A DNA stretch of 64,000 nucleotides, from positions 1,240,001 through 1,304,000 of the forward strand of contig NZ_CP014504.1 of NCBI RefSeq assembly GCF_001590605.1. The letters run 5' to 3'. Shown piece by piece: positions 1 through 64,000 of this stretch. The stretch comes from Pedobacter cryoconitis (lineage in GTDB: Bacteria > Bacteroidota > Bacteroidia > Sphingobacteriales > Sphingobacteriaceae). A program made the translations under genes and the position numbers. The notes under the pieces are model-generated. The model was not told the DNA's origin and ran no database searches. It was given only the letters and a program-made list of their open reading frames with translations. Within the stretch, counting starts at the first letter, position 1, and each line of letters starts with the position of its first letter.

Positions 1-894
1 AAAATTATCGGTGATTACTTAAAGAGTACTGATATTCGCAGGGATCAGTTAGTCCTTTCCACTAAGTTTTACTGTAACCTGTATCCGGGCGATCCTAATG
101 CGGGTGGTGCAAGTAGAAAAACAATTATAAGTTCCCTGGAGAATTCATTGAGAAGATTGCAAACCGATTATGTGGATTTATACTGGATGCATGCTTTTGA
201 TCCATTTACGCCAATTGAGGAAACGATGTCAGCTCTGCATGATCTGGTTACTGCTGGAAAAGTTCGCTATATCGCGATTTCTGACACACCTGCTTGGAAG
301 GTTGCACAGGCTCAAATGATTGCTCAGTTTCGTGGCTGGTCTGCTTTTGCAGCATTACAAATTGAATATTCACTGCTGGAAAGAACTGTGGAGGGTGAAT
401 TGATCCCAATGGCACAGGATCTTGGAATAGGAGTAATGCCCTGGTCACCTTTGAGAGGCGGGATTTTAAGCGGGAAATATACAAGAGCAAATCAGGGAGA
501 GACCCAAAGCGGAAGAAATAGTCTGGAAGGAGGCACTCATTTTGATGAAAATACTTACCAGATCATTGATCGCTTAACTGAACTTGCAAAGGAAAAAGAA
601 ACTACTCCTGCCAGTGTTGCTTTAGCCTGGGTAGTGAGCAGATCCGGAGTTACTTCTACTCTAATTGGCGCACGTACAATGGGGCAGCTGGATCAGAACC
701 TGCAGTCTTTAGCTGTGTCATTATCCAATAATGATATTGCATCATTAGATGCGCTTTCAAAACCAGTGTTAAATTTCCCGATGGAGCTTATCAATAACCG
801 GGCAGCAAATTTGGCTCAGGCAGGTACAAGTGTGAATGGAGTAAGCTCTTTAAAGCTTCCTTTAGCACCACAAAGCATTAAAGAAGTCTATTAA
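1..894 (+). CDS. Aldo/keto reductase, 5'-truncated by window edge
   Basis: The reading frame is open from base 1 to a TAA at 892-894, so the start lies outside the window. The visible 297 residues match the NAD(P)H-dependent aldo/keto reductase TIM barrel: LVLSTKF near the beginning, then SLRRLQTDYVDLYWMH (strand with the substrate-pocket His), and a late SRSGVTSTLIGARTMGQLDQN segment that corresponds to the NADPH 2'-phosphate region. It probably reduces carbonyl compounds in the cytoplasm; the substrate is unknown. The catalytic Tyr and Asp would lie before the window. An internal TTG at 148 is not a credible start because homology continues upstream of it. It converges with the methyltransferase gene behind it. 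Confidence 0.88.
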   Translation, partial: KIIGDYLKSTDIRRDQLVLSTKFYCNLYPGDPNAGGASRKTIISSLENSLRRLQTDYVDLYWMHAFDPFTPIEETMSALHDLVTAGKVRYIAISDTPAWKVAQAQMIAQFRGWSAFAALQIEYSLLERTVEGELIPMAQDLGIGVMPWSPLRGGILSGKYTRANQGETQSGRNSLEGGTHFDENTYQIIDRLTELAKEKETTPASVALAWVVSRSGVTSTLIGARTMGQLDQNLQSLAVSLSNNDIASLDALSKPVLNFPMELINNRAANLAQAGTSVNGVSSLKLPLAPQSIKEVY

Positions 895-931
895 ATTTTT
901 AGGCTTAAGCTAAAAGCCCTTTGATAAGTGG

Positions 932-976
932 TACTTGTGCAATGGCTCTGTGATAAACGGGGCCATTGCACAAGTA
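932..976. terminator. Hairpin between convergent genes
   Basis: A perfect 15-bp inverted repeat (932-946 with 962-976, loop 15 nt) sits between the end of the aldo/keto reductase and the end of the methyltransferase on the other strand. Neither side has a clear T-run, so it may act as a bidirectional terminator or only as an mRNA 3'-end hairpin. Confidence 0.6.
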
Positions 977-999
977 AGTGGATAGTCGATCGGCTGATT

Positions 1000-1791
1000 T
1001 TATGTACTTTGAACTGCTGATTTCAGAGAGAGCTCCAGCACGATTCCTCCGGGAAATTTATCTTCCCATACCGGGTCTGTTGATAATATCCTGCTATTAT
1101 AATCCAGTAAGTTTGCCATGAAAATTATCTCTTCTGCGCTATAAATATGATCAGTTGATGTAAATTCCACGGTTTCAGAATGTGCTGCCGATTGAATGTT
1201 AAATGTTATCGGAACCTCTGCTGTATGGCTGAAATGATCCCATTTAATTTTACCGCTTGGCCAGGCATACTTAATCAGTTCGCCTGCTGAATTTTGAACC
1301 TCCTTATACGTAACTACAGGATTTGCAACATATTCCATAGTATAAAAAACATCATGTAACTCTATAAATATTTTTCCTTTATCACTTAATAGTGGTTTAA
1401 TATAGAAGAGTAGATCGAAAACTTTATGCATAGGTATTGCACTGAAGGCGCTGTATAAGCAAGCAATACAATCAAATTTAACGTTACCAGTATTATTTAA
1501 AATAGATTCGGGCAGGTATCCAACAATGTAATGATCAGGTTTTAGAAATCCCTGCGACACGGCCAGCTCCTTCATTTCCTGACTTGAATCTGCAGCCCAT
1601 ACCTCTATATCACCTTTTTTAAAGGCTTCTATAGCGTGCAACGATTGTCCTGCAAATAGTTCGATAAATGACTGACATGGATTCTCCGGTTGATAGGTTT
1701 GGAGTATGAGTTCAAGCTGGCCTTTGAAATCTCTGTTATTAGTTACAGCTGCATAGGAGCTGGCATATTTTTCATATAGTTTATTATTCAT
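1000..1791 (-). CDS. Class I SAM-dependent methyltransferase (copy 2)
   Basis: This 263-aa cytoplasmic protein has a Rossmann methyltransferase pattern: the SAM-binding glycine-type motif FIELFAGQSLHAIEA near residues 41-55, an acidic end of strand 2 (VWAADSS), and FDCIACLYSAFS as motif II. The upstream in-frame ATG at 1839 would add 16 residues absent from the paralogue. The ATG at 1791 gives MNNKLYEKYASSYAAV, which lines up with the neighbour's MKNKLYKEFASYYADV, so I chose it. The start overlaps the stop of the paralogue by 8 bases, so the two are co-transcribed and probably translationally coupled. The target is not evident; small metabolites or a secondary product are possible. Confidence 0.8.
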   Translation of the reverse strand: MNNKLYEKYASSYAAVTNNRDFKGQLELILQTYQPENPCQSFIELFAGQSLHAIEAFKKGDIEVWAADSSQEMKELAVSQGFLKPDHYIVGYLPESILNNTGNVKFDCIACLYSAFSAIPMHKVFDLLFYIKPLLSDKGKIFIELHDVFYTMEYVANPVVTYKEVQNSAGELIKYAWPSGKIKWDHFSHTAEVPITFNIQSAAHSETVEFTSTDHIYSAEEIIFMANLLDYNSRILSTDPVWEDKFPGGIVLELSLKSAVQST

Positions 1792-2584
1792 GTGCAGTAG
1801 ATTTTGCAGGCTCTTTTCGAAAAGATAATTGTAGCACAACTGAACTCGGGTAAAGCGCTGCCCAAGTTGGATGTTCTGTATAGATCATGGATTCCAATCC
1901 AACAAGTTTTGCAAGAAATACGATATGTTCTGCACTATACATGGTGTCATAAGAAGTAAATTCCAGTTTATCAGTACGTTGTGAAGACTGAACTAAGAAT
2001 TGTACCGGAACTTCTGCGCGGTAAGTGTAACGATCCCATCTTATTTTGCCGCTTGGCCATGCATATTTAATGAGTTCCCCTCTCGAATTTTCTATCTCTG
2101 TATAATGGATTTGTGGGTTTGAAAGGTATTCAGTCATTAAAAAGATGTCATGCATTTCGATAAATATTTTGCCGTTTTCACTTAATTTGTCTTTGCAGTG
2201 ATTGAGCATAAGAAATACGTCTTCCATATTCAGGTTACTAAGACCATTATATAAACAGGTAATACAATCGAACTTTGTTTCTGTAACGCTTAACAATGCA
2301 TCTGGAAGATCTGCAACTATATACTTTTCCGGGTTTTCAAATCCTTCAGCTAATGCTAGCCGTTTCATCTCAATACTTGAATCTATAGCCCAGACATCAA
2401 TACCGTGTTTTCTTTGTGCTTCTATACTGTGCAGTGATTGTCCGGCGAATAATTCCAGTAATGACTTGCACGGATGAGCCGGGTCATAAGTTTCAAGAAT
2501 GAGCTCCAGCTGGCTTTTAAAATCTCTGTCATTGGTTACATCTGCATAATAACTTGCAAACTCCTTATATAGTTTATTCTTCAT
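1784..2584 (-). CDS. Class I SAM-dependent methyltransferase (copy 1)
   Basis: The 266-aa protein is a close paralogue of the next gene along the whole length (shared blocks include LLELFAGQSLHSIEA, VWAIDSS, FDCITCLYNG, ELIKYAWPSGKIRWDR and FTSYDTMYSAE). This marks a tandem duplication. It carries the SAM-binding motif near residues 41-55 and is predicted cytoplasmic. It is the first gene of the pair, and a palindrome containing TGACCCTAAA lies about 85 bp upstream of its start (2667-2688). The substrate is unknown. The glycosyltransferase gene upstream runs the same way, so methylation of a glycan or glycosylated product is one possibility, on context only. Confidence 0.8.
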   Translation of the reverse strand: MKNKLYKEFASYYADVTNDRDFKSQLELILETYDPAHPCKSLLELFAGQSLHSIEAQRKHGIDVWAIDSSIEMKRLALAEGFENPEKYIVADLPDALLSVTETKFDCITCLYNGLSNLNMEDVFLMLNHCKDKLSENGKIFIEMHDIFLMTEYLSNPQIHYTEIENSRGELIKYAWPSGKIRWDRYTYRAEVPVQFLVQSSQRTDKLEFTSYDTMYSAEHIVFLAKLVGLESMIYTEHPTWAALYPSSVVLQLSFRKEPAKSTAHE

Positions 2585-2666
2585 ACTGATATAGTTTATT
2601 GTTTCTTTTTAAATACTCCGCAAACCTTTGAATGCCTAAGCAATTTAACTTGGATTAACAGATTAT

Positions 2667-2688
2667 TTTAGGGTCAGATGACCCTAAA
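2667..2688 (-). promoter_or_regulatory. Palindrome TTTAGGGTCA-GA-TGACCCTAAA, possible operator
   Basis: A 10+10 bp perfect palindrome with a 2-bp centre lies 83 bp upstream of the methyltransferase pair. One half site (TTTAGGGTCA, 3513-3522) recurs at nearly the same distance upstream of the glycosyltransferase start. It could be an operator or the terminator of the preceding gene; there is no T-run. Confidence 0.4.
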
Positions 2689-2713
2689 TGCGCTTAAGAA
2701 TCCAGCACAGTAC

Positions 2714-3439
2714 TCAGTTAATCGCTTCCCATTTCCTGCCTAAACGGTATCCCCATTTCTTCTCATAGTAAATATCCTGTTTCCACATCAGCTCATTAAA
2801 CCGCTCTGGCTCTTGCTTATTTAGTGTAGTATGATCCAGGTGATCTACCAGAGAAGAAGTAACCAGAACATGCACTAAATTTAATGCTGAAAGTAAATGT
2901 GTATAATCGTGGGAGGCATGTCTGAAGATAAAGTTCTCATCTAAATGGCCTGTTACATGGAGCATACTGCGCTTGAAAAAAAGGCACCATCCAGAAACCT
3001 CAACACGTTCTCTGTAGCCTTGAAGTAAACCAATATTGGGTTCCATACCTATTTTAGTATGATGAATAGTACACATTGGAGAAGCACTGGAAACATTCCA
3101 ATAAGTGTTAAAAGGTTTCAATATTTCCGTTGCCCATTGCGGATGGAAAAGCAAATCATTATTGCATAAACAGATATAGGGTGCTGAGGTCATTGCAATA
3201 CCGATATTCATATAGCGGTTGTAACCAAAGGGCTGATCCGGATAAACCGTCTGGCCATACTCGTATTGAAAAGGCTTTAAATCTTTTTGAGATTCAACAA
3301 CGATGATGTTGAATTTGATCAGTTCCGGATCTTCAGAAGCCATTAATGAAGTGAGGCAGTTCCTGGTAACTTGCTTTAATTCATCTGTTTGCGCAAAGCT
3401 TAGAATGATAATATCTATTTCCTTGATTTTTGATGCCAT
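2714..3439 (-). CDS. Glycosyltransferase family 2-like protein
   Basis: This 241-aa protein begins with the GT-A type strand IDIIILSFAQTDELKQVTRNCLTSLM and has FNIIVVESQ, followed by FGYNRYMNIGIAMTSAPYICLCNNDLLFHPQWA, whose NND is the DxD-like metal/nucleotide-sugar site (about residues 92-95). The family transfers sugars from nucleotide donors to glycans, lipids or proteins at the inner face of the membrane. No transmembrane segment is seen, so it should be soluble or peripheral. The length is typical for a bare GT2 domain. Acceptor and donor cannot be read from the sequence. It lies between two copies of a TTTAGGGTCA element. Confidence 0.78.
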   Translation of the reverse strand: MASKIKEIDIIILSFAQTDELKQVTRNCLTSLMASEDPELIKFNIIVVESQKDLKPFQYEYGQTVYPDQPFGYNRYMNIGIAMTSAPYICLCNNDLLFHPQWATEILKPFNTYWNVSSASPMCTIHHTKIGMEPNIGLLQGYRERVEVSGWCLFFKRSMLHVTGHLDENFIFRHASHDYTHLLSALNLVHVLVTSSLVDHLDHTTLNKQEPERFNELMWKQDIYYEKKWGYRLGRKWEAIN

Positions 3440-3512
3440 AGTTTATGAATTAAGTTTAACCAAACAATTAGCGTTAAACTATTTTCTAAATTATGACAAT
3501 CCTAAAGAATTA

Positions 3513-3522
3513 TTTAGGGTCA
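3513..3522 (-). promoter_or_regulatory. TTTAGGGTCA half-site upstream of the glycosyltransferase
   Basis: Same 10-mer as each half of the palindrome at 2667-2688. It is 74 bp upstream of the glycosyltransferase ATG, a position matching the copy in front of the methyltransferase pair. This is a candidate shared regulator site; no factor can be named. Confidence 0.3.
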
Positions 3523-3544
3523 ATAGTCCCAATTTACTGTGGGA

Positions 3545-6500
3545 TTACTTTACAATCTCCAACTGAACTGGTCCTTTTAATCCTGAGGATTGTAATTTTA
3601 CAGTGGGATCATACCAGTCATAATAAGTTGAGGTTATTCTTTTGTTTTCAGGCAGTTGATGATCCCCAATCAGCCTGTTTATCCAGTTATTGACGACTTT
3701 GATTTCCAATTCATTTTTGCCTGGCCTCAATGCTTTGGTAATATCAATTTTGTAAGGTGCGCTCCACACTCCGCCAACAGCTATTCCGTTAACCTTAACT
3801 TTTGCTATAGCGATAACATTTCCCAGATCTAATACTATTCGTTCTTCATTTTTAACTTTTGACAATTCAAAACTATGATGATAATAAGCGGGGCCGGAGT
3901 AATATTTAATAAGCTCATCTTTATTTTGGATCCAGTCTTCTAATTGTTTAAAGATTACTGGTTTGGAAGGCCCATTCAGGTTAACATCAAAGTTAACCAA
4001 CCACGGGCCTGTGAGTAGTATTTTTTTGACTGGCTCAGGATAATTTAAGTATTTATTTTTTTGAATACTGTCCTGCTTTCTGAAAACTATAAAAGCGCTT
4101 TCATAAGCTGTTAATTTTAAGGGAACTATGGTGGATCTGGCAGTTTGAGTATATTCAGGAAGGTCACGAATATGGCCTGTAGTTGCGTCCCATAATTCAG
4201 GGATTTTTCCGGAAATCCGGAATTCAGGACTTAGCTGTACAACCTCGCTTTTTTGATTGGAAATAAAATAAACTGAACCATCTTTTAGTGCTCTGTGAAT
4301 GAAAAGTACAGAATCGGTTACAGCTGTTTTAAAATCGGGGATGATGTTCTTTAATTTAAAAGCATCTTCCAGACTCATTCCGTCAATCACCATTCCTTTC
4401 CCGAAGTGATTGACTTTAATAGTGGATGAATTGATATTTCCCCAAAGTTCAGCAGTTAGCTGCTGAACTTCGAGATCTGCCTTGCCGAGGTTTTGTAAAC
4501 TTGGTGATCTGGATGGTCTGGGGCCTAAAATTACTGCCCCTTTAGCTACCATTTCTTTGAGCTTTGCCAGCAATTCAGGCCTCATGCTTTCCAATCTGGG
4601 CAAAACCAGGATCTTGTACTGCATCCCATCGGGTAAAACCAAATTGCCGTCTTTTACCGTTAACCTGTTTTTAATCACCTCTGCATTGATATAATCAAAC
4701 GCATAGCCATTGGGGAGGGCCGGTTCTTGTATTCCTGTCATTTTTGGAGCGTCTTCGCTAATGAAATAAGCAACATCTGCTACATATTTTCCCTGCTGCA
4801 AGATTAGATTACATCTTTTGATATATTTTAAGAAATCATCCATATCGTAAAACCACGTATTTTTGCGGTTAAATTCAGTTCCGAAATAAGCGTTCATCCC
4901 TGGTATTTTACCTCCGTCAGGCTGCTGGATATAAACATGCAGCAAAGTGTTGTTAATTCCTTCAGTAAAAGAGCGGTCTGCACGTTGTTTCAATGTAGCG
5001 GGGTAATTCATGAAGTACTGATCTGTTGTTGTAAAAGATTCAGCAGAAACTTTTGTTTTTCCGTAGATATGTGCACAGGACGAAGCAGCTTTGTTTTCTA
5101 TGATACCCTTGATGCCTTCATTCCAGAATTCACCACTAACTTCATCAGACTGTCCTCCATATTGTAGAAATTCTCCGGGAAAACCATAATGACCGTAATT
5201 TTCCAGCCAGATAGTTAATCCGTTTTGATGACAGATGTCTCTAAGTCCGCCCACATAATCATAAGCGACTTTATCAGCTATAAAACGTCTGATATCCCAT
5301 AGAAAACGATCCGAATGGTCAGCGCTTCCCACCACATTTCCTTGCAATACCGGAAGATAGGGAAGCGGATCATAGCCATAAGTCAGTTTAAACGCTGTGA
5401 TGAACTGATCAGTCCAATTCTGGCTGCCAGTTTCATAACTATCTCCTACGGCCACTTTCCAAGTTTTACGATCTTGTGCAGGAATACGGCGTATAATTTC
5501 TCCCAAAAAGGCATTAAAGTGTGCAGTAATATGTGATCTGCTCATTTTATCAACTTCAAGCCCTGTTCCTTCAGGAGTTGCATGTGCATTCTGAACTTTT
5601 GTAGGTGTCATTCCAAGACGTTCAATAATCCATTTTCCTGCCGGCACCTGCCAGTTTAAGGTACCATCAGGCAACATGTATTTCGAAATATCCAAAACTT
5701 TATCCGGATCAATTACATAGGTTTTGTCTTCGATAACAGGTTGAGGCTGCCATTGATAGGCAGGCCAATATACATAACCATCAGGCCACATCTTTGCGAG
5801 CGTTTTTTCCAGATAATTTTCTACAAAAGGTACAGATGAGAACTTAATTTCTGCAATTCCGCAGTTTGCTTTATAAGCAGTAAATATTAACCGGAAATCT
5901 TTAGCTGTAGTAGCAGGAAGTGAAATAGTTGCCGGGCCATAAGGAATAAAGCCGTTCTTAAGGTTTGGATTTGTACGGTCTATAATAAAATGTTTTATGG
6001 TTTGATAGGTCTGGTTGATTTTGACTTGAAGATCACCTTCTAAACGAGCAGGAACATGCGCTGTATAAATGACAAGACTGCGGGCGGTATATGGTTTCTC
6101 TGTAGAAATATTTAGTATAAAAGGTTTTTTAGCAGGGAGATGGAGAATTGTTTGTTCGTTTTGGTCTGTTAAGTTATCCAGGTTTTTTAGTGTGGGGATA
6201 GCGCTAAGCTGAGGTTTCAGGTGCCGGATATCTGTACCATAATCTTTAGGCGCAGGATAAGCAATTACTTTCACGTCCTGGAAAACAGAATCAGGTTTTT
6301 CTAGTTTTTGATGGATTTGAACTGGACCATTAATCACAGTTTCTGAAGCAGTAAGATAGCGCATAGACTGCGCTGGTTTAACCCATGGACCTCCCGATTG
6401 ACTCCATCCCGGGCAATTAAAAATCCCTATTTCGATGCCTAATTTAGTAGCTGTTTTTAAGGCGGTATGCAAAATGTCCCACCAGGTTGCTGTAAATAGT

Positions 6501-6808
6501 TTTACTGGGCCCGCATTCTTTTCACCCCAGGTCACATTTGCAATAAATGCACGGTTAATTCCCACCTTTTTCATAGCTTCAAGATCCTTTATCACACCTT
6601 CTTTTGATATGTTTCCAGAAACCCAGTACCAATAAACACTAGTTTGAATACTATCTGGAATCTGATGAAATCCCATTTCTAATGCAGCCATCCGGACACT
6701 AGCTTTAGGTTGTGAATGTGCCTTAAATGCACTAATAGTAACCAGTAGCAAACAAAGAAAAATTGTTTGGATAGTAAAAACCAATTTAGTAAGCATAGGA
6801 TACATCAC
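3545..6808 (-). CDS. Secreted GH106-like glycoside hydrolase (alpha-L-rhamnosidase type)
   Basis: The 1087-aa precursor starts with a signal peptide (LVFTIQTIFLCLLLVTISAFKAHS) and is then periplasmic or surface-exposed. Residues about 55-90 (TSVYWYWVSGNISKEGVIKDLEAMKKVGI) are the hallmark N-terminal strand/helix of GH106-type enzymes, followed by GIEIGIFNCPGWSQSGGPW. The C-terminal part (YHHSFEL...IVLDLGNVIAIAKVKVNGIAVGGVWSAPYKIDIT) is a GH2-type galactose-binding jelly roll. GH106 members remove alpha-L-rhamnose from plant or bacterial polysaccharides; the exact specificity here is inferred. An in-frame ATG at 6796 is an alternative start. The amidohydrolase gene upstream ends 6 bp before this ORF, so they form an operon. 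No SusC/SusD pair is adjacent. Confidence 0.8.
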   Translation of the reverse strand: MMYPMLTKLVFTIQTIFLCLLLVTISAFKAHSQPKASVRMAALEMGFHQIPDSIQTSVYWYWVSGNISKEGVIKDLEAMKKVGINRAFIANVTWGEKNAGPVKLFTATWWDILHTALKTATKLGIEIGIFNCPGWSQSGGPWVKPAQSMRYLTASETVINGPVQIHQKLEKPDSVFQDVKVIAYPAPKDYGTDIRHLKPQLSAIPTLKNLDNLTDQNEQTILHLPAKKPFILNISTEKPYTARSLVIYTAHVPARLEGDLQVKINQTYQTIKHFIIDRTNPNLKNGFIPYGPATISLPATTAKDFRLIFTAYKANCGIAEIKFSSVPFVENYLEKTLAKMWPDGYVYWPAYQWQPQPVIEDKTYVIDPDKVLDISKYMLPDGTLNWQVPAGKWIIERLGMTPTKVQNAHATPEGTGLEVDKMSRSHITAHFNAFLGEIIRRIPAQDRKTWKVAVGDSYETGSQNWTDQFITAFKLTYGYDPLPYLPVLQGNVVGSADHSDRFLWDIRRFIADKVAYDYVGGLRDICHQNGLTIWLENYGHYGFPGEFLQYGGQSDEVSGEFWNEGIKGIIENKAASSCAHIYGKTKVSAESFTTTDQYFMNYPATLKQRADRSFTEGINNTLLHVYIQQPDGGKIPGMNAYFGTEFNRKNTWFYDMDDFLKYIKRCNLILQQGKYVADVAYFISEDAPKMTGIQEPALPNGYAFDYINAEVIKNRLTVKDGNLVLPDGMQYKILVLPRLESMRPELLAKLKEMVAKGAVILGPRPSRSPSLQNLGKADLEVQQLTAELWGNINSSTIKVNHFGKGMVIDGMSLEDAFKLKNIIPDFKTAVTDSVLFIHRALKDGSVYFISNQKSEVVQLSPEFRISGKIPELWDATTGHIRDLPEYTQTARSTIVPLKLTAYESAFIVFRKQDSIQKNKYLNYPEPVKKILLTGPWLVNFDVNLNGPSKPVIFKQLEDWIQNKDELIKYYSGPAYYHHSFELSKVKNEERIVLDLGNVIAIAKVKVNGIAVGGVWSAPYKIDITKALRPGKNELEIKVVNNWINRLIGDHQLPENKRITSTYYDWYDPTVKLQSSGLKGPVQLEIVK

Positions 6809-6814
6809 GCTTCT

Positions 6815-8125
6815 TTATTTTTTCAGTTCATTTTTATAAATGGTTCCGCTTTTCATGACAAAAGGAATTTGCTCTAGTAAGGTGATGTCGTGGAGCGGAT
6901 TATCTTTAACTGCTATCAAATCAGCATATTTACCCTTTTTTAGTGAGCCGACCTTATTTTTCCATCCTAACAGATCTGCAGCATTGATGGTGGCGGCCTG
7001 TATAGCCTGCATCGGGGTGAGCCCGAATTTAACCATGTATTTAAACTGTTTGCCGTTCCAGCCGTGTGGATAAACACCTGCATCTGTACCAAAAGCTATT
7101 TTTACACCTGCTTTAACTGCGCGCTGAAAACTTAACCGTTGTTCTTTTCCTACCAGCTTTTCCTTATTGATAATGATTTCAGGGGTACCATGTTTTGCAT
7201 AGTCACTGAGAATGTAATCGTCATTATAAATATCTGCCACCAGGTAAGTGCCGTGTGCTTTCATGAGTTGTATCGCTTCATCATCGAGGAAACTACCGTG
7301 TTCTATGGAGGCTACACCAGCTTTAACAGCCATTTTTATAGCCACCGTGCCATGTGCATGGGCACAGGCCTTTAATCCCCACAAATGAGCTTCCTGGACA
7401 ATTGCATTCATTTCTTCTTGTGAGAACTGTGGGGCGCCTACACTTACTTCTTCTGTCAGTACACCAGCACTTGCGCCAAATTTGATTACTTCGGCACCGT
7501 ATTTTATATTATAACGGACTTGTGCACGTACACCTTCTATGCCATTGGCGACACCAGTCATTTGTTTAGGGCCTATCCAGTCTAAAAAGGGCGAGAATCC
7601 GTTCAGGTCGCCATGGCTGCCGGTACTCCCAATAAATAAGGTAGCGACGAGTAGTCTGGGGCCAGGTATATCACCCCGGTTAATTGCGTTTCTTAAGGAT
7701 ACATCAATAAATGCTGAAGCCCCTACATCTCTGCAGGTTGTAAATCCGGCCTCTAAAGTTCTTTTTGCATAGCTGGGGGCAACTATAGCCAGATCTACTG
7801 GAGTGCGGCGGAAAATGTCCTCATAGTAATTTTCTCCGGGCTGAAAGGTCATATGGGTATGACAATCGATCAATCCAGGCAAGACTGTCGCATGGCTGAG
7901 GTCTATAATTGTTGCACCAATTGGTATAGTCAGGTCCGGGCCAATGCTTTTTATGGTGTCATGGTCAATTAAAATCAACTGATTAGTTAGTGTTATTCCT
8001 CTTTCTACATCAATCAGGTGGCCGGCTTTAATCACTTTTACTGAATCGTTTTGCTGCTGCGCAAAGCCATTAAATGATAAAATTAGCAAAGTTAAAGTGA
8101 TGATTTTTATACGGAATTGAATCAT
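6815..8125 (-). CDS. Secreted amidohydrolase (imidazolonepropionase/prolidase-like)
   Basis: With the ATG at 8125 (MIQFRIKIITLTLLILSFNGFAQQ) the 436-aa product starts directly with a signal peptide; the longer frame from 8155 only adds a non-homologous prefix. The metal-dependent hydrolase signature is complete: HTH in GLIDCHTHM (about residue 90), the Lys in AEVIKFGASAG, His in CAHAHG and SIEHGS, and the catalytic Asp in AFGTDAGVYPHG. Such proteins hydrolyse amide bonds, often Xaa-Pro or N-acyl amino acids, with two zinc ions. Location is periplasmic. It is the first gene of a two-gene unit with the GH106-like enzyme, though a functional link is not obvious. Confidence 0.85.
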   Translation of the reverse strand: MIQFRIKIITLTLLILSFNGFAQQQNDSVKVIKAGHLIDVERGITLTNQLILIDHDTIKSIGPDLTIPIGATIIDLSHATVLPGLIDCHTHMTFQPGENYYEDIFRRTPVDLAIVAPSYAKRTLEAGFTTCRDVGASAFIDVSLRNAINRGDIPGPRLLVATLFIGSTGSHGDLNGFSPFLDWIGPKQMTGVANGIEGVRAQVRYNIKYGAEVIKFGASAGVLTEEVSVGAPQFSQEEMNAIVQEAHLWGLKACAHAHGTVAIKMAVKAGVASIEHGSFLDDEAIQLMKAHGTYLVADIYNDDYILSDYAKHGTPEIIINKEKLVGKEQRLSFQRAVKAGVKIAFGTDAGVYPHGWNGKQFKYMVKFGLTPMQAIQAATINAADLLGWKNKVGSLKKGKYADLIAVKDNPLHDITLLEQIPFVMKSGTIYKNELKK

Positions 8126-8335
8126 ATATGAGCGTATTTGGTTTACTAGCAGCAATATATGAAATAATTTTAGTCATACTGAGTGGATGATTTTTCATAC
8201 CTGGATAGCTATGAATTTAGCCGGTGGTTATGCTTTTGCTTATTATGAGGTTATTCATAAACTGCTGATTTTGCCTGGTTTCTGGCTAATTTAAAGATGA
8301 AATACATTAAATTAGGCCACAGTGAAAAATAATTA

Positions 8336-8770
8336 ATGAATCAAGAAATCAGAATATTACATACCGCCGGATTAGTTGTTATTAAAGAAGGAAAAATTCT
8401 TTTGGCTTTTAGTGGGAATAAAAAAGCCTGGTATCTTCCAGGCGGAAAGATTGATAGTGGAGAAACTTCACATCAGGCCATTCAACGGGAAATAGACGAA
8501 GAATTGAATATCAAAATGAATCCAGACCTGTTGAAATTTTACTGCCATATTACTGCACCAGCTTTTGGTGAAGAAAATAACCTGGTTATGGAACAGGATT
8601 GTTTTATTTATGACTTAACGGAAAAAATAGCAGCCAGCAATGAAATTGATGAAGTCGGTTATTTTGATCTGGAAACTTACTTGCAAGAACCAGCACAGGT
8701 TCCAGGGGTACTGACGCTTTTTGCAAAGCTGGAAGAGGATGGTTTATTGAAAAGTATTTTTAGCAACTAG
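8336..8770 (+). CDS. Nudix hydrolase
   Basis: The 144-aa protein has a clear Nudix box, GKIDSGETSHQAIQREIDEEL (about residues 37-57), which fits GX5EX7REUXEEXGU except that the usual Gly after the EE is Leu. The catalytic REIDEE glutamates that bind Mg2+ are present. These small cytoplasmic enzymes cleave nucleoside diphosphates linked to another group. Substrates cannot be predicted; an (d)NTP sanitising role is possible. It is a single gene closed by a strong hairpin terminator shared with the gene on the opposite strand. Confidence 0.88.
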   Translation: MNQEIRILHTAGLVVIKEGKILLAFSGNKKAWYLPGGKIDSGETSHQAIQREIDEELNIKMNPDLLKFYCHITAPAFGEENNLVMEQDCFIYDLTEKIAASNEIDEVGYFDLETYLQEPAQVPGVLTLFAKLEEDGLLKSIFSN

Positions 8771-8789
8771 CTCAAGAAAAAGCTATCAC

Positions 8790-8829
8790 AAGAAAAAGCC
8801 GTATTATTAATATAGCACGGCTTTTTCTT
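8790..8829. terminator. Bidirectional intrinsic terminator
   Basis: A perfect 13-bp inverted repeat (8790-8802 with 8817-8829) with a 14-nt loop, A-rich on one side and T-rich on the other, lies between the convergent Nudix gene and the small hypothetical gene. It can terminate transcription from both sides. Confidence 0.85.
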
Positions 8830-8842
8830 TGAATTACATGAA

Positions 8843-9163
8843 TTACAAAGTCTCCAATGTAGTTTTGATAGTTTTCTCTATAGCCTTTACGATTGAATCT
8901 TTATAGGCGATAAAGTTATGCTGACGTGTTTCATCTGAATCACTTTCCTTAACTGCTTTTCTACTTTCTTTTACTTCTTGTAATTCATTTTTGTATAAAT
9001 CACCGAATGTATCAGGTTCTTTGTTTTTCAATATTCTGACAGTGTGTGAATATTTTTCATGGCTGTCAACAAGATTAGCTAAACTTTTCTCATCATAAGT
9101 AGTTAAACCAACGATTCTTGTCAATAGCTTCTCAAGCTTTCCTCTTTCTTTTGCGTAACCCAT
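8843..9163 (-). CDS. Small helical protein of unknown function (106 aa)
   Basis: I do not recognise the family. The protein is charged and rich in Lys/Glu, with no signal peptide, membrane segment or Cys. It is predicted to be mostly alpha-helical, with possible short coiled-coil stretches (KNELQEVKESRKAVKESDSDE). Support as a real gene comes from an exact TATATTTG -7 element 8 bp before its ATG and a strong shared terminator just behind its stop. The promoter spacing implies a very short or absent 5' leader. It is monocistronic. Confidence 0.6.
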   Translation of the reverse strand: MGYAKERGKLEKLLTRIVGLTTYDEKSLANLVDSHEKYSHTVRILKNKEPDTFGDLYKNELQEVKESRKAVKESDSDETRQHNFIAYKDSIVKAIEKTIKTTLETL

Positions 9164-9171
9164 AATTGGGG

Positions 9172-9179
9172 CAAATATA
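9172..9179 (-). promoter_or_regulatory. TAnnTTTG -7 element (TATATTTG) for the 106-aa gene
   Basis: Exact match to the Bacteroidota sigma-A -7 consensus on the minus strand, ending 8 bp before the ATG at 9163. No convincing TTTG lies at the -33 position. Confidence 0.5.
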
Positions 9180-9343
9180 CCAGAATTATACTATTTATAA
9201 TAGTTAGTTTATTATTTTACAGCTACCTGTGTCAATTTTCTGAAAATTTCATCCAATGTTCAGTTGTGTACATAAGCTGTTCAATAACGAACAGTATAAT
9301 TACAGACAGACCTTTAAATAAGTTTTCAACGTATTTTATTTGA

Positions 9344-9351
9344 TATTTTTG
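9344..9351 (+). promoter_or_regulatory. TAnnTTTG -7 element (TATTTTTG) for the FtsX-type permease
   Basis: Exact Bacteroidota -7 consensus 40 bp upstream of the ATG at 9392. The -33 region (AGTTTT) is only a partial TTTG match. Confidence 0.5.
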
Positions 9352-9391
9352 GACTGGCACACAATTAGACTTCATTCGGAAAATTATCGCT

Positions 9392-11770
9392 ATGTTTTTC
9401 ATAAACTTTAAAATTGCCTTACGTAATATTCAAAAAAACAAGTTATTCTCACTAATGAACATTGGTGGATTAGCTATTGGTATGGCCTGTTGCTTATTGC
9501 TGCTGCTTTATGTAAGCTATGAATGGGGTTATGATAAACAGTTTGATTCAATTGACAGAGTCTATATTACCCGGGTAAATATTAATATTAATGAAGGACT
9601 TGCTACTTCTATTGCTTCACCAAACAAGCTTGCTGATGCTGCATTACAGCGATTACCTGGAGTAGAGCTGGTAAGCAGGATGAATCTTGGAGGTGACTAC
9701 AACAAGCTTTTTAGTCATGATCGGGAAAATTATAAGCTGGACGCGCGTTCTGTAGACCCTTCTTTTCTGAAGATCTTTGAGCAAAAGTTCATTTATGGTA
9801 ATGCTGCTACTGCATTCCATACGCCAGAATCCGTAGTCATTACGACCTCAACTGCACGCAAATTATTTGGGAAAAAGAATCCAGTTGGGCAAATTGTAAA
9901 ATATGACAACAGACGATTGCTGACTGTATCGGCAGTGATTGAGGATTTGCCAGAAAATCAAAGCTTTCAGTATGACGCTTTATTGAGCTGGGCCTTTTTC
10001 GAACAGGAACACCCTGACAATAAGAACAATGGCTGGGGGTCTATTACTTGTACCACACTGGTTAAATTAAAAGATAAAAATCAGTTTGAGGCGGCAGATG
10101 CAGGGATGAGAAAATTGATCAGGTCAAATGATCCGAAAACGCAATTGGAAGCTTTTCTGTTTCCATTCGCTAAATATCATCTTTATAATGAATTTACAAA
10201 TGGTAAAGTTTCCGGAGGCAAAATAGATCAGGTAAAATTATTTTCTTTGCTGGCTTTTTGTGTACTGCTGATTGCAAGTATCAATTATATGAACTTATCA
10301 ACTGCCCGCTCAGAGAAACGGGCCAGAGAAGTAGGCGTCCGAAAAGCATTGGGTTCTACCAGAAGCAGTTTAATGGGACAGTTTTTTATTGAGTCTATGC
10401 TATTTTCCTTAATTGCTGCAATTGTTGCTTTCGGATTACTGGAATTGTGCTTGCCTTATTTTAATAACCTGCTGGGTATAGCGATGAAGATTGGTTATGG
10501 TGGTTATCCTTTCTGGCTTACACTTGGCATATTGGTTTTAGTGACTGGTTTACTTGCTGGAAGCTATCCAGCGTTTTATCTGTCTTCATTTACACCAATA
10601 AAAGTTTTAAAAGGCTTAAAAGGTATTGGCCGTTCTTCTTTGCCAATCCGTAAGGTTTTGGTAGTGCTTCAATTCAGCCTTTCTATTTGCATGATTATCT
10701 GCGCTATAATTATTTACTCTCAAATTCAGTTTATGCGGAACAAACCTCTTGGTTTTTCTCAAAATAACCTGGTTGAGCTTAATTTAGAGGGCGAGTGGAG
10801 AAAACCGGAAAAACTACAATTATTTAAAGCAGAACTGAAGAAATCGGGTGCTGTTATAGCTGCAACAGAATTTGCACAGTCTTTCACGAGTGATGGTTCT
10901 ATTACCGGTAACTTTAGCTGGCCTGGTAAGGCTTCAAATGATCAGTCCATAATTAACTACAGAAGTATTGGTTATGATTTTAGCAATACCATAGGGGCAA
11001 AGATAATCGAGGGAAGAGATTTCTCTCCTGAGTTTGTGGCTGACACATCGACTTCCGTTTTAGTTAATGAGGCATTAGTAGAGAAAATGGGTATCAAGTC
11101 TCCGGTAGGAAAAATAGTCCATTGGGGAGATAATCCACCTTTAACTATTGTTGGAGTTGTTAAAAATTATTCCAATGAAACGATAGGAGGAAAGGCTGTT
11201 CCGACCTTCTTTTATTACAATGTGAAGAAAAGTAATATTTTGATCCTGAGCATTAATCCAGCTATGAATTTAAGCGCTGCTGTAGGTACTATTAAACAGA
11301 TCAGTCAACAGCTTAATCCTGCCTATCCCTTAGCAGTGACATTTATTGCTCAGGATTTGAAAAATAAGCTGAAAAGTGAACAGCTTTTGAGTGTATTGTC
11401 AAATCTATTTGGTGGATTTGCCATTTTTATTTCCTGTCTGGGTTTATTGGGACTGGCATTATATATGGCTGAGCAACGCAAAAAAGAAATTAGCATCAGA
11501 AAGGTTTTGGGTGCTGATCTGAAAAGTATTCTGATCTTATTGAATAAAGATTTTATCAAATTGGTCATCCTTTCAAATGTTATTGCTTTTCCAGTTGCTT
11601 TTATTTTAGCGAATAATTGGTTGAAAAGCTATGATTACAAGATTTCAATAGCTGCAGCGCCTTTTATTGCTGCAGCAGTACTATCGTTGGGTATCGCTTT
11701 GTTAACGGTAAGTTTGCAAAGTTTTAAAGTTGCAAAGGCGAATGCTGTTGATGCGTTGAAATATGAGTAA
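9392..11770 (+). CDS. ABC transporter permease, MacB/FtsX type
   Basis: This 792-aa inner-membrane protein has the Bacteroidota double layout: a first transmembrane helix (residues about 20-42, MNIGGLAIGMACCLLLLLYVSYEW), a large periplasmic MacB core domain, three helices of an FtsX domain (about 285-400), a further helix at about 430, a second periplasmic domain, and a second FtsX domain (about 675-780). The conserved cytoplasmic EKRAREVGVRKALGSTRSSL and EQRKKEISIRKVLGADLKS motifs contact the ATPase. Family members work as mechanotransmitters for export or envelope stress rather than as classical channels. No ATPase gene is adjacent, so it must pair with one elsewhere. Confidence 0.88.
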   Translation: MFFINFKIALRNIQKNKLFSLMNIGGLAIGMACCLLLLLYVSYEWGYDKQFDSIDRVYITRVNININEGLATSIASPNKLADAALQRLPGVELVSRMNLGGDYNKLFSHDRENYKLDARSVDPSFLKIFEQKFIYGNAATAFHTPESVVITTSTARKLFGKKNPVGQIVKYDNRRLLTVSAVIEDLPENQSFQYDALLSWAFFEQEHPDNKNNGWGSITCTTLVKLKDKNQFEAADAGMRKLIRSNDPKTQLEAFLFPFAKYHLYNEFTNGKVSGGKIDQVKLFSLLAFCVLLIASINYMNLSTARSEKRAREVGVRKALGSTRSSLMGQFFIESMLFSLIAAIVAFGLLELCLPYFNNLLGIAMKIGYGGYPFWLTLGILVLVTGLLAGSYPAFYLSSFTPIKVLKGLKGIGRSSLPIRKVLVVLQFSLSICMIICAIIIYSQIQFMRNKPLGFSQNNLVELNLEGEWRKPEKLQLFKAELKKSGAVIAATEFAQSFTSDGSITGNFSWPGKASNDQSIINYRSIGYDFSNTIGAKIIEGRDFSPEFVADTSTSVLVNEALVEKMGIKSPVGKIVHWGDNPPLTIVGVVKNYSNETIGGKAVPTFFYYNVKKSNILILSINPAMNLSAAVGTIKQISQQLNPAYPLAVTFIAQDLKNKLKSEQLLSVLSNLFGGFAIFISCLGLLGLALYMAEQRKKEISIRKVLGADLKSILILLNKDFIKLVILSNVIAFPVAFILANNWLKSYDYKISIAAAPFIAAAVLSLGIALLTVSLQSFKVAKANAVDALKYE

Positions 11771-11803
11771 TTATTTGAGCGGTATCCGGGGCTTAAACCT
11801 AAA

Positions 11804-11820
11804 ATTATGCTAAGCATAAT
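11804..11820. terminator. Weak hairpin between convergent genes
   Basis: A 7-bp perfect stem (ATTATGC/GCATAAT) with a 3-nt loop lies between the stop of the permease and the stop of the convergent ATP-grasp-like gene. It is short, so its function as a terminator is uncertain. Confidence 0.35.
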
Positions 11821-11826
11821 ACTGTT

Positions 11827-13092
11827 TCATAAAATAAAATAATACTTTTCTTCAATTTTAGTGAGCAATTTGTTACAGCAAACTTTTTTCCGTTCCTGAT
11901 AACTTAATGGCCTGATTAAACTGTATTCTTCTGGTAGAAATAACTTGTTTTCATCAATAATCAACAGGAGCTGATTACCTGAAAACTGATTAGCAACTGC
12001 CTGGACTGTTTCTTCGCTGGTAATCAGAAAATATGTTGTGGCAAAGTCTTCCTGTAAAAAATATTCTATAAGATTGAGGAGGAATGGATTAGCGTCTTTG
12101 CCTAAATATATGACTGCAAAGGCATAAATCCCTTTGGTCTTATTTTGAAGTACCTCAATATGCTCATCGGTAAATATTGATTTATAATATAAGAATTCTT
12201 CAAAAAATGGACTGCTGGATTTCAACTCTTGCGCTACAGTGTCAATAGAAATCTGGTACTTGTTCCTGAAATAGTTGTTGATCCACGCACACATGGCCGG
12301 GCCATAATCTGGGTCTCCGAAATATCCGCTGGTTTGAAAACCAGGATAATATTCAGGATGAAAACCTGTGAAATTTGCTTCGATGATATAATATTCATCT
12401 GCATGGGTTATGCCGATGTCCCAACCGATCAAAGCGCCTTGTAAAATCGTTGCTGGTAGCGAAGCCAGTACTTTTTGTACAAATATTTCTGCAGCAGAAC
12501 TTTTAGAAGAATCCACACCAGCCATGATAAAAGTCAGGCCATATATTAGATCGTTGCCAAAAGTATGAACCCTGAATTCTTCGTTAAGATCTAATCTTTC
12601 TTGCAGCATCCACTTTTCCGGCTGATCTTCCCTTTCCTGACTTTTCTTTTCCTGGTAAAGCTTAATAATGTCTTCCAGTTCGGCTGTTCTGTCAAAACTA
12701 GCTGCCTGGCCTGTGCGATGTCCTAATGTAGATTTGACAAAAAAACCATGCGCACATAGTTCCCTGATTTTCTTAAGTCCATTATTTTCGGCTAATAATT
12801 CTGAAAGACCAATTGTTTTGGCAACACAACCAGGGAAATAGTGATTTAAAATTTGATACTGTCTGTATTTATTATCCAGCCTCCACCTGAAAACATGATG
12901 TTCATTTACATTCAGTTTTTTTAGGATCGCCCTGATAAACAATACTCCCATATTACCAGAGATGTTAGCGAGTAAAACAGGATCACGCCATAACTCAAAG
13001 GTCTCGTTTACTGATTTCCTTTTAATAACCTGGACACTGGAATTTTCAATATCAGATATTATGCTTTCTAAGACATTCGTATATAGCTCCAT
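11827..13092 (-). CDS. ATP-grasp-like protein
   Basis: The 421-aa protein has no signal peptide. Its middle part carries ATP-grasp features: a Lys/Gly-rich strand and loop (HGFFVKSTLGHRTGQ, about residues 116-130), WMLQERLD at the adenine-hinge position (about residue 163), and IGWDIGITHADEYYIIEANFTGF around residues 220-242, in which EAN is the Mg2+-binding ExN motif. ATP-grasp enzymes join carboxylates to amines or thiols via acyl phosphates. The specific product is unknown. The C-terminal 130 residues look like an extra domain. A thioesterase gene 73 bp upstream runs the same way, so the two may form one transcription unit. Confidence 0.6.
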   Translation of the reverse strand: MELYTNVLESIISDIENSSVQVIKRKSVNETFELWRDPVLLANISGNMGVLFIRAILKKLNVNEHHVFRWRLDNKYRQYQILNHYFPGCVAKTIGLSELLAENNGLKKIRELCAHGFFVKSTLGHRTGQAASFDRTAELEDIIKLYQEKKSQEREDQPEKWMLQERLDLNEEFRVHTFGNDLIYGLTFIMAGVDSSKSSAAEIFVQKVLASLPATILQGALIGWDIGITHADEYYIIEANFTGFHPEYYPGFQTSGYFGDPDYGPAMCAWINNYFRNKYQISIDTVAQELKSSSPFFEEFLYYKSIFTDEHIEVLQNKTKGIYAFAVIYLGKDANPFLLNLIEYFLQEDFATTYFLITSEETVQAVANQFSGNQLLLIIDENKLFLPEEYSLIRPLSYQERKKVCCNKLLTKIEEKYYFIL

Positions 13093-13165
13093 AAAATTCT
13101 AGTAATTTCATGAAGCTACAAACAATATAATAGCTAAATAGGGGTCAAAGGTTACAAAAAATAGT

Positions 13166-13564
13166 TTAAAATTCCAGATTGAGTGTGTCGAAAATTTCTC
13201 CCCTGGTAAGCTTGTCATTGATTTTGGCAATAACTTCAACTTTAGCTTTCAGGCATAAAGCCTGATCTGTCAGGCGAAAAATATCTTCAAAAAATACCAG
13301 TTTTACGCCTTGTCGTTCCATTCTTAATTTGACCTGAAAAGTATCTCTGGAGGTGAGTGATCTTTTAAAGTCCATTTCTATTCTGGATACCATTAACAGA
13401 ATGCCTTTTGCGGTTAGTTCCTTAAAGGAAATCAGCTTTGATTGCAGATATTCGTGCCGGGCATGTTCCAGATAACCTTGATAAACTGCATTATTTACGA
13501 TGCCTTGTATATCGCATTCGTAATCTCTTACCTTAAGCTGAATTTCAAATATATAGTCTTGCAT
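13166..13564 (-). CDS. Acyl-CoA thioesterase, hot-dog fold (4HBT/YbgC-like)
   Basis: The 132-aa protein has the 4-hydroxybenzoyl-CoA thioesterase pattern RDYECDIQGIVNNAVYQGYLEHAR (about residues 13-36). It includes the catalytic Asp of DxxGxVxNxxY and the helix with the ExAR end, then the beta-strand FKRSLTSRDTFQVKLRM. It hydrolyses acyl-CoA thioesters in the cytoplasm; the natural substrate is unknown. The length is normal. It lies upstream of the ATP-grasp-like gene on the same strand. Confidence 0.85.
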   Translation of the reverse strand: MQDYIFEIQLKVRDYECDIQGIVNNAVYQGYLEHARHEYLQSKLISFKELTAKGILLMVSRIEMDFKRSLTSRDTFQVKLRMERQGVKLVFFEDIFRLTDQALCLKAKVEVIAKINDKLTRGEIFDTLNLEF

Positions 13565-14580
13565 AGTCAGGTGTAAATATAAAGCAATTGAATTATTAAA
13601 TTTTAGATGAGCTGTATTTACTTTCAGTTTTCTGACGAGTTTACAAACTGGAATTAGTGAACTTGAAGATGGATCTTTTTATGAGCTCTGCAGCAATGGC
13701 TTTTTAATTGAGTGTAGTTGTGCACTCTATGTTAGAATGATAAAATAGAACTATCTAATCTTTATGAATTGTGTAGGTGAAATTCATTTGTATCTGTATA
13801 TTAATAGTTTATATTTAAATACATTCTTGCGTTATATAGTGTATGATGATTGCATACAGAAAGAAAAAATACTTTTCCAGATCATCAACTCGCTGGTTTT
13901 GCGACGTAATTCATTGTCTTTGCCTTGCTTTCTCATAGTCAGCAGCCCAAGCAGTAAAGATATAGCCCTTACTATCTTGTCAATTTGCTCTAAACTTAGG
14001 ATAATGCCATAATCATGAAAAATGTATGAGTAGAATTAAGCCGTAATGACCGGAACAACGTGTCTTTTAGTGCTAAGATATTTGTTCATTATTATCTGTA
14101 GGTGTAGTCTGTATATGTCTGATGATTAATTGTTTATTTTAAGTGTACTTTCGGTTTCTTTCGTTTCTGAAAAAACGAAATACACGGATAATTGAAAATA
14201 ATTAACAAGTCTCTGGAGGATTGATTTTAACTACCGTTTGGGTTATATGCCTGAAACGGATTATCTTTTACCACTACGTATAAATATTTATCACCTGAAG
14301 AAGCTATTAATATATATAAAGTTTTTTATCAGGTATGCTTAAGAGCTGAGGATATAGGGCTTGCTATGGATGGATGAGGCAGGGAAATCATTTCACGACT
14401 AACGATCTCGGGACAGATGGTTTTGTGGGTTGGTTATAGACTTAATCGAGTTCTTAGCGGTAGTAGTGCTGGCCACCATAACCATTAATGTACTGGCTAG
14501 TGCAGCACCTTTCTGACCATTGCAGGCAGTAGCAACTTTTGCTTTGATTTCGGGATTCTGAACCCAGTGAAATTGAAATA
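13565..14580. other. 1-kb region without an intact gene; probable decayed coding pieces
   Basis: No ORF here is convincing. Short stretches have protein-like composition but are broken by stops or lack a start. On the minus strand 13840-14015 reads an open piece containing LSLEQIDKIVRAISLLLGL. On the plus strand about 14230-14392 two overlapping frames read NYRLGYMPETDYLLP and then YKYLSPEEAINIYKVFYQV, as if one gene had shifted frame. A minus-strand ORF at 14399-14632 (77 aa) matches nothing I know. Taken with the frameshifted regulator next door, this looks like a pseudogene pocket. Confidence 0.4.
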
Positions 14581-14905
14581 GTGTGCAGCTATTCAAGTAG
14601 TCAAAGCGCAATGTTATCAATATTTGATGCAATAGATGTATTGAAGGACAGATGGCGACTAACGATTATTCTATCCCTGATTTTTGGGAATAAAAGGTTC
14701 TGTCAGTTATCCAAAGAGGTAAAAGGTGTCTCTGATAAAATATTAGCGAAAGAGCTCAAGGAATTGGAAATAAATAAGCTGATCAAACGTACCATTTACG
14801 ACACTTTCCACCCACTGTAGAATATTCAATTACTACACATGGAAGATTAGTGGAAAAGTTATTATTGAACTAAAAAACTGGGTGACCTGCATAAAACAGC
14901 TATAA
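14581..14905 (+). pseudogene. HxlR-family regulator, broken by two frameshifts
   Basis: The first frame (GTG at 14581 to TAG at 14820) encodes the winged-helix start of an HxlR protein: AIDVLKDRWRLTIILSLIFGNKRFCQLSKEVKGVSDKILAKELKELE. Near 14808 one base appears lost, and the expected continuation FPPTVEYSITTHGRLVEKLL follows in another frame. Near 14865 a second shift is needed to reach ELKNWVTCIKQL and the stop at 14903-14905. Together the three frames rebuild a normal HxlR length of about 107 residues. HxlR proteins are DNA-binding repressors or activators that sense redox or electrophiles; this copy should be inactive unless the shifts are sequencing errors. Confidence 0.75.
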
Positions 14906-15035
14906 TTGGAAAATAAGATTTGCTTTTGTAATCCCGTTGGGATGATTAATGATTTTGGGTCTTGGATCTGGCAGAATCATGTGAATTAAATCAGCTGCAC
15001 AACTCACAAAAAGTGGTATTTTAGCATAAATTCTA

Positions 15036-16112
15036 ATGATGAAAAGAAACTTATATCTGATTATTCTTTTGTTGATGGCGCAGGTTGTGCATGCTCAAAA
15101 GAATCCTGATTATAAACAGGCAGCCAATTTGATCTATAAAAATATCAATGCCAGTTTTTATGAACCCTCAACAGGTTTATATACAGAGACGAATTCAGTA
15201 GCCAATAATCCTAACAAACATTCCTGGTTATGGCCTTTATGTGCATTGATACAAGGTGCTAATGAAATGGAAATCCTTGATCCGAAAAAGGATTATATGT
15301 CTGGTGTGGCTGCGGCGATTGATCAATATTATTCCACAGTTCCTCCCGCACCTGCTTATCAGGATTATGTGACCTCAGAAAGATTGAGTTCCAGATTTTT
15401 TGATGATAACCAATGGATCGCGATTGCTTATCTGGATGCGTATCATAGAAATAAAAACCCCGTTTACCTGGAAAAAGCAAAGATGATTTATCAGCATATG
15501 GTTAAAGCTGGCCTGGATACTGTTGCTGGTGGAGGTTTATATTGGAAGGAAGGGGAACTGAATAGTAAAAATACATGTTCCAATGGCCCGGGAATTCTGG
15601 TTGCGCTGCAATTGTATAAGTTCACCGGTGAACAGCAATATCTTGAACTTGCATTAAGTCTGTATAGCTGGACGAATAAGCACTTGCAGGCTCCGGATGG
15701 CCTTTATTATGACGCGATAAAGATTCCTTCTTTAAAAGTTGATCAAACCTTATATACTTATAATACTGGATCTATGCTGCAAAGCAATGTGCTTTTATAC
15801 CAGGTAACAAATGATAAAAAGTATTTGGACGAAGCTTATCGGATTGCTATAGCGGGTAAAAAACATTTCTTTAAGAATGGCAGGCTTCCTGCTAACTATT
15901 GGTTCAATGCAGTCATGCTAAGAGGTTATGCAGAATTGTATCAAGTAGATCATAATCAGGATTGGATCGTATTTTTTAAAGATGATGCCGACAGGATCTG
16001 GAGAGAAGAAAGAGATGGGAATAATTTGCTGGGTAAAAAACCGGTGAAAGAATTAATAGATCAGGCAGGGATGCTGGAGATTTATGCAAGGCTTAATGCA
16101 TTGCTGAAATAA
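15036..16112 (+). CDS. Secreted GH76 glycoside hydrolase (alpha-1,6-mannanase type)
   Basis: The 358-aa precursor has a signal peptide (residues 1-20, ending VHAQ) and an (alpha/alpha)6-barrel family 76 sequence. The consecutive catalytic aspartates lie in RFFDDNQWIAIA at residues 123-124. Other matches are SWLWPLCALIQGANE and NSKNTCSNGPGILVALQLY, the latter in the usual place of the substrate-binding segment. GH76 enzymes cleave alpha-1,6-mannan backbones of yeast or fungal mannan. The product should be periplasmic or surface-exposed. It stands alone, without a SusCD pair, and is closed by a strong terminator. An ATG three bases later (15039) is an equivalent start. Confidence 0.88.
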   Translation: MMKRNLYLIILLLMAQVVHAQKNPDYKQAANLIYKNINASFYEPSTGLYTETNSVANNPNKHSWLWPLCALIQGANEMEILDPKKDYMSGVAAAIDQYYSTVPPAPAYQDYVTSERLSSRFFDDNQWIAIAYLDAYHRNKNPVYLEKAKMIYQHMVKAGLDTVAGGGLYWKEGELNSKNTCSNGPGILVALQLYKFTGEQQYLELALSLYSWTNKHLQAPDGLYYDAIKIPSLKVDQTLYTYNTGSMLQSNVLLYQVTNDKKYLDEAYRIAIAGKKHFFKNGRLPANYWFNAVMLRGYAELYQVDHNQDWIVFFKDDADRIWREERDGNNLLGKKPVKELIDQAGMLEIYARLNALLK

Positions 16113-16151
16113 AACTGATACCAATAAAAGGATATTAGCCTGTTTAATGGT

Positions 16152-16204
16152 AAGACTTGTATAAACCTTAGCAAAAATCATGTTGCCGGGTTTATACAAG
16201 TCTT
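16152..16204. terminator. Bidirectional terminator hairpin
   Basis: A perfect 16-bp inverted repeat (16152-16167 with 16189-16204, loop 21 nt) between the convergent GH76 and PPOX-fold genes. Confidence 0.8.
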
Positions 16205-16218
16205 TATTGAACTATTTA

Positions 16219-16755
16219 TTATACTTTAAGATCGCCTTCAATAGAGTCGTCCATTGTCTTGCCCACAGCTGCCCCAATTACCATTTTAATTCCGGCAATT
16301 ACATTTCCATGTTTATTATCCCAATAGTATCCTGTATCTGGTGCTACTTTGATAATAGCAATACGAGGATCATCTTCCCCTTCAGTAAACCATGTTTTCA
16401 TGATTGGGTCCCATAACTCCTTAATTCTGTTTTTATCTGCTGAAAGTATTGCAGCACCTTCAAGAAACAGGAAGTCGGAATGTGCAGAGCCCTGAAAGTA
16501 TAATTTCACTTTAGAATTAGCACTGATATCCTGATAGGTATGGCTATCATTAGCAACCAGGAACCAGATTGTACCTTGTTCATCCACTTCCTGAACACTC
16601 ATTGGACGTGTGCCGTTAGATTCTCCGGCTGAAGGTTGTGTACATAGAAAACAGGTTTTTGCAATTCCAGTTAATTCCTTGATCTTCTCAATAGCTGATG
16701 TGCTATCCAGATTCTGGTGATTCTGCTCAGTTTGGTTTTGATTAATGCTGTCCAT
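16219..16755 (-). CDS. Pyridoxamine-5'-phosphate-oxidase-fold general stress protein
   Basis: This 178-aa cytoplasmic protein has the split-barrel flavin-binding fold of the general stress protein 26 group: CFLCTQPSAGESNGTRPMSVQEVDEQGTIWFLVANDSHTYQDI (about residues 35-80), KVKLYFQGSAHSDFLFLEG, and a closing ELWDPIMKTWFTEGEDDPRIAIIKVAPDTGYYWD. Such proteins bind FMN, FAD or F420-like cofactors and are linked to oxidative or acid stress; catalysis is usually unproven. It is transcribed away from the AraC gene, with a 99-bp shared promoter region. Confidence 0.87.
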   Translation of the reverse strand: MDSINQNQTEQNHQNLDSTSAIEKIKELTGIAKTCFLCTQPSAGESNGTRPMSVQEVDEQGTIWFLVANDSHTYQDISANSKVKLYFQGSAHSDFLFLEGAAILSADKNRIKELWDPIMKTWFTEGEDDPRIAIIKVAPDTGYYWDNKHGNVIAGIKMVIGAAVGKTMDDSIEGDLKV

Positions 16756-16854
16756 AAATTTATATTTTATTGAAACAGTACAATTAATATAATTATTTGT
16801 TTTGATTTTAGAATATTACGATAGCTTTAGATTTTCCCTTTGTAATCAGTTTCA

Positions 16855-17688
16855 ATGAAAAAAGCGGCAATACCACTACATGAAGGCGAACTTAGACACG
16901 TAGGGCTAGAGTTCAAAGCCATGAAGGAATTTAATCATTTTATACATATTCCGCATCGCGATGATCATTATATGTTCCTTGTTCAGCAGAAGGGAAACTT
17001 CCTGTTAGCGGTGGATTTTAATGAAGTAGTTTTAAGTGGTCCTTCTCTTTGTTTTATCACGCCCGGACAAGTGCATAGCTATATCAATTGCCAAAATTGT
17101 GAAGGCTGGTTCATTTTTTTGGGCCATGAACTAATTTCAAACCAATACCGTGAACTCTTCGATACTTATCTCCATATCAAACAAACTGTTGCTGTAGCAG
17201 CAGATGATGCCGCTTTTAAAATAGTGCCAATAATGGAAGAAATGGCCAGCCAGAAATCGATCCCACTCCAAAAAACATTGATTAATTCATTAGTGGATAC
17301 TTTAGCTGGTTTAATTGCCTCAAGAATTATACAGTCACAAAATTCCGACCTTAATATCGGCGGACAAAAGTACAATACCGTTGTCCGGTTCAAACAGTTA
17401 ATTCATGCCAAATATAAAGCGCTAAAACAGGTCCATATTTATGCCTCACTGCTCCACATAAGCCCGCTTTACCTGAATGAACTTACCAAAGAAATCACCG
17501 GTTTTCCTGCCAGTTACTGGATAAATCAGGAGATTTTACTAGAAAGTAAACGGCTTCTATATTATACAGATCTTGATGTTAAACAAATTGCCTATGAATT
17601 AGGGTTTGAAGATCATGCTTACTTTTCCCGCTTTTTCAAAAAACACACTGGCATGACAGCTTCCGGATTCAGAAGTCTGAAACCATGA
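16855..17688 (+). CDS. AraC-family transcriptional regulator
   Basis: The 277-aa protein has an N-terminal cupin sensor domain (HIPHRDDHYMFLVQQKGNFLLAVDF, about residues 32-56) and two C-terminal helix-turn-helix motifs: VHIYASLLHISPLYLNELTKEITG (first HTH) and DVKQIAYELGFEDHAYFSRFFKKHTGMTASGFR (second HTH, the AraC signature). It is expected to bind DNA near the following SDR remnant/MFS exporter genes. This AraC-SDR-MFS order is common in Bacteroidota. The divergent PPOX gene could also be a target. Confidence 0.88.
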   Translation: MKKAAIPLHEGELRHVGLEFKAMKEFNHFIHIPHRDDHYMFLVQQKGNFLLAVDFNEVVLSGPSLCFITPGQVHSYINCQNCEGWFIFLGHELISNQYRELFDTYLHIKQTVAVAADDAAFKIVPIMEEMASQKSIPLQKTLINSLVDTLAGLIASRIIQSQNSDLNIGGQKYNTVVRFKQLIHAKYKALKQVHIYASLLHISPLYLNELTKEITGFPASYWINQEILLESKRLLYYTDLDVKQIAYELGFEDHAYFSRFFKKHTGMTASGFRSLKP

Positions 17689-17739
17689 TTTGTCCAATCA
17701 TGACCATTGTATAGTCAACTTCGCCGGGCATTGTCTTTC

Positions 17740-17747
17740 TAATTTTG
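17740..17747 (+). promoter_or_regulatory. TAnnTTTG -7 element (TAATTTTG) before the SDR relic/MFS unit
   Basis: Exact -7 consensus 35 bp upstream of the ATG at 17782. It suggests the SDR relic and the MFS gene are still transcribed from an intact promoter. No clear -33 TTTG is seen. Confidence 0.4.
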
Positions 17748-17781
17748 TACTTGTAATATTCAACTTAATAATACAAGACAA

Positions 17782-18000
17782 ATGTTAGAAAAAAACGAAA
17801 CAAGATTAGTTATTAGCGGTAACCGTGGCCCGGGGAAAAGTATTTCTTTAAAGATGGCCGCTAAGGGTATTGACATAATCCTTACTCACCACAAAAGAAA
17901 AGAACAAGAGCTGCAGGTTGTTGCTGGCCCCATTACAACAGATTTTGCCCGTTGGATTAGCGCACAACGCATTGAATTAACTGGAGGTATGAATTTATAA
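17782..18000 (+). pseudogene. Short-chain dehydrogenase remnant with in-frame internal deletions
   Basis: The open frame encodes only 72 residues, yet both ends belong to a roughly 250-aa SDR. The start MLEKNETRLVISGNRGPGKS is a damaged TGxxxGxG cofactor loop, and GIDIILTHHKRKE follows. The middle GPITTDFA is the post-active-site segment, and RWISAQRIELTGGMNL is the usual SDR C-terminus. The NAG strand, catalytic Ser and YxxxK are all missing. Reading frame and promoter survive, and the MFS gene starts 5 bp later. The product cannot be a dehydrogenase. It is either a decaying pseudogene or a tiny leftover kept for translational coupling to the exporter. Confidence 0.8.
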
Positions 18001-18004
18001 TACA

Positions 18005-19198
18005 ATGGAGCACAAGATAAATATGAATATCGGGAACCCTGCAGAAAGAGATTTTATTAGAATTTTAACGCCTATTATTATATCAGTTTTTACCATATAC
18101 CTAACCATTGGAATGACTTTGGGAATCCTTCCTGGATTTATAACACACGATTTGAATTTTGGAGGCTTGATTGTTGGTATAGTGATGGGTTTACAATCTT
18201 TAACTACCTTATTGACAAGAGCATATTCTGGAAAAATAGCGGATACAAAAGGGGCAAAGACAGGTTACCAAAAAGGAATATTGTTTGTGATTTTTTCTGG
18301 TATGATCTATATGGCAGCAGCATTTTTCAGCCATAACATTTTAATAGCATTGAGTCTGATATTCTTAGCAAGAATTGTTCACGGCATATCAGAAAGTTTG
18401 TCAATAACAGGGGCATTAACTTGGGGAATAGGCTTGACCGGTGCTGAAAAATCAGGAAAAGTAATGACCTGGAATGGCATCGCGATGTATGCAGGGATTG
18501 CAATAGGAGCACCTGTGGCTATCTGGATAAACAGCTATTTTGGTCTGACTTATGTTTTTGCTTTGATTATCGTCCTATCGATTTTTGGCTGGACTCTTAC
18601 CACTAAGCTTCCTGACCTGGTTGTAGCTAAAATACATATCAGAACGCCATTTTATAAAGTGATTGGCCTGATTGCGGGGCAGGGTTTAGGATTGGCATTC
18701 TCTTCTATAGGGTTTGCCTGTATCTCTTCCTTTATTTCGCTATTATTTGCTGAAAATCATTGGGGAAATCCATCCATAGCGTTCATGGCTTTTGGAATAT
18801 TTTATATCCTTACCAGGGTATTTTTCTCTTCCTTTCCGGATAAATACGGTGGATATAAAGTTGCACTTGTTTCTTTAATTATAGAGATTACCGGCCAGCT
18901 TTTGATTGGGTTCTCTTCCTCAGAAATCATGGCATTGGTAGGGTGTAGCTTGACTGGGATTGGATTTTCGCTGATTTTTCCTGCGCTGGGTGTATTGGCT
19001 ATAAAGAAAGTAGAGCCACAAATGCGTGGAACAGCTTTAGGTGCTTACGCTGCATTCTTTGATTTTTCTTTAGGATTAGCCGGACCCGTAGCAGGTATTA
19101 TTGCAGGTTGGTACAATTATCAGGCTATCTACCTTTTTGGTGCAATCAGTTGTTTGCTTGCTATGTTCATCTTGCTGTTCAACAATAGAAATAAATAG
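18005..19198 (+). CDS. MFS transporter, YfcJ/YhhS-like
   Basis: The 397-aa protein has about 12 hydrophobic helices and major-facilitator features: the loop 2-3 motif in TLLTRAYSGKIADTKGAKTG, FLARIVHGISESLSITGALTWGIG (helix 4-5 region), and SFPDKYGGYKV between helices 8 and 9. These resemble the YfcJ/YhhS group of proposed sugar or drug exporters. It sits in the inner membrane. The gene starts 5 bp after the SDR relic and is probably controlled by the AraC gene upstream. An internal ATG at 18023 (MNIGNPAERD) is a possible alternative start. Confidence 0.85.
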   Translation: MEHKINMNIGNPAERDFIRILTPIIISVFTIYLTIGMTLGILPGFITHDLNFGGLIVGIVMGLQSLTTLLTRAYSGKIADTKGAKTGYQKGILFVIFSGMIYMAAAFFSHNILIALSLIFLARIVHGISESLSITGALTWGIGLTGAEKSGKVMTWNGIAMYAGIAIGAPVAIWINSYFGLTYVFALIIVLSIFGWTLTTKLPDLVVAKIHIRTPFYKVIGLIAGQGLGLAFSSIGFACISSFISLLFAENHWGNPSIAFMAFGIFYILTRVFFSSFPDKYGGYKVALVSLIIEITGQLLIGFSSSEIMALVGCSLTGIGFSLIFPALGVLAIKKVEPQMRGTALGAYAAFFDFSLGLAGPVAGIIAGWYNYQAIYLFGAISCLLAMFILLFNNRNK

Positions 19199-19294
19199 TT
19201 ATATATTCAGCTATTGCAACAAACCTCAATCCTGGAATTGAAGTCTGTTACAATAGCTGTTTTCTCTGCTCTACAGTTATGGAAGCATTAAATT

Positions 19295-19723
19295 TTACTG
19301 GTTCTTAACTGATCCATTACACACATCTCCTTCAGGAATGCCATCCAGCCATACTTTTAATACTTTAATCCGGTCTCTGGTTAATGCTTCCAGGTAACCG
19401 GCTCTGCACATTGCTTCTGCGGATCCATATTTTCCCATCTCTGGATATCTGGCAGCCAGGTCAGCATTTCTTAATTTTATCCATAACAGTTGGGCTGCCT
19501 TGATATTCTTAATGAATTGCGTTTTAGCAGCATATTCCTTTAATATCTTTTGATAGATAGTATTGAGTTCATTGTCTGCTTTTTTATAACTGCTGGCAGC
19601 AGTTGAGTTCATCGCTGTCTGGGTCTGCCCGTAAGAATTGTTAGTCATCAAAGCCATGCATAATACAATAGATGATGCTATGACTATAGATTTGAAATTT
19701 TTTAAGCCAGATTGTTTTTTCAT
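19295..19723 (-). CDS. LprI-like secreted protein (lysozyme-inhibitor LprI N-terminal family)
   Basis: With the ATG at 19723 (MKKQSGLKNFKSIVIASSIVLCMALMTNNSYGQ) the 142-aa product begins with a signal peptide; the longer frame to 19783 adds a non-signal prefix. The mature part, ADNELNTIYQKILKEY...FIKNIKAAQLLWIKLRNADLAARYP...MCRAGYLEALTRDRIKVLKVWL, matches the LprI/DUF1311 four-helix pattern with the QxxWIxxRD-like segment and paired cysteines. The prototype inhibits lysozyme; many relatives are uncharacterised. Location should be periplasmic or secreted. It is monocistronic. Confidence 0.82.
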   Translation of the reverse strand: MKKQSGLKNFKSIVIASSIVLCMALMTNNSYGQTQTAMNSTAASSYKKADNELNTIYQKILKEYAAKTQFIKNIKAAQLLWIKLRNADLAARYPEMGKYGSAEAMCRAGYLEALTRDRIKVLKVWLDGIPEGDVCNGSVKNQ

Positions 19724-19873
19724 AACTTGTTTTGTAAGGTGAATTTTGGTAAGGTAAAAGTTAATTAAATATAATTTAATCACTGAACGGTCTGCGTGCT
19801 AAAATGGTATAGCTGAAGTAAATATTTCCTGTTTTTTGATCTTGCGTTTTTGCAACTCAGCTGGCTTTTTAAG

Positions 19874-19937
19874 TCTGATATACCTGCTGCAAAATCTGAT
19901 ATACTTCCTGTAAAATCTAATATAACCTGCTGCAAAA
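19874..19937. repeat. Three 21-22-bp imperfect direct repeats upstream of the LytTR regulator
   Basis: Units at 19874-19894, 19895-19915 and 19916-19937 share TCT(G/A)ATATA..CTG(C/T).AAAA. The 21-bp period equals two helical turns, the spacing typical of LytTR-domain half-sites. The block lies about 180-240 bp upstream of the LytTR gene. A 61-aa minus-strand ORF across it appears spurious. Confidence 0.55.
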
Positions 19938-20071
19938 GAAGTTTAAATGGATAGGGATTAAGCAAAAAATTAAGTCAGAGAGGGTGTAAAGACTTTAAAA
20001 CTTATAAAAAATCGTCTATAAAAACTATTTATAACTATTGATTTGTTTATTTTTAATCAATCGTGTAAATA

Positions 20072-20102
20072 CTTGCTTAAAATTATTTTTAAGCTATCTT
20101 AG
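20072..20102 (+). promoter_or_regulatory. Candidate promoter CTTG-N19-TATCTTAG for the LytTR gene
   Basis: One mismatch in each box relative to the Bacteroidota TTTG-N19-TAnnTTTG consensus, with exactly 19 bp between them. It ends 15 bp before the ATG at 20118. Confidence 0.45.
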
Positions 20103-20117
20103 GGCTTTAAGAATATT

Positions 20118-20864
20118 ATGGCGTACAGGTGTGTAATTATTGATGATGAGCCTCATGCAATAGAGGGCTTAAAGAACTATATGATAAAGATCCCTGAACT
20201 GGAATTAATAGCTACTTATACTGATCCTGTATATGCATTACAAGAGATTGCTAAAGGAGATGCGATTGATTTGCTGATCACTGACATTGAGATGCCAGAA
20301 ATATCAGGATTGGAGCTCGCTGGGTTAATCAGGGCAAAAACAGATAAATTGCTGATCACTACTGCTCACACTAAATATGCTTATGAAGCTTTTGATATAC
20401 AGGCAGATGGCTATTTGCTAAAGCCTTATTCCTTTGCCAGATTTTTGGACACAATCCATAAATTATTTCCTCCATCAACCCAGGATTCAGATTTTGCCGG
20501 AGTCCAACGTGACCAGAACTTTTTTTTTATAAAAAGTAAAGACGACAATTTGAAACTGGTTAAGATCCGTTATGATGATATTGTGCTGATTGAAAGTAAA
20601 CTTAACTATGTGATGGTTTATACAGTCGACAGAAGTATTCTGACCTATATCTCCTTAATAGAGATTTCAAATAGAATGACCAGAGAAAGAGGTTTTGAAC
20701 AGTTTCACCGCAGCTTCATTCTGAACAATAAACACATTGAATACATTGAAGGTAATACGATCGCATTGAATAACGGAAGAAAAATTACCGTAGGTGAGCA
20801 TTATAAAAAGGATTTTAATGCATTTGTAAACCGTAGTCTGTTAAAAGCAAAACGCAAACCATAA
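20118..20864 (+). CDS. LytTR-family response regulator
   Basis: The 248-aa protein has an N-terminal receiver domain (residues 1-120) with acidic pocket IIDDEPHA, phosphoacceptor D56 in LLITDIEMPE, T in LITTAHT and K in YLLKPY. The C-terminal LytTR DNA-binding domain (about 140-243) shows IVLIESKLNYVMVYT and FEQFHRSFILNNKHIEYIEGN. It should activate target genes when phosphorylated by a LytS/HPK-type histidine kinase. No kinase gene is adjacent, so it is an orphan. The outer-membrane protein and RiPP cluster downstream on the same strand are candidate targets, by position only. Confidence 0.9.
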   Translation: MAYRCVIIDDEPHAIEGLKNYMIKIPELELIATYTDPVYALQEIAKGDAIDLLITDIEMPEISGLELAGLIRAKTDKLLITTAHTKYAYEAFDIQADGYLLKPYSFARFLDTIHKLFPPSTQDSDFAGVQRDQNFFFIKSKDDNLKLVKIRYDDIVLIESKLNYVMVYTVDRSILTYISLIEISNRMTRERGFEQFHRSFILNNKHIEYIEGNTIALNNGRKITVGEHYKKDFNAFVNRSLLKAKRKP

Positions 20865-21028
20865 TTAAGCTCAGAATATATTTATCCTGTAAATCTACCT
20901 TTCTATAACGTATTAAACCCTGTTCATCCAAAATATTTCCAATTTATGTTTTATCGGATTAGTTTAAATGAAAACTATTGAGATCAAATTAATGAAGTTA
21001 AAAGAAAGTTTGATGCGCTATTAATTTC

Positions 21029-23458
21029 ATGAGACCTACTGCCTTTAATATGATGAAAATTGTTCAGACCGTATTCCTTGTTTTCTGTTTTTATGCAGCT
21101 TCTGCACAAGTATCTATCAGTGGGAAGGTAACAGATGATCAAAGGATACCATTGCAGTTAGTTGTGGTCAGCCTGCAGCAGGGATCAGCTGTGATGGGTA
21201 ATTCAATTACAGATAGTCTTGGATATTATCATTTTAAAAACATTGTTAAAGGAAATTATAAGTTTGTTTTTAAGTATGTGGCTTATAAAGACACAGTGAT
21301 ACCAGTCAATGTCAAAGCCGATACCATAATCAATTTGCAATATCAAAATATACAAAGCTTAAAAGAAGTAACAGTACGCGCAAAGAAACCAATTTTTGAA
21401 AGGCAAATAGACAGGCTCCGCTTTAATGTCGCTGAAACAGATCTTGTGTTTGGAAATAATATTTGGGATGTTATTGAAAAAACGCCCCTGGTAAATGTCT
21501 CTTCTGACGGTACCATTCAAATCAGCGGTACTTCGGGGGCAATCGTATATATAAATAATAAACGGAAAGTACTTACAGGAAATGCACTGAAAAGCTACCT
21601 AAGCAGTATTCCATCAGATAACCTGCTGGCAATTGAAGTGATCACCACTCCGTCCAGTAAATACGATGCAGAAGGCGGTGCTGGAATCATCAATATTCTG
21701 ACCAAAAAGAATAAGGAAGAAGGGCTGATTGGAAATGCAGTATTAAGCACAAGACAAACTGCTGTCAATTCTGAAGCGGGAAGTGTTTATCTCAATAACC
21801 GCAAAGGGAATTGGAATATATATACTGATTTATATATGAGCAACAGAAGCAGGAAGCCAGAACTCAAAAAGGAAATTTACTATCCGGCAGGGACTACAGA
21901 TAATTTGACGCTCAGAAGTATTAATTCTCTAAATGATTTCCAGGACTTGTCCCCTGGCGGAAATTTAGGGATTGATTACCAGATTAATGAAAAAAATGTA
22001 GTTGGGCTTTTATTCGATTATGCAGGAAGCTGGCACAAAGAGACGCGTAATGCTTTCAGACGTGATTATTTTAGTGATGCGGATTCCCTTAGTCTCACCA
22101 ACAATCGGGATAAATTAAATTCACAGACCTATTCTCTTAATTTAAATTATCAGGGTAAACTTGATTCTTCAGGAAAGCAGCTCAGTATTGATTTTGATGC
22201 ACTGGAATATAGATCCAAAAACAATTCCGTGAGTAAAACCGATGCATTGGATCTGTTAACCAATCAATCCTTATTTGTTCAGGACTGGTTCAGGAGTTCA
22301 TCTCCGCAGCATATCAGCAATCAATCAGTTAAGGTTGATTTTGAATGGCCTGTCAATAAAAATACTTCCCTTGATTTTGGTGCAAAAACATCCTTCTCGA
22401 AAATTAATAATGATCTTCTTTTTGAGGACAGATTAACTGAGAATGTTTGGGTAAAAGATCCCAAAATAAGTAACCTGTTCAAATACAATGAGAACATAAA
22501 TGCACTATACGGTATCTTAAACCGGACGATAAATACAAAATGGTCTTATCAACTGGGATTAAGAATTGAAAATACAGTTGCAAAAGGTTGGCTTGAAAGT
22601 ATAAAAGTTGTAGATAGAAATTACATTAACTTTTTTCCGACTGCCTTCTTAAAATATACCACTGGAAAAGAAAAGACCTTTGTTCTGGCAGTTTCCAGCA
22701 GAATAACCAGGCCAAGTTTTTGGGATGTTAATCCATTCAGAACTTATACGACTGATCAGACCTATTTTGAGGGAAATCCATTTTTATTGCCATCCAAGTA
22801 TTACAGACAGGAACTAAGCCATACTTTTAGCAATAAAACAGGGACTTATTCAATTCAGTTTGCCGCCAGTCAGCTGCTGGATGAATTTTATGCACTTCCT
22901 TATAATCCTTCGGAAAATGTTATTGCCAATAAAAAAGTGAACTATGGTAATAAATATGCTTTTTCAAATACAATAACCTATTATAGCCAGCTATTGCCCT
23001 GGTGGAAATTAACGGCATCAACGCTGACCGGTTATGTCATGTCAAAAGGATCTTATGGCGATCATATAGCTATCGATAACAGGTCTTTTCTTTTTAGTAT
23101 TTCAACCAATCAAACATTTAATATTTCTAAGAAGAAGGGGCTTAGCTGTACAGTAATAGCTAATAACACCTTTCCTGTTACTATTGTAAATACGGAAATC
23201 GGAAACAGACTCGAAACAGAAGTCAGGCTGAGGAAATCGATAGGTTCCTGGAATATCACTTTATCAGGGCAGGATTTTTTTAAGAGCAACCAGGACCGCT
23301 ATAAAATCAGGTTAAATGAACTCAGGATCATGGACCAAAACTATTATGATACCCGGAGTGTGGCACTTTCAGTGAGTTTTAGTTTTGGAAAATCAACTGT
23401 AAAGGACAAAAGGGACAGAGATCCAGGATATGAAGATCTCAAGCAAAGAACGATGTAA
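21029..23458 (+). CDS. Outer-membrane beta-barrel protein with carboxypeptidase-regulatory domain (TonB-receptor-like)
   Basis: The 809-aa precursor has a signal peptide (MMKIVQTVFLVFCFYAASAQ; the ATG at 21050 may be the true start). A CarboxypepD-regulatory-like domain follows (VSISGKVTDDQRIPLQLVVVSLQQG, about residues 28-105), then a plug region (VIEKTPLVNVSSDGTIQISGTSGAIVYINNKRK and VEVITTPSSKYDAEGGAGIINILTKKN-type segment, about 145-230). The rest is a barrel of amphipathic strands ending in VALSVSFSFG. It belongs to the group that handles unknown ligands, possibly peptides, in the outer membrane. Its position just before the RiPP cluster allows a role in peptide export or uptake, but about 115 bp of intergenic DNA separates them. 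Confidence 0.85.
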   Translation: MRPTAFNMMKIVQTVFLVFCFYAASAQVSISGKVTDDQRIPLQLVVVSLQQGSAVMGNSITDSLGYYHFKNIVKGNYKFVFKYVAYKDTVIPVNVKADTIINLQYQNIQSLKEVTVRAKKPIFERQIDRLRFNVAETDLVFGNNIWDVIEKTPLVNVSSDGTIQISGTSGAIVYINNKRKVLTGNALKSYLSSIPSDNLLAIEVITTPSSKYDAEGGAGIINILTKKNKEEGLIGNAVLSTRQTAVNSEAGSVYLNNRKGNWNIYTDLYMSNRSRKPELKKEIYYPAGTTDNLTLRSINSLNDFQDLSPGGNLGIDYQINEKNVVGLLFDYAGSWHKETRNAFRRDYFSDADSLSLTNNRDKLNSQTYSLNLNYQGKLDSSGKQLSIDFDALEYRSKNNSVSKTDALDLLTNQSLFVQDWFRSSSPQHISNQSVKVDFEWPVNKNTSLDFGAKTSFSKINNDLLFEDRLTENVWVKDPKISNLFKYNENINALYGILNRTINTKWSYQLGLRIENTVAKGWLESIKVVDRNYINFFPTAFLKYTTGKEKTFVLAVSSRITRPSFWDVNPFRTYTTDQTYFEGNPFLLPSKYYRQELSHTFSNKTGTYSIQFAASQLLDEFYALPYNPSENVIANKKVNYGNKYAFSNTITYYSQLLPWWKLTASTLTGYVMSKGSYGDHIAIDNRSFLFSISTNQTFNISKKKGLSCTVIANNTFPVTIVNTEIGNRLETEVRLRKSIGSWNITLSGQDFFKSNQDRYKIRLNELRIMDQNYYDTRSVALSVSFSFGKSTVKDKRDRDPGYEDLKQRTM

Positions 23459-23573
23459 AATTGGTTAGTTAAATAGGATGTATTCTCTTGTTTCATTCAA
23501 ATAAATATATAAATGAAAGGGCAAATGCCATGTCCTTACTGATGGCTGATTTTCAACCTTAAACTATAATCCC

Positions 23574-23783
23574 ATGAAAAAAAATGCAAAAATCGCATCA
23601 AGCTCAGAAGAAAAAAGTATCCTTAGCGATGCTGTTAATTCTTCAGAAAACGAACAATTGGATCTTTACAAAGCCATTTTTGGTGGAGTAAGTTCTGGCT
23701 GCTCAGTTGTTGCTGTTGGCAACCTGCGTTCGAAAGTGTCTGCTTATGATAAGCATGAAACATTCTTACAAGCAATTAGCTAA
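23574..23783 (+). CDS. RiPP precursor peptide with double-glycine leader
   Basis: The 69-aa peptide has a Ser/Glu-rich N-terminus, then an amphipathic helix EQLDLYKAIFGG (residues 27-38) with the GG that C39 peptidases cut after. The predicted core is residues 39-69. It starts VSSGCSVVAVGN, with a single Cys at residue 43, and ends with the consecutive triads YDK (58-60), HET (61-63) and FLQ (64-66), then AIS. Radical SAM/SPASM enzymes of the cyclophane (triceptide) group link an aromatic ring to the third residue of such aromatic-X-X triads, so these are plausible sites. A strong terminator directly behind it and the modification and export genes downstream support the assignment. I know of no exact family. 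Confidence 0.8.
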   Translation: MKKNAKIASSSEEKSILSDAVNSSENEQLDLYKAIFGGVSSGCSVVAVGNLRSKVSAYDKHETFLQAIS

Positions 23784-23791
23784 TTGATTTC

Positions 23792-23830
23792 ATAGATAGC
23801 CAATTTTAGCTAATTGGCTATCTATTTTTT
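23792..23830 (+). terminator. Intrinsic terminator/attenuator behind the RiPP precursor
   Basis: A perfect 14-bp stem (23792-23805 with 23812-23825), 6-nt loop and a run of T's begins 9 bp after the precursor stop. It should let most transcripts end after the precursor, with read-through feeding the maturation genes, the normal stoichiometry for RiPP operons. Confidence 0.88.
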
Positions 23831-23887
23831 ATGGAGGCTTAAGACTGAACCACAATCACATTGAAATAACCTGAACTTTATTTAACT

Positions 23888-25153
23888 ATGAAAAAAGTAA
23901 TCTCTTATGTGCTTAAGATTGCTAGTCGCTGCAATCTTAATTGTTCGTATTGCTATATGTACAATTTAGGGGATCAAACCTATCTGAAACAGCCAAAATT
24001 CATGTCTTTAGCTACAGTGGCGGCATTGTCTGAACGTTTGAAGTCCTATTGTAAAAACGCAGGTATAGATTATGTTCAGATCGTATTTCATGGAGGAGAA
24101 CCACTTTTACTGAGTAAGGAATATTTCAAACTCTGTATCAATCTTTTTAAGGATACTTCGCCGGAAATTGAATTTGGTTTTACCATTCAAACCAATGGGG
24201 TGACAATGGATAAAGAGTGGTATGACTTATTCAAAGCTCATGATGTTAAGATTGGGATTAGTATAGACGGGCCTAAAAAGTATCATGATGCCTTCCGTGT
24301 ATTTCATAATGGAAAAGGTTCTTATAATCAGGTTGCCGAGGCAGTTAAATTGGGTAGGGGAAATGGCCTGTCGGGTATTCTTATGGTGATGAATACAAAC
24401 ATTCCAATCCAGGAATTTTACAAGGAGCTTAAAGAACTTAAAGTAGGCAATTTGAATTTACTGTTTCCAGACGGCCATTATGATAAACTCCCTGAAGGAT
24501 TTGATGCAGTGAGATTTGGTGAGGATGATTACACCCCCTATGCTGATTGGCTGATAGGACTTTTTATCCTATGGAAAGGGGATAAAAACAGACCTGTAAT
24601 CAGGTTCTTTGAAACGCTGATCGAGATGATTGCAGGAGAAGAAAATGTGGGGAACCAGGCTTTCGGCAAAAAGAAAAACGGAGTAGTGGTTATAGAAACG
24701 GATGGCGGGATAGAAGTGGTAGATTCATTACGCGCATGTTATGAAGGGATTACCAGGAATAACCTTAATATTCATGAAAATGAAATCTCAGATCTTTTTG
24801 AGGATGATATTTTTGAAGTCTACTACAATGCACATGATATGGTGTGTGAACAATGTCTGAACTGCCCGGTTTATGATTTCTGTGGTGGTGGTTTTCTAGG
24901 CAGCAGATATGCGAATGATAATGGTTTTGATAACCCAACCATTTACTGCAAAGATATTATCAGGATTTTAAGTTTTATACAAAATGATATTCTTGATAGT
25001 CTTCCTGTTGAGGTTACGGCTAAAATGGAAGCTGAAAAATTAGTTTATTCAGAACTCATTCAGGAACTCAAAAATCCTCCTTTAATTGAAATAGAAAGTA
25101 ACGTTAAGCAAAAACTAATTTCTTTTAAGCAGCCAGCTGTATTATGTACTTAA
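23888..25153 (+). CDS. Radical SAM/SPASM peptide maturase
   Basis: The 421-aa protein has the radical SAM cluster motif CNLNCSYC (Cys 15, 19, 22), the FHGGEPLL GGE motif for SAM, and a C-terminal SPASM region. The SPASM region has Cys near residue 285 (RACYEG), CEQCLNCPVYDFCGGG near 318-331 and YC near 352; these ligate one or two auxiliary 4Fe-4S clusters. The GGGFLGSRYANDNGFDNPTIYC arrangement resembles FxsB/GrrM-type cyclophane-forming maturases as I remember them. It likely abstracts a beta-hydrogen from core residues and forms C-C crosslinks in the cytoplasm. No separate RRE gene is seen. Its 3' end overlaps the first oxygenase-like gene by 10 bp. Confidence 0.9.
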   Translation: MKKVISYVLKIASRCNLNCSYCYMYNLGDQTYLKQPKFMSLATVAALSERLKSYCKNAGIDYVQIVFHGGEPLLLSKEYFKLCINLFKDTSPEIEFGFTIQTNGVTMDKEWYDLFKAHDVKIGISIDGPKKYHDAFRVFHNGKGSYNQVAEAVKLGRGNGLSGILMVMNTNIPIQEFYKELKELKVGNLNLLFPDGHYDKLPEGFDAVRFGEDDYTPYADWLIGLFILWKGDKNRPVIRFFETLIEMIAGEENVGNQAFGKKKNGVVVIETDGGIEVVDSLRACYEGITRNNLNIHENEISDLFEDDIFEVYYNAHDMVCEQCLNCPVYDFCGGGFLGSRYANDNGFDNPTIYCKDIIRILSFIQNDILDSLPVEVTAKMEAEKLVYSELIQELKNPPLIEIESNVKQKLISFKQPAVLCT

Positions 25154-25986
25154 AAAAAGGACTTCACATTTTTAGTGACCTGGACACTATAGCAGAACAA
25201 TTATCTATTAATAATGGGACGATGCCGGCAACCATTGAAACAGGATTGAATTATCATGAAGAATCCTATATTCCAAAACGGGAGTGGCGTAAACTGGAGC
25301 TTGCCGAACAGCGGATATTAATAGCGGATCACCGGAATACTGATTTCCGGCGAAGCATTTATATTGGAGAAATCCCTGAGAATTTAAAGGAATCACTTCT
25401 TTCACTCGGTTTGCAAGAATGTACGCAATTGGATCAGATATACCCTAAGATGAAAGAAGACGAGGAAAAAGTGAAGGCCATTAATACGGAGCTGGATACA
25501 TTTTTACACCCTTTTTCCTCTGCTAAAAATTATAAATTTCACCGGATCACAAGAGCAATGCCCAATCGGGAAACCATAACCTGTCTTTATATGGAAGAGA
25601 AGTTTATCTATATAGGATTACATATTGATCAGAGTAAGCATTTTACTCCTCATACAGCCCATAAATCCGGCAATCGTATTTCCATAAATTTAAGTAAAGA
25701 AACCCGGCATCTGGCGTTCACTAATCTTTCTTTAATACAGGCCTTTAACATGGTAAAACAAAAAACAGGCCTAGCTGGTAAAGAAATTAATCCTGATAAT
25801 ATAGCTCATTTATTTTTTAAACATTACCCAGATTATCCTGTGATCAGAATTGCTCAGAAACCTTATCAATATTATATAGCACCTACAGATAACTTTTTTC
25901 ATGATGCAACCACACTCGGTAACAAGGAAATAGATATTACCATCGTTTATACGGGTGTTTTTGATAGAGCTGGAATAAATAATTGA
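25144..25986 (+). CDS. Putative Fe(II)/2-oxoglutarate-type oxygenase, RiPP paralogue 1
   Basis: This 280-aa soluble protein is the first of three tandem paralogues. It has the HxD pair at H160/D162 (GLHIDQS) and a late His at 253 in YYIAPTDNFFHDATTLG, a spacing of 93 residues that is identical in all three. That pattern, set in beta-rich sequence (SGNRISINL, DITIVYTGVF), fits the double-stranded beta-helix iron site of 2-oxoglutarate oxygenases. No obvious Arg follows the distal His; the conserved GNR or a Lys might bind 2-oxoglutarate. This copy is the most divergent (HID instead of HND, ATT instead of GST). It overlaps the radical SAM gene, so co-translation is expected. The oxygenase call is inferred from motifs only. 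Confidence 0.6.
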   Translation: MYLKKGLHIFSDLDTIAEQLSINNGTMPATIETGLNYHEESYIPKREWRKLELAEQRILIADHRNTDFRRSIYIGEIPENLKESLLSLGLQECTQLDQIYPKMKEDEEKVKAINTELDTFLHPFSSAKNYKFHRITRAMPNRETITCLYMEEKFIYIGLHIDQSKHFTPHTAHKSGNRISINLSKETRHLAFTNLSLIQAFNMVKQKTGLAGKEINPDNIAHLFFKHYPDYPVIRIAQKPYQYYIAPTDNFFHDATTLGNKEIDITIVYTGVFDRAGINN

Positions 25987-25989
25987 TAT

Positions 25990-26868
25990 ATGAAGATAAA
26001 AAAGGGTATTATGCTCCACCGTCAATCCTTTGAAGATTATGAGCTGATCAAGATCAATTCGGGAGTAACTCATTATACAAAACAAGATACGGGAAAGGTT
26101 ATTTACGAAGACCTTTCATTTTTACCGTCTTACGAAGAAGACGCTTTTACTCCAAAAAAGAACTGGAGAGTATTGAGTGCTCAGGAAATTAAAACACTGA
26201 AATCAACTGATAAACGCAGTGATTCAAATACGATATATATTGGGGATATTCCCGAAAACCTGAAAAATTCATTTCAGAAATTGAATTTAGCGCAATGTAA
26301 AAACCGAAATGATGTTTTTGCAAAGTTTAAGGCGAATCCGGAAGCAACTTTAGAAATTAATCAGGCGACAGAAGAATTCTTAAAGTCTAAAGCTGATGGA
26401 AAACCATTCCGCTTTCATTATTTGGGTACAAACCTGCCAAACCTGGAAGTTGTAGCCTGTGATACGACCGTATTGCCAGCTGACCATACCGAAGAAGATA
26501 AAAAGTATATGGGTATTCACAATGATGGTACCAAGTTCGTATCACCCCATGCATTATATAAATCAGGAAACCGTCTTACAATCAATCTTGGAAAAGAAAC
26601 GCGTTCTTTTTTGTTTATAAACCTGACTATGACGCAAGCTTTGAACATGTTAAAGCAGAAAATTGATACTAAAAAACATCCTGTTGATATCATCAATATC
26701 TCTAAATATTTTTTTGAACACTTTCCTGACTATCCAGTGATTAAAATTGATCAGAAACCATATCAATACTATATCGCTCCAACTGATAATTGCTTTCATG
26801 ATGGCTCTACACTTGGAATGAAAGGATTAGATATTATCATCGTCTATTTCGGAGCATTCAGATTTTAA
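25990..26868 (+). CDS. Putative Fe(II)/2-oxoglutarate-type oxygenase, RiPP paralogue 2
   Basis: The 292-aa protein starts 3 bp after the stop of paralogue 1. It has H177/D179 (MGIHNDGTK) and H270 in YYIAPTDNCFHDGSTLG. The blocks TIYIGDIPENLK, FHYLGTNLPNLE, SGNRLTINLGKETRSFLFINL and FFEHFPDYPVIKIDQKPYQ are shared with paralogue 3 nearly unchanged. There is no signal peptide or membrane segment, so it acts in the cytoplasm, probably on the precursor before export. Hydroxylation of core residues is the natural hypothesis. The family is not one I can name, and other chemistries on a similar fold remain possible. Confidence 0.6.
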   Translation: MKIKKGIMLHRQSFEDYELIKINSGVTHYTKQDTGKVIYEDLSFLPSYEEDAFTPKKNWRVLSAQEIKTLKSTDKRSDSNTIYIGDIPENLKNSFQKLNLAQCKNRNDVFAKFKANPEATLEINQATEEFLKSKADGKPFRFHYLGTNLPNLEVVACDTTVLPADHTEEDKKYMGIHNDGTKFVSPHALYKSGNRLTINLGKETRSFLFINLTMTQALNMLKQKIDTKKHPVDIINISKYFFEHFPDYPVIKIDQKPYQYYIAPTDNCFHDGSTLGMKGLDIIIVYFGAFRF

Positions 26869-26907
26869 ATTAAATACGTATTACCTGGAATTTTATTATT
26901 TGAAAGA

Positions 26908-27786
26908 ATGAAGCTAAAAAAAGGAATTTTAATACATAACCAGCTAGAACAAGGTTATGAAGTAGTCCATATTAATTCTGGAACCGTATTACATACAGCA
27001 CTGGTGACCGAGCCTGTTAACTTTCACGGCATGGTTTATACGCCTCAGTATGAAGATAATGCCCGTATCGCTAAAAGAGACTGGAGAGCTTTAAATCGCG
27101 AAGAAATAAGAGGCATACAAGCGAAAGATAAACGGAACGATTATAATACGATTTATCTGGGTGATATTCCTGAAGCATTAAAAGCATGCTTTAAGCGATT
27201 AGACCTGGCTAATTCCAAGAGCCGCGAAGAGGTATTTGAGAAATTTTCAGGTGATGCAGCATTGACTAAAGAACTAAGCTCGAACCTCAATTCCTTTTTA
27301 TCGCCGCTTGCAGACAACAAACCATTTAATTTTCATTGTATTGGGACCAACTTGCCTAATATAGAGATGGTTGCCTGTAATACGACTAAATTACCCAAGG
27401 ATTTTAAACCTAAGGATATTAAATATATGGGTATGCACAATGATGGGACCCAATCTATGACCATCCATACCGCTCATAAATTCGGGAACCGGATTTCTAT
27501 TAATTTAGGCAATGATACCCGGTCATTTTTATTTGTAAACCTATCCATGATACAGGCTTTAAATATGATCGGAAAGAAAATAGACCTCAAAAAGAACAAC
27601 GTTAATATTGCAAACATACCCAAGTTCTTTTTTGAACATTTTCCTGATTATCCGGTCATCAGGGTGCAGCAAAAACCTTATCAGTATTATATTGCTCCAA
27701 CTGACAATTGCTTTCACGATGGTTCCACTTTAGGCAATAAGGAATTGGATATTACGATGGTTTATTTTGGGGCTTTCCAATGCTGA
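26908..27786 (+). CDS. Putative Fe(II)/2-oxoglutarate-type oxygenase, RiPP paralogue 3
   Basis: The 292-aa protein is closest to paralogue 2: same length, iron-site residues H177/D179 (MGMHNDGTQ) and H270 (NCFHDGSTLG), and the common N-terminal start MKLKKGILIHNQ. The shared N-terminal half (DWRALNREEIRG, TIYLGDIPEALK) has no motif I recognise and might bind the leader peptide. The gap to the preceding gene is 39 bp; its stop overlaps the exporter start by 7 bp. Three active-looking copies, rather than one active and two decayed, suggest each works on a different residue or partner. Confidence 0.6.
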   Translation: MKLKKGILIHNQLEQGYEVVHINSGTVLHTALVTEPVNFHGMVYTPQYEDNARIAKRDWRALNREEIRGIQAKDKRNDYNTIYLGDIPEALKACFKRLDLANSKSREEVFEKFSGDAALTKELSSNLNSFLSPLADNKPFNFHCIGTNLPNIEMVACNTTKLPKDFKPKDIKYMGMHNDGTQSMTIHTAHKFGNRISINLGNDTRSFLFVNLSMIQALNMIGKKIDLKKNNVNIANIPKFFFEHFPDYPVIRVQQKPYQYYIAPTDNCFHDGSTLGNKELDITMVYFGAFQC

Positions 27787-29966
27787 AATTTTACAAGTAT
27801 CCCTTTCAGAAGCAATTAGACTTAATGGACTGTGGTCCCGCTTGTTTAAAAATGATTTCTGAATATTATCAGATCACAACCAGTATATCAGAATTAAGAG
27901 AGCTATGCAATACTTCGCGCCTTGGAAGTAATATCGGGGATATTATGTACGGCGCGGAACAGGTGGGCTTTAAGGCTTTGGTATTTAAAACTACGATAGA
28001 CTATCTTAAGGAAAAACAACCTTTTCCATGTATTATTCACTGGAGGAAAAACCATTATGTTGTTTTATACCAGATTAAAAATGGGAAGTATACGATTGGT
28101 GACCCTGCCTATGGGTTTGCAGTTTTGTCCGAAAAAGAATTTACAGAGGGCTGGGCGGGCAATGGGGAAAAGGGGATCGCTTTATTTGTCGAACCTGATT
28201 TAGAAAGTGATTATATCACAAAAACTGCCGGCGCTGAAGGAAAAAGTATAGGCTGGCAATTTGTAGATTTTCTCAGGCCACATGTAAAGCAGATAGGCTT
28301 TCTTCTTTTGGTGATCATGATTGCCAGTGCGATATCCATGCTTATTCCAAGAACTATTGAGTACATGACGGATAAGGGGGTAGAAAAGAAAAACATAAAT
28401 ATTATATGGAAAGTCCTGCTGTTTCAATTTGTATTATTCGGGAGTTTAACCTTTACAAATTATATCAGAAGTTTAATCCAGGCAAAACTGAGCACTAAGT
28501 TAAGTATTGGTATTATCTCAGATTTCCTGGTAAAGCTACTGATGCTGCCGATTTCTTTTTTTGACACCAAGAACCATGCAGATATTTATCAGCGGATAGA
28601 TGACCATTCCAGAATTGAAACTTTTCTGTCTACAAAATTGGTGTCTTTTATCTTTTCGATATCGCTTTTAGTGGTGTACATTTTACAGATGTTCTTTTTT
28701 GATAAATACATTGTAATAAGCTTTCTATTGTTCACAGCTTTATCATTTGTGTGGTTTTTCTTGTTTATGGAGCGGCGTAGAAAGCTTGATTACCGCAGAT
28801 TCGGGCTCGCTATTGAAGAAAGACATTATTTGAATGATTTGATCTCAGGTATGACGGAGATCAAGCTTAATAACGCACAATCGGGAAGAGTAGACAGCTG
28901 GCAGGAATTGCAACATAAATTATATGATTTCAAGTTAAGTAACCTGAAACTTTCACAGCTACAGCAGAATGGGATAAATACAGTCAATCAGTTGAAAAGT
29001 ATTTTTATAACTTTTTTATGTTCGTACTGGGTAATTAACGGCACGATAACTTTTGGGGTGATGCTGAGTATCGGTTATATCGTTGGTCAGCTGACGCTGC
29101 CAATTCAGGACATCATGAATTTTTTTCACGACTATCAGGACGCAAAAACTTCCTTTGAAAGATTAAATGAGATACAATTAAAAACAAATGAAAATGATCA
29201 GGGGAAAATTAGTTTTCCTGGTGAGCTGAATAGGGGATTCGATGTAAATAATCTGTCTTTTAAATACGCTGGGATTCATAATCCTTATGTGCTGCGGGGA
29301 ATAGACCTATTTATCCCCAAGGGAAAAATTACGGCTATAGTTGGTACAAGCGGCAGTGGTAAGACCACATTAATGAAGCTATTGTTATCATTTTATCAGC
29401 CTCAGGACGGTGCTATTTTAATTGATGATATCAATTTGCAAACTATCAATACAGATGAGTTCAGAAGCCAGTGTGGAGTAGTGATGCAAGACGGATATAT
29501 ATACAGCTCGTCTATTGCACAAAATATAGCCATGAGCGAAAAAAATGTAGATATTGAGCGGGTTTACCAGGCACTTAAAATTGCTTGTCTAGACGAATTT
29601 GTCGCATCACTTCCACAAAAACACAACACAGCACTAGGCAGTACCGGAGTAGATTTAAGTGGTGGGCAAAAACAACGTTTATTCATTGCAAGGGCAGTCT
29701 ATAAAAATCCTCAGATCATTTTTTTTGATGAAGCTACGAATGCACTGGATTCAAATAATGAGCGGGCAATCATGGATAATCTGGAGCATTTTTTTATTGG
29801 TAAAACTGTATTGGTAATTGCACACAGATTAAGTACTGTTAAGAATGCAGCACAAATTGTGGTGCTGGAAAATGGAGAAATTGTAGAGCTTGGCTCTCAT
29901 GCAGAGTTAACCAGAACCAGAGGCAAGTATTATGAGTTAGTGAAAAATCAGCTCGAGCTCGGTTAA
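27780..29966 (+). CDS. Peptidase-containing ABC exporter (C39 peptidase, PCAT)
   Basis: The 728-aa protein has an N-terminal C39 peptidase with Q12, catalytic C18 (DLMDCGPACLKM), H92 (KNHYVVLY) and D108 (IGDPAYG). A six-helix ABC membrane domain follows (about residues 165-440), then an ATPase with Walker A GTSGSGKTT (about 522), signature LSGGQKQR (about 626), Walker B IIFFDEATNALD (about 647) and the H-loop AHRLS. PCATs cut leader peptides after a double glycine and pump the core across the inner membrane; the precursor at 23574 carries exactly such a site. No HlyD-type periplasmic partner is adjacent. Overlap with the preceding gene ties it to the same operon. Confidence 0.93.
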   Translation: MLKFYKYPFQKQLDLMDCGPACLKMISEYYQITTSISELRELCNTSRLGSNIGDIMYGAEQVGFKALVFKTTIDYLKEKQPFPCIIHWRKNHYVVLYQIKNGKYTIGDPAYGFAVLSEKEFTEGWAGNGEKGIALFVEPDLESDYITKTAGAEGKSIGWQFVDFLRPHVKQIGFLLLVIMIASAISMLIPRTIEYMTDKGVEKKNINIIWKVLLFQFVLFGSLTFTNYIRSLIQAKLSTKLSIGIISDFLVKLLMLPISFFDTKNHADIYQRIDDHSRIETFLSTKLVSFIFSISLLVVYILQMFFFDKYIVISFLLFTALSFVWFFLFMERRRKLDYRRFGLAIEERHYLNDLISGMTEIKLNNAQSGRVDSWQELQHKLYDFKLSNLKLSQLQQNGINTVNQLKSIFITFLCSYWVINGTITFGVMLSIGYIVGQLTLPIQDIMNFFHDYQDAKTSFERLNEIQLKTNENDQGKISFPGELNRGFDVNNLSFKYAGIHNPYVLRGIDLFIPKGKITAIVGTSGSGKTTLMKLLLSFYQPQDGAILIDDINLQTINTDEFRSQCGVVMQDGYIYSSSIAQNIAMSEKNVDIERVYQALKIACLDEFVASLPQKHNTALGSTGVDLSGGQKQRLFIARAVYKNPQIIFFDEATNALDSNNERAIMDNLEHFFIGKTVLVIAHRLSTVKNAAQIVVLENGEIVELGSHAELTRTRGKYYELVKNQLELG

Positions 29967-30058
29967 AGCAGTCCATTTATGCTTTTTTATCAGCTGTAGT
30001 GAATTTTTTTACTATTTTAGTTAGCGATAAAATACTAATATTCTAACCAAGCTAATGT

Positions 30059-31252
30059 ATGGGCCGGAGACGCTTCTTCCTGATTTTTTGTATTCTGGCA
30101 ATTTTTGTGTTTGCGATTGTAAAATGTACACCAGTAAAAAGTAAAAGTAACGACAGCAGGGGACCAGCCTACGCCGGGAGTGCTACCTGTGTAAGTTGTC
30201 ATCAGGACCTTACAAAATCTGCGGTGCACAATTCCCATTTTAATGCTTCAAAAATACTCACTGCACCTGGTTCTGCAGACAGCCTGCATATACCTGATGG
30301 AGAGTTCATTTTTAATGAAAACACTAAAGTGCAGGTAAAAAACCGTGCTGATGGCCTGTATCAGTCTGCGCTGCTCAATGGTGTGGACAGAAAAACTGAA
30401 CATACAGCTATGATTTTTGGTGCAGGAAAAAGCGCGTATACATTCGCATTCTGGTACGGCAAACAACTGATGCAAATGCCATTGAATTACCTGACCAAAG
30501 AACATCAATGGGTAAACAGCCCGGGTTTCCCTGAAGACCAGATTTATTTTGGCAGGCCAATCATTGCGCGTTGTTTAGAGTGCCATAGCTCTTTCGCGGA
30601 CAAAAAGCTGGTACAAGGGCCTAATTTTTCAATCACGGAAGAATATGTTAAAAACTCCATTATCGCAGGTATAGATTGCGAACGTTGTCATGGCCCTGCG
30701 GCTCAGCACGTCACCTTTCATCAAGAGAACCCTACGGTGAAAACGGCCAATTTTATGGTGAGTTATAAAAAACTGGCGTTATCCCGAAGAATAGATGCAT
30801 GTGGGGTATGTCATTCAGGAACGGGTATCCAGACGGTGAGTTCAACCTTTAATTTTAAACCGGGAGATACGTTAAAAACATTACCTCAATATAATGCGTA
30901 TAGCGGAGAAGATCCCGATGTACACGGTAAACAAAAGCCACTGCTTGAGGCTAGTTTGTGTTATAAAATTGGTAAAGCAGAATGTATTACCTGCCATGAT
31001 ATGCATGATAATAAGAGCTCTGGCGTGGCAATTTATTCCGCTAAATGTATCAGCTGTCATCAGGATGTGAAACATGAAACATTGAAAGAGAAGAACAAAG
31101 CTGTGCTGGCAAAGAACTGTATCGACTGCCATATGCCCATCAAAGAATCTCACGCTATTGGTTTTCAGATGAGCAACAGCAAAGAAAAGATACCCTATAA
31201 ATTACGTACGCACCGTATTGCAATTTATAATGAGCTGGTTAAGAGAAAATAA
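30059..31252 (+). CDS. Multihaem c-type cytochrome (seven CxxCH)
   Basis: The 397-aa protein has a membrane-targeting N-terminus (RRRFFLIFCILAIFVFAIVKC; the Cys could be a lipoprotein anchor) and seven CxxCH haem-binding motifs: CVSCH, CLECH, CERCH, CGVCH, CITCH, CISCH and CIDCH. The spacing resembles cytochrome c554/tetrahaem-type domains duplicated. It should sit in the periplasm and transfer electrons; its partner is unknown. It follows the RiPP exporter by 92 bp on the same strand. A functional tie to the peptide is unproven. It ends at a strong hairpin. Confidence 0.87.
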   Translation: MGRRRFFLIFCILAIFVFAIVKCTPVKSKSNDSRGPAYAGSATCVSCHQDLTKSAVHNSHFNASKILTAPGSADSLHIPDGEFIFNENTKVQVKNRADGLYQSALLNGVDRKTEHTAMIFGAGKSAYTFAFWYGKQLMQMPLNYLTKEHQWVNSPGFPEDQIYFGRPIIARCLECHSSFADKKLVQGPNFSITEEYVKNSIIAGIDCERCHGPAAQHVTFHQENPTVKTANFMVSYKKLALSRRIDACGVCHSGTGIQTVSSTFNFKPGDTLKTLPQYNAYSGEDPDVHGKQKPLLEASLCYKIGKAECITCHDMHDNKSSGVAIYSAKCISCHQDVKHETLKEKNKAVLAKNCIDCHMPIKESHAIGFQMSNSKEKIPYKLRTHRIAIYNELVKRK

Positions 31253-31282
31253 TAGTCATGAAATGATTTGTAGCTGTAATGA

Positions 31283-31313
31283 ATTTTAAGCGTTGAACTT
31301 CAACGCTTAAAAT
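31283..31313. terminator. Bidirectional terminator hairpin
   Basis: A perfect 14-bp stem (31283-31296 with 31300-31313) with a 3-nt loop between the convergent cytochrome and aldehyde dehydrogenase genes, flanked by A/T on both sides. Confidence 0.82.
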
Positions 31314-31321
31314 CCTCTAAA

Positions 31322-32689
31322 TTATTTAACGTATACCGTTTTGATATTTACAAATTCAAGAATCCCAAAACTACCCAGCTCCCTGCCATAACCAGAAGTC
31401 TTTATACCTCCAAAAGGTAAGCGCGGATCAGATTGTACGCGTTCGTTTACAAAACATGAGCCGGCTTCCAGTTCAGTTGCTGCAATTCGCTCGCCTTTGG
31501 CAATATCTTTGGTAAATACGGCTGAACCCAATCCAAAAATGCTGTCATTCGCAATACGAATGGCATCGTTTTCGTCTTTTGCTGAAATAATCGACGCAAC
31601 CGGGCCAAAAAGCTCTTCATCATACCCTGTCATACCGGGTAATACATTGGTGAGAATAGTGGCAGGATAATAAGCATTGTTCCCTTCAGGTAATTCACCA
31701 CCAAGAATACAAACTGCTCCTTTTTCAATTGATTTTAAGACTTGTGCATGAAGCTCGTCGCGTAGATCTATCCGTGCCATCGGTCCAATGTCTGTATCCA
31801 TTTCAAGTGGGTTGCCCATTACGCTTTTCTTCATTTTATCCAGGAACAGTTGAGTGAACTCAGCAATAACTGATTCTTCAACAACAAATCTTTTAGCAGC
31901 AATGCAGCTTTGACCACTATTAGTGAGACGGCTGGCGACACAGATTTCTGCAGCCTTTTCCAAATCTGCGTCTGCCAGAACCACGTAAGCATCGCTACCT
32001 CCTAATTCCAGTACTACCTTTTTAAGCATTGCACCTGCCTTACTGGCAACAGTAATACCAGCGTTGGTACTGCCTGTAAGTGTTACAGCCTTGATACGTG
32101 GATTTTCGATGACTTTTTCAACCATCTTGCTGCCAATCAAAAGCGTTTGAAAAACGTGAGCAGGAAAGCCGGCCTGAACAATCATTTCTTCAATAGCTAA
32201 AGCGCAACCCGGAACGTTTGAAGCATGTTTTAAAACACCACAGTTTCCCGCGATAAGTGTTGGTGCCAAAAACCGGAATACCTGAAATAATGGAAAGTTC
32301 CAGGGCATTACGGCTAAAACTATACCGATTGGCTGGAAGCTGACATAACTTTTTGAGGCTTCAGTTTCGATAATTTGATCTGCAAGCAGGCCCTCTCCAT
32401 TGATCGCGTAATATTCGCAGCATAAGGCGCATTTTTCTGCTTCGGCCAGTCCTTGTTTAACAGGTTTTCCCATTTCATTGGCCATTAATATGGCCAGCTC
32501 ATTTTTACGCTCCCGCAAAATTTCGGCAAGCCTGTTCATTAGTGTTCTGCGTTGTATAGGAGTGGTTTTTTTCCAGTCCAGCCAGGCGCTATGTGTTTGC
32601 TCAATCTTCTCAGCTACTTGTTTTTCATTAAGCGTTGGATATTCTTGAATTTGCTGCCCATTAACCGGATTTATTGATGAAATATTCAT
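31322..32689 (-). CDS. NAD(P)-dependent aldehyde dehydrogenase, succinate-semialdehyde type
   Basis: Starting at the ATG at 32689 (MNISSINPVNGQ) gives 455 residues, the normal length of the short SSADH group; the frame extends to 32758 but the extra 23 residues are Lys/Gln-rich and not conserved. Motifs: VLAVMPWNFPLFQVFR (cofactor cleft), LTGSTNAGITVASKAG, catalytic Glu in LELGGSDAYVV, catalytic Cys in TNSGQSCIAAKRF, and EELFGPVASI. It oxidises succinate semialdehyde or a similar aldehyde in the cytoplasm, feeding the TCA cycle. No GABA genes are adjacent. A large periodic inverted repeat lies about 115 bp upstream. Confidence 0.88.
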   Translation of the reverse strand: MNISSINPVNGQQIQEYPTLNEKQVAEKIEQTHSAWLDWKKTTPIQRRTLMNRLAEILRERKNELAILMANEMGKPVKQGLAEAEKCALCCEYYAINGEGLLADQIIETEASKSYVSFQPIGIVLAVMPWNFPLFQVFRFLAPTLIAGNCGVLKHASNVPGCALAIEEMIVQAGFPAHVFQTLLIGSKMVEKVIENPRIKAVTLTGSTNAGITVASKAGAMLKKVVLELGGSDAYVVLADADLEKAAEICVASRLTNSGQSCIAAKRFVVEESVIAEFTQLFLDKMKKSVMGNPLEMDTDIGPMARIDLRDELHAQVLKSIEKGAVCILGGELPEGNNAYYPATILTNVLPGMTGYDEELFGPVASIISAKDENDAIRIANDSIFGLGSAVFTKDIAKGERIAATELEAGSCFVNERVQSDPRLPFGGIKTSGYGRELGSFGILEFVNIKTVYVK

Positions 32690-32804
32690 AGGTGCGGATT
32701 TTTTATTTTGATTGTCAGTATTTTTTTTCTGTTTAATTACCTGCCAAAACTGAGCCAAATAAACAAGATTACGATGTGCCTTGTTAAGGCATGGTTTTGG
32801 TATA

Positions 32805-32942
32805 GTACTGTAGGGGTAGTGGTATACATTGAAGTAGGGTTGAAGAAGCGTTCGACTACCCTTGAAGTAGCCCAGGCTACTTCAATACTACTTCAATGCT
32901 AGTTCAATACTAGTTCAACCTACAACACAACCCCTACAGTAC
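32805..32942. repeat. Nested inverted repeat with 11-bp periodic units
   Basis: The outer arms GTACTGTAGGGGT (32805-32817) and ACCCCTACAGTAC (32930-32942) are exact reverse complements. Inside are a central 11-bp palindrome (32862-32872 with 32875-32885) and four tandem 11-mers at 32877-32920 (CTACTTCAATA, CTACTTCAATG, CTAGTTCAATA, CTAGTTCAACC), with inverted relatives on the left. The whole stretch can fold into one long cruciform. No ORF or transposase is present. It could be a MITE-like element or a helically phased binding array upstream of the aldehyde dehydrogenase. Confidence 0.75.
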
Positions 32943-33296
32943 CCCTATAAAACCCTATCAGATCTTACCGTGAAATTACTTGAAATCATGTCTTATAGTA
33001 AGATTGAATTTGCACCATTGCAACAGCAAATATGGAATTACAGCTTATTTATTTTAAATGCTCGTGCAACGTTTCGCTATAAAAATTGTCAGTATTAAAA
33101 GTTGGATTACAAATGGAGAATCCAATCACGGCAATAGCCAGATTTAGTTTAGTTAATTACTGAAAGCATGTTAAAGGTGGATGCCACACATGCTTTCTAA
33201 ATAGTGAACAAAGGAGCATGTTTATTTACATGATACCAGCCAAATTCTTCATGGCTCATACTGCTGCATCTTCTTAAGGATATAGTGAGTTTGATC
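32943..33296. other. Intergenic region, nothing supported
   Basis: These 354 bases between the periodic repeat and the CLC gene end contain no credible gene. A 20-codon minus-strand frame (33197-33259, MSHEEFGWYHVNKHAP...) is too short to support. Confidence 0.4.
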
Positions 33297-34568
33297 CTAT
33301 TTATCCATACCCATTTGAGCGTGTATCAATGGAGATTTAGGCGCCAGAAAATATCCTGTTAAACTTGCGAAAATAATAGGTACAATATTTTGAAAGCCTG
33401 TCATTGCACCAAGTAAAATAGTAATACTCACAGGCGTTCGTGTAACCGAGGCATTTAAAGCGGCCATGCAACAGACAGTAATTAAGGTAAGGTTTTGTCC
33501 GGGAAATAAATGATAGATAACTAATCCCAGAACAGTGCCAGCGAATAGTAGTGGGATAATAAAACCACCTCTCCAGCCTGAGGTTGCTGTAATTGCAATG
33601 GCTATTAGTTTCATAATCAGCAATAGGCATAAGAACTGGATCGTGAAACTTCCGCTAAGTACTGCTGTGAGTTGCTCATGCCCAAAATATCGGGTAAGAG
33701 GAATAAAATAAGCAATCGTTCCCAATAAGAAGCCGCCCAATGCCAGTTTATAATAAATAGCTAATGAGATTTTATTGAAGAGCAGCTTAAATGACTTGAT
33801 GAACAGGGTAAATAGCCATCCGGTAGCCGCACCAGCTAAAGAGTAGGCAACAGCATAAAAGATGTCCCAGATTTTTGGGTTCTTATACGGAGGAAAGTTC
33901 CAGGCAGGCCCGAGATTAAGGTGTGTGATCAATACAAAAACGAGGTAACTTGCACAACTGGCCACCAGTGCTGGCATAAAAGCCTTATAATACTTGGTAA
34001 CGTGCTTATGATCTAATATTTCTAAAGCAAATAAGCTTCCTCCAAGCGGTGCCCCAAAAAGAGCTGTAAATGCGGATGCCATCCCAGCAATGGTAATAGA
34101 ACGTACATCTTCTCCTTTATAACCTAATTTACGTGAAATATACGTCCCTGTAGATCCAACCACTTGTACTAGTGGTGCTTCTGGCCCTAAGCTGCCTCCA
34201 GAGGCTATGCAGATCAAAGAAGATAAAATCATTGATGGATTGCTTTTGGGGTTCAGCCGGCCTCCTTTAAAATGTATATTATCTACCATCAAATCAATTT
34301 CGCCCGGATCACCCAGTTTATAAATGATCAATCCTGCTGCTAATCCGGCAATAGTCATTAAAGGAATAACAAATATTCCTTCTATAATTTTTAAAACTGT
34401 TGTGATATGCTCTAATACAATCCAGTAGCCACCAGAAATGATACCACCGATTATACCAATGATAGTCCAGAGCAGAAAGTCTTTATTGTAAACAAAGGGG
34501 TTAATTTTTAAGGGGTTCTTTAAGGTGTGCCGTAATTCAAAAATCTTTTTTGAGGTGGAATGTTTCAT
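33297..34568 (-). CDS. CLC-family chloride channel/transporter
   Basis: The 423-aa inner-membrane protein has about 10-12 hydrophobic helices and CLC landmarks: GGSLGPEAPLVQ (about residues 122-133), FTALFGAPLGGSLFALE, GWRGGFIIPLLFAG and TRTPVSITILLGAMTG. In well-studied CLCs the second motif is GREGP, whose Glu is the gate. Here that position is Leu, and a Glu follows the Pro instead. The first filter motif GSGIP is also not seen. Such divergent CLCs form their own subgroup; ion selectivity and coupling cannot be read off. No CBS or TrkA domains follow. It is monocistronic. Confidence 0.87.
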   Translation of the reverse strand: MKHSTSKKIFELRHTLKNPLKINPFVYNKDFLLWTIIGIIGGIISGGYWIVLEHITTVLKIIEGIFVIPLMTIAGLAAGLIIYKLGDPGEIDLMVDNIHFKGGRLNPKSNPSMILSSLICIASGGSLGPEAPLVQVVGSTGTYISRKLGYKGEDVRSITIAGMASAFTALFGAPLGGSLFALEILDHKHVTKYYKAFMPALVASCASYLVFVLITHLNLGPAWNFPPYKNPKIWDIFYAVAYSLAGAATGWLFTLFIKSFKLLFNKISLAIYYKLALGGFLLGTIAYFIPLTRYFGHEQLTAVLSGSFTIQFLCLLLIMKLIAIAITATSGWRGGFIIPLLFAGTVLGLVIYHLFPGQNLTLITVCCMAALNASVTRTPVSITILLGAMTGFQNIVPIIFASLTGYFLAPKSPLIHAQMGMDK

Positions 34569-34603
34569 TGTTAATCAAAATATTTTTATTGTATTATATA
34601 TTG

Positions 34604-34611
34604 CAAATGTA
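34604..34611 (-). promoter_or_regulatory. TAnnTTTG -7 element (TACATTTG) for the CLC gene
   Basis: Exact consensus on the minus strand, 35 bp upstream of the ATG at 34568. The surrounding DNA is very AT-rich; the -33 box is unclear. Confidence 0.45.
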
Positions 34612-34652
34612 ATATAAATATGGTTTTTTTATTTAAAAATGTTAATATTATA

Positions 34653-34681
34653 TTGCTTGTGAAATATTAATAGTATTTTTG
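34653..34681 (+). promoter_or_regulatory. Promoter TTG-N18-TATTTTTG for the small membrane-protein gene
   Basis: An exact -7 element (34674-34681) with a TTG near the -33 position (34653-34655). It ends 18 bp before the ATG at 34700, and a start here supports that codon over the upstream in-frame one at 34679. Confidence 0.5.
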
Positions 34682-34699
34682 AGGTCTAATGTATATGTT

Positions 34700-34933
34700 A
34701 TGAAAAAGATAAATGTTTTGTTAATAATTATAGGGATTATATTTATTGGCGTTGGTTTTTTAACCTTTACTAATCTGACAACTGTGAATAGCGTAGATTC
34801 GCATGCATGGACTATAAATTTGAATGGAATCAAATCTTTTCAATGGCCGGCTTTTACAGGCGGGGTTCTGATTGTAATTGGAATTATTTTCCATATCGCA
34901 GATGATGGACATGATAAAATAAAGATTGGCTAA
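34700..34933 (+). CDS. Small two-helix membrane protein
   Basis: The 77-aa product (MKKINVLLIIIGIIFIGVGFL...) has two hydrophobic helices (about residues 5-22 and 50-68) separated by a polar segment with NSVDSHAWTINLNGIKSFQWP. It ends in a His/Asp/Lys-rich tail (HIADDGHDKIKIG). I recognise no specific family; DUF3185-like small membrane proteins look similar. The ATG at 34700 is chosen because the promoter element ends at 34681. It precedes the Crp/Fnr gene by 34 bp and may share its transcript. Confidence 0.6.
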   Translation: MKKINVLLIIIGIIFIGVGFLTFTNLTTVNSVDSHAWTINLNGIKSFQWPAFTGGVLIVIGIIFHIADDGHDKIKIG

Positions 34934-34967
34934 ATTCGTGCAGCTAAATGATGGTAAAATAATAAGG

Positions 34968-35657
34968 ATGACAAAAACAAAAAATACCTGTGATTTAAAT
35001 ACCTGTTTTTTATGCAGGTTCTGTTTAAAAGAATGGAAACTTGCTATCGATGCCAATAAGCAAAATATCAAAATTAAAAAAGGTCAGCAGGTATTTAAAG
35101 AAGGAGAGGAAGTCAGGGGTATATTCTTTGTCTATAGCGGAAAAGTGAAAGTCCATAAGAAATGGGATGATGAAAAAGAACTTATCGTTCGTTTTGCCCA
35201 AAAGGGTGATGTTATAGGCCACCTGGGATTAGGTGGCTCAGGACATTACCCTGTTTCTGCCACTGCAATTGATGATGCTATAGTTTGTTTTATTGGGCTG
35301 GATTTTTTGGAATCAACGATGCATGTGAATACGGACTTCGTGATACAACTGATGCGCTTTTTTGCTGGTGAATTACAAGAATCAGAAAGAAGAATGAGTA
35401 ATCTTGCGCATATGAGTATCAAGGGAAGAGTACTGCAGGCGCTTCTTTCGCTGCAGGATCAATTTGGTGTCGATGATCAGGGCTTTATAAATATTGAGTT
35501 GACCAGACAAGATATTGCTTCTTATACCGGCTCTTCTTATGAATCATTGTTTCGGACAATCAACGATCTTTTAGCCGAGAATATGATTGTAATTTCGGGT
35601 AAAAGCATTACAATTACTAACATTGATGAATTTCGTAAAATAACTGAAAATTATTAA
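34968..35657 (+). CDS. Crp/Fnr-family transcriptional regulator with N-terminal Cys cluster
   Basis: Starting at the ATG at 34968 (preceded by an AAGG) gives 229 residues; the earlier TTG at 34926 overlaps the previous gene. A cyclic-nucleotide-binding-fold domain (KIKKGQQVFKEGEEVRGIFFVYSGKVKVHK) is followed by a winged helix with LTRQDIASYTGSSYESLFRTINDL. The N-terminus CDLNTCFLCRFCLKEW contains four Cys in a C-x5-C-x2-C-x2-C arrangement, reminiscent of FNR's iron-sulfur ligands. That would make it an oxygen or redox sensor, but the spacing differs and cluster binding is inferred. A DNA-glycosylase-family gene starts 9 bp later. Confidence 0.85.
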   Translation: MTKTKNTCDLNTCFLCRFCLKEWKLAIDANKQNIKIKKGQQVFKEGEEVRGIFFVYSGKVKVHKKWDDEKELIVRFAQKGDVIGHLGLGGSGHYPVSATAIDDAIVCFIGLDFLESTMHVNTDFVIQLMRFFAGELQESERRMSNLAHMSIKGRVLQALLSLQDQFGVDDQGFINIELTRQDIASYTGSSYESLFRTINDLLAENMIVISGKSITITNIDEFRKITENY

Positions 35658-35666
35658 GAATTATTT

Positions 35667-36272
35667 TTGTCCTTTAATCTTAAACCTTTGGAAGAGCTTT
35701 TAAAAGAGATCCGGGCCTGCATAATCTGTAAGGGGCAATTACCTGATTTTCCAAGGCCCGTAGTGCAGGCTAGTGTTGAATCTAAGATTGTTATCATAGG
35801 GCAGGCCCCCGGACAAAAAGTTCAGCATAGTGGTATTCCATGGGATGATCAGAGCGGAAATGAATTAAGAAGATGGTTGGGGGTGAGTAAGGAACAATTC
35901 TACGACGATAAACTGTTTGCTTTAGTTCCAATGGGGTTTTGTTATCCTGGCAAAGGTAATTCTGGTGATCTTCCCCCTCGTTCTGAATGTGCACCCAGAT
36001 GGCATCAGTCCTTAATGGCTGAGATGAAAGATATTAGATTGATCATGCTTATCGGCCAGTATGCCCAAAACTATTACCTGAGAGATATAAAGAATACGAC
36101 ACTTACTGAAAGGGTAAGGGATTTTAAGAATTACCTGCCTTCATTCTTACCGATTGTACACCCGTCACCAAGAAATAAGATCTGGCAAAAGAAAAATCCG
36201 TGGTTTGAATACGAGGTCGTACCATTTTTGAGAGATTTGACAGCTGACATTATTCAGTTGAGTTCTATTTAA
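35667..36272 (+). CDS. Uracil-DNA glycosylase family protein
   Basis: The 201-aa protein has the UDG-superfamily fold signatures: VVIIGQAPGQKVQHSGIPWDDQSGNELRRWLGV (motif 1, GQAPG, about residues 43-70), a middle FALVPMGFCYPG, and IVHPSPRN at the DNA-minor-groove loop (motif 2). N-terminal CIICKG might be part of a small metal site, but the four Cys of UDG families 4/5 are not all visible. It likely removes uracil or another damaged base. I place the start at TTG 35667, because no ATG lies near and the N-terminus aligns well. It forms an operon with the Crp/Fnr gene. Confidence 0.8.
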   Translation: MSFNLKPLEELLKEIRACIICKGQLPDFPRPVVQASVESKIVIIGQAPGQKVQHSGIPWDDQSGNELRRWLGVSKEQFYDDKLFALVPMGFCYPGKGNSGDLPPRSECAPRWHQSLMAEMKDIRLIMLIGQYAQNYYLRDIKNTTLTERVRDFKNYLPSFLPIVHPSPRNKIWQKKNPWFEYEVVPFLRDLTADIIQLSSI

Positions 36273-36318
36273 GCTGCCAAATCATTCAAAATTCCTGCTG
36301 GTGATCTGTTTTGTCCTC

Positions 36319-37455
36319 TTAGTCTTCCATTGGCACCCAGCCTTTCAGTGTTTCAAATATTGCCATTAATTTTGATGGGATTTTTTTGTCTTCTGCTGTA
36401 TTAGGTTTAAGGATTGAAATGATTTTTTCTTCTTCTCCATTTTGAGTTAATTCTACCCAATCAGGATTGATTACTAAAGTTCTGCCTATTGCCACCATAG
36501 AAACACCGTAGTCTAAAACCTGATTGGCCATTTGAGGTGTTGTAATGCCTCCGGCAACAAGAACAGGAACTCTGTTATTCACATAATTGTTTAATACAAC
36601 TGATATAGGCTGTGCTGAATGTCCCGGATCAACTGGTTTTTGATTGACAGCATCAAACAAAGAGAAATGCAAATAATCGATCTGCTCAGTAATTAGTCTA
36701 TCCATCAGAATGTATGTTTCTGATAGTCCATAAGTCTGTTGCGGCATTTCTTCAGGTGAGATTCTATAGCCTATAAGAAAAGGAGCTTTAGCGTGTTCAG
36801 AGACTACTTTTTTCACCTCTCTTACAATTTCCATGCTAAGTCTTAAGCGATTTTCAAGAGAACCTCCCCATTGATCATTTCTTTTATTAAAAAATGGAGA
36901 TATAAAATTTTGAAGCAAAAATCCGTGGGCTCCGTGAATTTCAACTCCATCAAAACCAGCTTCAATCGCTCTTCTCGTGGTTTCACCAAATGCTTTGATA
37001 ATTTCTAAAATTTCATTTTCACTCAATTCTTTTGGAATATTTTCTTTATCAGATAGTAGAATAGTTCCACTCAAAACAGCGCTTGAACTTACCACCTCGC
37101 CATTAGGAATAAGACCAGGGATTGCTTTGTTCCCTGCATGAAACATCTGTAATATTGCTGGTGCTCCGCCACTTTTAGCTGCATCTGCGAGCTTTTTAAG
37201 GCTTGGAAGGAAAGTATCGTCGTATCCTGCAAATTCGTGTGTAAAACCGATGCCATTTGCCGTAACATGCGTACATCCTGTGATCACCAATCCTACACCA
37301 TTTACTCTTTTCTTATAATATTCTACTTCTTCGTCAGCTATAGTAAAGTCATCATTAGATGCCCAGGTAGTCATAGGTGACATAACGATTCTGTTCTTTA
37401 AACTTATACCATTCCCAAATAATAAGGGAACAAACAGGTTATTGTATTTATTCAT
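36319..37455 (-). CDS. NADH:flavin oxidoreductase, Old Yellow Enzyme family (copy 1)
   Basis: The 378-aa FMN-dependent TIM barrel shows LKNRIVMSPMTTWASNDDF at the start, VLQMFHAGNKA-type strand, GFDGVEIHGAHGFLLQNFISPFFNKRNDQWGGSLENRLR (active-site HGAH and substrate loop) and VAGGITTPQMANQVLDYG for phosphate binding. OYEs reduce activated C=C bonds in electrophiles using NAD(P)H. It is the last gene of a leftward set that also contains an ABM protein and a second OYE, likely under the AraC regulator at 40813. Confidence 0.9.
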   Translation of the reverse strand: MNKYNNLFVPLLFGNGISLKNRIVMSPMTTWASNDDFTIADEEVEYYKKRVNGVGLVITGCTHVTANGIGFTHEFAGYDDTFLPSLKKLADAAKSGGAPAILQMFHAGNKAIPGLIPNGEVVSSSAVLSGTILLSDKENIPKELSENEILEIIKAFGETTRRAIEAGFDGVEIHGAHGFLLQNFISPFFNKRNDQWGGSLENRLRLSMEIVREVKKVVSEHAKAPFLIGYRISPEEMPQQTYGLSETYILMDRLITEQIDYLHFSLFDAVNQKPVDPGHSAQPISVVLNNYVNNRVPVLVAGGITTPQMANQVLDYGVSMVAIGRTLVINPDWVELTQNGEEEKIISILKPNTAEDKKIPSKLMAIFETLKGWVPMED

Positions 37456-37483
37456 TGCTTAAAAATTAAAATTATACTACGAA

Positions 37484-37762
37484 TTACTTAGACCGATAAC
37501 TTATTGGATTCTCCTGTAATTTGTGAAATATTGCAAAAAACTCTTTAGAGTAGGATTGTTCATTATGTAAACTCAGCCCATCTAAACTTTCCCATTTTTC
37601 ATTAAGAATAAAGATGTTTTTGTCTTCAATGCTTTGATGAACATCGTATCCGATGCAGGCATCTTCTTTTTTAGACAATTCCGGAAGCTTGTACAATAGA
37701 TTTTTCACCTCTTGTTGATGCTCCGGCTTTGCCTTTACAATAACTGTTAAATAAATATTCAT
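37484..37762 (-). CDS. Antibiotic-biosynthesis-monooxygenase-like (ABM) protein
   Basis: The 92-aa protein starts MNIYLTVIVKAKPEHQQEVKNLL and has IGYDVHQSIEDKNIFILNEKWESLDGLSLHN, the ferredoxin-like dimeric alpha/beta barrel pattern of YgiN-type quinol monooxygenases. In this context a role in quinone or electrophile detoxification next to the two Old Yellow Enzymes fits. It lies 17 bp after OYE copy 2 and 28 bp before OYE copy 1, so it is co-transcribed. It is cytoplasmic. Confidence 0.85.
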   Translation of the reverse strand: MNIYLTVIVKAKPEHQQEVKNLLYKLPELSKKEDACIGYDVHQSIEDKNIFILNEKWESLDGLSLHNEQSYSKEFFAIFHKLQENPISYRSK

Positions 37763-37779
37763 ATAATTGTGTTTTGATA

Positions 37780-38850
37780 TTAAAATGCCAGTTCATATGC
37801 TTTTGGAACAGGGATTTCTGAACGAAGTTGTTTTGCTGCTTCTAAAGGAAAATAGGGGTTTCTTAAAAGTTCACGTGCCATGAAAATAAGATCGGCATCT
37901 CCATTGGCCAGAATAGTTTCGGCTTGATGTGGATTGGTGATCATCCCTACGGTCCCAACAAGTAATTGATCTTTAATTTCGCGTTTAATAGTACTTGCAA
38001 ACGGTAATTGATAGCCTGAACCGACTGTAATTTTAGCATCTGGAACTGTACCACCGCTGGAAACATCAACAATATCAATGCCCTTCTCAGCTAATTTTCT
38101 GCTTAACCACAATGAATCATTTATATTCCATCCTTCTTCCATCCAGTCTGTCGCTGAGATACGAACCGCAATAGGAAGTTCTGCAGGCCACACTTCTTTT
38201 ACCTTATCAATAATTTCGAATAAAAATTTCGCTCTGTTTTCAATACTTCCACCGTAGCAATCGGTTCTTTTATTTGGAATAGGAGATAAAAATTCATTGA
38301 TTAAGTATCCGTGAGCGCTGTGAATCTCAATCAGTTCAAACCCTGATTTTAAGGCCCTCACAGCAGCATCTACAAAAGCTTGTTGTACTGCTTCAATGTC
38401 TTTTATAGTCATTGTGCGAGGTGTTTGCATTGCTGGTGAAAAAGCAATGTCAGAAGGTGCAATTACTTCCCAGCCATTTTCATCATCAGGCAGTAGTGGA
38501 CGGCTCTCCCGTCCAGAAGCCCAGGTACTTCCTTTTCTGCCGGCATGAGCCAATTGAATAGCAGGAACACTTCCAGCGCTTTTTATAAAAGACGCAACTT
38601 TGGTGAGCATCGCTATATGTTCATCTTTCCAGATCCCCAAATCTCCGACTCCGATGCGCCCGTCAGCCCGGACAGCTGTTGCTTCTAACATGACTGCACC
38701 TGCTCCCCCTATGGCTCTGGAGCCATAATGTACCAAGTGCCAATCACTTGCAAATCCATCCTCAGCCATATACATACACATAGGTGAGGTGACAATTCTG
38801 TTTCTAAGCGTAATTGATTTTACAGTCAACGGACTGAATAATTTTGACAT
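37780..38850 (-). CDS. NADPH dehydrogenase-like Old Yellow Enzyme (NamA/YqjM type)
   Basis: From the ATG at 38850 (MSKLFSPLTVKSITLRNRIVTSPMCMYMAEDGF) the protein has 356 residues, matching the YqjM group; the extra prefix to 38886 is not conserved. It shows the SPMCMY cysteine that tunes FMN, VPAIQLAHAGRKGS, LIEIHSAHGYLINEFLSPIPNKRTDCYGGSIENRAKF and GMITNPHQAETIL. It reduces alpha,beta-unsaturated carbonyls and nitro compounds in the cytoplasm. It is 17 bp upstream of the ABM gene. Together with the other OYE this indicates an electrophile-stress function. Confidence 0.9.
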   Translation of the reverse strand: MSKLFSPLTVKSITLRNRIVTSPMCMYMAEDGFASDWHLVHYGSRAIGGAGAVMLEATAVRADGRIGVGDLGIWKDEHIAMLTKVASFIKSAGSVPAIQLAHAGRKGSTWASGRESRPLLPDDENGWEVIAPSDIAFSPAMQTPRTMTIKDIEAVQQAFVDAAVRALKSGFELIEIHSAHGYLINEFLSPIPNKRTDCYGGSIENRAKFLFEIIDKVKEVWPAELPIAVRISATDWMEEGWNINDSLWLSRKLAEKGIDIVDVSSGGTVPDAKITVGSGYQLPFASTIKREIKDQLLVGTVGMITNPHQAETILANGDADLIFMARELLRNPYFPLEAAKQLRSEIPVPKAYELAF

Positions 38851-38930
38851 TTCTATTTTTTTGACATAAAGCCCCACTGGAAGCAATAATATGCTCCCAG
38901 TAAAACTCTGAAGTAATGATTTTTGATTAT

Positions 38931-39317
38931 TTATTTAGTGTACAGATGGAATAGTTTTGCAACAACTTTCCATTCTCCATTAATTTTGATCAATGAATGG
39001 TAATCCGTGAAATCCTCATCTGCAGCATCATGTTCCATTTCAATGCGAACAATTGCTGTGGTAGGTGTTTTATGTAAAACCGTAAGATTGGTTTTGATAT
39101 TTGGTGCTGCGCCAAATTTTTCAACGTAGGTATAAAGATTATCTATGCTACCTTGTGATAAATCATCGCCTAAATGGCCATACATAACCGCATCTTGATG
39201 GAAGGTCTTTTTTAATTGCTCAACGTTTCCGGTTTTTAATCCCTGAACATATCCTTCCATTGCTGCCAGGACATCTTCATAATCTTGAACAGTGTTGATA
39301 TTTTGATTTGCTGACAT
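38931..39317 (-). CDS. NTF2-like/lumazine-binding-type small protein
   Basis: The 128-aa protein starts with a long helix (VQDYEDVLAAMEGYVQGLKTGNVEQLKKTFHQDAVMYGHLG) and ends in beta-strands (AIVRIEMEHDAADEDFTDYHSLIKINGEWKVVAKLFHLY), the NTF2-like cone fold often annotated as putative lumazine-binding. It has no signal peptide. A ligand cannot be named. It lies 5 bp after the next, paralogous gene and just upstream of the OYE genes, so it belongs to the same AraC-associated unit. Confidence 0.8.
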   Translation of the reverse strand: MSANQNINTVQDYEDVLAAMEGYVQGLKTGNVEQLKKTFHQDAVMYGHLGDDLSQGSIDNLYTYVEKFGAAPNIKTNLTVLHKTPTTAIVRIEMEHDAADEDFTDYHSLIKINGEWKVVAKLFHLYTK

Positions 39318-39322
39318 GATTT

Positions 39323-39880
39323 CTATTTTATTACCTGATAAATTTTACTGATGATTTTCCAATCGCTGCCGTCTTTTACCAATGTAAACATATCGGCATA
39401 TTTGTCAGCTCCAAATTGTGATTCGATTCTTACTATTGCGGCATTTCCTTCTACATCCAAAGTGATCAGTTTATAACTTGCTTCCATTGGCTTCGCTGCC
39501 GAAAATCCATCAAACAATACTTGAATGGGAACACTTTTTAATTCTCCGTTTTCTGACCAGGACATCGTTGCAGTTGACGCAAATGCTGGTTTTGCAATAT
39601 TACCGTCGCCTTTTCTTCCTGCTTCCACATACAATTCTATTGGCTTCAGGATGCCATCTTTTTGTTCTTGATTGTTTTGCATAACTTCTTTTTTATTATT
39701 TTGACTATAACTATTTTGAGATGAAATTAATAGGCTTCCAATTGTCAGGGCAGAAAATACTAGTACAGTTGGAATTGAGGAAAACAGTTTTTTCGCTATG
39801 TTTCTACTGCTTTTTTGTGATCCATCAGCATTTAATTTTGCTGAGTGGGTAAGGTCATTTTGTTTATGATTGTCTGGCAT
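39323..39880 (-). CDS. Secreted or membrane-anchored NTF2-like/lumazine-binding-type protein
   Basis: The 185-aa protein has a polar N-terminus, then a hydrophobic segment (about residues 34-52, IPTVLVFSALTIGSLLISSQ) acting as signal or anchor, then an NTF2-like domain (LKPIELYVEAGRKGDGNIAKPAFASTATMSW...NAAIVRIESQFGADKYADMFTLVKDGSDWKIISKIYQ). The domain resembles the gene behind it, suggesting duplication with one periplasmic and one cytoplasmic copy. The ligand is unknown. Internal ATGs downstream would also give an NTF2 domain, but would drop the export signal. Confidence 0.75.
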   Translation of the reverse strand: MPDNHKQNDLTHSAKLNADGSQKSSRNIAKKLFSSIPTVLVFSALTIGSLLISSQNSYSQNNKKEVMQNNQEQKDGILKPIELYVEAGRKGDGNIAKPAFASTATMSWSENGELKSVPIQVLFDGFSAAKPMEASYKLITLDVEGNAAIVRIESQFGADKYADMFTLVKDGSDWKIISKIYQVIK

Positions 39881-40151
39881 AAGTTATCTCGTTTATTTTC
39901 AGTATTCTTTAAATGAGATTAATATACTGTCAAGTAATAGCAGAATTATTAAGCTCTTTTTCTTTAACAAAGATACAGTGACGAGAATCCGATGGTTTTT
40001 CTAATTAGCTCAAAGATTTTGACTAATTAGTCCTTTTTTGGGATAAAAGGAGTTGGGGAATTTATTAACTGATTATTAGTTTAAGATAACATTCAATAGG
40101 GGGGATGCTTATCTGACACATTAATAGGGTATTATTCAGGATAGACATGGT

Positions 40152-40793
40152 CTATGTTATCCTGACTGAATGTAAAGCATCATGAATTGGAGTATCCCCG
40201 TCCTGCATAAGAATTACCTTTCCAATGGTTGAGTCATCTTCCAGTATCGCCACAAGCGTAGCTACAACATTAGCAATAGAGTTAGCTCCCGGGCTGGTTA
40301 CATTTGTTTCTATTTTTCCAGTGCCCTGTTCCTCTTTGAGCGCCCCAGGTTGCAGTATAGTATAATCTAACTGAGTTTGAGTAGTGAGGTATAAGTCAGC
40401 GTAATGTTTAGCAATATTATAATCTGTTAAATCATTCAGGAAAGATTCCTTCCAGTGTTCCGGTTGTAAAGCGAAAACAGAACTAAGCAAGATATAGCGT
40501 TTTGCCCCAACTCTTTCTGCAGCCTGCATAGTTTTTATTGCTCCATGTAAGTCTATTTGTAAAAGATTTTTACCTCTGGATCCGGATACAAAATATACGG
40601 CATCTACTCCATTCGTGCTTTCTGTAATAGAATTTACATCATCTAGTAAATCAATATAGCGATGCTCAACATTACCAGAATTATTTATTGGTTTTGCATG
40701 TCTTGAACCAGCCACAACTTGATGTTGAGTGGCCAGTTTTTTGATTAAAAGTGAGCCAACTCTTCCATTTGCTCCGATTACTAATACTTTCAT
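40152..40793 (-). CDS. NAD(P)-binding NmrA/SDR-a5-like oxidoreductase
   Basis: The 213-aa protein starts MKVLVIGANGRVGSLLIKKLATQHQVVAGSRH, the GxxGxxG nucleotide-binding loop of atypical SDRs. VDAVYFVSGSRGK and AKRYILLSSVFALQPEHW follow, with YNIAKHYADLYL at the YxxxK position and a C-terminal YTILQPGALKEE. Such proteins reduce or sense NAD(P)(H). The gene lies 19 bp after the AraC gene on the same strand, so it is probably co-transcribed with its regulator. Confidence 0.85.
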   Translation of the reverse strand: MKVLVIGANGRVGSLLIKKLATQHQVVAGSRHAKPINNSGNVEHRYIDLLDDVNSITESTNGVDAVYFVSGSRGKNLLQIDLHGAIKTMQAAERVGAKRYILLSSVFALQPEHWKESFLNDLTDYNIAKHYADLYLTTQTQLDYTILQPGALKEEQGTGKIETNVTSPGANSIANVVATLVAILEDDSTIGKVILMQDGDTPIHDALHSVRIT

Positions 40794-40812
40794 AGCTTCT
40801 TATTTTGATTAT

Positions 40813-41676
40813 TTAAAGACGAAAAACAGTAGGCGCTTGCCCATGAAATTCTTTGAATATTCTTGAAAAGTGAGATGTATTCTCAAATCCTAAAGTGTAA
40901 CAAATCTCTGAAACAGACATCATTGTTGTTTCCAGCATGTCTTTCGCTTTTTCAAGCCTTTTTTCTCTTATCCATGTTGCAGGTGCAACATTGTATATAT
41001 TTTGAAAATCTCTCTTGAAGCTAGACACACTTCTACCAGAAAGGTATGCCAATTCTGAAACAGACACGGGAGAAGCATAATGTTGTTCCATCACGTTTCG
41101 GATATCAGTCCGTACAGGCTCGTGCAACTGCAGGATCTGTAAAAACATATTTCGGTTACATTCAGCAACATCATATAACAATTCGATAATTTTTAGACGA
41201 AGCTGTCCGGGATGAACTACAGAATGATCGAAAAAATAGGGTTTAAGGGATTGGGCAAATGCAACAAGACATTCATTCATTGGGTAAACGCCTGTTTTGA
41301 TTTCACCCTCAGGTTTTGATACCTTAATTTCTGAGGTTGACAGAAATGACTTTAGAAGATCATCTTTAATGCTGAACATTAAGCTGTCGTAAATATTATC
41401 ATTATCTGTATTTCCGAATTTATGATATTTTACAGCAGTTGCTTTTTTTAGCAAAATCATATCGTTCTTACCTAGCTTATATTCTTGTTTTCCATAAGTG
41501 AGAACGACAGATCCTTCCAGTACAATAAGGAGTAAATGCTGTTCGAGATACATCGTTCCCTTAACTTCCGTACTGTGTATGCACTGCTCGATTACAGAAC
41601 AACCATCTAACATCAGGGAGTTTTGCGGAGCATCACAACCAATCAATGAAGTTGGAACTTTAATCATTTTTTTCAT
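40813..41676 (-). CDS. AraC-family transcriptional regulator
   Basis: The 287-aa protein has an N-terminal cupin-like sensor (MYLEQHLLLIVLEGSVVLTYGKQEYKLGKNDMILLKKATAVKYH, about residues 41-84) and two HTH motifs: VSELAYLSGRSVSSFKRDFQNIY and SVSEICYTLGFENTSHFSRIFKEFHGQAPTVFR. It heads a leftward group with the NmrA-like gene, two NTF2-like proteins, two Old Yellow Enzymes and an ABM protein, and probably controls some or all of them. No inducer can be named; electrophiles are a guess from the enzymes. Confidence 0.87.
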   Translation of the reverse strand: MKKMIKVPTSLIGCDAPQNSLMLDGCSVIEQCIHSTEVKGTMYLEQHLLLIVLEGSVVLTYGKQEYKLGKNDMILLKKATAVKYHKFGNTDNDNIYDSLMFSIKDDLLKSFLSTSEIKVSKPEGEIKTGVYPMNECLVAFAQSLKPYFFDHSVVHPGQLRLKIIELLYDVAECNRNMFLQILQLHEPVRTDIRNVMEQHYASPVSVSELAYLSGRSVSSFKRDFQNIYNVAPATWIREKRLEKAKDMLETTMMSVSEICYTLGFENTSHFSRIFKEFHGQAPTVFRL

Positions 41677-42195
41677 TTAATTATTTTTTGATGTAATATG
41701 GCATTATACAATCGACGGTACCAGATTAGTATGGTGTTTCATGAATTTGGATATTTAATGCTCAATCTTGCAAGTAATTTATTGTATTGATATTCGGTAG
41801 TTCGCCTTCAAAACCTGAAAGTTATAATAAGAAAAATATGATTAATCTTCAATTCTATGGTATCGATTACAAAGGTATAACGCATTTATACATGCGTATG
41901 TTCTTTTAAGGTCAAATATTTTTACTAAATAGTCCATTTCTTACTTATCCCTTGAGATACTAATTGTGTGCAGTTTTGTAAATCCTCAAACAATTTATTC
42001 TGCCTGGAAATGATCAAATGTCAAAGAGCATGTTGCTAAAAACAATGGGTTAATGAGAAAATAAAAAGAGAAGATCCATTTTGATAGTCTCTCAATAACC
42101 CCGAAAAATTAGTAAAAAATCACATTAGCGATTTGGCAACCGTAATCCGGCTTTTAATTAAAGGAGTACTTACTTGCTTTCAAGTCGACCAAAGC
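41677..42195. other. Intergenic region, nothing supported
   Basis: About 520 bases of AT-rich DNA upstream of the AraC gene and downstream of the metallopeptidase. I see no ORF, RNA gene or repeat that I can support. It presumably contains the AraC promoter. Confidence 0.5.
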
Positions 42196-42240
42196 AAAGC
42201 CAGCTTCATTGTCGTTGCAGGACGACATGAAGCTGGCTTT
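42196..42240. terminator. Long hairpin terminator behind the metallopeptidase gene
   Basis: Arms 42196-42209 and 42227-42240 are perfect 14-bp complements, and the stem continues inward (TGTCGT with ACGAC) with one bulge to a loop of about 6 nt. It lies 21 bp past the stop of the minus-strand gene; the better T-run is on the plus strand. Confidence 0.75.
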
Positions 42241-42260
42241 TTGCAGGTACTGTTTATCAC

Positions 42261-43619
42261 TTATAAGGATTTGGGCTGGGTATTTGTGAATTTTACTTTG
42301 TAAGGGAATTTAGGTATTTGACTTGCTGTCATTCCCCATTCATGATTAAAGTGTGTTTGAGGAGCTCCTGAAACAACAAGCCATACACGGCTTGTATTAG
42401 CTGGTTTGGTGAATAAAAGCGACCCCTGGGCATCTGCTCCTATTGTACTGTAAGTAGGTATTCCACTGCTGTTCACACTTACAAACCCATATCTCCACCC
42501 CTGTAGATTAACAAATGTCCCATTGTTGATGCCACTAAAGTTTACTGTTGCAGTATTGGCTGTAGGGACATTCAATTCAATAACATTAAAACCATAACAT
42601 TCAGGCGCAGTCGCCTGGTCAACCGTATAATACTGATCGGCCGGGTTATAATTCAGTAGTGTTTTAAATATAGCATTCTGGCTTTGTGCAGCTGCCCTTA
42701 CGTATTGGCCATTAGGGAGATCCCAATTTACGCAACGTCTGGCATAATCAAGGATTTCATTGTTAAGTACTGACTGGCTGCTGTTGGTAATGCGCTTGTA
42801 GGTTTGCAGTGGATGCTCAGGGCTAGTGGCCGAACGCCATAAGCGGCCAAGAAAGTCTTTCCCATATTTCAGCTTCCAATATTCCTGAAGATGAAAGGAC
42901 TGGTACCGTATTTCTTCATTTGAAAAATTCTTATAGCAATTGTCATAAAAGAATTTTATATCATCTAAAGATCCTGCAGGATAGGTCTGACGCGACATAT
43001 ATTGGGCGCATTGTTCCCAGAAAGAACCCACATAATTTTGGTCCCTGTAGCCATAAGTTCCATCACAATGAACCTGATATTGAAAGGTATGTCCCAACTC
43101 ATGTGCAAGGACAGAATTTATATTTACTGCGGCAGGTGAGACCCATAGTGCGCCAACAACGTTGTCAAATCCGGCACCTTGGGCTAACCAATCTGTGGAG
43201 TATTTCACTAAAATCATCAGTTTTTTTGTGTCCAGGTTTGATGCCTGTCCCGTAAATTTTAAGGTATCACGATAGCTCTTGTAAACCTGCTCTGCTTTCA
43301 ACAGTATATCTGCTTTGTTGAAACGCAAACTTACGTTTGGAGCTTGAGAGGGATTGGTGGTAAAGCCTTTATCCCAAAATATAACAATATTGGCCGAAGT
43401 AGCCATTCTTGCGTAACTCCATTCAGAATTGTCATTATTCAGGTCTATACCTTGCCATTCATTTGGAATATAAATGTTTTTCTCCGCTGCCAATGCTAAA
43501 TTAGCTCCCATCAATGCTGGTTTTTCATTTGTAGCGTCTTTTACATTTGCAGCCTCTTTTTTACAAGAGGCAATCATTACCGCAAGTACGATAATCATCA
43601 TTTCTAATTTTCTTTTCAT
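42261..43619 (-). CDS. Lipoprotein with zinc-metallopeptidase motif (DUF6055-like)
   Basis: The 452-aa precursor has a lipoprotein signal (MIIVLAVMIASCKK, lipobox Cys at about residue 19). The central LAHELGHTFQYQVHCDG has HExxH at residues 173-177; H184 and E202 (in GSFWEQCAQYMS) are possible further zinc ligands. This resembles the DUF6055/gluzincin-like proteins of Bacteroidota. The C-terminal 130 residues look like a beta-sandwich. It should be anchored to the outer membrane and act on extracellular proteins or glycoproteins, though the substrate is unknown. It is monocistronic. Confidence 0.75.
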   Translation of the reverse strand: MKRKLEMMIIVLAVMIASCKKEAANVKDATNEKPALMGANLALAAEKNIYIPNEWQGIDLNNDNSEWSYARMATSANIVIFWDKGFTTNPSQAPNVSLRFNKADILLKAEQVYKSYRDTLKFTGQASNLDTKKLMILVKYSTDWLAQGAGFDNVVGALWVSPAAVNINSVLAHELGHTFQYQVHCDGTYGYRDQNYVGSFWEQCAQYMSRQTYPAGSLDDIKFFYDNCYKNFSNEEIRYQSFHLQEYWKLKYGKDFLGRLWRSATSPEHPLQTYKRITNSSQSVLNNEILDYARRCVNWDLPNGQYVRAAAQSQNAIFKTLLNYNPADQYYTVDQATAPECYGFNVIELNVPTANTATVNFSGINNGTFVNLQGWRYGFVSVNSSGIPTYSTIGADAQGSLLFTKPANTSRVWLVVSGAPQTHFNHEWGMTASQIPKFPYKVKFTNTQPKSL

Positions 43620-44247
43620 AGGTTGAGTTAGGTTGGTTTATTGTTTTTCAGAAACATTACATCTGGTATGTCATATTTCTATTTTTTTAGTCTACAATTT
43701 CTTATGGTTTTATGTTAATAATAGACGTTTAAATTTATACACTTAGTGGTAATAATAATTACCTTATATTAACTGATAGTCATTGTAAATTGTCGCAGAG
43801 TTATTCCTGAAATACTGAATTATAACTTGTAGAATTACCTTCATTTCTAAGATTTTCTTAATAGGAAGCAAAGAAGTGATTTGGAAATAAATAATAACTT
43901 TAAAAATAAGATGTTATGCTAAAAAGTTTTGTTGCGCTTTTGTTGAGGTTGGAAGCTATGTTAAACGCTAGTAATCGTTATATGGTGAAAATAACCAGAT
44001 GCAAAAATCAAGGTTTAAACAATATGTGGATGGTTTTGGAATTCGACTCGCTGGATAACGCACCTTTTTTTAATATATTTCAGCTGCAAATGCTGTATTT
44101 CCAATACACAAAATAAATCTCAAATACGGGTAGAGCAAGAGCTGAAAAATATATAGTTTTAGATTAAGGCTATATTCGAGGCTAATTCAGCTGAATGGCG
44201 TTGAATAGTTTTTGTGTGATGGGGATACTGACTCTTTGATGAAATGA
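43620..44247. other. Intergenic region with no supported gene
   Basis: About 630 bases. A 66-aa plus-strand ORF at 43916-44116 has neither a recognisable domain nor a good translation signal and is followed by the fragment of an outer-membrane protein, so the stretch may be decayed coding DNA. Confidence 0.35.
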
Positions 44248-44520
44248 GTGAAGACGAAAGACGAGCTGCTCCAGGTTAAAATAATCATCATAAGTGACGA
44301 GATTTATGTTGCTATGAATAATCCCTTTCAACAAAGCTTCAAACAGACTTATTCAGCTATTGCCCCAACTTTCCAAAGCATCAGGTACAACAGTATTTAT
44401 AATAGATCAGTGGCACTGGCCATCAGTTGGAAATTTGGGGGGGGGCGTCGGGAAAAAGAAAATGGCAACGGTATCGAAGAACACATTAATAAGTCATCAG
44501 TACTGCGGTTAAAACCATGA
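44248..44520 (+). pseudogene. C-terminal fragment of an outer-membrane beta-barrel protein
   Basis: Within this 90-aa frame, NNPFQQSFKQTYSAIAPTFQSIRYNSIYNRSVALAISWKFGGG is the typical last two barrel strands of CarboxypepD/TonB-receptor-like proteins. Compare TRSVALSVSFSFG at the end of the intact gene at 21029-23458. Nothing of the first roughly 700 residues is present upstream, so this is a remnant. The preceding 20 residues are not homologous and show that the ATG is accidental. Confidence 0.7.
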
Positions 44521-44619
44521 AATCTAGTAGCAAATCCACCAACATAGATATTTGCATATACCTGATTCCATTGAGTAAACTGATTCTTTTAGAGAGGCTA
44601 AAATAATTATAATTTCATA

Positions 44620-44627
44620 TATATTTG
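44620..44627 (+). promoter_or_regulatory. TAnnTTTG -7 element (TATATTTG) for the Crp-like gene
   Basis: Exact consensus 37 bp before the ATG at 44664; the -33 box is not clear. Confidence 0.45.
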
Positions 44628-44663
44628 GTTACGTTAAATTGAGTGATCCCAACTGAACATTAT

Positions 44664-45242
44664 ATGTACGAAATTATAACGCAATCTTTACGTGCTTTGG
44701 TAGATTTTAATGATGAGGAGCTTTTCCTGTTCATGCAGCGGCTTAAACCATTGAATTTAAAAAAGCATGACTTTTTTCTTGAATCGGGTAAGGTTTGTAA
44801 GGGAATGGTTATTATTCAGAAAGGCGGATTGAGGTATTTTTCAAGAAGTGAAAAGGGTGATTATACCTTAGGATTTTCATTTGAGGGTGATTGGCTTGGT
44901 GATTATGAAAGTTTTCTCTTGCAGACGCCATCTGCTGATTATATAGAAGCTTTAGAAGACAGTGAGTTATTTGTTTTAAGTTATGCAGATATGCAGGATT
45001 TGTATAGCTATAGTCAGCGTTTTGAAAAGTTTGGCCGGCTAATCGCTGAAAGACTCTTTATCGATGCCGTTAAAAGCAAGCGAAATTTAATTATCCAGTC
45101 TGCTGAAGACCGCTATCTGGAATTAATTGAAGGTAAACCTCAGATTTTGAACAGACTTCCTCAACATCTTATCGCCTCTTACCTTGGGATTCAACCGCAA
45201 AGCTTAAGCAGGATTCGGGCAAAATTGGCCAACCGACGTTAA
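44664..45242 (+). CDS. Crp/Fnr-type cyclic-nucleotide-binding-fold regulator
   Basis: The 192-aa protein (ATG at 44664, MYEIITQSLRALVDFNDEELFLF; the GTG at 44643 is less likely) has the short Bacteroidota Crp layout. A beta-roll domain (NLKKHDFFLESGKVCKGMVIIQKGGLRYFS and DYTLGFSFEGDWLGDYESFL) precedes a minimal HTH at the end (LPQHLIASYLGIQPQSLSRIRAKLANRR). It lacks the FNR Cys ligands and the canonical cAMP-contact residues, so the ligand is unclear. It probably controls the two membrane-protein genes that follow 108 bp downstream. Confidence 0.85.
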   Translation: MYEIITQSLRALVDFNDEELFLFMQRLKPLNLKKHDFFLESGKVCKGMVIIQKGGLRYFSRSEKGDYTLGFSFEGDWLGDYESFLLQTPSADYIEALEDSELFVLSYADMQDLYSYSQRFEKFGRLIAERLFIDAVKSKRNLIIQSAEDRYLELIEGKPQILNRLPQHLIASYLGIQPQSLSRIRAKLANRR

Positions 45243-45349
45243 CATAGGTTAATAAGCCAGTTACGCTTTTTAACTCCATATCATTTTATAGCTAAGAAAT
45301 TCCCTTCACTTTTGTGGTGTTCAGTTTAACAACTTAAACCACAACTCAA

Positions 45350-45766
45350 ATGAATCCAGCAAATGTTTTTTCAGTCGTCGGGGCAATTGCCGCCCTGCAA
45401 TGGTTTTTGTTAATCTTCTTGCCTCATTGGAAGATTACACAATTGTTAGTTCGATATCGTGTCATTCCAATGGTTCTTTCTGCCATTTATTGTATATACA
45501 TTATCGGATTTTTTAGTGTTCAAGGAGCAGGTTTTGGGTCGATTGCTGAAGTAAGAACGCTTTTCAATAACGATCAATTGCTCCTGGCAGGCTGGGTACA
45601 TTATCTTGCTTTTGATCTTTTGATTGGTTTTTACATTCTTCAATCTGCTCAGTCAAAAGCCATTTCGCACATACTGGTAATTCCATGTCTGATCCTGACT
45701 TTTATGTTTGGACCCTGTGGTTATTTACTGTATCAGGTTATACGAAAAATCAAAACTTCCATATGA
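45350..45766 (+). CDS. ABA4-like (DUF4281) membrane protein
   Basis: The 138-aa protein has four hydrophobic helices. It carries the ABA4-family pattern GWVHYLAFDLLIGFYILQSAQ...LVIPCLILTFMFGPCGYLLYQVIRK. Plant ABA4 is needed for neoxanthin synthesis, but bacterial homologues occur without carotenoid genes and have no proven role. It sits in the inner membrane. Its stop codon overlaps the next start as ATGA, so translation of the two is coupled. Confidence 0.85.
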   Translation: MNPANVFSVVGAIAALQWFLLIFLPHWKITQLLVRYRVIPMVLSAIYCIYIIGFFSVQGAGFGSIAEVRTLFNNDQLLLAGWVHYLAFDLLIGFYILQSAQSKAISHILVIPCLILTFMFGPCGYLLYQVIRKIKTSI

Positions 45767-46527
45767 AAATGCTATTTAACAGGATCAAGGCTATAAGCCC
45801 AATTTTATATTACTTTTCCCTGGGATATCTGGCTTTATTTTTAATGTTGGTTATGCTTGCTCAGTTTGACCACAGGCAACTTTCAGGTGTTAATTTGTGG
45901 CTCAAACCTGGTAAATTTGCTTTATCTATTGCCTTATATTGCTTAACATGGCCGCTTTATTTACAATTTCTGCCCTTTAAATTGTTAGGTCGCCGTTTTG
46001 CAAATTTTACAGTCTTCGCGATGAGCTTTGAAATGATTGCAATCGTTTCGCAGGCAGCTAGAGGACAGATGTCTCATTATAATATTTCAAGTACCTATAA
46101 CGCGCTTGTTTTTAGTTTGATGGGTGTTGTAATAGTTGCACAAACGTTATTTGCATTATATGTTGGCTTCACATTTTTCAAAGTAAAAGCGCTGAGCCTG
46201 AGTCCCGCTTTGCTATGGGCAATCCGGTTGGGAATCATCGTTTCGTGTATTTTTGCGCTTGAAGGAGGTATAATGGCCTCAAGGCTTTCACATGCTGTTG
46301 GCGTACCTGACGGGGGGCCTGGTTTACCCCTATTAAACTGGAGCCGAATTGCTGGTGACTTACGGATTGCACACTTCATCGGAATGCATGCATTACAGAT
46401 TTTGCCTTTATTTGTAATACTCAGTGGTATAAAGAATAGCCGTCCTGTCCTGATCTTTGCATTGCTCTATTTTGCCCTGGTCTCTCTGTTATTATATAAT
46501 GCAATGCTCGGAAGACCACTTTTCTAA
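45763..46527 (+). CDS. Seven-helix integral membrane protein of unknown function
   Basis: The 254-aa product from the ATG at 45763 (MKMLFNRIKAISPILYYFSLG) overlaps the ABA4-like stop by 4 bp; the longer frame from 45685 is embedded in that gene and is rejected. About seven transmembrane helices are seen. Charged or polar motifs between them include LAQFDHRQLSGVNLWLKPGKFALS and VGVPDGGPGLPLLNWSRIAGDLRIAHFIGMHALQILP. The conserved-looking His, Asp and Arg residues in or near helices suggest a cofactor or proton path, but I do not know the family. Operon context ties it to the ABA4-like protein. Confidence 0.7.
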   Translation: MKMLFNRIKAISPILYYFSLGYLALFLMLVMLAQFDHRQLSGVNLWLKPGKFALSIALYCLTWPLYLQFLPFKLLGRRFANFTVFAMSFEMIAIVSQAARGQMSHYNISSTYNALVFSLMGVVIVAQTLFALYVGFTFFKVKALSLSPALLWAIRLGIIVSCIFALEGGIMASRLSHAVGVPDGGPGLPLLNWSRIAGDLRIAHFIGMHALQILPLFVILSGIKNSRPVLIFALLYFALVSLLLYNAMLGRPLF

Positions 46528-46553
46528 AAAAAAACTCATTACTAGATAAAAAT

Positions 46554-46658
46554 ATGAAAATTTTAATGTTCGGCCCGGGAGTTATCTCCGCTCAATATGG
46601 ATGGATAGTAATCTGGACAAGAATGAACAACATTCAAATTCCGCGCTACAAAACATGA
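46554..46658 (+). pseudogene. N-terminal fragment of a PanE/ApbA-like ketopantoate reductase
   Basis: The first 17 codons read MKILMFGPGVISAQYGW, the dinucleotide-binding GxGxxG-type start of 2-dehydropantoate 2-reductase-like proteins. The frame then leaves homology (IVIWTRMNNIQ...) and stops after 34 residues. The roughly 280 following residues are absent. Confidence 0.65.
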
Positions 46659-46743
46659 TGATTCCACTTCCGATACTCAGTAGGTCGTAATCCCGTCTTC
46701 TCCCTGAATATTCTTGAAAAATAGAAACTGGAATCAAAGTTTA
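46646..46743 (-). pseudogene. C-terminal fragment of an AraC-family regulator
   Basis: On the minus strand the frame reads LNFDSSFYFSRIFREKTG followed by LRPTEYRKWNHHVL and a stop at 46646-46648. This is the last helix of the second AraC HTH plus a short tail. The rest of the regulator is missing, and the fragment abuts a GH106-like N-terminus. Confidence 0.72.
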
Positions 46744-47078
46744 GCTTTCCCTCTGGGAATACCAACGTTTACTTCTAAAAAAATCAGATTCCCAATACCA
46801 ACCTTTTTCATCGATTCTAAATCTTTAGTCATGGTTTCGGCAGTCATATTGCCATCCATAAAATACCAGTAAACCCCAGGTTTGTAACTGTCATCAGGTT
46901 TCAAAAATTCCAATTTCATTTTTGTTAGCTGTTCATTCGATACATTGGCAAAAAAGCAGGAAATTGCAAAAGGATGGGAAAAAGTCTTATACTTATAATT
47001 TTTAGCTATGCTCAAATGTTTAAGCTGTTTGGTTTTGCAGAAGATGCTTAAAAGTATAGAAAGTGGCCTGCTCATCAA
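46734..47078 (-). pseudogene. N-terminal fragment of a GH106-like glycosidase
   Basis: The frame contains LEFLKPDDSYKPGVYWYF followed by MDGNMTAETMTKDLESMKKVGIGN and LIFLEVNVGIPRGK. This is the same hallmark segment as residues 55-95 of the intact enzyme at 3545-6808. It ends in a stop directly at the AraC fragment, so about 900 or more residues were lost. The N-terminal half of the frame is not a convincing signal peptide and may be altered. Confidence 0.75.
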
Positions 47079-47113
47079 ATGGATTATTTGATAAATAAAA
47101 TGAACATTTTGTC

Positions 47114-47278
47114 TTATTGTAAATTTTGCGGGTAGTCTCTATAGACGGTAATAAAAAAAATTACTCCAAACATTACATCAGAACGAAATATATCTTTATT
47201 TAGACGCTCATTATCAGATAATTCGGTAACGCATATTTTTGGAAGTTCTTTAAGATTGTCTTTGGTTTCTTTTTTCAT
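47114..47278 (-). CDS. Possible 54-aa small protein
   Basis: The minus-strand frame starts MKKETKDNLKELPKICVTELSDNERLNK and continues through a hydrophobic stretch (SDVMFGVIFFITVYRDY) to TAA at 47114. A strong AGGAGAG sits 3 bp before its ATG, unusual for Bacteroidota, where Shine-Dalgarno motifs are often weak. Composition is protein-like, but I know no family. It could be a small membrane-associated peptide. It lies in a region full of fragments, so it may also be a relic. Confidence 0.42.
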   Translation of the reverse strand: MKKETKDNLKELPKICVTELSDNERLNKDIFRSDVMFGVIFFITVYRDYPQNLQ

Positions 47279-47472
47279 ATCTCTCCTAAATTATATTGTG
47301 ATTTAAACATACTATCTGGATTACACAATCTCAGTTAGGTATGATAACTAAGTTTAGTGGTACCCAAAGGTGTCTTCAAATTTATGATAGGCTTTCCCGG
47401 ATTTCCATAAATAGTTTCTTTTCCACTAATGTAGACCATTAGCGTTAAGGATTATCCTCATGCGTAGAAAAT

Positions 47473-47522
47473 GTCCGTAATTGTCCGTGGCTGTCTGCAA
47501 TTGTCCGCAGTTGTCCGTGGGT
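47473..47522. repeat. Five 10-bp tandem repeats (GTCCGTAATT type)
   Basis: Units GTCCGTAATT, GTCCGTGGCT, GTCTGCAATT, GTCCGCAGTT and GTCCGTGGGT follow without gaps. All keep GTC(C/T)G. The period is about one helical turn. Confidence 0.75.
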
Positions 47523-47623
47523 TAGTTCAATGGAAAATTATAATTTCATTAATCTTCAACTAGTTATGGTTTGGTTGTGCCTGAGTGGTGATCGGGATGA
47601 CACCAAGTTGTAAACGGGCTGTA

Positions 47624-47679
47624 AGCATGGTAAGTCTATGTCATTTCAACTAGTTGTTTTGACTTAGACTTGCCATGCT
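47624..47679. repeat. Inverted repeat enclosing CAACTAGTTG
   Basis: Arms 47624-47637 (AGCATGGTAAGTCT) and 47666-47679 are complementary at 13 of 14 positions. The 28-nt loop contains the palindrome CAACTAGTTG (47647-47656), and TCAACTAGTTA recurs near 47557. No gene is attached. Confidence 0.6.
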
Positions 47680-47713
47680 CTCGCGTTACTTTAGCATTGC
47701 TCTTACCCTAACG

Positions 47714-47746
47714 AGTACCCGGCCAGTACTCAGGCAGTACCCGGAC
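47714..47746. repeat. Three 11-bp tandem repeats (AGTACCCGGCC type)
   Basis: Units AGTACCCGGCC, AGTACTCAGGC and AGTACCCGGAC are contiguous. The 11-bp period matches that of the array at 32877-32920, though the sequence differs. The 350 bases from here to the next gene hold nothing else I can support. Confidence 0.65.
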
Positions 47747-48096
47747 GATACAGGTTCACTCGGTGCTGATCAAGTCACCCGGGCTTCAAGTATAGCGAAT
47801 TGATTTGGGACGATCATCTATCTAAATAATTGCCCGGATTTTTTCGACTTTTCAGCAGTCTGGTTTTTCGGGGGGAGGTCAACTTCAGTGCATAAATGAC
47901 ATGGATTTTAAAAGTACGTCCATTTTTTGCATTTATCAATCTAAAAACACATTGTCGGCAGAAAAGAAAATGCATGGTTTCAAATTTTATTTATTATACT
48001 AAAAATTTATAAAAATTAAAGTAAATTTAAAAATCGAACACTTATTGCGCTATTGAAAATAGTTCATGATTAAATTAATATTTATAGCTACAATTT

Positions 48097-50409
48097 ATGA
48101 TAAGAATTTTAATGTTGATTGTATCAATGCTCGCAGCTTCATGTTCCCAACAGAAATCTACTTATAAAATAGATGATTTAGATTCGAATGGCGAAATCAA
48201 TTTACAAAAATGGAATTACATCATCTTTCATGATGATACATTGCATAAAAGTCCGGATAAAAATAAAGACTATATGAAATCAATTGGTTTAGGTTCTGAA
48301 TTAGATTTTGCTAGCAACCCCAATTCTAATGGAATTTTCAGAATAAATCACTTTTTCTCAAAAGTTCCTCACACAGATGGCTTCAAAAGTTCAAAAGAAT
48401 CTATTGTCGGGTTTGAAGAAATTAGCAAGTCGGATTTAACTGGATCTATTATTTATATGTATTGTAACATCATTTCTTCAAAAGATCAAACCGGATATAT
48501 GATGAGTAGGTCTACTGATGGGTTAAAATTATGGGTTAATGGTAAAGAGATACTTCATACCGCTGAAACACGTGGATTTGAACAGTATTTCTCGGATTAT
48601 GTAAAAATCAATTTGCATAAGGGTGATAATAACATTTTATTGAAGAAGGTTGTAAATAGTACCGATTTATTGATTGAAGTTAAATTAGCCAATTACAGCA
48701 GTGCTGTGAGAGAATATAAAAAGACTTCTACCGGGCTTATTCTAAGCAATGCCATAGTTCTAGATACGATTAAACTTAGAGAAAACCAGGAGAAGTCCTT
48801 GAAAGAAGCGGTTTCTTATCAATTTAAAAATATTCAGGGCAACATTGTTTATACCACAACCAAAACACCTAATTCCTCTCAAAATATAATTACTTCATCT
48901 TTAACAGAAGGCTGTGCCTACATGTGCTCATTAACATTAGGCGGTCAAGTGATTAGTCAACCTTTTTTTAAGGGAAACCCAGATAAATATTATGAAAGAA
49001 TAAATACAAACAGATATTCATTTAATGATCACGTGCAGCAACAGATTGAACCATATATGTATAGACTGGATAAACTATTGAAACATGATTCCAGGAAATC
49101 AGATTGGTGGTGGTCATTTAAAGTTGCCAATTTAATATATGAAATAGAAAATTGTATAACTAAGCAAAAAAACAAATACCATAACGATCTAACATTTGGA
49201 ATCCAGTACAGAACCTATCTTTCGACACTTGATTCAAGTATGCAGGATTACTTGCTGATAACCCCAGATAGTTTAAGCAGTCATGAAAAAGTGCCTCTGG
49301 TTTTGGTATTACGGCCATTCATAGAAACCCAGCACCCTTTTTTGACATCACCACAAATGTCAAGATATTGGGGATTATTATGGGCAAAAAATCTTTCAAA
49401 TAAATATCGATATACGATCTTGATGCCCTCAGCCAGGCTCTATCAGCACGAACCAATGACCCCCATTGCTGAAGCTGACATTTTTCAGGCTATAGAAGAT
49501 GTGAGTAAATTTTATTCAATTGATAAAAATAGAATTTACCTGCATGGGAATTGTTCTGCCGGATATAGATCCCTGGTCTTAGCAGAACATCATCCCCACT
49601 ATTTTGCTGCTATGGGACTTTATGCACCTGTTACTCATTTGCTCAATGAAAATTCATGGATTATTAAGAATTCTCCACAAAAAAACATGAATAGTTATAA
49701 AACTATTCCAACAATATTACATTATGACCCTGTAGACACACACAATCCATATTCTGAATTTAAAGATTTCATTAAGGATTGTCATATAAAACAAATCCCT
49801 CTGACTATTTCCACAAAGAAATATTCTGGCTTACATTACAATGTTCACCTTGTCGGTGAAGAGGCATTTGATTTTTTTAAAGATAAAAAGAGGTCGACCG
49901 AGTTTAAAGCAGCTATTAGTCGTTCAGAAAATCCGGAGCGCACCATAAACCAACCTGTTATATTAGATTTTTTTGGCCACCCTTATCTATTTGTGGTAAA
50001 TGAAAAAGATCTGGCAAAGCAGGGTAAAACAGCTTATGTGGCAAGAATGATCATGAAAGAATATGAGAAACTACTATTTGCCCGCTGTCCTATTAAGTAT
50101 GACAGCGAAATTACTACCCATGATTTTGAAACTAAAAATTTGTTTTTTATCGGACATAATTTTAATAATAATCTAATTAAAAAATCACTTAAGAATATTT
50201 CCCTTTCGATCAAACATGATCAGGTAAAAATAAACAATACCCTATACCAGGGGGAAGGCATTACATTTGAAGCAATTTTTAGCAGCCCAATTAATAGCAA
50301 AAGGAATATAATTGTTTATAGTACAAACTCCATTTTGAAGTTTGAGCATAAAATATTATCCCCTTGGAAAAGTGGGTTTCAAAGACAAATAGCAATTTAT
50401 GATAATTAA
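48097..50409 (+). CDS. Lipoprotein with C-terminal serine-esterase (alpha/beta-hydrolase) domain
   Basis: The 770-aa precursor has a lipobox (MLIVSMLAASCSQQ, Cys at residue 16). Residues about 60-200 resemble a PA14/GH2-like jelly roll (TDGLKLWVNGKEILHTAE, KGDNNILLKKV). Residues about 380-610 form an esterase like the PHB-depolymerase/polyester group: VPLVLVLRP, then RIYLHGNCSAGYRSLVLAEHHPHYFAAMGLYAP with nucleophile S487, a candidate Asp in LHYDPVDTHNP, and His in SGLHYNVHLV. A further C-terminal domain follows. It should be on the outer membrane facing out. It precedes the small-peptide cassette by about 240 bp on the same strand; a shared function is possible but unproven. Confidence 0.72.
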   Translation: MIRILMLIVSMLAASCSQQKSTYKIDDLDSNGEINLQKWNYIIFHDDTLHKSPDKNKDYMKSIGLGSELDFASNPNSNGIFRINHFFSKVPHTDGFKSSKESIVGFEEISKSDLTGSIIYMYCNIISSKDQTGYMMSRSTDGLKLWVNGKEILHTAETRGFEQYFSDYVKINLHKGDNNILLKKVVNSTDLLIEVKLANYSSAVREYKKTSTGLILSNAIVLDTIKLRENQEKSLKEAVSYQFKNIQGNIVYTTTKTPNSSQNIITSSLTEGCAYMCSLTLGGQVISQPFFKGNPDKYYERINTNRYSFNDHVQQQIEPYMYRLDKLLKHDSRKSDWWWSFKVANLIYEIENCITKQKNKYHNDLTFGIQYRTYLSTLDSSMQDYLLITPDSLSSHEKVPLVLVLRPFIETQHPFLTSPQMSRYWGLLWAKNLSNKYRYTILMPSARLYQHEPMTPIAEADIFQAIEDVSKFYSIDKNRIYLHGNCSAGYRSLVLAEHHPHYFAAMGLYAPVTHLLNENSWIIKNSPQKNMNSYKTIPTILHYDPVDTHNPYSEFKDFIKDCHIKQIPLTISTKKYSGLHYNVHLVGEEAFDFFKDKKRSTEFKAAISRSENPERTINQPVILDFFGHPYLFVVNEKDLAKQGKTAYVARMIMKEYEKLLFARCPIKYDSEITTHDFETKNLFFIGHNFNNNLIKKSLKNISLSIKHDQVKINNTLYQGEGITFEAIFSSPINSKRNIIVYSTNSILKFEHKILSPWKSGFQRQIAIYDN

Positions 50410-50616
50410 ATCTATTAAATAATCAATTTAAGTTGTATTAAATTTATACTACACGATATGGCTTTTAAAAGTTTAAAAAAATGATATTAATTTCTAAATA
50501 AAATCATCAATTAAATAAAATATCGTTAAAATACTCTAGTTATATTAATAATATAACAAAAAACAACATTAATATTAAATAATTAACTCAGAAAATTAAA
50601 AATTAGAATTAATTAT

Positions 50617-50624
50617 TATATTTG
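50617..50624 (+). promoter_or_regulatory. TAnnTTTG -7 element (TATATTTG) for the small-peptide cassette
   Basis: Exact consensus ending 27 bp before the ATG at 50652. It overlaps the in-frame TTG at 50622, which excludes that codon as a start. Confidence 0.55.
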
Positions 50625-50651
50625 ATAGAACTAAACAATATTTTTAATATT

Positions 50652-50861
50652 ATGAAAAAATCACAAAAAATTTTAGGCCTAACCCTTGGTGGCTTTCTTG
50701 TTGCTGTAGGATTTGCATTTTCTGGTTTATCAGCTAGTGCTTCCGATTTATCAGAATTATCGGCTAAGGCTGGTGACTATTGCACCGGATCTTCCAATAC
50801 GGACTGCAGATCATCTGCAACAGGGAACATTTATCCGCACATGGAATCTTCGAATTTTTAA
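50652..50861 (+). CDS. Small secreted peptide, NVEALA-like
   Basis: The 69-aa peptide (MKKSQKILGLTLGGFLVAVGFAFSGLSASASDL) has a signal-type N-terminus (hydrophobic residues about 8-27, AxA near 28-30). The mature part of about 40 residues is Ser-rich with two Cys (DYCTGSSNTDCRSS) and ends HMESSNF. Size, N-terminus and the 6-bladed-propeller gene downstream fit the NVEALA-type peptides of Bacteroidota, whose function is not known. A promoter before it and a terminator right behind it show that it is transcribed as an abundant short message. The Cys pair could form a disulfide, perhaps involving the thioredoxin-like protein downstream. Confidence 0.72.
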   Translation: MKKSQKILGLTLGGFLVAVGFAFSGLSASASDLSELSAKAGDYCTGSSNTDCRSSATGNIYPHMESSNF

Positions 50862-50889
50862 TTATCAGATCTTTCCTAAACACTAACAG

Positions 50890-50917
50890 AGGGCTACATT
50901 TGAGTAGCCCTTTTGTT
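50890..50917 (+). terminator. Terminator/attenuator behind the small peptide
   Basis: An 8-bp GC-rich stem AGGGCTAC/GTAGCCCT (50890-50897 with 50904-50911), a 6-nt loop and a T-rich tail, 28 bp after the peptide stop. Same logic as at the RiPP precursor: peptide message in excess over the downstream genes. Confidence 0.8.
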
Positions 50918-50959
50918 TAGCGCCAACTTCACACAAGAGATATGTCTAATAAATAAATA

Positions 50960-52078
50960 ATGTTTAAATTTCAGAACAGGCAAATATTCGCACTCATCAC
51001 CGCGCTTCTTTTTTTTGTCACGTCGTGCAAAAATGATGCTGATCAAAAATGGAAAGAATACAATAAAAAATACAGCCCTATTACTCAAAATGTAATTCTC
51101 TCAGACTTTCCGAAACCAGATACGATCATCTTTCGGAAAACGGGACTGAACTTCGCTGATGGGATAATCGATATGGAATTCGTCGATACTTCTCTTGTAT
51201 TGTCCAGTCGAATTGATTCCTTAAATCTGATAACAATTGGTTCCAGTTCCAGCCGGGTAACTCACAAGTTGATTACTCGTGGGAAGGATAGAGATCAGTT
51301 TCTCAATGTCTCAGACATTATACTTACCGATTCGGATAAAATATTTTATGCATTTGATATCACATTAAGAAAGTTTTTCAAAATGAATATTGAGCATATT
51401 TATAAGGGCAACTATAATCCTCTCCAAGTTCTCGAATTCAATTATAAAGCGTTAAAAGGAATCAAGTCTCCAGCAGTAATTTCACCGGATACTTTTGCAG
51501 CTACCAGTTATTTTAACAGTAAGTGCCGGTATCTAATCTTTAAATCGAATGATTCTTTATACAAGGGAATCGGCGAAATGCCACCGGCAGTATCTGGATG
51601 GCCGCAAAATGAGGAAGGAGAACTAAGCGATATCAGATCAATGAGCTACAGTGCAAACCTCAAAAGAAAGCCATTTACTAAAGATATAGTTGTTGCATAT
51701 ACCACTATGCCGAGAATAGAAATCTATTCAAAAAATAGGCTGAACAAGGTTATAATTGGTCCTGATAATTTTGATCCTATATATAAGTTTGACAAAGAAG
51801 GATCCAGGTTCTTTCCTGTCGAGTATGATAAAACGAAATTCTCCAATGTCGGGCTCAAGGTTGACTCAAATTACATATATAGCTTATATTCTGGTAAATC
51901 AAATTTTGCCTCATCCGCCGAAAAGCTACTGATATTTGATTGGAAAGGAAAACCCAAGAAAGTTGTTAGTCTGGGATTTACGGCTAGTAATTTTGCGATC
52001 AGGCGCTTACCCGAAAATAAAATGATCATGTATATAATTGATAAAAATACAGGTGATCTCTTAAAAGGTGAAATTTAA
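50960..52078 (+). CDS. 6-bladed beta-propeller lipoprotein (TolB-like, NVEALA partner)
   Basis: The 372-aa precursor has a lipobox (FALITALLFFVTSCKN, Cys at about residue 23). The remainder consists of repeating four-strand blades typical of the Bacteroides BF2992/TolB-like propeller family: DGIIDMEFVDTSLVLSSRIDS, RDQFLNVSDIILTDSDKIFYAFD, IFDWKGKPKKVVSL and YIIDKNTGDLLKGEI. It probably binds a ligand or peptide at the outer membrane. It heads the unit behind the small-peptide gene; three further genes follow within 11 bp of each other. Its exact role is unknown in any organism I know of. Confidence 0.8.
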   Translation: MFKFQNRQIFALITALLFFVTSCKNDADQKWKEYNKKYSPITQNVILSDFPKPDTIIFRKTGLNFADGIIDMEFVDTSLVLSSRIDSLNLITIGSSSSRVTHKLITRGKDRDQFLNVSDIILTDSDKIFYAFDITLRKFFKMNIEHIYKGNYNPLQVLEFNYKALKGIKSPAVISPDTFAATSYFNSKCRYLIFKSNDSLYKGIGEMPPAVSGWPQNEEGELSDIRSMSYSANLKRKPFTKDIVVAYTTMPRIEIYSKNRLNKVIIGPDNFDPIYKFDKEGSRFFPVEYDKTKFSNVGLKVDSNYIYSLYSGKSNFASSAEKLLIFDWKGKPKKVVSLGFTASNFAIRRLPENKMIMYIIDKNTGDLLKGEI

Positions 52079-52088
52079 ATAAAATTCT

Positions 52089-52637
52089 ATGAAATATTTC
52101 TTTGTAATTGCCCTGTTTATTTGCAGTTCTTGCCGTCAATCGTGCTCTAAAGATGAAGCTAAAAAAGTTATGGGAGATTGGTTTTTACGCAAAATTGAAC
52201 TTCCTGAAAATATGCGTTTGATAAATTCTGAAAATGTAGATGAGAAACTGGAATTTAATATCTATACAAAAAAGTCTCATAAATATATTCTTCATTATTT
52301 CCTTGCGGACTGTGATAAATGCGTTAACGAACTTCAAGAAATTCAGAGTTATTTTAATGCACACAAAGAACAATATAAAGACACCAAATTACTTTTAATT
52401 GCCACTGGTCCAATCGATCTTTACGTAAAAGATGCAGCAAAGAAGCTAAATTTTCAATACCCCATCTATTTTGACAAAGATTATCAATCATTCAAAATTT
52501 CCAATAAACTTCCTCTTGGAGATAAGCTTTATAACACTATGCTTTTAGATGGCGATGATAAACTTTTAATTTTCGGCGCATTTTATAGCAATTCCAAGGC
52601 TGAAAAATTATATGAAGGATTAATAAGTTGTGATTAA
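52089..52637 (+). CDS. Thioredoxin-fold lipoprotein
   Basis: The 182-aa precursor has a short lipoprotein signal (YFFVIALFICSSCRQS). From about residue 60 it resembles TlpA/redoxin proteins: KYILHYFLADCDKCVNELQEIQSYF contains the CxxC pair (CDKC), and KLLLIATGP, YPIYFDKDYQSFKI and NTMLLDGDDKLLIFGAF follow. It could form or reduce disulfides in the periplasm; the two-Cys peptide upstream is a natural candidate substrate. It lies 10 bp after the propeller gene and 6 bp before the signal peptidase. Confidence 0.72.
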   Translation: MKYFFVIALFICSSCRQSCSKDEAKKVMGDWFLRKIELPENMRLINSENVDEKLEFNIYTKKSHKYILHYFLADCDKCVNELQEIQSYFNAHKEQYKDTKLLLIATGPIDLYVKDAAKKLNFQYPIYFDKDYQSFKISNKLPLGDKLYNTMLLDGDDKLLIFGAFYSNSKAEKLYEGLISCD

Positions 52638-52643
52638 AATAAC

Positions 52644-53333
52644 ATGAAAACCCTTAAAAGCACCACCTATTTTATTTCTATTATTTTAATCGGCTTTGTT
52701 TTATATGTATTCATTATCAAGAGGTTTTTTATTGTTTATAGAGTTGATCAACATTCTATGGAAAATACTTTGATTGATGGGGATAAGGTATTGGTTAAGC
52801 TAACAGATAACATTTCAAAAAATGATATAGTGATATTTCAATACAACAACACAGCCTTTATTAAAAGATTGATAGGAAATCCGGGCGACTCTTTATACAT
52901 AAAGAATAATATTGTATATGTTAATAACCAAAATATAGTCTCCCTCTACAATTTAAAAAATGGAGCTTCAAATTCTGACAAAGACATCATGATACTCAAT
53001 TCTTTTGGTAAAAGATGGACTTTAAGCAACTGGGGGCCGGTAGTTATTCCTAAAAAGGGAGTTTCGATAAAGTTGACATCCGACAATTATTCGATTTACC
53101 AACGAATAATAGAAGAAGAACAAAGGAAAAATATAAACTTCCAACAGCTTAAGGATGTGAGTTACAAATACACATTTAAACATAATTATATTTTTGTGCT
53201 TGGCGACAATAGATTGCATTCTGATGATTCAAGGCTATTTGGGTTTATTCCAACTGCTAACATCATTGGAAAAACCAATTTGGTACTCTTTTCAATGAGC
53301 GACATTTCACGTATTTTCAAGACAATTAAATAA
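52644..53333 (+). CDS. Type I signal peptidase (S26 family)
   Basis: The 229-aa protein has one N-terminal membrane helix (residues about 9-28) and the S26 boxes: catalytic Ser38 in DQHSMENTLIDGDKVLV, general base Lys74 in AFIKRLIGNPGDSLYI, and box D/E YIFVLGDNRLHSDDSRLFGFIP. It faces the periplasm and cleaves exported precursors. Unlike housekeeping lepB it is embedded in the small-peptide cassette. A dedicated role in maturing that peptide is therefore plausible. A roughly 70-residue insertion separates the Lys and the GDN motif, as in other Bacteroidota enzymes. Confidence 0.88.
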   Translation: MKTLKSTTYFISIILIGFVLYVFIIKRFFIVYRVDQHSMENTLIDGDKVLVKLTDNISKNDIVIFQYNNTAFIKRLIGNPGDSLYIKNNIVYVNNQNIVSLYNLKNGASNSDKDIMILNSFGKRWTLSNWGPVVIPKKGVSIKLTSDNYSIYQRIIEEEQRKNINFQQLKDVSYKYTFKHNYIFVLGDNRLHSDDSRLFGFIPTANIIGKTNLVLFSMSDISRIFKTIK

Positions 53334-53336
53334 GAG

Positions 53337-55178
53337 ATGAGTATCAGACATGCGAAAATAAGTTGGGATGTGTTTTTAACCCTGCAATTGATATTTCTAA
53401 ATATTGCTCTTTTAGTGATAATAGATGGGTTGCCATTGTCGGTATTTTCAAGTAAGTATTTTGTGCTTTTTTTTTTCGCAGTCCTGACCGCTTTAACAAA
53501 TTTCTATTTTTTTTTTAGATTTTCGATGGTCTTCAATAAGTTAGATGCGGCGGTTTTGGTGCTCATACTATACTTAGTAATTACGAATTTTCATTTGCCA
53601 ATGCCTGAGCTGGTAGAAAACAAGAAATTGATAATTTTTTGCAATTCTGTATCAATTTATTTTTCACTTCGATTGCTCAATCTTTCGAATTTCACATTTA
53701 ATCCAAGGTTATGGATATTAGCTTCTGTTTTTGTTTATTCAATTACAAATTGTGTCCTTGTATTCCTTCAAAAACTTGGATATGCTTCCTCCAATAACCC
53801 CTCCTTTAAAGCTACCGGGACATTTTTTCATCCAGCTCCTCTCGCAGGATATCTAAGTGTCATCTTACCTCTATCCATTTATACATTCTACGTCTTAGGT
53901 TTTCAAATAAATGGTCCTAAAAGATCACTTTTGGGAATAATGAAGTATTTGTCGTTGGTAACATGTACTTTCATCATCCTCACACTCCCATCACTACATT
54001 CCCGGGCAGCAACAATTAGCAGTATAGCAGGAATTGCGTTTATCTTTTTAGTACTATATAAGGGGAAATTTTTGAATCTACCTGGAAAGGCAAAAATAAT
54101 CATAGTGGCAACTTCGATAGTAATTTTCAGTGGATTTTTATTTGCCCTTTGTTATATCAGGATTGACTCGGCTAAAGGCAGGATGCTCGTATGGAAAATA
54201 TCTACCAAAATGATCTGTGATAAACCAGTATTTGGGCACGGTTTAGATTCATTTAAAGCTGAGTATCCAAAGTATCAGATGAGTTACTTTCAGCAGCAAA
54301 ACTTTAATAATGCTAATGAAATTGTGCTATCTGATGAGGTAACAATGCCGTTTAATGAATTAATACAATTAGTTGCAGAAATTGGGTTTGTGGGCTTGTT
54401 TTTAATTTCTTTGGTTTTTGTCTGCGTATACACTTCTAAAAGTCCAGTACCATACGCACTAAATCCTATTACACCGCTATTCAGGTTAGGCATCAAGTCT
54501 TCCATTTTTAGCTTTATAGTGTTTTCATTATTTTCTTACCCCTTTTCGGTTGTGGAGTTGACTGTACTCTTCTTTATCCTTTTAGGTCTGCTTATTTCTG
54601 ACGCAGAGGTTAGCCTCGATTCATATACCAATTCAAAAGCACAGTTTGTACTAAAAACATCCTTTGTATTGCTTAGCTTTTTTATTTTTACCATGACAAA
54701 ACCAATATTGGATCAGTACAAGGGTTATAAGCTATGGTACAAGGCCTTAAGCACAAATTCTTCCTTAGCGGCGAATTCTTCATTTAATCAGGCATATCAA
54801 ATATTGAGAAAAAATGCAGTCTTCATATCCAGTTATGGAAAGTTTTTTATTGCACAGGGCAACTATAACAAAACGGTAGAAATATTAAGTAAGAAACCAG
54901 CCAAAACTTATAGTGATATGATGTTACTCGGGGATAGTTATTCTAGTCAAAGATTGAATCCGCTAGCGATAAAAACATATTGGGAAGCCTATTTTCTTCT
55001 TCCTCATAAGTTTCTCCCACTGGCTAACCTGCTTGATATTTATCTAAATGAACATAATGACATCATGGTCAAAAAAGTAGCTAAACAGATAATAATGAAA
55101 AAGGTAAAATTGCCTTCCAAAGAAGTAGATGCTATACGTCAAAAAGCAATGTCGATCTGTTTTCCAAAACAAAAATAA
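53337..55178 (+). CDS. O-antigen-ligase-family membrane protein with C-terminal TPR-like region
   Basis: The 613-aa protein has about 12 hydrophobic helices in residues 1-470. The O-antigen ligase/polymerase loop includes GTFFHPAPLAGYLSVILPLS and a large periplasmic segment with GRMLVWKISTKMICDKPVFGHGLDSFKAEYPKYQ, which has the conserved His/Arg type region. The last 130 residues are soluble and helical, like TPR repeats (AKTYSDMMLLGDSYSSQRLNPLAIKTYWEAYFLLP). WaaL/PglL-type enzymes transfer lipid-linked glycans to lipids or proteins. Located 3 bp after the signal peptidase, it may glycosylate or otherwise act on the cassette's peptide; this is an inference from context. Confidence 0.78.
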   Translation: MSIRHAKISWDVFLTLQLIFLNIALLVIIDGLPLSVFSSKYFVLFFFAVLTALTNFYFFFRFSMVFNKLDAAVLVLILYLVITNFHLPMPELVENKKLIIFCNSVSIYFSLRLLNLSNFTFNPRLWILASVFVYSITNCVLVFLQKLGYASSNNPSFKATGTFFHPAPLAGYLSVILPLSIYTFYVLGFQINGPKRSLLGIMKYLSLVTCTFIILTLPSLHSRAATISSIAGIAFIFLVLYKGKFLNLPGKAKIIIVATSIVIFSGFLFALCYIRIDSAKGRMLVWKISTKMICDKPVFGHGLDSFKAEYPKYQMSYFQQQNFNNANEIVLSDEVTMPFNELIQLVAEIGFVGLFLISLVFVCVYTSKSPVPYALNPITPLFRLGIKSSIFSFIVFSLFSYPFSVVELTVLFFILLGLLISDAEVSLDSYTNSKAQFVLKTSFVLLSFFIFTMTKPILDQYKGYKLWYKALSTNSSLAANSSFNQAYQILRKNAVFISSYGKFFIAQGNYNKTVEILSKKPAKTYSDMMLLGDSYSSQRLNPLAIKTYWEAYFLLPHKFLPLANLLDIYLNEHNDIMVKKVAKQIIMKKVKLPSKEVDAIRQKAMSICFPKQK

Positions 55179-55298
55179 ATCTCCACTGAAAGCATCTTTT
55201 ACAATACTATTTCAGCTTTCTAAAAAAATATTATTTTTTTCCTTACAACTTTTTGTAAAAAGTGACTCTTTATTATAAACCCCAAAAGCAAAGAACTC

Positions 55299-55841
55299 TT
55301 GAATGTTGAAGATTACGTAAAAAGCGCACAGAACGGTGATGAAATATCACTTGGAGTTTTGTATAAGTTATATTCTAAAGCGATGCTTAATACTTCTATT
55401 AGAATACTTAAAGAGCGTCATCAAGCCGAAGATGTAATGCAGGATGCATTTATTAACGCTTTTCGAAATATTGGCAAATTAAAGGATCCCAAAAGTTTTG
55501 GGGGATGGTTAAAAAGGATTACGATTAATGAGTCTTTAAAGCATATTAAGAAATCTTTTTTATGGGTTGAGGTTTCTGAAGAAATGGATATACAGGTAGA
55601 TAGTGATGCCATCGAGGATGAATGGTGGAAAGATTTTGAATTCACAGAGCTCCTTAACCTTATTGACATTCTTCCAAGTGGATGCAGACTAATTTTTAAT
55701 CTATTTGCTATAGAGAGTTTGAGCCATAAACAGATCTCTGATAGATTGAATATTTCGGAATCCACGAGTAAAACACAGTATAGAAGAGCGAAGCAAATGC
55801 TTCGTAATATGGCATTATCACAAAGGAAAATAGATGGATAA
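55299..55841 (+). CDS. ECF-type RNA polymerase sigma factor
   Basis: The 180-aa protein has sigma region 2 (VLYKLYSKAMLNTSIRILKERHQAEDVMQDAFINAFRNIGKLKDPKSFGGWLKRITINESLKHI) and region 4 (LIFNLFAIESLSHKQISDRLNISESTSKTQYRRAKQMLR). The start is a TTG at 55299, the only start in frame that keeps region 2 complete. It directs RNA polymerase to a small regulon, probably its own operon. It overlaps the anti-sigma gene by 8 bp. Confidence 0.9.
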   Translation: MNVEDYVKSAQNGDEISLGVLYKLYSKAMLNTSIRILKERHQAEDVMQDAFINAFRNIGKLKDPKSFGGWLKRITINESLKHIKKSFLWVEVSEEMDIQVDSDAIEDEWWKDFEFTELLNLIDILPSGCRLIFNLFAIESLSHKQISDRLNISESTSKTQYRRAKQMLRNMALSQRKIDG

Positions 55842-56511
55842 GTTAAAAGAATATTTACAGAATAACAGAGACAAGCTAGATATATATAAACCTGATGGTA
55901 TCGAGTTTGAAAAGATATTATCGGAGGTAAAAGGACAACCTAAACCTCCAAAAATAAAACGATACTGGTGGATTGGGATTGCGGCATCTATCGTTCTGGG
56001 TTTGATCATATCTCACATAGCATATAAAAATGACCCAAGAAATGTAATAAGGGAGAAAGAGGTTGCCACGATAAGCCAGCGTAAGATTGTCGCGAAAGAT
56101 TCGGTTGTCAAATATGAAGAACAATCTACTGTAAATGAAAATGCACCCTTAGCGCATAAAGTAGATCATACCGAAAATATATTAGCTGGAGTAAACAAAG
56201 AAAAGAAAAGTAACGATGTCCAGCTCAAGAAAGTCAAAGAAATAGACAGCATAAACTTGGTTTACAAGAAAATCATAAACAAATATCTTATTGATATTAA
56301 TCGCGTTCTGGCTTCTGACCAAGTTGAACTTAAAGAAGTCAATAGACAGCTTCAGGAGATGGAATTAGATGAAGAAAAAATTCGTGGACTAATTCGTGAA
56401 TTTGGTCCAAAGGAAAATCTCATAGAGGCAATGATACGGTTAAACCAACAAAAGATTATTTATTTAAAACGTGTTTACCAACCGCTAGTCAAAAGAGAAA
56501 AATTTCTGTAA
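55834..56511 (+). CDS. Anti-sigma-factor-like membrane protein
   Basis: The 225-aa protein has a short N-terminal cytoplasmic part (residues 1-45, MDKLKEYLQNNRDKLDIYKPDGIEFEKILSE), one transmembrane helix (about 48-66, WIGIAASIVLGLIISHIAY) and a charged periplasmic part with predicted coiled coil (EVNRQLQEMELDEEKIRGLI). This topology and the overlap with the sigma gene mark it as the likely cognate anti-sigma factor. The zinc-binding ZAS motif is not seen. It is presumably inactivated by an envelope signal. Confidence 0.72.
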   Translation: MDKLKEYLQNNRDKLDIYKPDGIEFEKILSEVKGQPKPPKIKRYWWIGIAASIVLGLIISHIAYKNDPRNVIREKEVATISQRKIVAKDSVVKYEEQSTVNENAPLAHKVDHTENILAGVNKEKKSNDVQLKKVKEIDSINLVYKKIINKYLIDINRVLASDQVELKEVNRQLQEMELDEEKIRGLIREFGPKENLIEAMIRLNQQKIIYLKRVYQPLVKREKFL

Positions 56512-56539
56512 ATAATTTCAAATAATAAACTCAAAGGAT

Positions 56540-57673
56540 ATGAAACACTTACTGTTATTGCTATTAACAATGATTTATCTATGTAAGATGCCTGCAAAAG
56601 GTCAGACTACGACATTATATCGGAATGGAGCCAGTTCAAGCTATGATACCAAAGATAAATATGTTAACGTGAAGAAAAGCTTTAGAATCGGAAAAAAAGT
56701 TGATTTGAAAATTATAAAAAATAAATTCAGGAATATTGAAATCCGGCAAGGCGGCACGGACTCATTAACCATAGTAGCAAAGATTCGCTTAGACAACTCT
56801 AAATCAATAGATGAACGGGGATTATGGGAAAAAGCAAAAATTCGAACACGAACTGAAGGGTCTATTTTTTTCATTGAACCTATACTGACTCCTGACAAGA
56901 TTCCAGCGGAGGGAGGTGCGACGACATTGAAAAGCGGTGATAGTAACGTGCTTTTTAACAGAAGTTTGAGGAAGAATGTTTCGGAAGAATCTATAATTAT
57001 ATACCTACCAAATACTAGTAACATATCAATTGACAGTGAGTTCTCAGATATAGTTGTGTCAAGCGGGTTTAAAGATATCGATCTTGTTTGCAACAACTGT
57101 TTTATAAATATTCCTACTATCCGAAAAGTTAATGCCAATCTGAAATATTCTGATCTTATTATAGAAGAAGTGGATTCCGCTAAACTAGATGTAAAACTTG
57201 GTACGCTGAATGTACAAAAAAGCCGTGCCATTGATGTTATTTCTAACATTACAGAAATTAAGCTCGGTCAGATTAAGTTTATGAAGTTGAGCAGCATCAA
57301 TGATGAGATTGAGATTGATTCTGTAGATTTTTTTTTATGCAACAAAAAGAATGGATATCTACGAATAAAAAAGTTAGGTACTAATTTCACATTCGCCGGA
57401 ATAGGATCTGATTTAACCATTGAAAGAATCAGCCCCGTCTTGAAAAAATTTGATCTAAAAAACGAATTCGCTAAGGTAGATATTTCTCTGGGTGATCTGT
57501 CAAATTATCAGGTTGAACATAGTGGTAAATTCTCAACTTTATATGCTCCTTTTCAGTTTCAGAAAGTTAAAAGAGGAAGCAAGGAATCAGATCTTTATCA
57601 ATCTCCAGGTAGCAAAAATAGCAGCGTGGCGATTAATCTTGATTGTAATAATTGTAAAATTTTCCTCAAATAA
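56540..57673 (+). CDS. Secreted beta-helix-like protein (DUF4097/GIN-type)
   Basis: The 377-aa precursor has a signal peptide (LLLLLLTMIYLCKMPAKGQ). The mature part has many short strands with repeated patterns such as IEIRQGGTDSLTIVAKI, SIDSEFSDIVVSSGFKDIDL, ANLKYSDLIIEEVDSAKLDVKLGTLNV and FAKVDISLGDLSNYQVEHSGKFSTL. This matches the right-handed beta-solenoid type of DUF4097 or auto-transporter-adhesin-head (GIN) proteins. A closing CNNCKIFL repeats an internal CNNC. Function is unknown; it may be a surface or periplasmic sensor or adhesin. It sits between the anti-sigma gene and the outer-membrane protein. Confidence 0.65.
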   Translation: MKHLLLLLLTMIYLCKMPAKGQTTTLYRNGASSSYDTKDKYVNVKKSFRIGKKVDLKIIKNKFRNIEIRQGGTDSLTIVAKIRLDNSKSIDERGLWEKAKIRTRTEGSIFFIEPILTPDKIPAEGGATTLKSGDSNVLFNRSLRKNVSEESIIIYLPNTSNISIDSEFSDIVVSSGFKDIDLVCNNCFINIPTIRKVNANLKYSDLIIEEVDSAKLDVKLGTLNVQKSRAIDVISNITEIKLGQIKFMKLSSINDEIEIDSVDFFLCNKKNGYLRIKKLGTNFTFAGIGSDLTIERISPVLKKFDLKNEFAKVDISLGDLSNYQVEHSGKFSTLYAPFQFQKVKRGSKESDLYQSPGSKNSSVAINLDCNNCKIFLK

Positions 57674-57684
57674 CCTTCAATCAG

Positions 57685-60111
57685 ATGAATCGAATTATAC
57701 TGTTTATCTTAATAAATTGCTTCTTTTTATCTGTAAAAGCTTCAGATATATGCAAAATTAATGGTCACTTAGCAGACAGTACGTCAAAAGTTTCAGTGAA
57801 TAACGCTCTCCTCAATATTCGGAATGAACAAGGAGATTTGATACAAGTCACGAAAACGGATAATAATGGAAACTTTTACTTTACTTCTGAAAAGCATTCA
57901 AACTTAAAAATCGAGATTATAGCTTTAGGATTCTTATCTAAAACAATAAAAATCAGTAATCAGCAAGTGGCTGGCGATAGTTTAAATATTGGAGATGTAT
58001 TTCTACATGCAATTGAAAAAGTGCTCCAGGAAGTGGTAATCACCGAACGCAAAAAACTCATCACCCAAGAAATAGGGAAAATTATTTATAATGTGCAGGG
58101 AGATCCGGAAAGCCGATCACAAAATATGTTTGAGATGCTGAGAAAAGTGCCACTTATTTCTGTAAGTGCAGAGGATGAGATTATTATGGCCGGAAAGGGA
58201 AATTTCAAAGTTCTCATTAACGGAAGAACATCGGCATTAACAGTAGGTAAACCAAGTGATATTTTTAAGTCCTTGCCTGCTCGTCTGGTTCAAAGAATTG
58301 AAGTCATTACTCAACCGCCGGCTAAATATGACGGTGAAGGAATTGGTGGAATAATCAACGTGATTATGGATCAAAAGTTGATATACGGCTATTTGGGCGG
58401 ATTAAATTTTGGACTGGGTAAAATGAATTCGAATACAAGCGGAAACTTTGCAATTAGGTCAAATAAGATTTCTGTCTCTACCTTTCTGAACGGATTTTGG
58501 GAGTATCCCCCCAATAGTACATCATCCAGTATTATAAGAAGCGGTTTACAAGAAAGTAACAGTATTTACCAGAACGGTGGTATGAAAAATCGTGCAAATT
58601 CCAAAGTAGGAGCATTTACTATAGGATATGAAATTGATACCCTCAATCTTGTACTTATGGGAGCTAGTCTAAAAAAAGGCTACAATGATATCGTAAATCA
58701 GTTATCAACGTCTATTTTAAACTTTAATTCAAATAACAAATCATTTTTGACCGATAATTATTTTAAATCAAATAGTTCTGGTGGCTCAATTGATCTGAAT
58801 TACGAACGAGGGTTCAAGAAGAGTAAGCAGCAGCTATTGACATTTTCATTGAATTATAACAAATCATCCAACAAACAGATTGGAGAAAATTTTTACAGTA
58901 ATAAAATCAATTTTGACAATAACAATTTCTATCAAATAAACAATTCAGATTTAGAAGAAAAGGTTGCACAGATTGATTATGTGCATCCCATAAAATCTAT
59001 TGAAATATCAGTTGGAGCTAAATTTACTTCTCGAGATGGTGAAAGCGAATTTTACCCTTCGCTTCCTGTTGGTAGTGATAATTTCAAGGATCTTGAAGGA
59101 AACAGATTTATCAATAAACAAGAGATATTTGCGCTCTATAACTCCTATAACATAAAAATTAAAGATTGGGGGATTTCAGTAGGAGCTAGGCTTGAAGGAA
59201 CAAATAACAAGGCTGACTTTTATTCGACAGAAACCCAACTAGATCAAAGTTATCATAATTTAATCCCATCTGTTTTGTTTTTAAGAAAATTCAATAATAC
59301 AGCGAGTCTGAACTTTGGATATACTCAAAGAGTTCAAAGGCCGGATATCAATCTCATGAACCCTTTTGTTAATAAGTCTGATCCTACATTTTATTTTACA
59401 GGAAACCCTTATTTAGCTCCTGTAACTAATCATACTTTCTCTTTAGGATACAGTTGGTTTAAAAAAGGATTTATAAACATTGGCACGTCCTATTCGTTTG
59501 CAAGGAATACGATACAACGTGTTATTGAATTACATTCCGATAGTATCAATTATTCAACCTACTATAATATCGGCAAAGACAAACGTCTTGATATAAACCT
59601 TAATGTTAATTATCCAATTTCCAATGTACTAAATATTTCTCTTAGCGGAACTGCAACGTACGCTGATATCAATGGAAGTGTAAGTGGTACAATGTACACG
59701 AATAATGGTATGCAGGGAAACGCCTATATGTACCTTAGTTATACCTTGAAGGACATTGCCCGTTTATCTGGGAACTTAGGATTTTATAGCCCAACAGTAA
59801 TCTTACAAGGTAGCTCTCAAGGTTATCTTTACTCGTCTTTCTCAGCGGCCAAACAGATTTTTAAAAATAAAGTTACCCTTTCCACATCTGTAAGCAATCC
59901 TTTTCAAAAATACAGAACTGTAGAAAACCGGATAAAATCTCCTGACTTTGAGCAAACACATATTTATAAAAATTATTTCAGAAACTATTCTTTTAGTATA
60001 AGCTATAATTTCGGGAAATTAGACAAACCAATAAAGAAAAACAAGAAAGGGATAAAAAATGATGATAAAATTGAGAAAACAGAAAAAGCTGAAAAAGGGG
60101 GTACGCTATAG
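57685..60111 (+). CDS. Outer-membrane beta-barrel protein, CarboxypepD/TonB-receptor-like
   Basis: The 808-aa precursor has a signal peptide (RIILFILINCFFLSVKAS) and a carboxypeptidase-regulatory-like domain (KINGHLADSTSKVSVNNALLNIRNEQGDLIQVTKTDNNGNFYF). A plug segment follows (VFEMLRKVPLISVSAEDEIIMAGKGNFKVLINGR-type, RIEVITQPPAKYDGEGIGGIINVI), then the barrel, ending YSFSISYNFG. An unusual tail of about 35 Lys/Glu-rich residues (KKNKKGIKNDDK...) follows the last strand and would point into the periplasm. It is the last gene of the sigma/anti-sigma operon and its likely main target. The ligand is unknown. Confidence 0.85.
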   Translation: MNRIILFILINCFFLSVKASDICKINGHLADSTSKVSVNNALLNIRNEQGDLIQVTKTDNNGNFYFTSEKHSNLKIEIIALGFLSKTIKISNQQVAGDSLNIGDVFLHAIEKVLQEVVITERKKLITQEIGKIIYNVQGDPESRSQNMFEMLRKVPLISVSAEDEIIMAGKGNFKVLINGRTSALTVGKPSDIFKSLPARLVQRIEVITQPPAKYDGEGIGGIINVIMDQKLIYGYLGGLNFGLGKMNSNTSGNFAIRSNKISVSTFLNGFWEYPPNSTSSSIIRSGLQESNSIYQNGGMKNRANSKVGAFTIGYEIDTLNLVLMGASLKKGYNDIVNQLSTSILNFNSNNKSFLTDNYFKSNSSGGSIDLNYERGFKKSKQQLLTFSLNYNKSSNKQIGENFYSNKINFDNNNFYQINNSDLEEKVAQIDYVHPIKSIEISVGAKFTSRDGESEFYPSLPVGSDNFKDLEGNRFINKQEIFALYNSYNIKIKDWGISVGARLEGTNNKADFYSTETQLDQSYHNLIPSVLFLRKFNNTASLNFGYTQRVQRPDINLMNPFVNKSDPTFYFTGNPYLAPVTNHTFSLGYSWFKKGFINIGTSYSFARNTIQRVIELHSDSINYSTYYNIGKDKRLDINLNVNYPISNVLNISLSGTATYADINGSVSGTMYTNNGMQGNAYMYLSYTLKDIARLSGNLGFYSPTVILQGSSQGYLYSSFSAAKQIFKNKVTLSTSVSNPFQKYRTVENRIKSPDFEQTHIYKNYFRNYSFSISYNFGKLDKPIKKNKKGIKNDDKIEKTEKAEKGGTL

Positions 60112-60324
60112 ATCCGGACTTACCTAATCTTCTTTTCCAATGGCAATTCCACTACAACTGGCTAAGATCACATAGCTCATTGAATGGTCGTGCTCCAATT
60201 CAGGTAGTAACAGAATTATCAAATAAACACCTCTATGGGCTATCAGCGGTTATTGCAGCTCCGTCCATTTAGCGCACATTTTATATGCGATTTCGTGCAT
60301 ATTTTGCTATAATCCGTAAAAGCA

Positions 60325-60357
60325 AAAACCCTGCAATCATTTGATTTGCAGGGTTTT
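60325..60357. terminator. Terminator for tRNA-Lys / outer-membrane gene
   Basis: A perfect 12-bp stem AAAACCCTGCAA/TTGCAGGGTTTT (60325-60336 with 60346-60357) and a 9-nt loop. It has a T-run on the minus strand directly after the tRNA and can work in both directions. Confidence 0.82.
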
Positions 60358-60381
60358 AATTCTCTTCGATATTGTTTCTTG

Positions 60382-60454
60382 TGATCCCGCTGGGATTCGA
60401 ACCCAGGACCACTACATTAAAAGTGTAATGCTCTACCAGCTGAGCTACGGAATC
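60382..60454 (-). tRNA. tRNA-Lys (anticodon UUU)
   Basis: The minus strand folds as a complete 73-nt cloverleaf: acceptor GATTCCG/CGGGATC with one G-T pair, D-loop AGCTGGTAGA, anticodon loop CTTTTAA with TTT at plus positions 60419-60421, and T-arm GGTTCGAATCC. CCA is not encoded. It lies 74 bp downstream of the helicase stop on the same strand and is followed by a terminator. Confidence 0.96.
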
Positions 60455-60528
60455 ATTCTCCTTGTTTAAGGAGGTGCGAAGATAGAAAATAAATATTAAT
60501 ATACACTATACTTCATAAAAAAACAACG

Positions 60529-62442
60529 TTAAAATAACTGCAACGTCGTAGACTGCTGATTTCCAGACGATGTTTTTGTCTTTACACTGGCCTTTGCATG
60601 ATGTTCTGTGATCCAGGAAACATAATTTTCAACCTTAATTGGCTCTTTTAACAAACCTGTCGCTAACTGTAACATAGCAATCCGGTGTTCAATTACCGGT
60701 CTGTACTTCTGGAAAAGGTGTTGCAGCTCTTGCTGAACTTTATTTTTCGGCTTAATCCTGATATTTTTATTCACAGGGTTTAAAACCTGTAAATTAATCT
60801 CCTTTGTGAAATAAGTTGCTGCAGATTCAATTCTTTCCTGTAAAGCCGGCAAATCATTAAAACCAGTTTGCTTATGTAAATTGATAACCTGAACCTGAAA
60901 ACGGTCAGCCAAAACAATCAGGTTTTTAATTGACTTTCTAAGCTGAGAAAATAATACCGCATATTCTGGAATGTTTGACCTGACAATTTCAGGGCGGGAG
61001 GTAACCACTTCCAGCTCACTCAGCAGTTTATTCAATGAAAAGTGGTTCAGAACAAGCTGAAGTATAAATGCCTGCTGTCCGCTCACCAAAAGGTCATCCA
61101 GCTCCTCATCCTGCACAGACTTCATATAATTGATAACTTCTGTATTTAATCTTAAACTTTCCGTGCTAATCTTTGATTTCAAAATCAAACCATTCAGCGT
61201 CCTTACACGACTCAAAGCCACATATACCTGTCCGGCTATAAATGACTTTCCCGCATCAATTATAGCATGATCAAAAGTTAAACCCTGACTTTTATGTATC
61301 GTTACTGCCCAGGCCAGTTTAATCGGATACTGAGAAAATTCACCAACCTTCTGCTGTACAATAATCTCTTCAGTATCTGTTTTATATTCAAAAGATTGCC
61401 ATGAAGTCTTCTCCAACAACAGATCGTCTTCATGAGGGAAGGAAATATAGATCTCCCCATCTTTAACAGACTTTATTTTCCCAATCTTTCCATTATAAAA
61501 CTTTCTATTGTCCCCGGTATCATTCTTAATGAACATGACTTGTGCACCTTCCTTTAATTTCAGCGTTTGTTCTGCTTGTAGACCTGCATCTCTGAACTCA
61601 CCGCTGGTCTCAGCCATAAAAGTATACTCTTCGCCAGGAAGTTCATCTAATTTCGCTTTATTAACGGTATTAGCTTCTGCATTATGCGAAGTGATAATTA
61701 TCGGGCTAAATTCATCCGTTGCAAGAAAATCCGGATCATATCTTTGATTAAGCAAAGCCAAATCGGCTTCAGTAATCTGATTGTTCCTGATACTATTTAG
61801 AATATTGACGAATTCTGGTTCAGTCTGCCTGAATACTGTAGTTAATTCTATCTGTAATAGCGGATTTCTGCGAATAACATATCCCTCAAAAAAATAGGGG
61901 GAAGCATAAGCCCTGCTCAAAAATGCCCATTCTTCTCTTTTAGTTACCGGAGGTAATTGATACAAATCACCTATCAATAGCAGCTGTACACCACCAAAAG
62001 GAATATTATTTTTTCTTACTGAACGCAGGATGGCATCAATCATATCCATTAAATCACAACGGACCATAGAGATCTCATCGATAATCAATAATTCTAATTC
62101 ATTAAATAGCGCTGTCTTTTCTCTATTGTAACTTAAATCATTGACCATAGATTCAATAGAGGTAATACCCAATTGTAAATCTTCCAGACCAATTTCGCCG
62201 GGGAAAAAAGAACCAGCAGGTAATTGAAAAAAAGAATTGATTGTTGTGCCTTTAGCATTCATCGCAGCCACACCTGTAGGAGCCACCACCACCATTTTTT
62301 TTGAACTCTCTTCTTTTATTCTTTTAAGAAGTGTAGTCTTTCCAGTTCCAGCTTTTCCAGTAAGAAAAATGTTCTGATTAGTGTATTCAATAAATGATAA
62401 TACCTTGTCGAAAATTGAATTAGAAGGCCCGCCGTTACTCAT
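60529..62442 (-). CDS. PIF1-like superfamily 1B DNA helicase
   Basis: The 637-aa protein has all main helicase motifs: Walker A FLTGKAGTGKTTLLKRI (about residues 26-42), motif Ia VVVAPTGVAAMNAKGTTINSFF, Walker B LLIIDEISMVRCDL, motif III LLLIGDLYQLPPV, motif IV TVFRQT, and motifs V/VI AWAVTIHKSQGLTFDHAIID and VYVALSRVRTLNGLIL. PIF1-type enzymes unwind DNA 5' to 3', including G-quadruplexes and RNA-DNA hybrids. The C-terminal 200 residues form an extra helical domain typical of the Bacteroidota version. Its promoter ends 4 bp before the ATG, which predicts a leaderless mRNA. Confidence 0.9.
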   Translation of the reverse strand: MSNGGPSNSIFDKVLSFIEYTNQNIFLTGKAGTGKTTLLKRIKEESSKKMVVVAPTGVAAMNAKGTTINSFFQLPAGSFFPGEIGLEDLQLGITSIESMVNDLSYNREKTALFNELELLIIDEISMVRCDLMDMIDAILRSVRKNNIPFGGVQLLLIGDLYQLPPVTKREEWAFLSRAYASPYFFEGYVIRRNPLLQIELTTVFRQTEPEFVNILNSIRNNQITEADLALLNQRYDPDFLATDEFSPIIITSHNAEANTVNKAKLDELPGEEYTFMAETSGEFRDAGLQAEQTLKLKEGAQVMFIKNDTGDNRKFYNGKIGKIKSVKDGEIYISFPHEDDLLLEKTSWQSFEYKTDTEEIIVQQKVGEFSQYPIKLAWAVTIHKSQGLTFDHAIIDAGKSFIAGQVYVALSRVRTLNGLILKSKISTESLRLNTEVINYMKSVQDEELDDLLVSGQQAFILQLVLNHFSLNKLLSELEVVTSRPEIVRSNIPEYAVLFSQLRKSIKNLIVLADRFQVQVINLHKQTGFNDLPALQERIESAATYFTKEINLQVLNPVNKNIRIKPKNKVQQELQHLFQKYRPVIEHRIAMLQLATGLLKEPIKVENYVSWITEHHAKASVKTKTSSGNQQSTTLQLF

Positions 62443-62446
62443 TCCG

Positions 62447-62454
62447 CAAATTTA
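62447..62454 (-). promoter_or_regulatory. TAnnTTTG -7 element (TAAATTTG) of the helicase, abutting the ATG
   Basis: Exact consensus on the minus strand; only 4 bases separate it from the start codon at 62442, so transcription would begin at or next to the A of the ATG. Confidence 0.5.
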
Positions 62455-62511
62455 ACCGATTAATTACAAAATGCTAACGTAAATTTCTGTGTTTTTTTCC
62501 ATTAAAGAGTC

Positions 62512-62519
62512 TATCTTTG
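62512..62519 (+). promoter_or_regulatory. TAnnTTTG -7 element (TATCTTTG) of guaB, abutting the ATG
   Basis: Exact consensus; only 3 bases separate it from the guaB ATG at 62523. With the usual -7 placement the first transcribed base would be the A of the start codon. Confidence 0.5.
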
Positions 62520-62522
62520 CAA

Positions 62523-64000
62523 ATGGCAAAATACTTAAAAGAAACCTCGAGAACTTTCAGCGAATTTCTCCTAATACCAGGACTAACATCTTTTGACTGC
62601 GTACCTGATAATGTATCCTTAAAAACCTCACTGGTTAAATACCGGAAAGGTGAAAAATCAACAATAGAACTTAATATACCTTTCGTGTCTGCAATTATGC
62701 AGTCAGTTTCTGATGATCAGATGGCTATTGCTTTGGCAAAAAATGGCGGCTTATCCTTTGTATTTGGATCTCAAACTATCCAAAAACAAGTAGAAATGAT
62801 TGAAAAGGTTAAACAACATAAATCTGGCTTCGTAATTAGTACAGCTAATCTGATCGCAGAAAATACATTAAAAGATGTTATTGCTTTAAAAGCGAAAACG
62901 GGCCATTCAACTATTGCTATCACCGATAATGGTACAGCAAATGGTAAGCTGGTTGGTATTGTTACTGGCAGAGATTATAGGATTGGTACAGATCTGATGG
63001 ATAAGAAAGTCAAAGAATTCATGACTCCATTTTCAAAACTGATTACCGCAAAAGTTGGTATTACTTTAAGCGAAGCCAATAGCATCATCTGGGAACATAA
63101 GTTAAACAGCCTGCCTGTAGTTGATGAAGATAATAACTTCAAGTTTTTTGTTTTCAGAAAAGATTATGATAACCATAAAGACAATCCTTTAGAACTATCT
63201 GACGAGACTAAGAAACTAATCGTAGGGGCTGGGATCAACACCAGAGATTACAAAGACAGAGTTCCTGCATTGGTGAATGCCGGTGTAGATGTTTTATGTA
63301 TTGATTCATCTGATGGATATTCTGAATGGCAAAAAGCAACTTTGGAATATATTAAAGCAGAATATGGTGACAGTGTTAAAGTTGGTGCTGGAAATGTGGT
63401 TGACAAAGAAGGGTTTTTATACCTTGTTGAAGCAGGTGCCGATTTTGTGAAAGTTGGCGTTGGAGGTGGTTCGATCTGTATCACCAGAGAAACAAAAGGA
63501 ATAGGCAGAGGACAAGCAACTGCTTTAATTGAAATTGCTGAAGCAAGGGATCAATATCTCAAAGAAACAGGAATCTATATTCCAATCTGTTCGGATGGTG
63601 GAATAGCTCAGGATTACCATATGGCAATTGCACTGGCTATGGGAGCTGATTTTATTATGATGGGAAGATATTTTGCCAGATTTGATGAAAGTCCTACCCA
63701 TAAAGTATTAGTTAATGGTAATTACATGAAAGAATACTGGGGCGAAGGCTCTAACCGGGCCAGAAACTGGGAACGTTATGATATGGGCGGTTCTACAGGA
63801 TTAAAATTTGAAGAAGGTGTTGATAGCTATGTTCCTTACGCCGGATCTTTAAAAGATAATTTAGAGGTTACAGTTGGAAAAATTAAATCAACTATGTGCA
63901 GCTGCGGATTTACCAGCATCGCGAAGTTTAAAGAAGATGCGAAACTTACCTTAGTTTCTTCTGTAAGCATTGTAGAAGGTGGAGCGCATGATGTGCTGGT
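62523..64000 (+). CDS. guaB: IMP dehydrogenase, 3'-truncated by window edge
   Basis: The frame is open from the ATG at 62523 to the end of the window (492 codons). It shows the IMPDH layout: N-terminal barrel start, two CBS-like modules (about residues 95-215, [13 protein letters not shown] and [21 protein letters not shown]), then [36 protein letters not shown], the catalytic-loop Cys319 in [43 protein letters not shown] and the mobile-flap region. It oxidises IMP to XMP with NAD, the committed step of GMP synthesis. ICITR instead of ICTTR and a Lys/Asp-rich CBS region make it a divergent form. Confidence 0.93.

Follow-up and report, generated by a model that had tools for sequence, protein, structure and literature searches.

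The described systems closest to the locus examined here are the YhhB-type triceptides (NF041707), in which YhhB joins C3(Tyr) to Cβ(Arg) in an i,i+2 arrangement (PMC11002830). The locus lies in a 64 kb stretch of Pedobacter cryoconitis DNA (64,000 nt of contig NZ_CP014504.1, hereafter the window), and resembles these systems in the top-scoring family of its maturase, an aromatic-x-basic core motif, and a short precursor placed beside the radical SAM gene. It differs in that the maturase scores 323 bits (E about 1e-96) against the YhhB cut-off of 445; operons of the window type, for their part, have a GG leader, a C39 exporter, a gene for an outer-membrane barrel and an array of three or four oxygenases. 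The FxsB (TIGR04269) and XyeB (TIGR04496) families belong to the same radical SAM/SPASM branch by profile score, but the matches are again below the cut-offs (308 bits, E about 1e-92, cut-off 370; and 195 bits, cut-off 450), and the window precursor has no FxS motif.

The oxygenases resemble MicC (PDB 9vkm), a solved alpha-ketoglutarate oxygenase, with which they share the HxD...H sites and a full-length profile match (E=5e-38, profile positions 3–290), but identity is about 26–31% and window-type operons carry three or four tandem paralogues; a literature search found no paper on MicC or its substrate. An independent link of this oxygenase family to triceptides is found on a Nostoc plasmid (NZ_CP040302.1), where a distant member adjoins both a triceptide maturase of the GrrM/OscB type and a precursor whose sequence contains NWDN and QWNDSW. 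The order, triceptide maturase followed by oxygenase, is the same, but Nostoc has a single member (28% identical), a different precursor and an extra PhyH-type dioxygenase. Relatives on Streptomyces and Methylocystis plasmids have no annotated radical SAM neighbour and were left out of further analysis. Bacteroidota also carry sister clusters with a related radical SAM gene, several of them with a C39-ABC gene and none with oxygenases, and by their gene content these show the basic chassis. Two of them, L127 and L128, share with the window a short precursor, a related maturase (381–389 bits) and a C39-ABC exporter, and L127 an upstream outer-membrane protein (OMP) as well; unlike the window operon they lack MicC-family genes, and their precursor motifs are WTQ/WTK (L127) and YSE/YAE (L128). 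While the peptide class is known, no description of the oxygenase array, the partner outer-membrane protein or the conserved RNA element was found in the literature.

Most likely, the window operon is a triceptide-type RiPP pathway in which MicC-family 2OG/Fe(II) oxygenases form a tailoring array. An ORF check of the 64-kb window verified six ORFs on the plus strand, with the coordinates of an earlier, sequence-only reading that had described a precursor, terminator, radical SAM/SPASM maturase, three tandem HxD...H paralogues and a C39-ABC exporter, all of which were found (Table 1). The genes are tightly packed: the radical SAM gene overlaps O1 by 10 nt, O1 and O2 are 3 nt apart, O2 and O3 39 nt, and O3 overlaps the exporter gene by 7 nt. 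The interpretation as a RiPP operon has since gained independent support from profile matches, homologue conservation and gene neighbourhoods, and the combination of enzymes, which that reading could not name, is now partly nameable as a YhhB/FxsB-like triceptide maturase with MicC-family oxygenases. It had also called the operon complete; the listed genes stand but their completeness does not, since the system is wider than six ORFs and includes an upstream outer-membrane gene and an RNA element, and other genomes hold a fourth paralogue.

Table 1. Features of the operon and its upstream region, numbered from the first nucleotide of the window.
Feature	Position	Strand	Evidence
Outer-membrane beta-barrel protein, 809 aa, CarboxypepD_reg + OMP_b-brl_3, TonB-receptor-like	21029..23458	+	PF14905 E=8e-79
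H-type RNA pseudoknot upstream of precursor	23517..23546	+	covariation; 16-locus alignment
Pseudoknot P1	23517-23522 with 23532-23537	+	
Pseudoknot P2	23527-23531 with 23542-23546	+	
Precursor peptide, 69 aa	23574..23783	+	18 homologous precursors in 17 loci
Hairpin/terminator between precursor and maturase	23792..23825	+	14-pair stem, T-rich tail
Radical SAM/SPASM peptide maturase, 421 aa, YhhB/FxsB-like	23888..25153	+	PF04055, NCBIfam, PDB ChlB
O1, 2OG/Fe(II) oxygenase-type, orthologous group A, 280 aa	25144..25986	+	H160, D162, H253
O2, 2OG/Fe(II) oxygenase-type, orthologous group B, 292 aa	25990..26868	+	H177, D179, H270
O3, 2OG/Fe(II) oxygenase-type, orthologous group C, 292 aa	26908..27786	+	H177, D179, H270; AF2 model
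C39 peptidase/ABC exporter, 728 aa	27780..29966	+	PF03412, PF00664, PF00005

The operon, including the precursor, is present in 16 further Bacteroidota genomes, with a gene order conserved across several bacterial families. It is nevertheless rare and patchy, as only two congeneric carriers were found among 148 near relatives and three carriers, the window genome among them, in 395 Bacteroidota. The precursor leader ends in ...LDLYKAIFGG and is followed by the core VSSGCSVVAVGNLRSKVSAYDKHETFLQAIS; the IFGG of the window precursor occurs in 16 of the 18 homologous precursors, the exceptions having AG (L023) and GK (L025). Residues C43, V45, Y58, D59, F64 and L65 are invariant, position 60 is always K or R (Y-D-K/R in 18/18), and F-L-(Q/R/K/L) is likewise conserved. 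The peptide is under purifying selection (dN/dS 0.11–0.25 between congeners) and has the same maturase as its neighbour in each of the 17 loci in which it could be placed, both of which indicate that it is more than a chance ORF. Relatives with this neighbourhood but lacking the 69-aa peptide, which had been proposed as grounds for rejecting the RiPP reading, were looked for, and the peptide was present in every readable locus.

In 15 of the 17 loci the barrel gene directly precedes the precursor gene, and the barrel protein is 68% identical to that of Chitinophaga, 52% to Kordia and 50% to Tenacibaculum, compared to no more than 32% for the other barrel copies of those genomes and no more than 33% for those of the window genome. 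Judged by these identities, the protein is co-inherited with the precursor and part of the system. Its predicted role is to handle the product in the outer membrane, where a function as receptor or re-uptake channel is likelier than one as exit pore. Bacteriocins are the cargo of many known GG/C39 systems, and the product here could instead be an antibacterial peptide, with the barrel protein serving for self-protection rather than for taking up a ligand again. This seems unlikely, given the co-inheritance of barrel and precursor and a core that is nearly unchanged over several families among the 18 precursors, unusual for an arms-race bacteriocin; no further conserved immunity-candidate gene was seen.

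The paralogues had earlier been described as oxygenase-like, a description now well supported by their match to MicC and by the O3 model. Scans of Pfam, NCBIfam and PHROGs returned chance-level matches only, and no family, but the PDB supplied MicC (E=5e-18 for O3 by phmmer). Without a Pfam or NCBIfam model, routine annotation would label these oxygenases hypothetical. The AF2 model of O3 (pLDDT 94.7) has 8zyb as its best structural match (Z 9.6, 174 aligned, rmsd 4.0), followed by matches that include KdoO (6a2e, Z 9.1), and the top rows among the structural matches listed are Fe/2OG oxygenases; the Foldseek E-values are weak on their own (best 1.6e-3), and MicC could not appear, being absent from the structure library searched. 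As modelled, O3 has the double-stranded beta-helix fold of 2OG oxygenases. The classical basic 2OG anchor right behind the distal His is not evident in the paralogues, while R205 is conserved and shared with MicC; a JmjC-like anchor at R195 (the GNR arginine) was considered but is weakened by the Ile that MicC has at this position.

Across genomes the oxygenases fall into four orthologous groups, A–D, in a fixed gene order, and this argues for distinct, retained tasks. We propose that A, B and C, those present in the window genome, would act after the maturase and each hydroxylate a different core residue. 2OG enzymes catalyse many reaction outcomes, and the structural matches of O3 include WelO5 (a halogenase), AsqJ and SnoN (an epimerase), so that roles in desaturation, cyclisation or epimerisation can be envisaged, or some paralogues could be binding partners of an active one; group A is the most diverged of the groups. 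Such alternatives are rather improbable, as HxD...H is present in O1–O3 and invariant in 61/61 homologues, and no paralogue looks dead. Wild-type 2OG halogenases lack the Asp of this motif, and its presence here makes halogenation unlikely.

Upstream of the precursor, the H-type pseudoknot is supported by covariation: in the 16-locus alignment 93.8% of its cells are paired, compared to 22–47% with slid partners, and both helices show changes on both sides. Among 198 relatives the element is specific to operon carriers. Rfam gave no match above the gathering threshold for the window stretch and seven loci, and single-sequence folding did not show the pseudoknot, the program used being unable to predict such structures. 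R1 matches outside the operon (L092–L101) look like chance, several of them being GCCCTTTC hairpins. Located in the 5' leader of the precursor, the pseudoknot would control its expression. Protein-bound dyads can also covary, and a LytTR response regulator gene lies upstream in the window and in congeners, but it is doubtful that the 30-nt element works as DNA, as the operator site of a transcription factor, since the two dyads interleave in the manner of an H-type pseudoknot and one locus, L024, keeps the element though neither an OMP nor a LytTR gene is seen beside it. The same locus weakens the idea that the element is part of the OMP mRNA, at its 3' end. Behind the precursor, a strong hairpin is present in all 17 readable loci, often with a different sequence (folding z = -3.31 in the window). 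It is likely an attenuator, and because it comes after the precursor, the latter would be produced in excess over the enzymes.

The maturase matches PF04055 (E=4e-18) and ChlB (PDB 9gm3, E=1e-55), and its CxxxCxxC (15/19/22) and SPASM cysteines are invariant in 17 homologues. YhhB and FxsB are its top NCBIfam matches, far above other maturases, and both form cyclophanes, consistent with the C–C crosslinking proposed earlier, although scores below the curated cut-offs mean that the exact reaction could differ. The aromatic-x-x core motif (Omega1-X2-X3) fits the triceptide class. The enzyme would close a three-residue cyclophane over Y-D-K by bonding the aromatic carbon of Tyr58 to Cβ of Lys60, with a second crosslink possible from Phe64 to Gln66. 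That it acts instead on Cys43, making a thioether of the sactipeptide or ranthipeptide kind or some other link, is very improbable even with Cys43 in 18/18 precursors, CxV(V/A)A about as conserved as YDK and the shortfall against both cut-offs, because the maturases that make thioethers trail far behind YhhB in the NCBIfam scan (PapB 106 bits, RumMC 71, SCIFF 67), the nearest maturases make C–C cyclophanes, and Tyr with Arg at i+2 fits YhhB chemistry (PMC11002830).

For export, C39 motifs (PF03412, E=5e-33; DCGPAC at 17, NHYVV at 91, GDPAYG at 107) are fused to an ABC transporter with Walker A and LSGGQ, which together with the GG leader favours the predicted double-glycine route. Cleavage would occur after G37-G38, releasing a 31-residue product. 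Eight loci have no adjacent exporter gene, and C39 proteins are found elsewhere in every genome.

It could be speculated, at low confidence, that an ancestral 2OG oxygenase duplicated to give up to four position-specific hydroxylases in fixed order, that a poly-hydroxylated cyclophane, serving as a metallophore or signal, is exported and then recognised by an outer-membrane transporter of its own that is inherited along with the pathway, and that a new RNA pseudoknot controls precursor synthesis. If so, several paralogues hydroxylating one short peptide would be a test bed for how 2OG oxygenases choose single residues. The conserved outer-membrane partner gives a way to approach what such peptides do in Bacteroidota, and in the pseudoknot there is a candidate for a new regulatory RNA. 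Some carrier genomes naturally lack B or D, which makes the assignment of enzyme to residue directly testable. Group D, absent from the window genome, may be a prolyl hydroxylase: a Pro directly follows the invariant Cys in eight of ten D-carrying precursors and in none of the eight D-lacking ones.

All six open reading frames described in the sequence-only reading were found on the + strand, with overlaps at the maturase/O1 and O3/exporter junctions and a terminator-like hairpin after the precursor. Its interpretation as an operon for a ribosomal peptide (RiPP) is supported by homology, conservation and gene order, and the pathway is best described as a putative triceptide-like RiPP system with an array of MicC-family oxygenases, a known kind of pathway in a new variant, whose chemistry, order of steps and function are likewise putative. 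Membership of the triceptides is provisional, because the maturase scores under the curated cut-offs and the bond is a prediction from sequence.

Features of the operon and its surroundings (window positions)
Feature	Position	Strand	Description
421-aa protein	11827-13092		Sub-threshold ATP-grasp match (R2K_2, E=8e-4)
LytTR response regulator	20118-20864		Just 5' of OMP gene
OMP	21029-23458		Outer-membrane beta-barrel
Pseudoknot	23517-23546	+	30 nt, two interleaved helices, between OMP stop and precursor start
Precursor	23574-23783	+	69 aa
Hairpin	23792-23825	+	14-pair stem, T-rich tail, folding z=-3.31
Maturase	23888-25153	+	Radical SAM/SPASM
O1	25144-25986	+	HxD...H paralogue, group A
O2	25990-26868	+	HxD...H paralogue, group B
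O3	26908-27786	+	HxD...H paralogue, group C
Exporter	27780-29966	+	C39-ABC
Cytochrome c protein	30059-31252		Multihaem, directly 3' of exporter

The precursor is a genuine gene, since its three congeneric copies differ mainly at third codon positions (dN/dS 0.11-0.25). Across 18 precursors, K14, D30, L31, Y32, I35, F36, C43, V45, Y58, D59, F64 and L65 are invariant and position 60 is always K or R; GG precedes the core in 16, with AG in locus L023 and GK in L025. The radical SAM and SPASM cysteines of the maturase are invariant among 17 homologues. Its top NCBIfam models, YhhB (323 bits, curated cut-off 445) and FxsB (308 bits, cut-off 370), both fall below threshold, and thioether maturase models score about 106 bits or lower. 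YhhB forms a bond between Tyr C3 and Cbeta of an Arg at position i+2 (PMC11002830), a reaction with which the invariant Y-D-K/R is consistent.

Pfam, NCBIfam and PHROGs scans of the three paralogues gave no applicable family. A profile of 61 homologues, all of which keep HxD...H, gave a full-length match (E=5e-38) to MicC (PDB 9vkm), entered there as an alpha-ketoglutarate-dependent non-heme iron oxygenase, and the predicted O3 model (pLDDT 94.7) is closest to Fe/2OG enzymes (8zyb, Z 9.6; KdoO, Z 9.1). Because Foldseek E-values for this model are weak (best 1.6e-3, KdoO), the prediction of MicC-family Fe/2OG-type oxygenases draws on the triad, the homology to MicC and the fold jointly, and is well supported by the three together. 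On a Nostoc plasmid, a relative (28-31% identical) lies directly 3' of a GrrM/OscB triceptide maturase gene, an independent tie between this oxygenase family and triceptides. A distant relative in Methylocystis parvus (L050, 6458-7471), matching in the C-terminal part, belongs to a TonB/iron ABC uptake cluster that also includes a nitrogenase-component-like gene; no radical SAM gene is annotated there.

With the paralogue alignment as query, a pattern-based scan across 84,980 species genomes picked out 14 loci, in Bacteroidota only (Chitinophaga, Niastella, Longitalea, Mucilaginibacter, Flavobacterium, Aquimarina, Tenacibaculum, Kordia and one MAG). Three further genomes came from whole-genome searches: two congeners and G236, which is of the same class and has two paralogues only. 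Neighbourhoods of relatives lacking the 69-aa peptide would speak against the RiPP reading; this objection fails, because a homologous precursor stands directly 5' of the maturase gene in all 17 loci where its position is readable (window included; the L019 sequence ends before it), as a tandem pair in one.

A maximum-likelihood tree resolved four paralogue groups that agree with gene order (5 label changes; minimum 3, shuffled mean 35). The window has A, B and C, Chitinophaga and Kordia A-D, L021 A, C and D, and G236 A and a second gene that is basal to B/C/D. Since the duplications are old and gene order is retained, separate tasks are suggested. Pro follows the invariant Cys in 8/10 precursors with group D vs 0/8 without it (Fisher p=0.001), a lead only, given that the species share kinship and L024 and L025 deviate.

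Among 395 Bacteroidota genomes, operon-type maturases (>718 bits) occur in the three carriers only, and the clade next in score (330-389 bits; five genomes) lacks oxygenases. Most of these five have short precursors, and a C39 peptidase or C39-ABC gene adjoins the maturase gene in L127, L128 and L129. The L127 cluster (4098-10073) comprises OMP, a WTQ/WTK-motif precursor, a YhhB-like maturase and C39-ABC but, unlike the window, no oxygenases. Because such related clusters carry several of the other parts, the oxygenases look like an addition to a pre-existing chassis, and L127 suggests that the OMP association extends beyond the present operon.

The OMP_b-brl_3 protein (~800 aa) is encoded directly 5' of the precursor in 15/17 loci (not L024 or L046). 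Operon-linked copies are 68% (Chitinophaga), 52% (Kordia) and 50% (Tenacibaculum) identical to that of the window, vs <=32% for other copies in those genomes and <=33% in its own, so OMP is co-inherited with the operon and is counted among the system parts, with a putative role. The neighbouring LytTR gene, a possible local regulator, is present too in congeners L033 and L034, and LytTR-like regulators lie near L021.

In the RNA pseudoknot, which is conserved and covaries, standard pairs fill 93.8% of pair cells across 16 aligned loci (row L030 displaced one base) vs 22-47% with slid partners. Three pairs show both-sided changes, with few independent changes; Kordia and Aquimarina, for instance, have GUCAU/AUGAC in place of GCCAU/AUGGC, and Niastella has GGGU/ACCC in place of GGGC/GUCC. 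A model including helix P2 places the element 5' of the precursor in 16/17 readable operons (missing in L046) and scores >35 bits in three carriers only among 198 relatives; no Rfam family matches it.

The C39 motifs of the window exporter are intact. An exporter gene lies directly downstream in nine loci; L023 has a different C39-ABC gene, 5' of the OMP gene, and the seven remaining Flavobacteriaceae loci and L046 have none adjacent, C39 proteins being present in those genomes. The cytochrome gene was not seen beside the operon in relatives. Nine C39 peptidase matches in the P. cryoconitis genome make several additional peptide-export systems likely, and the 421-aa protein with its adjoining 132-aa ORF may represent a peptide-maturation locus of its own.
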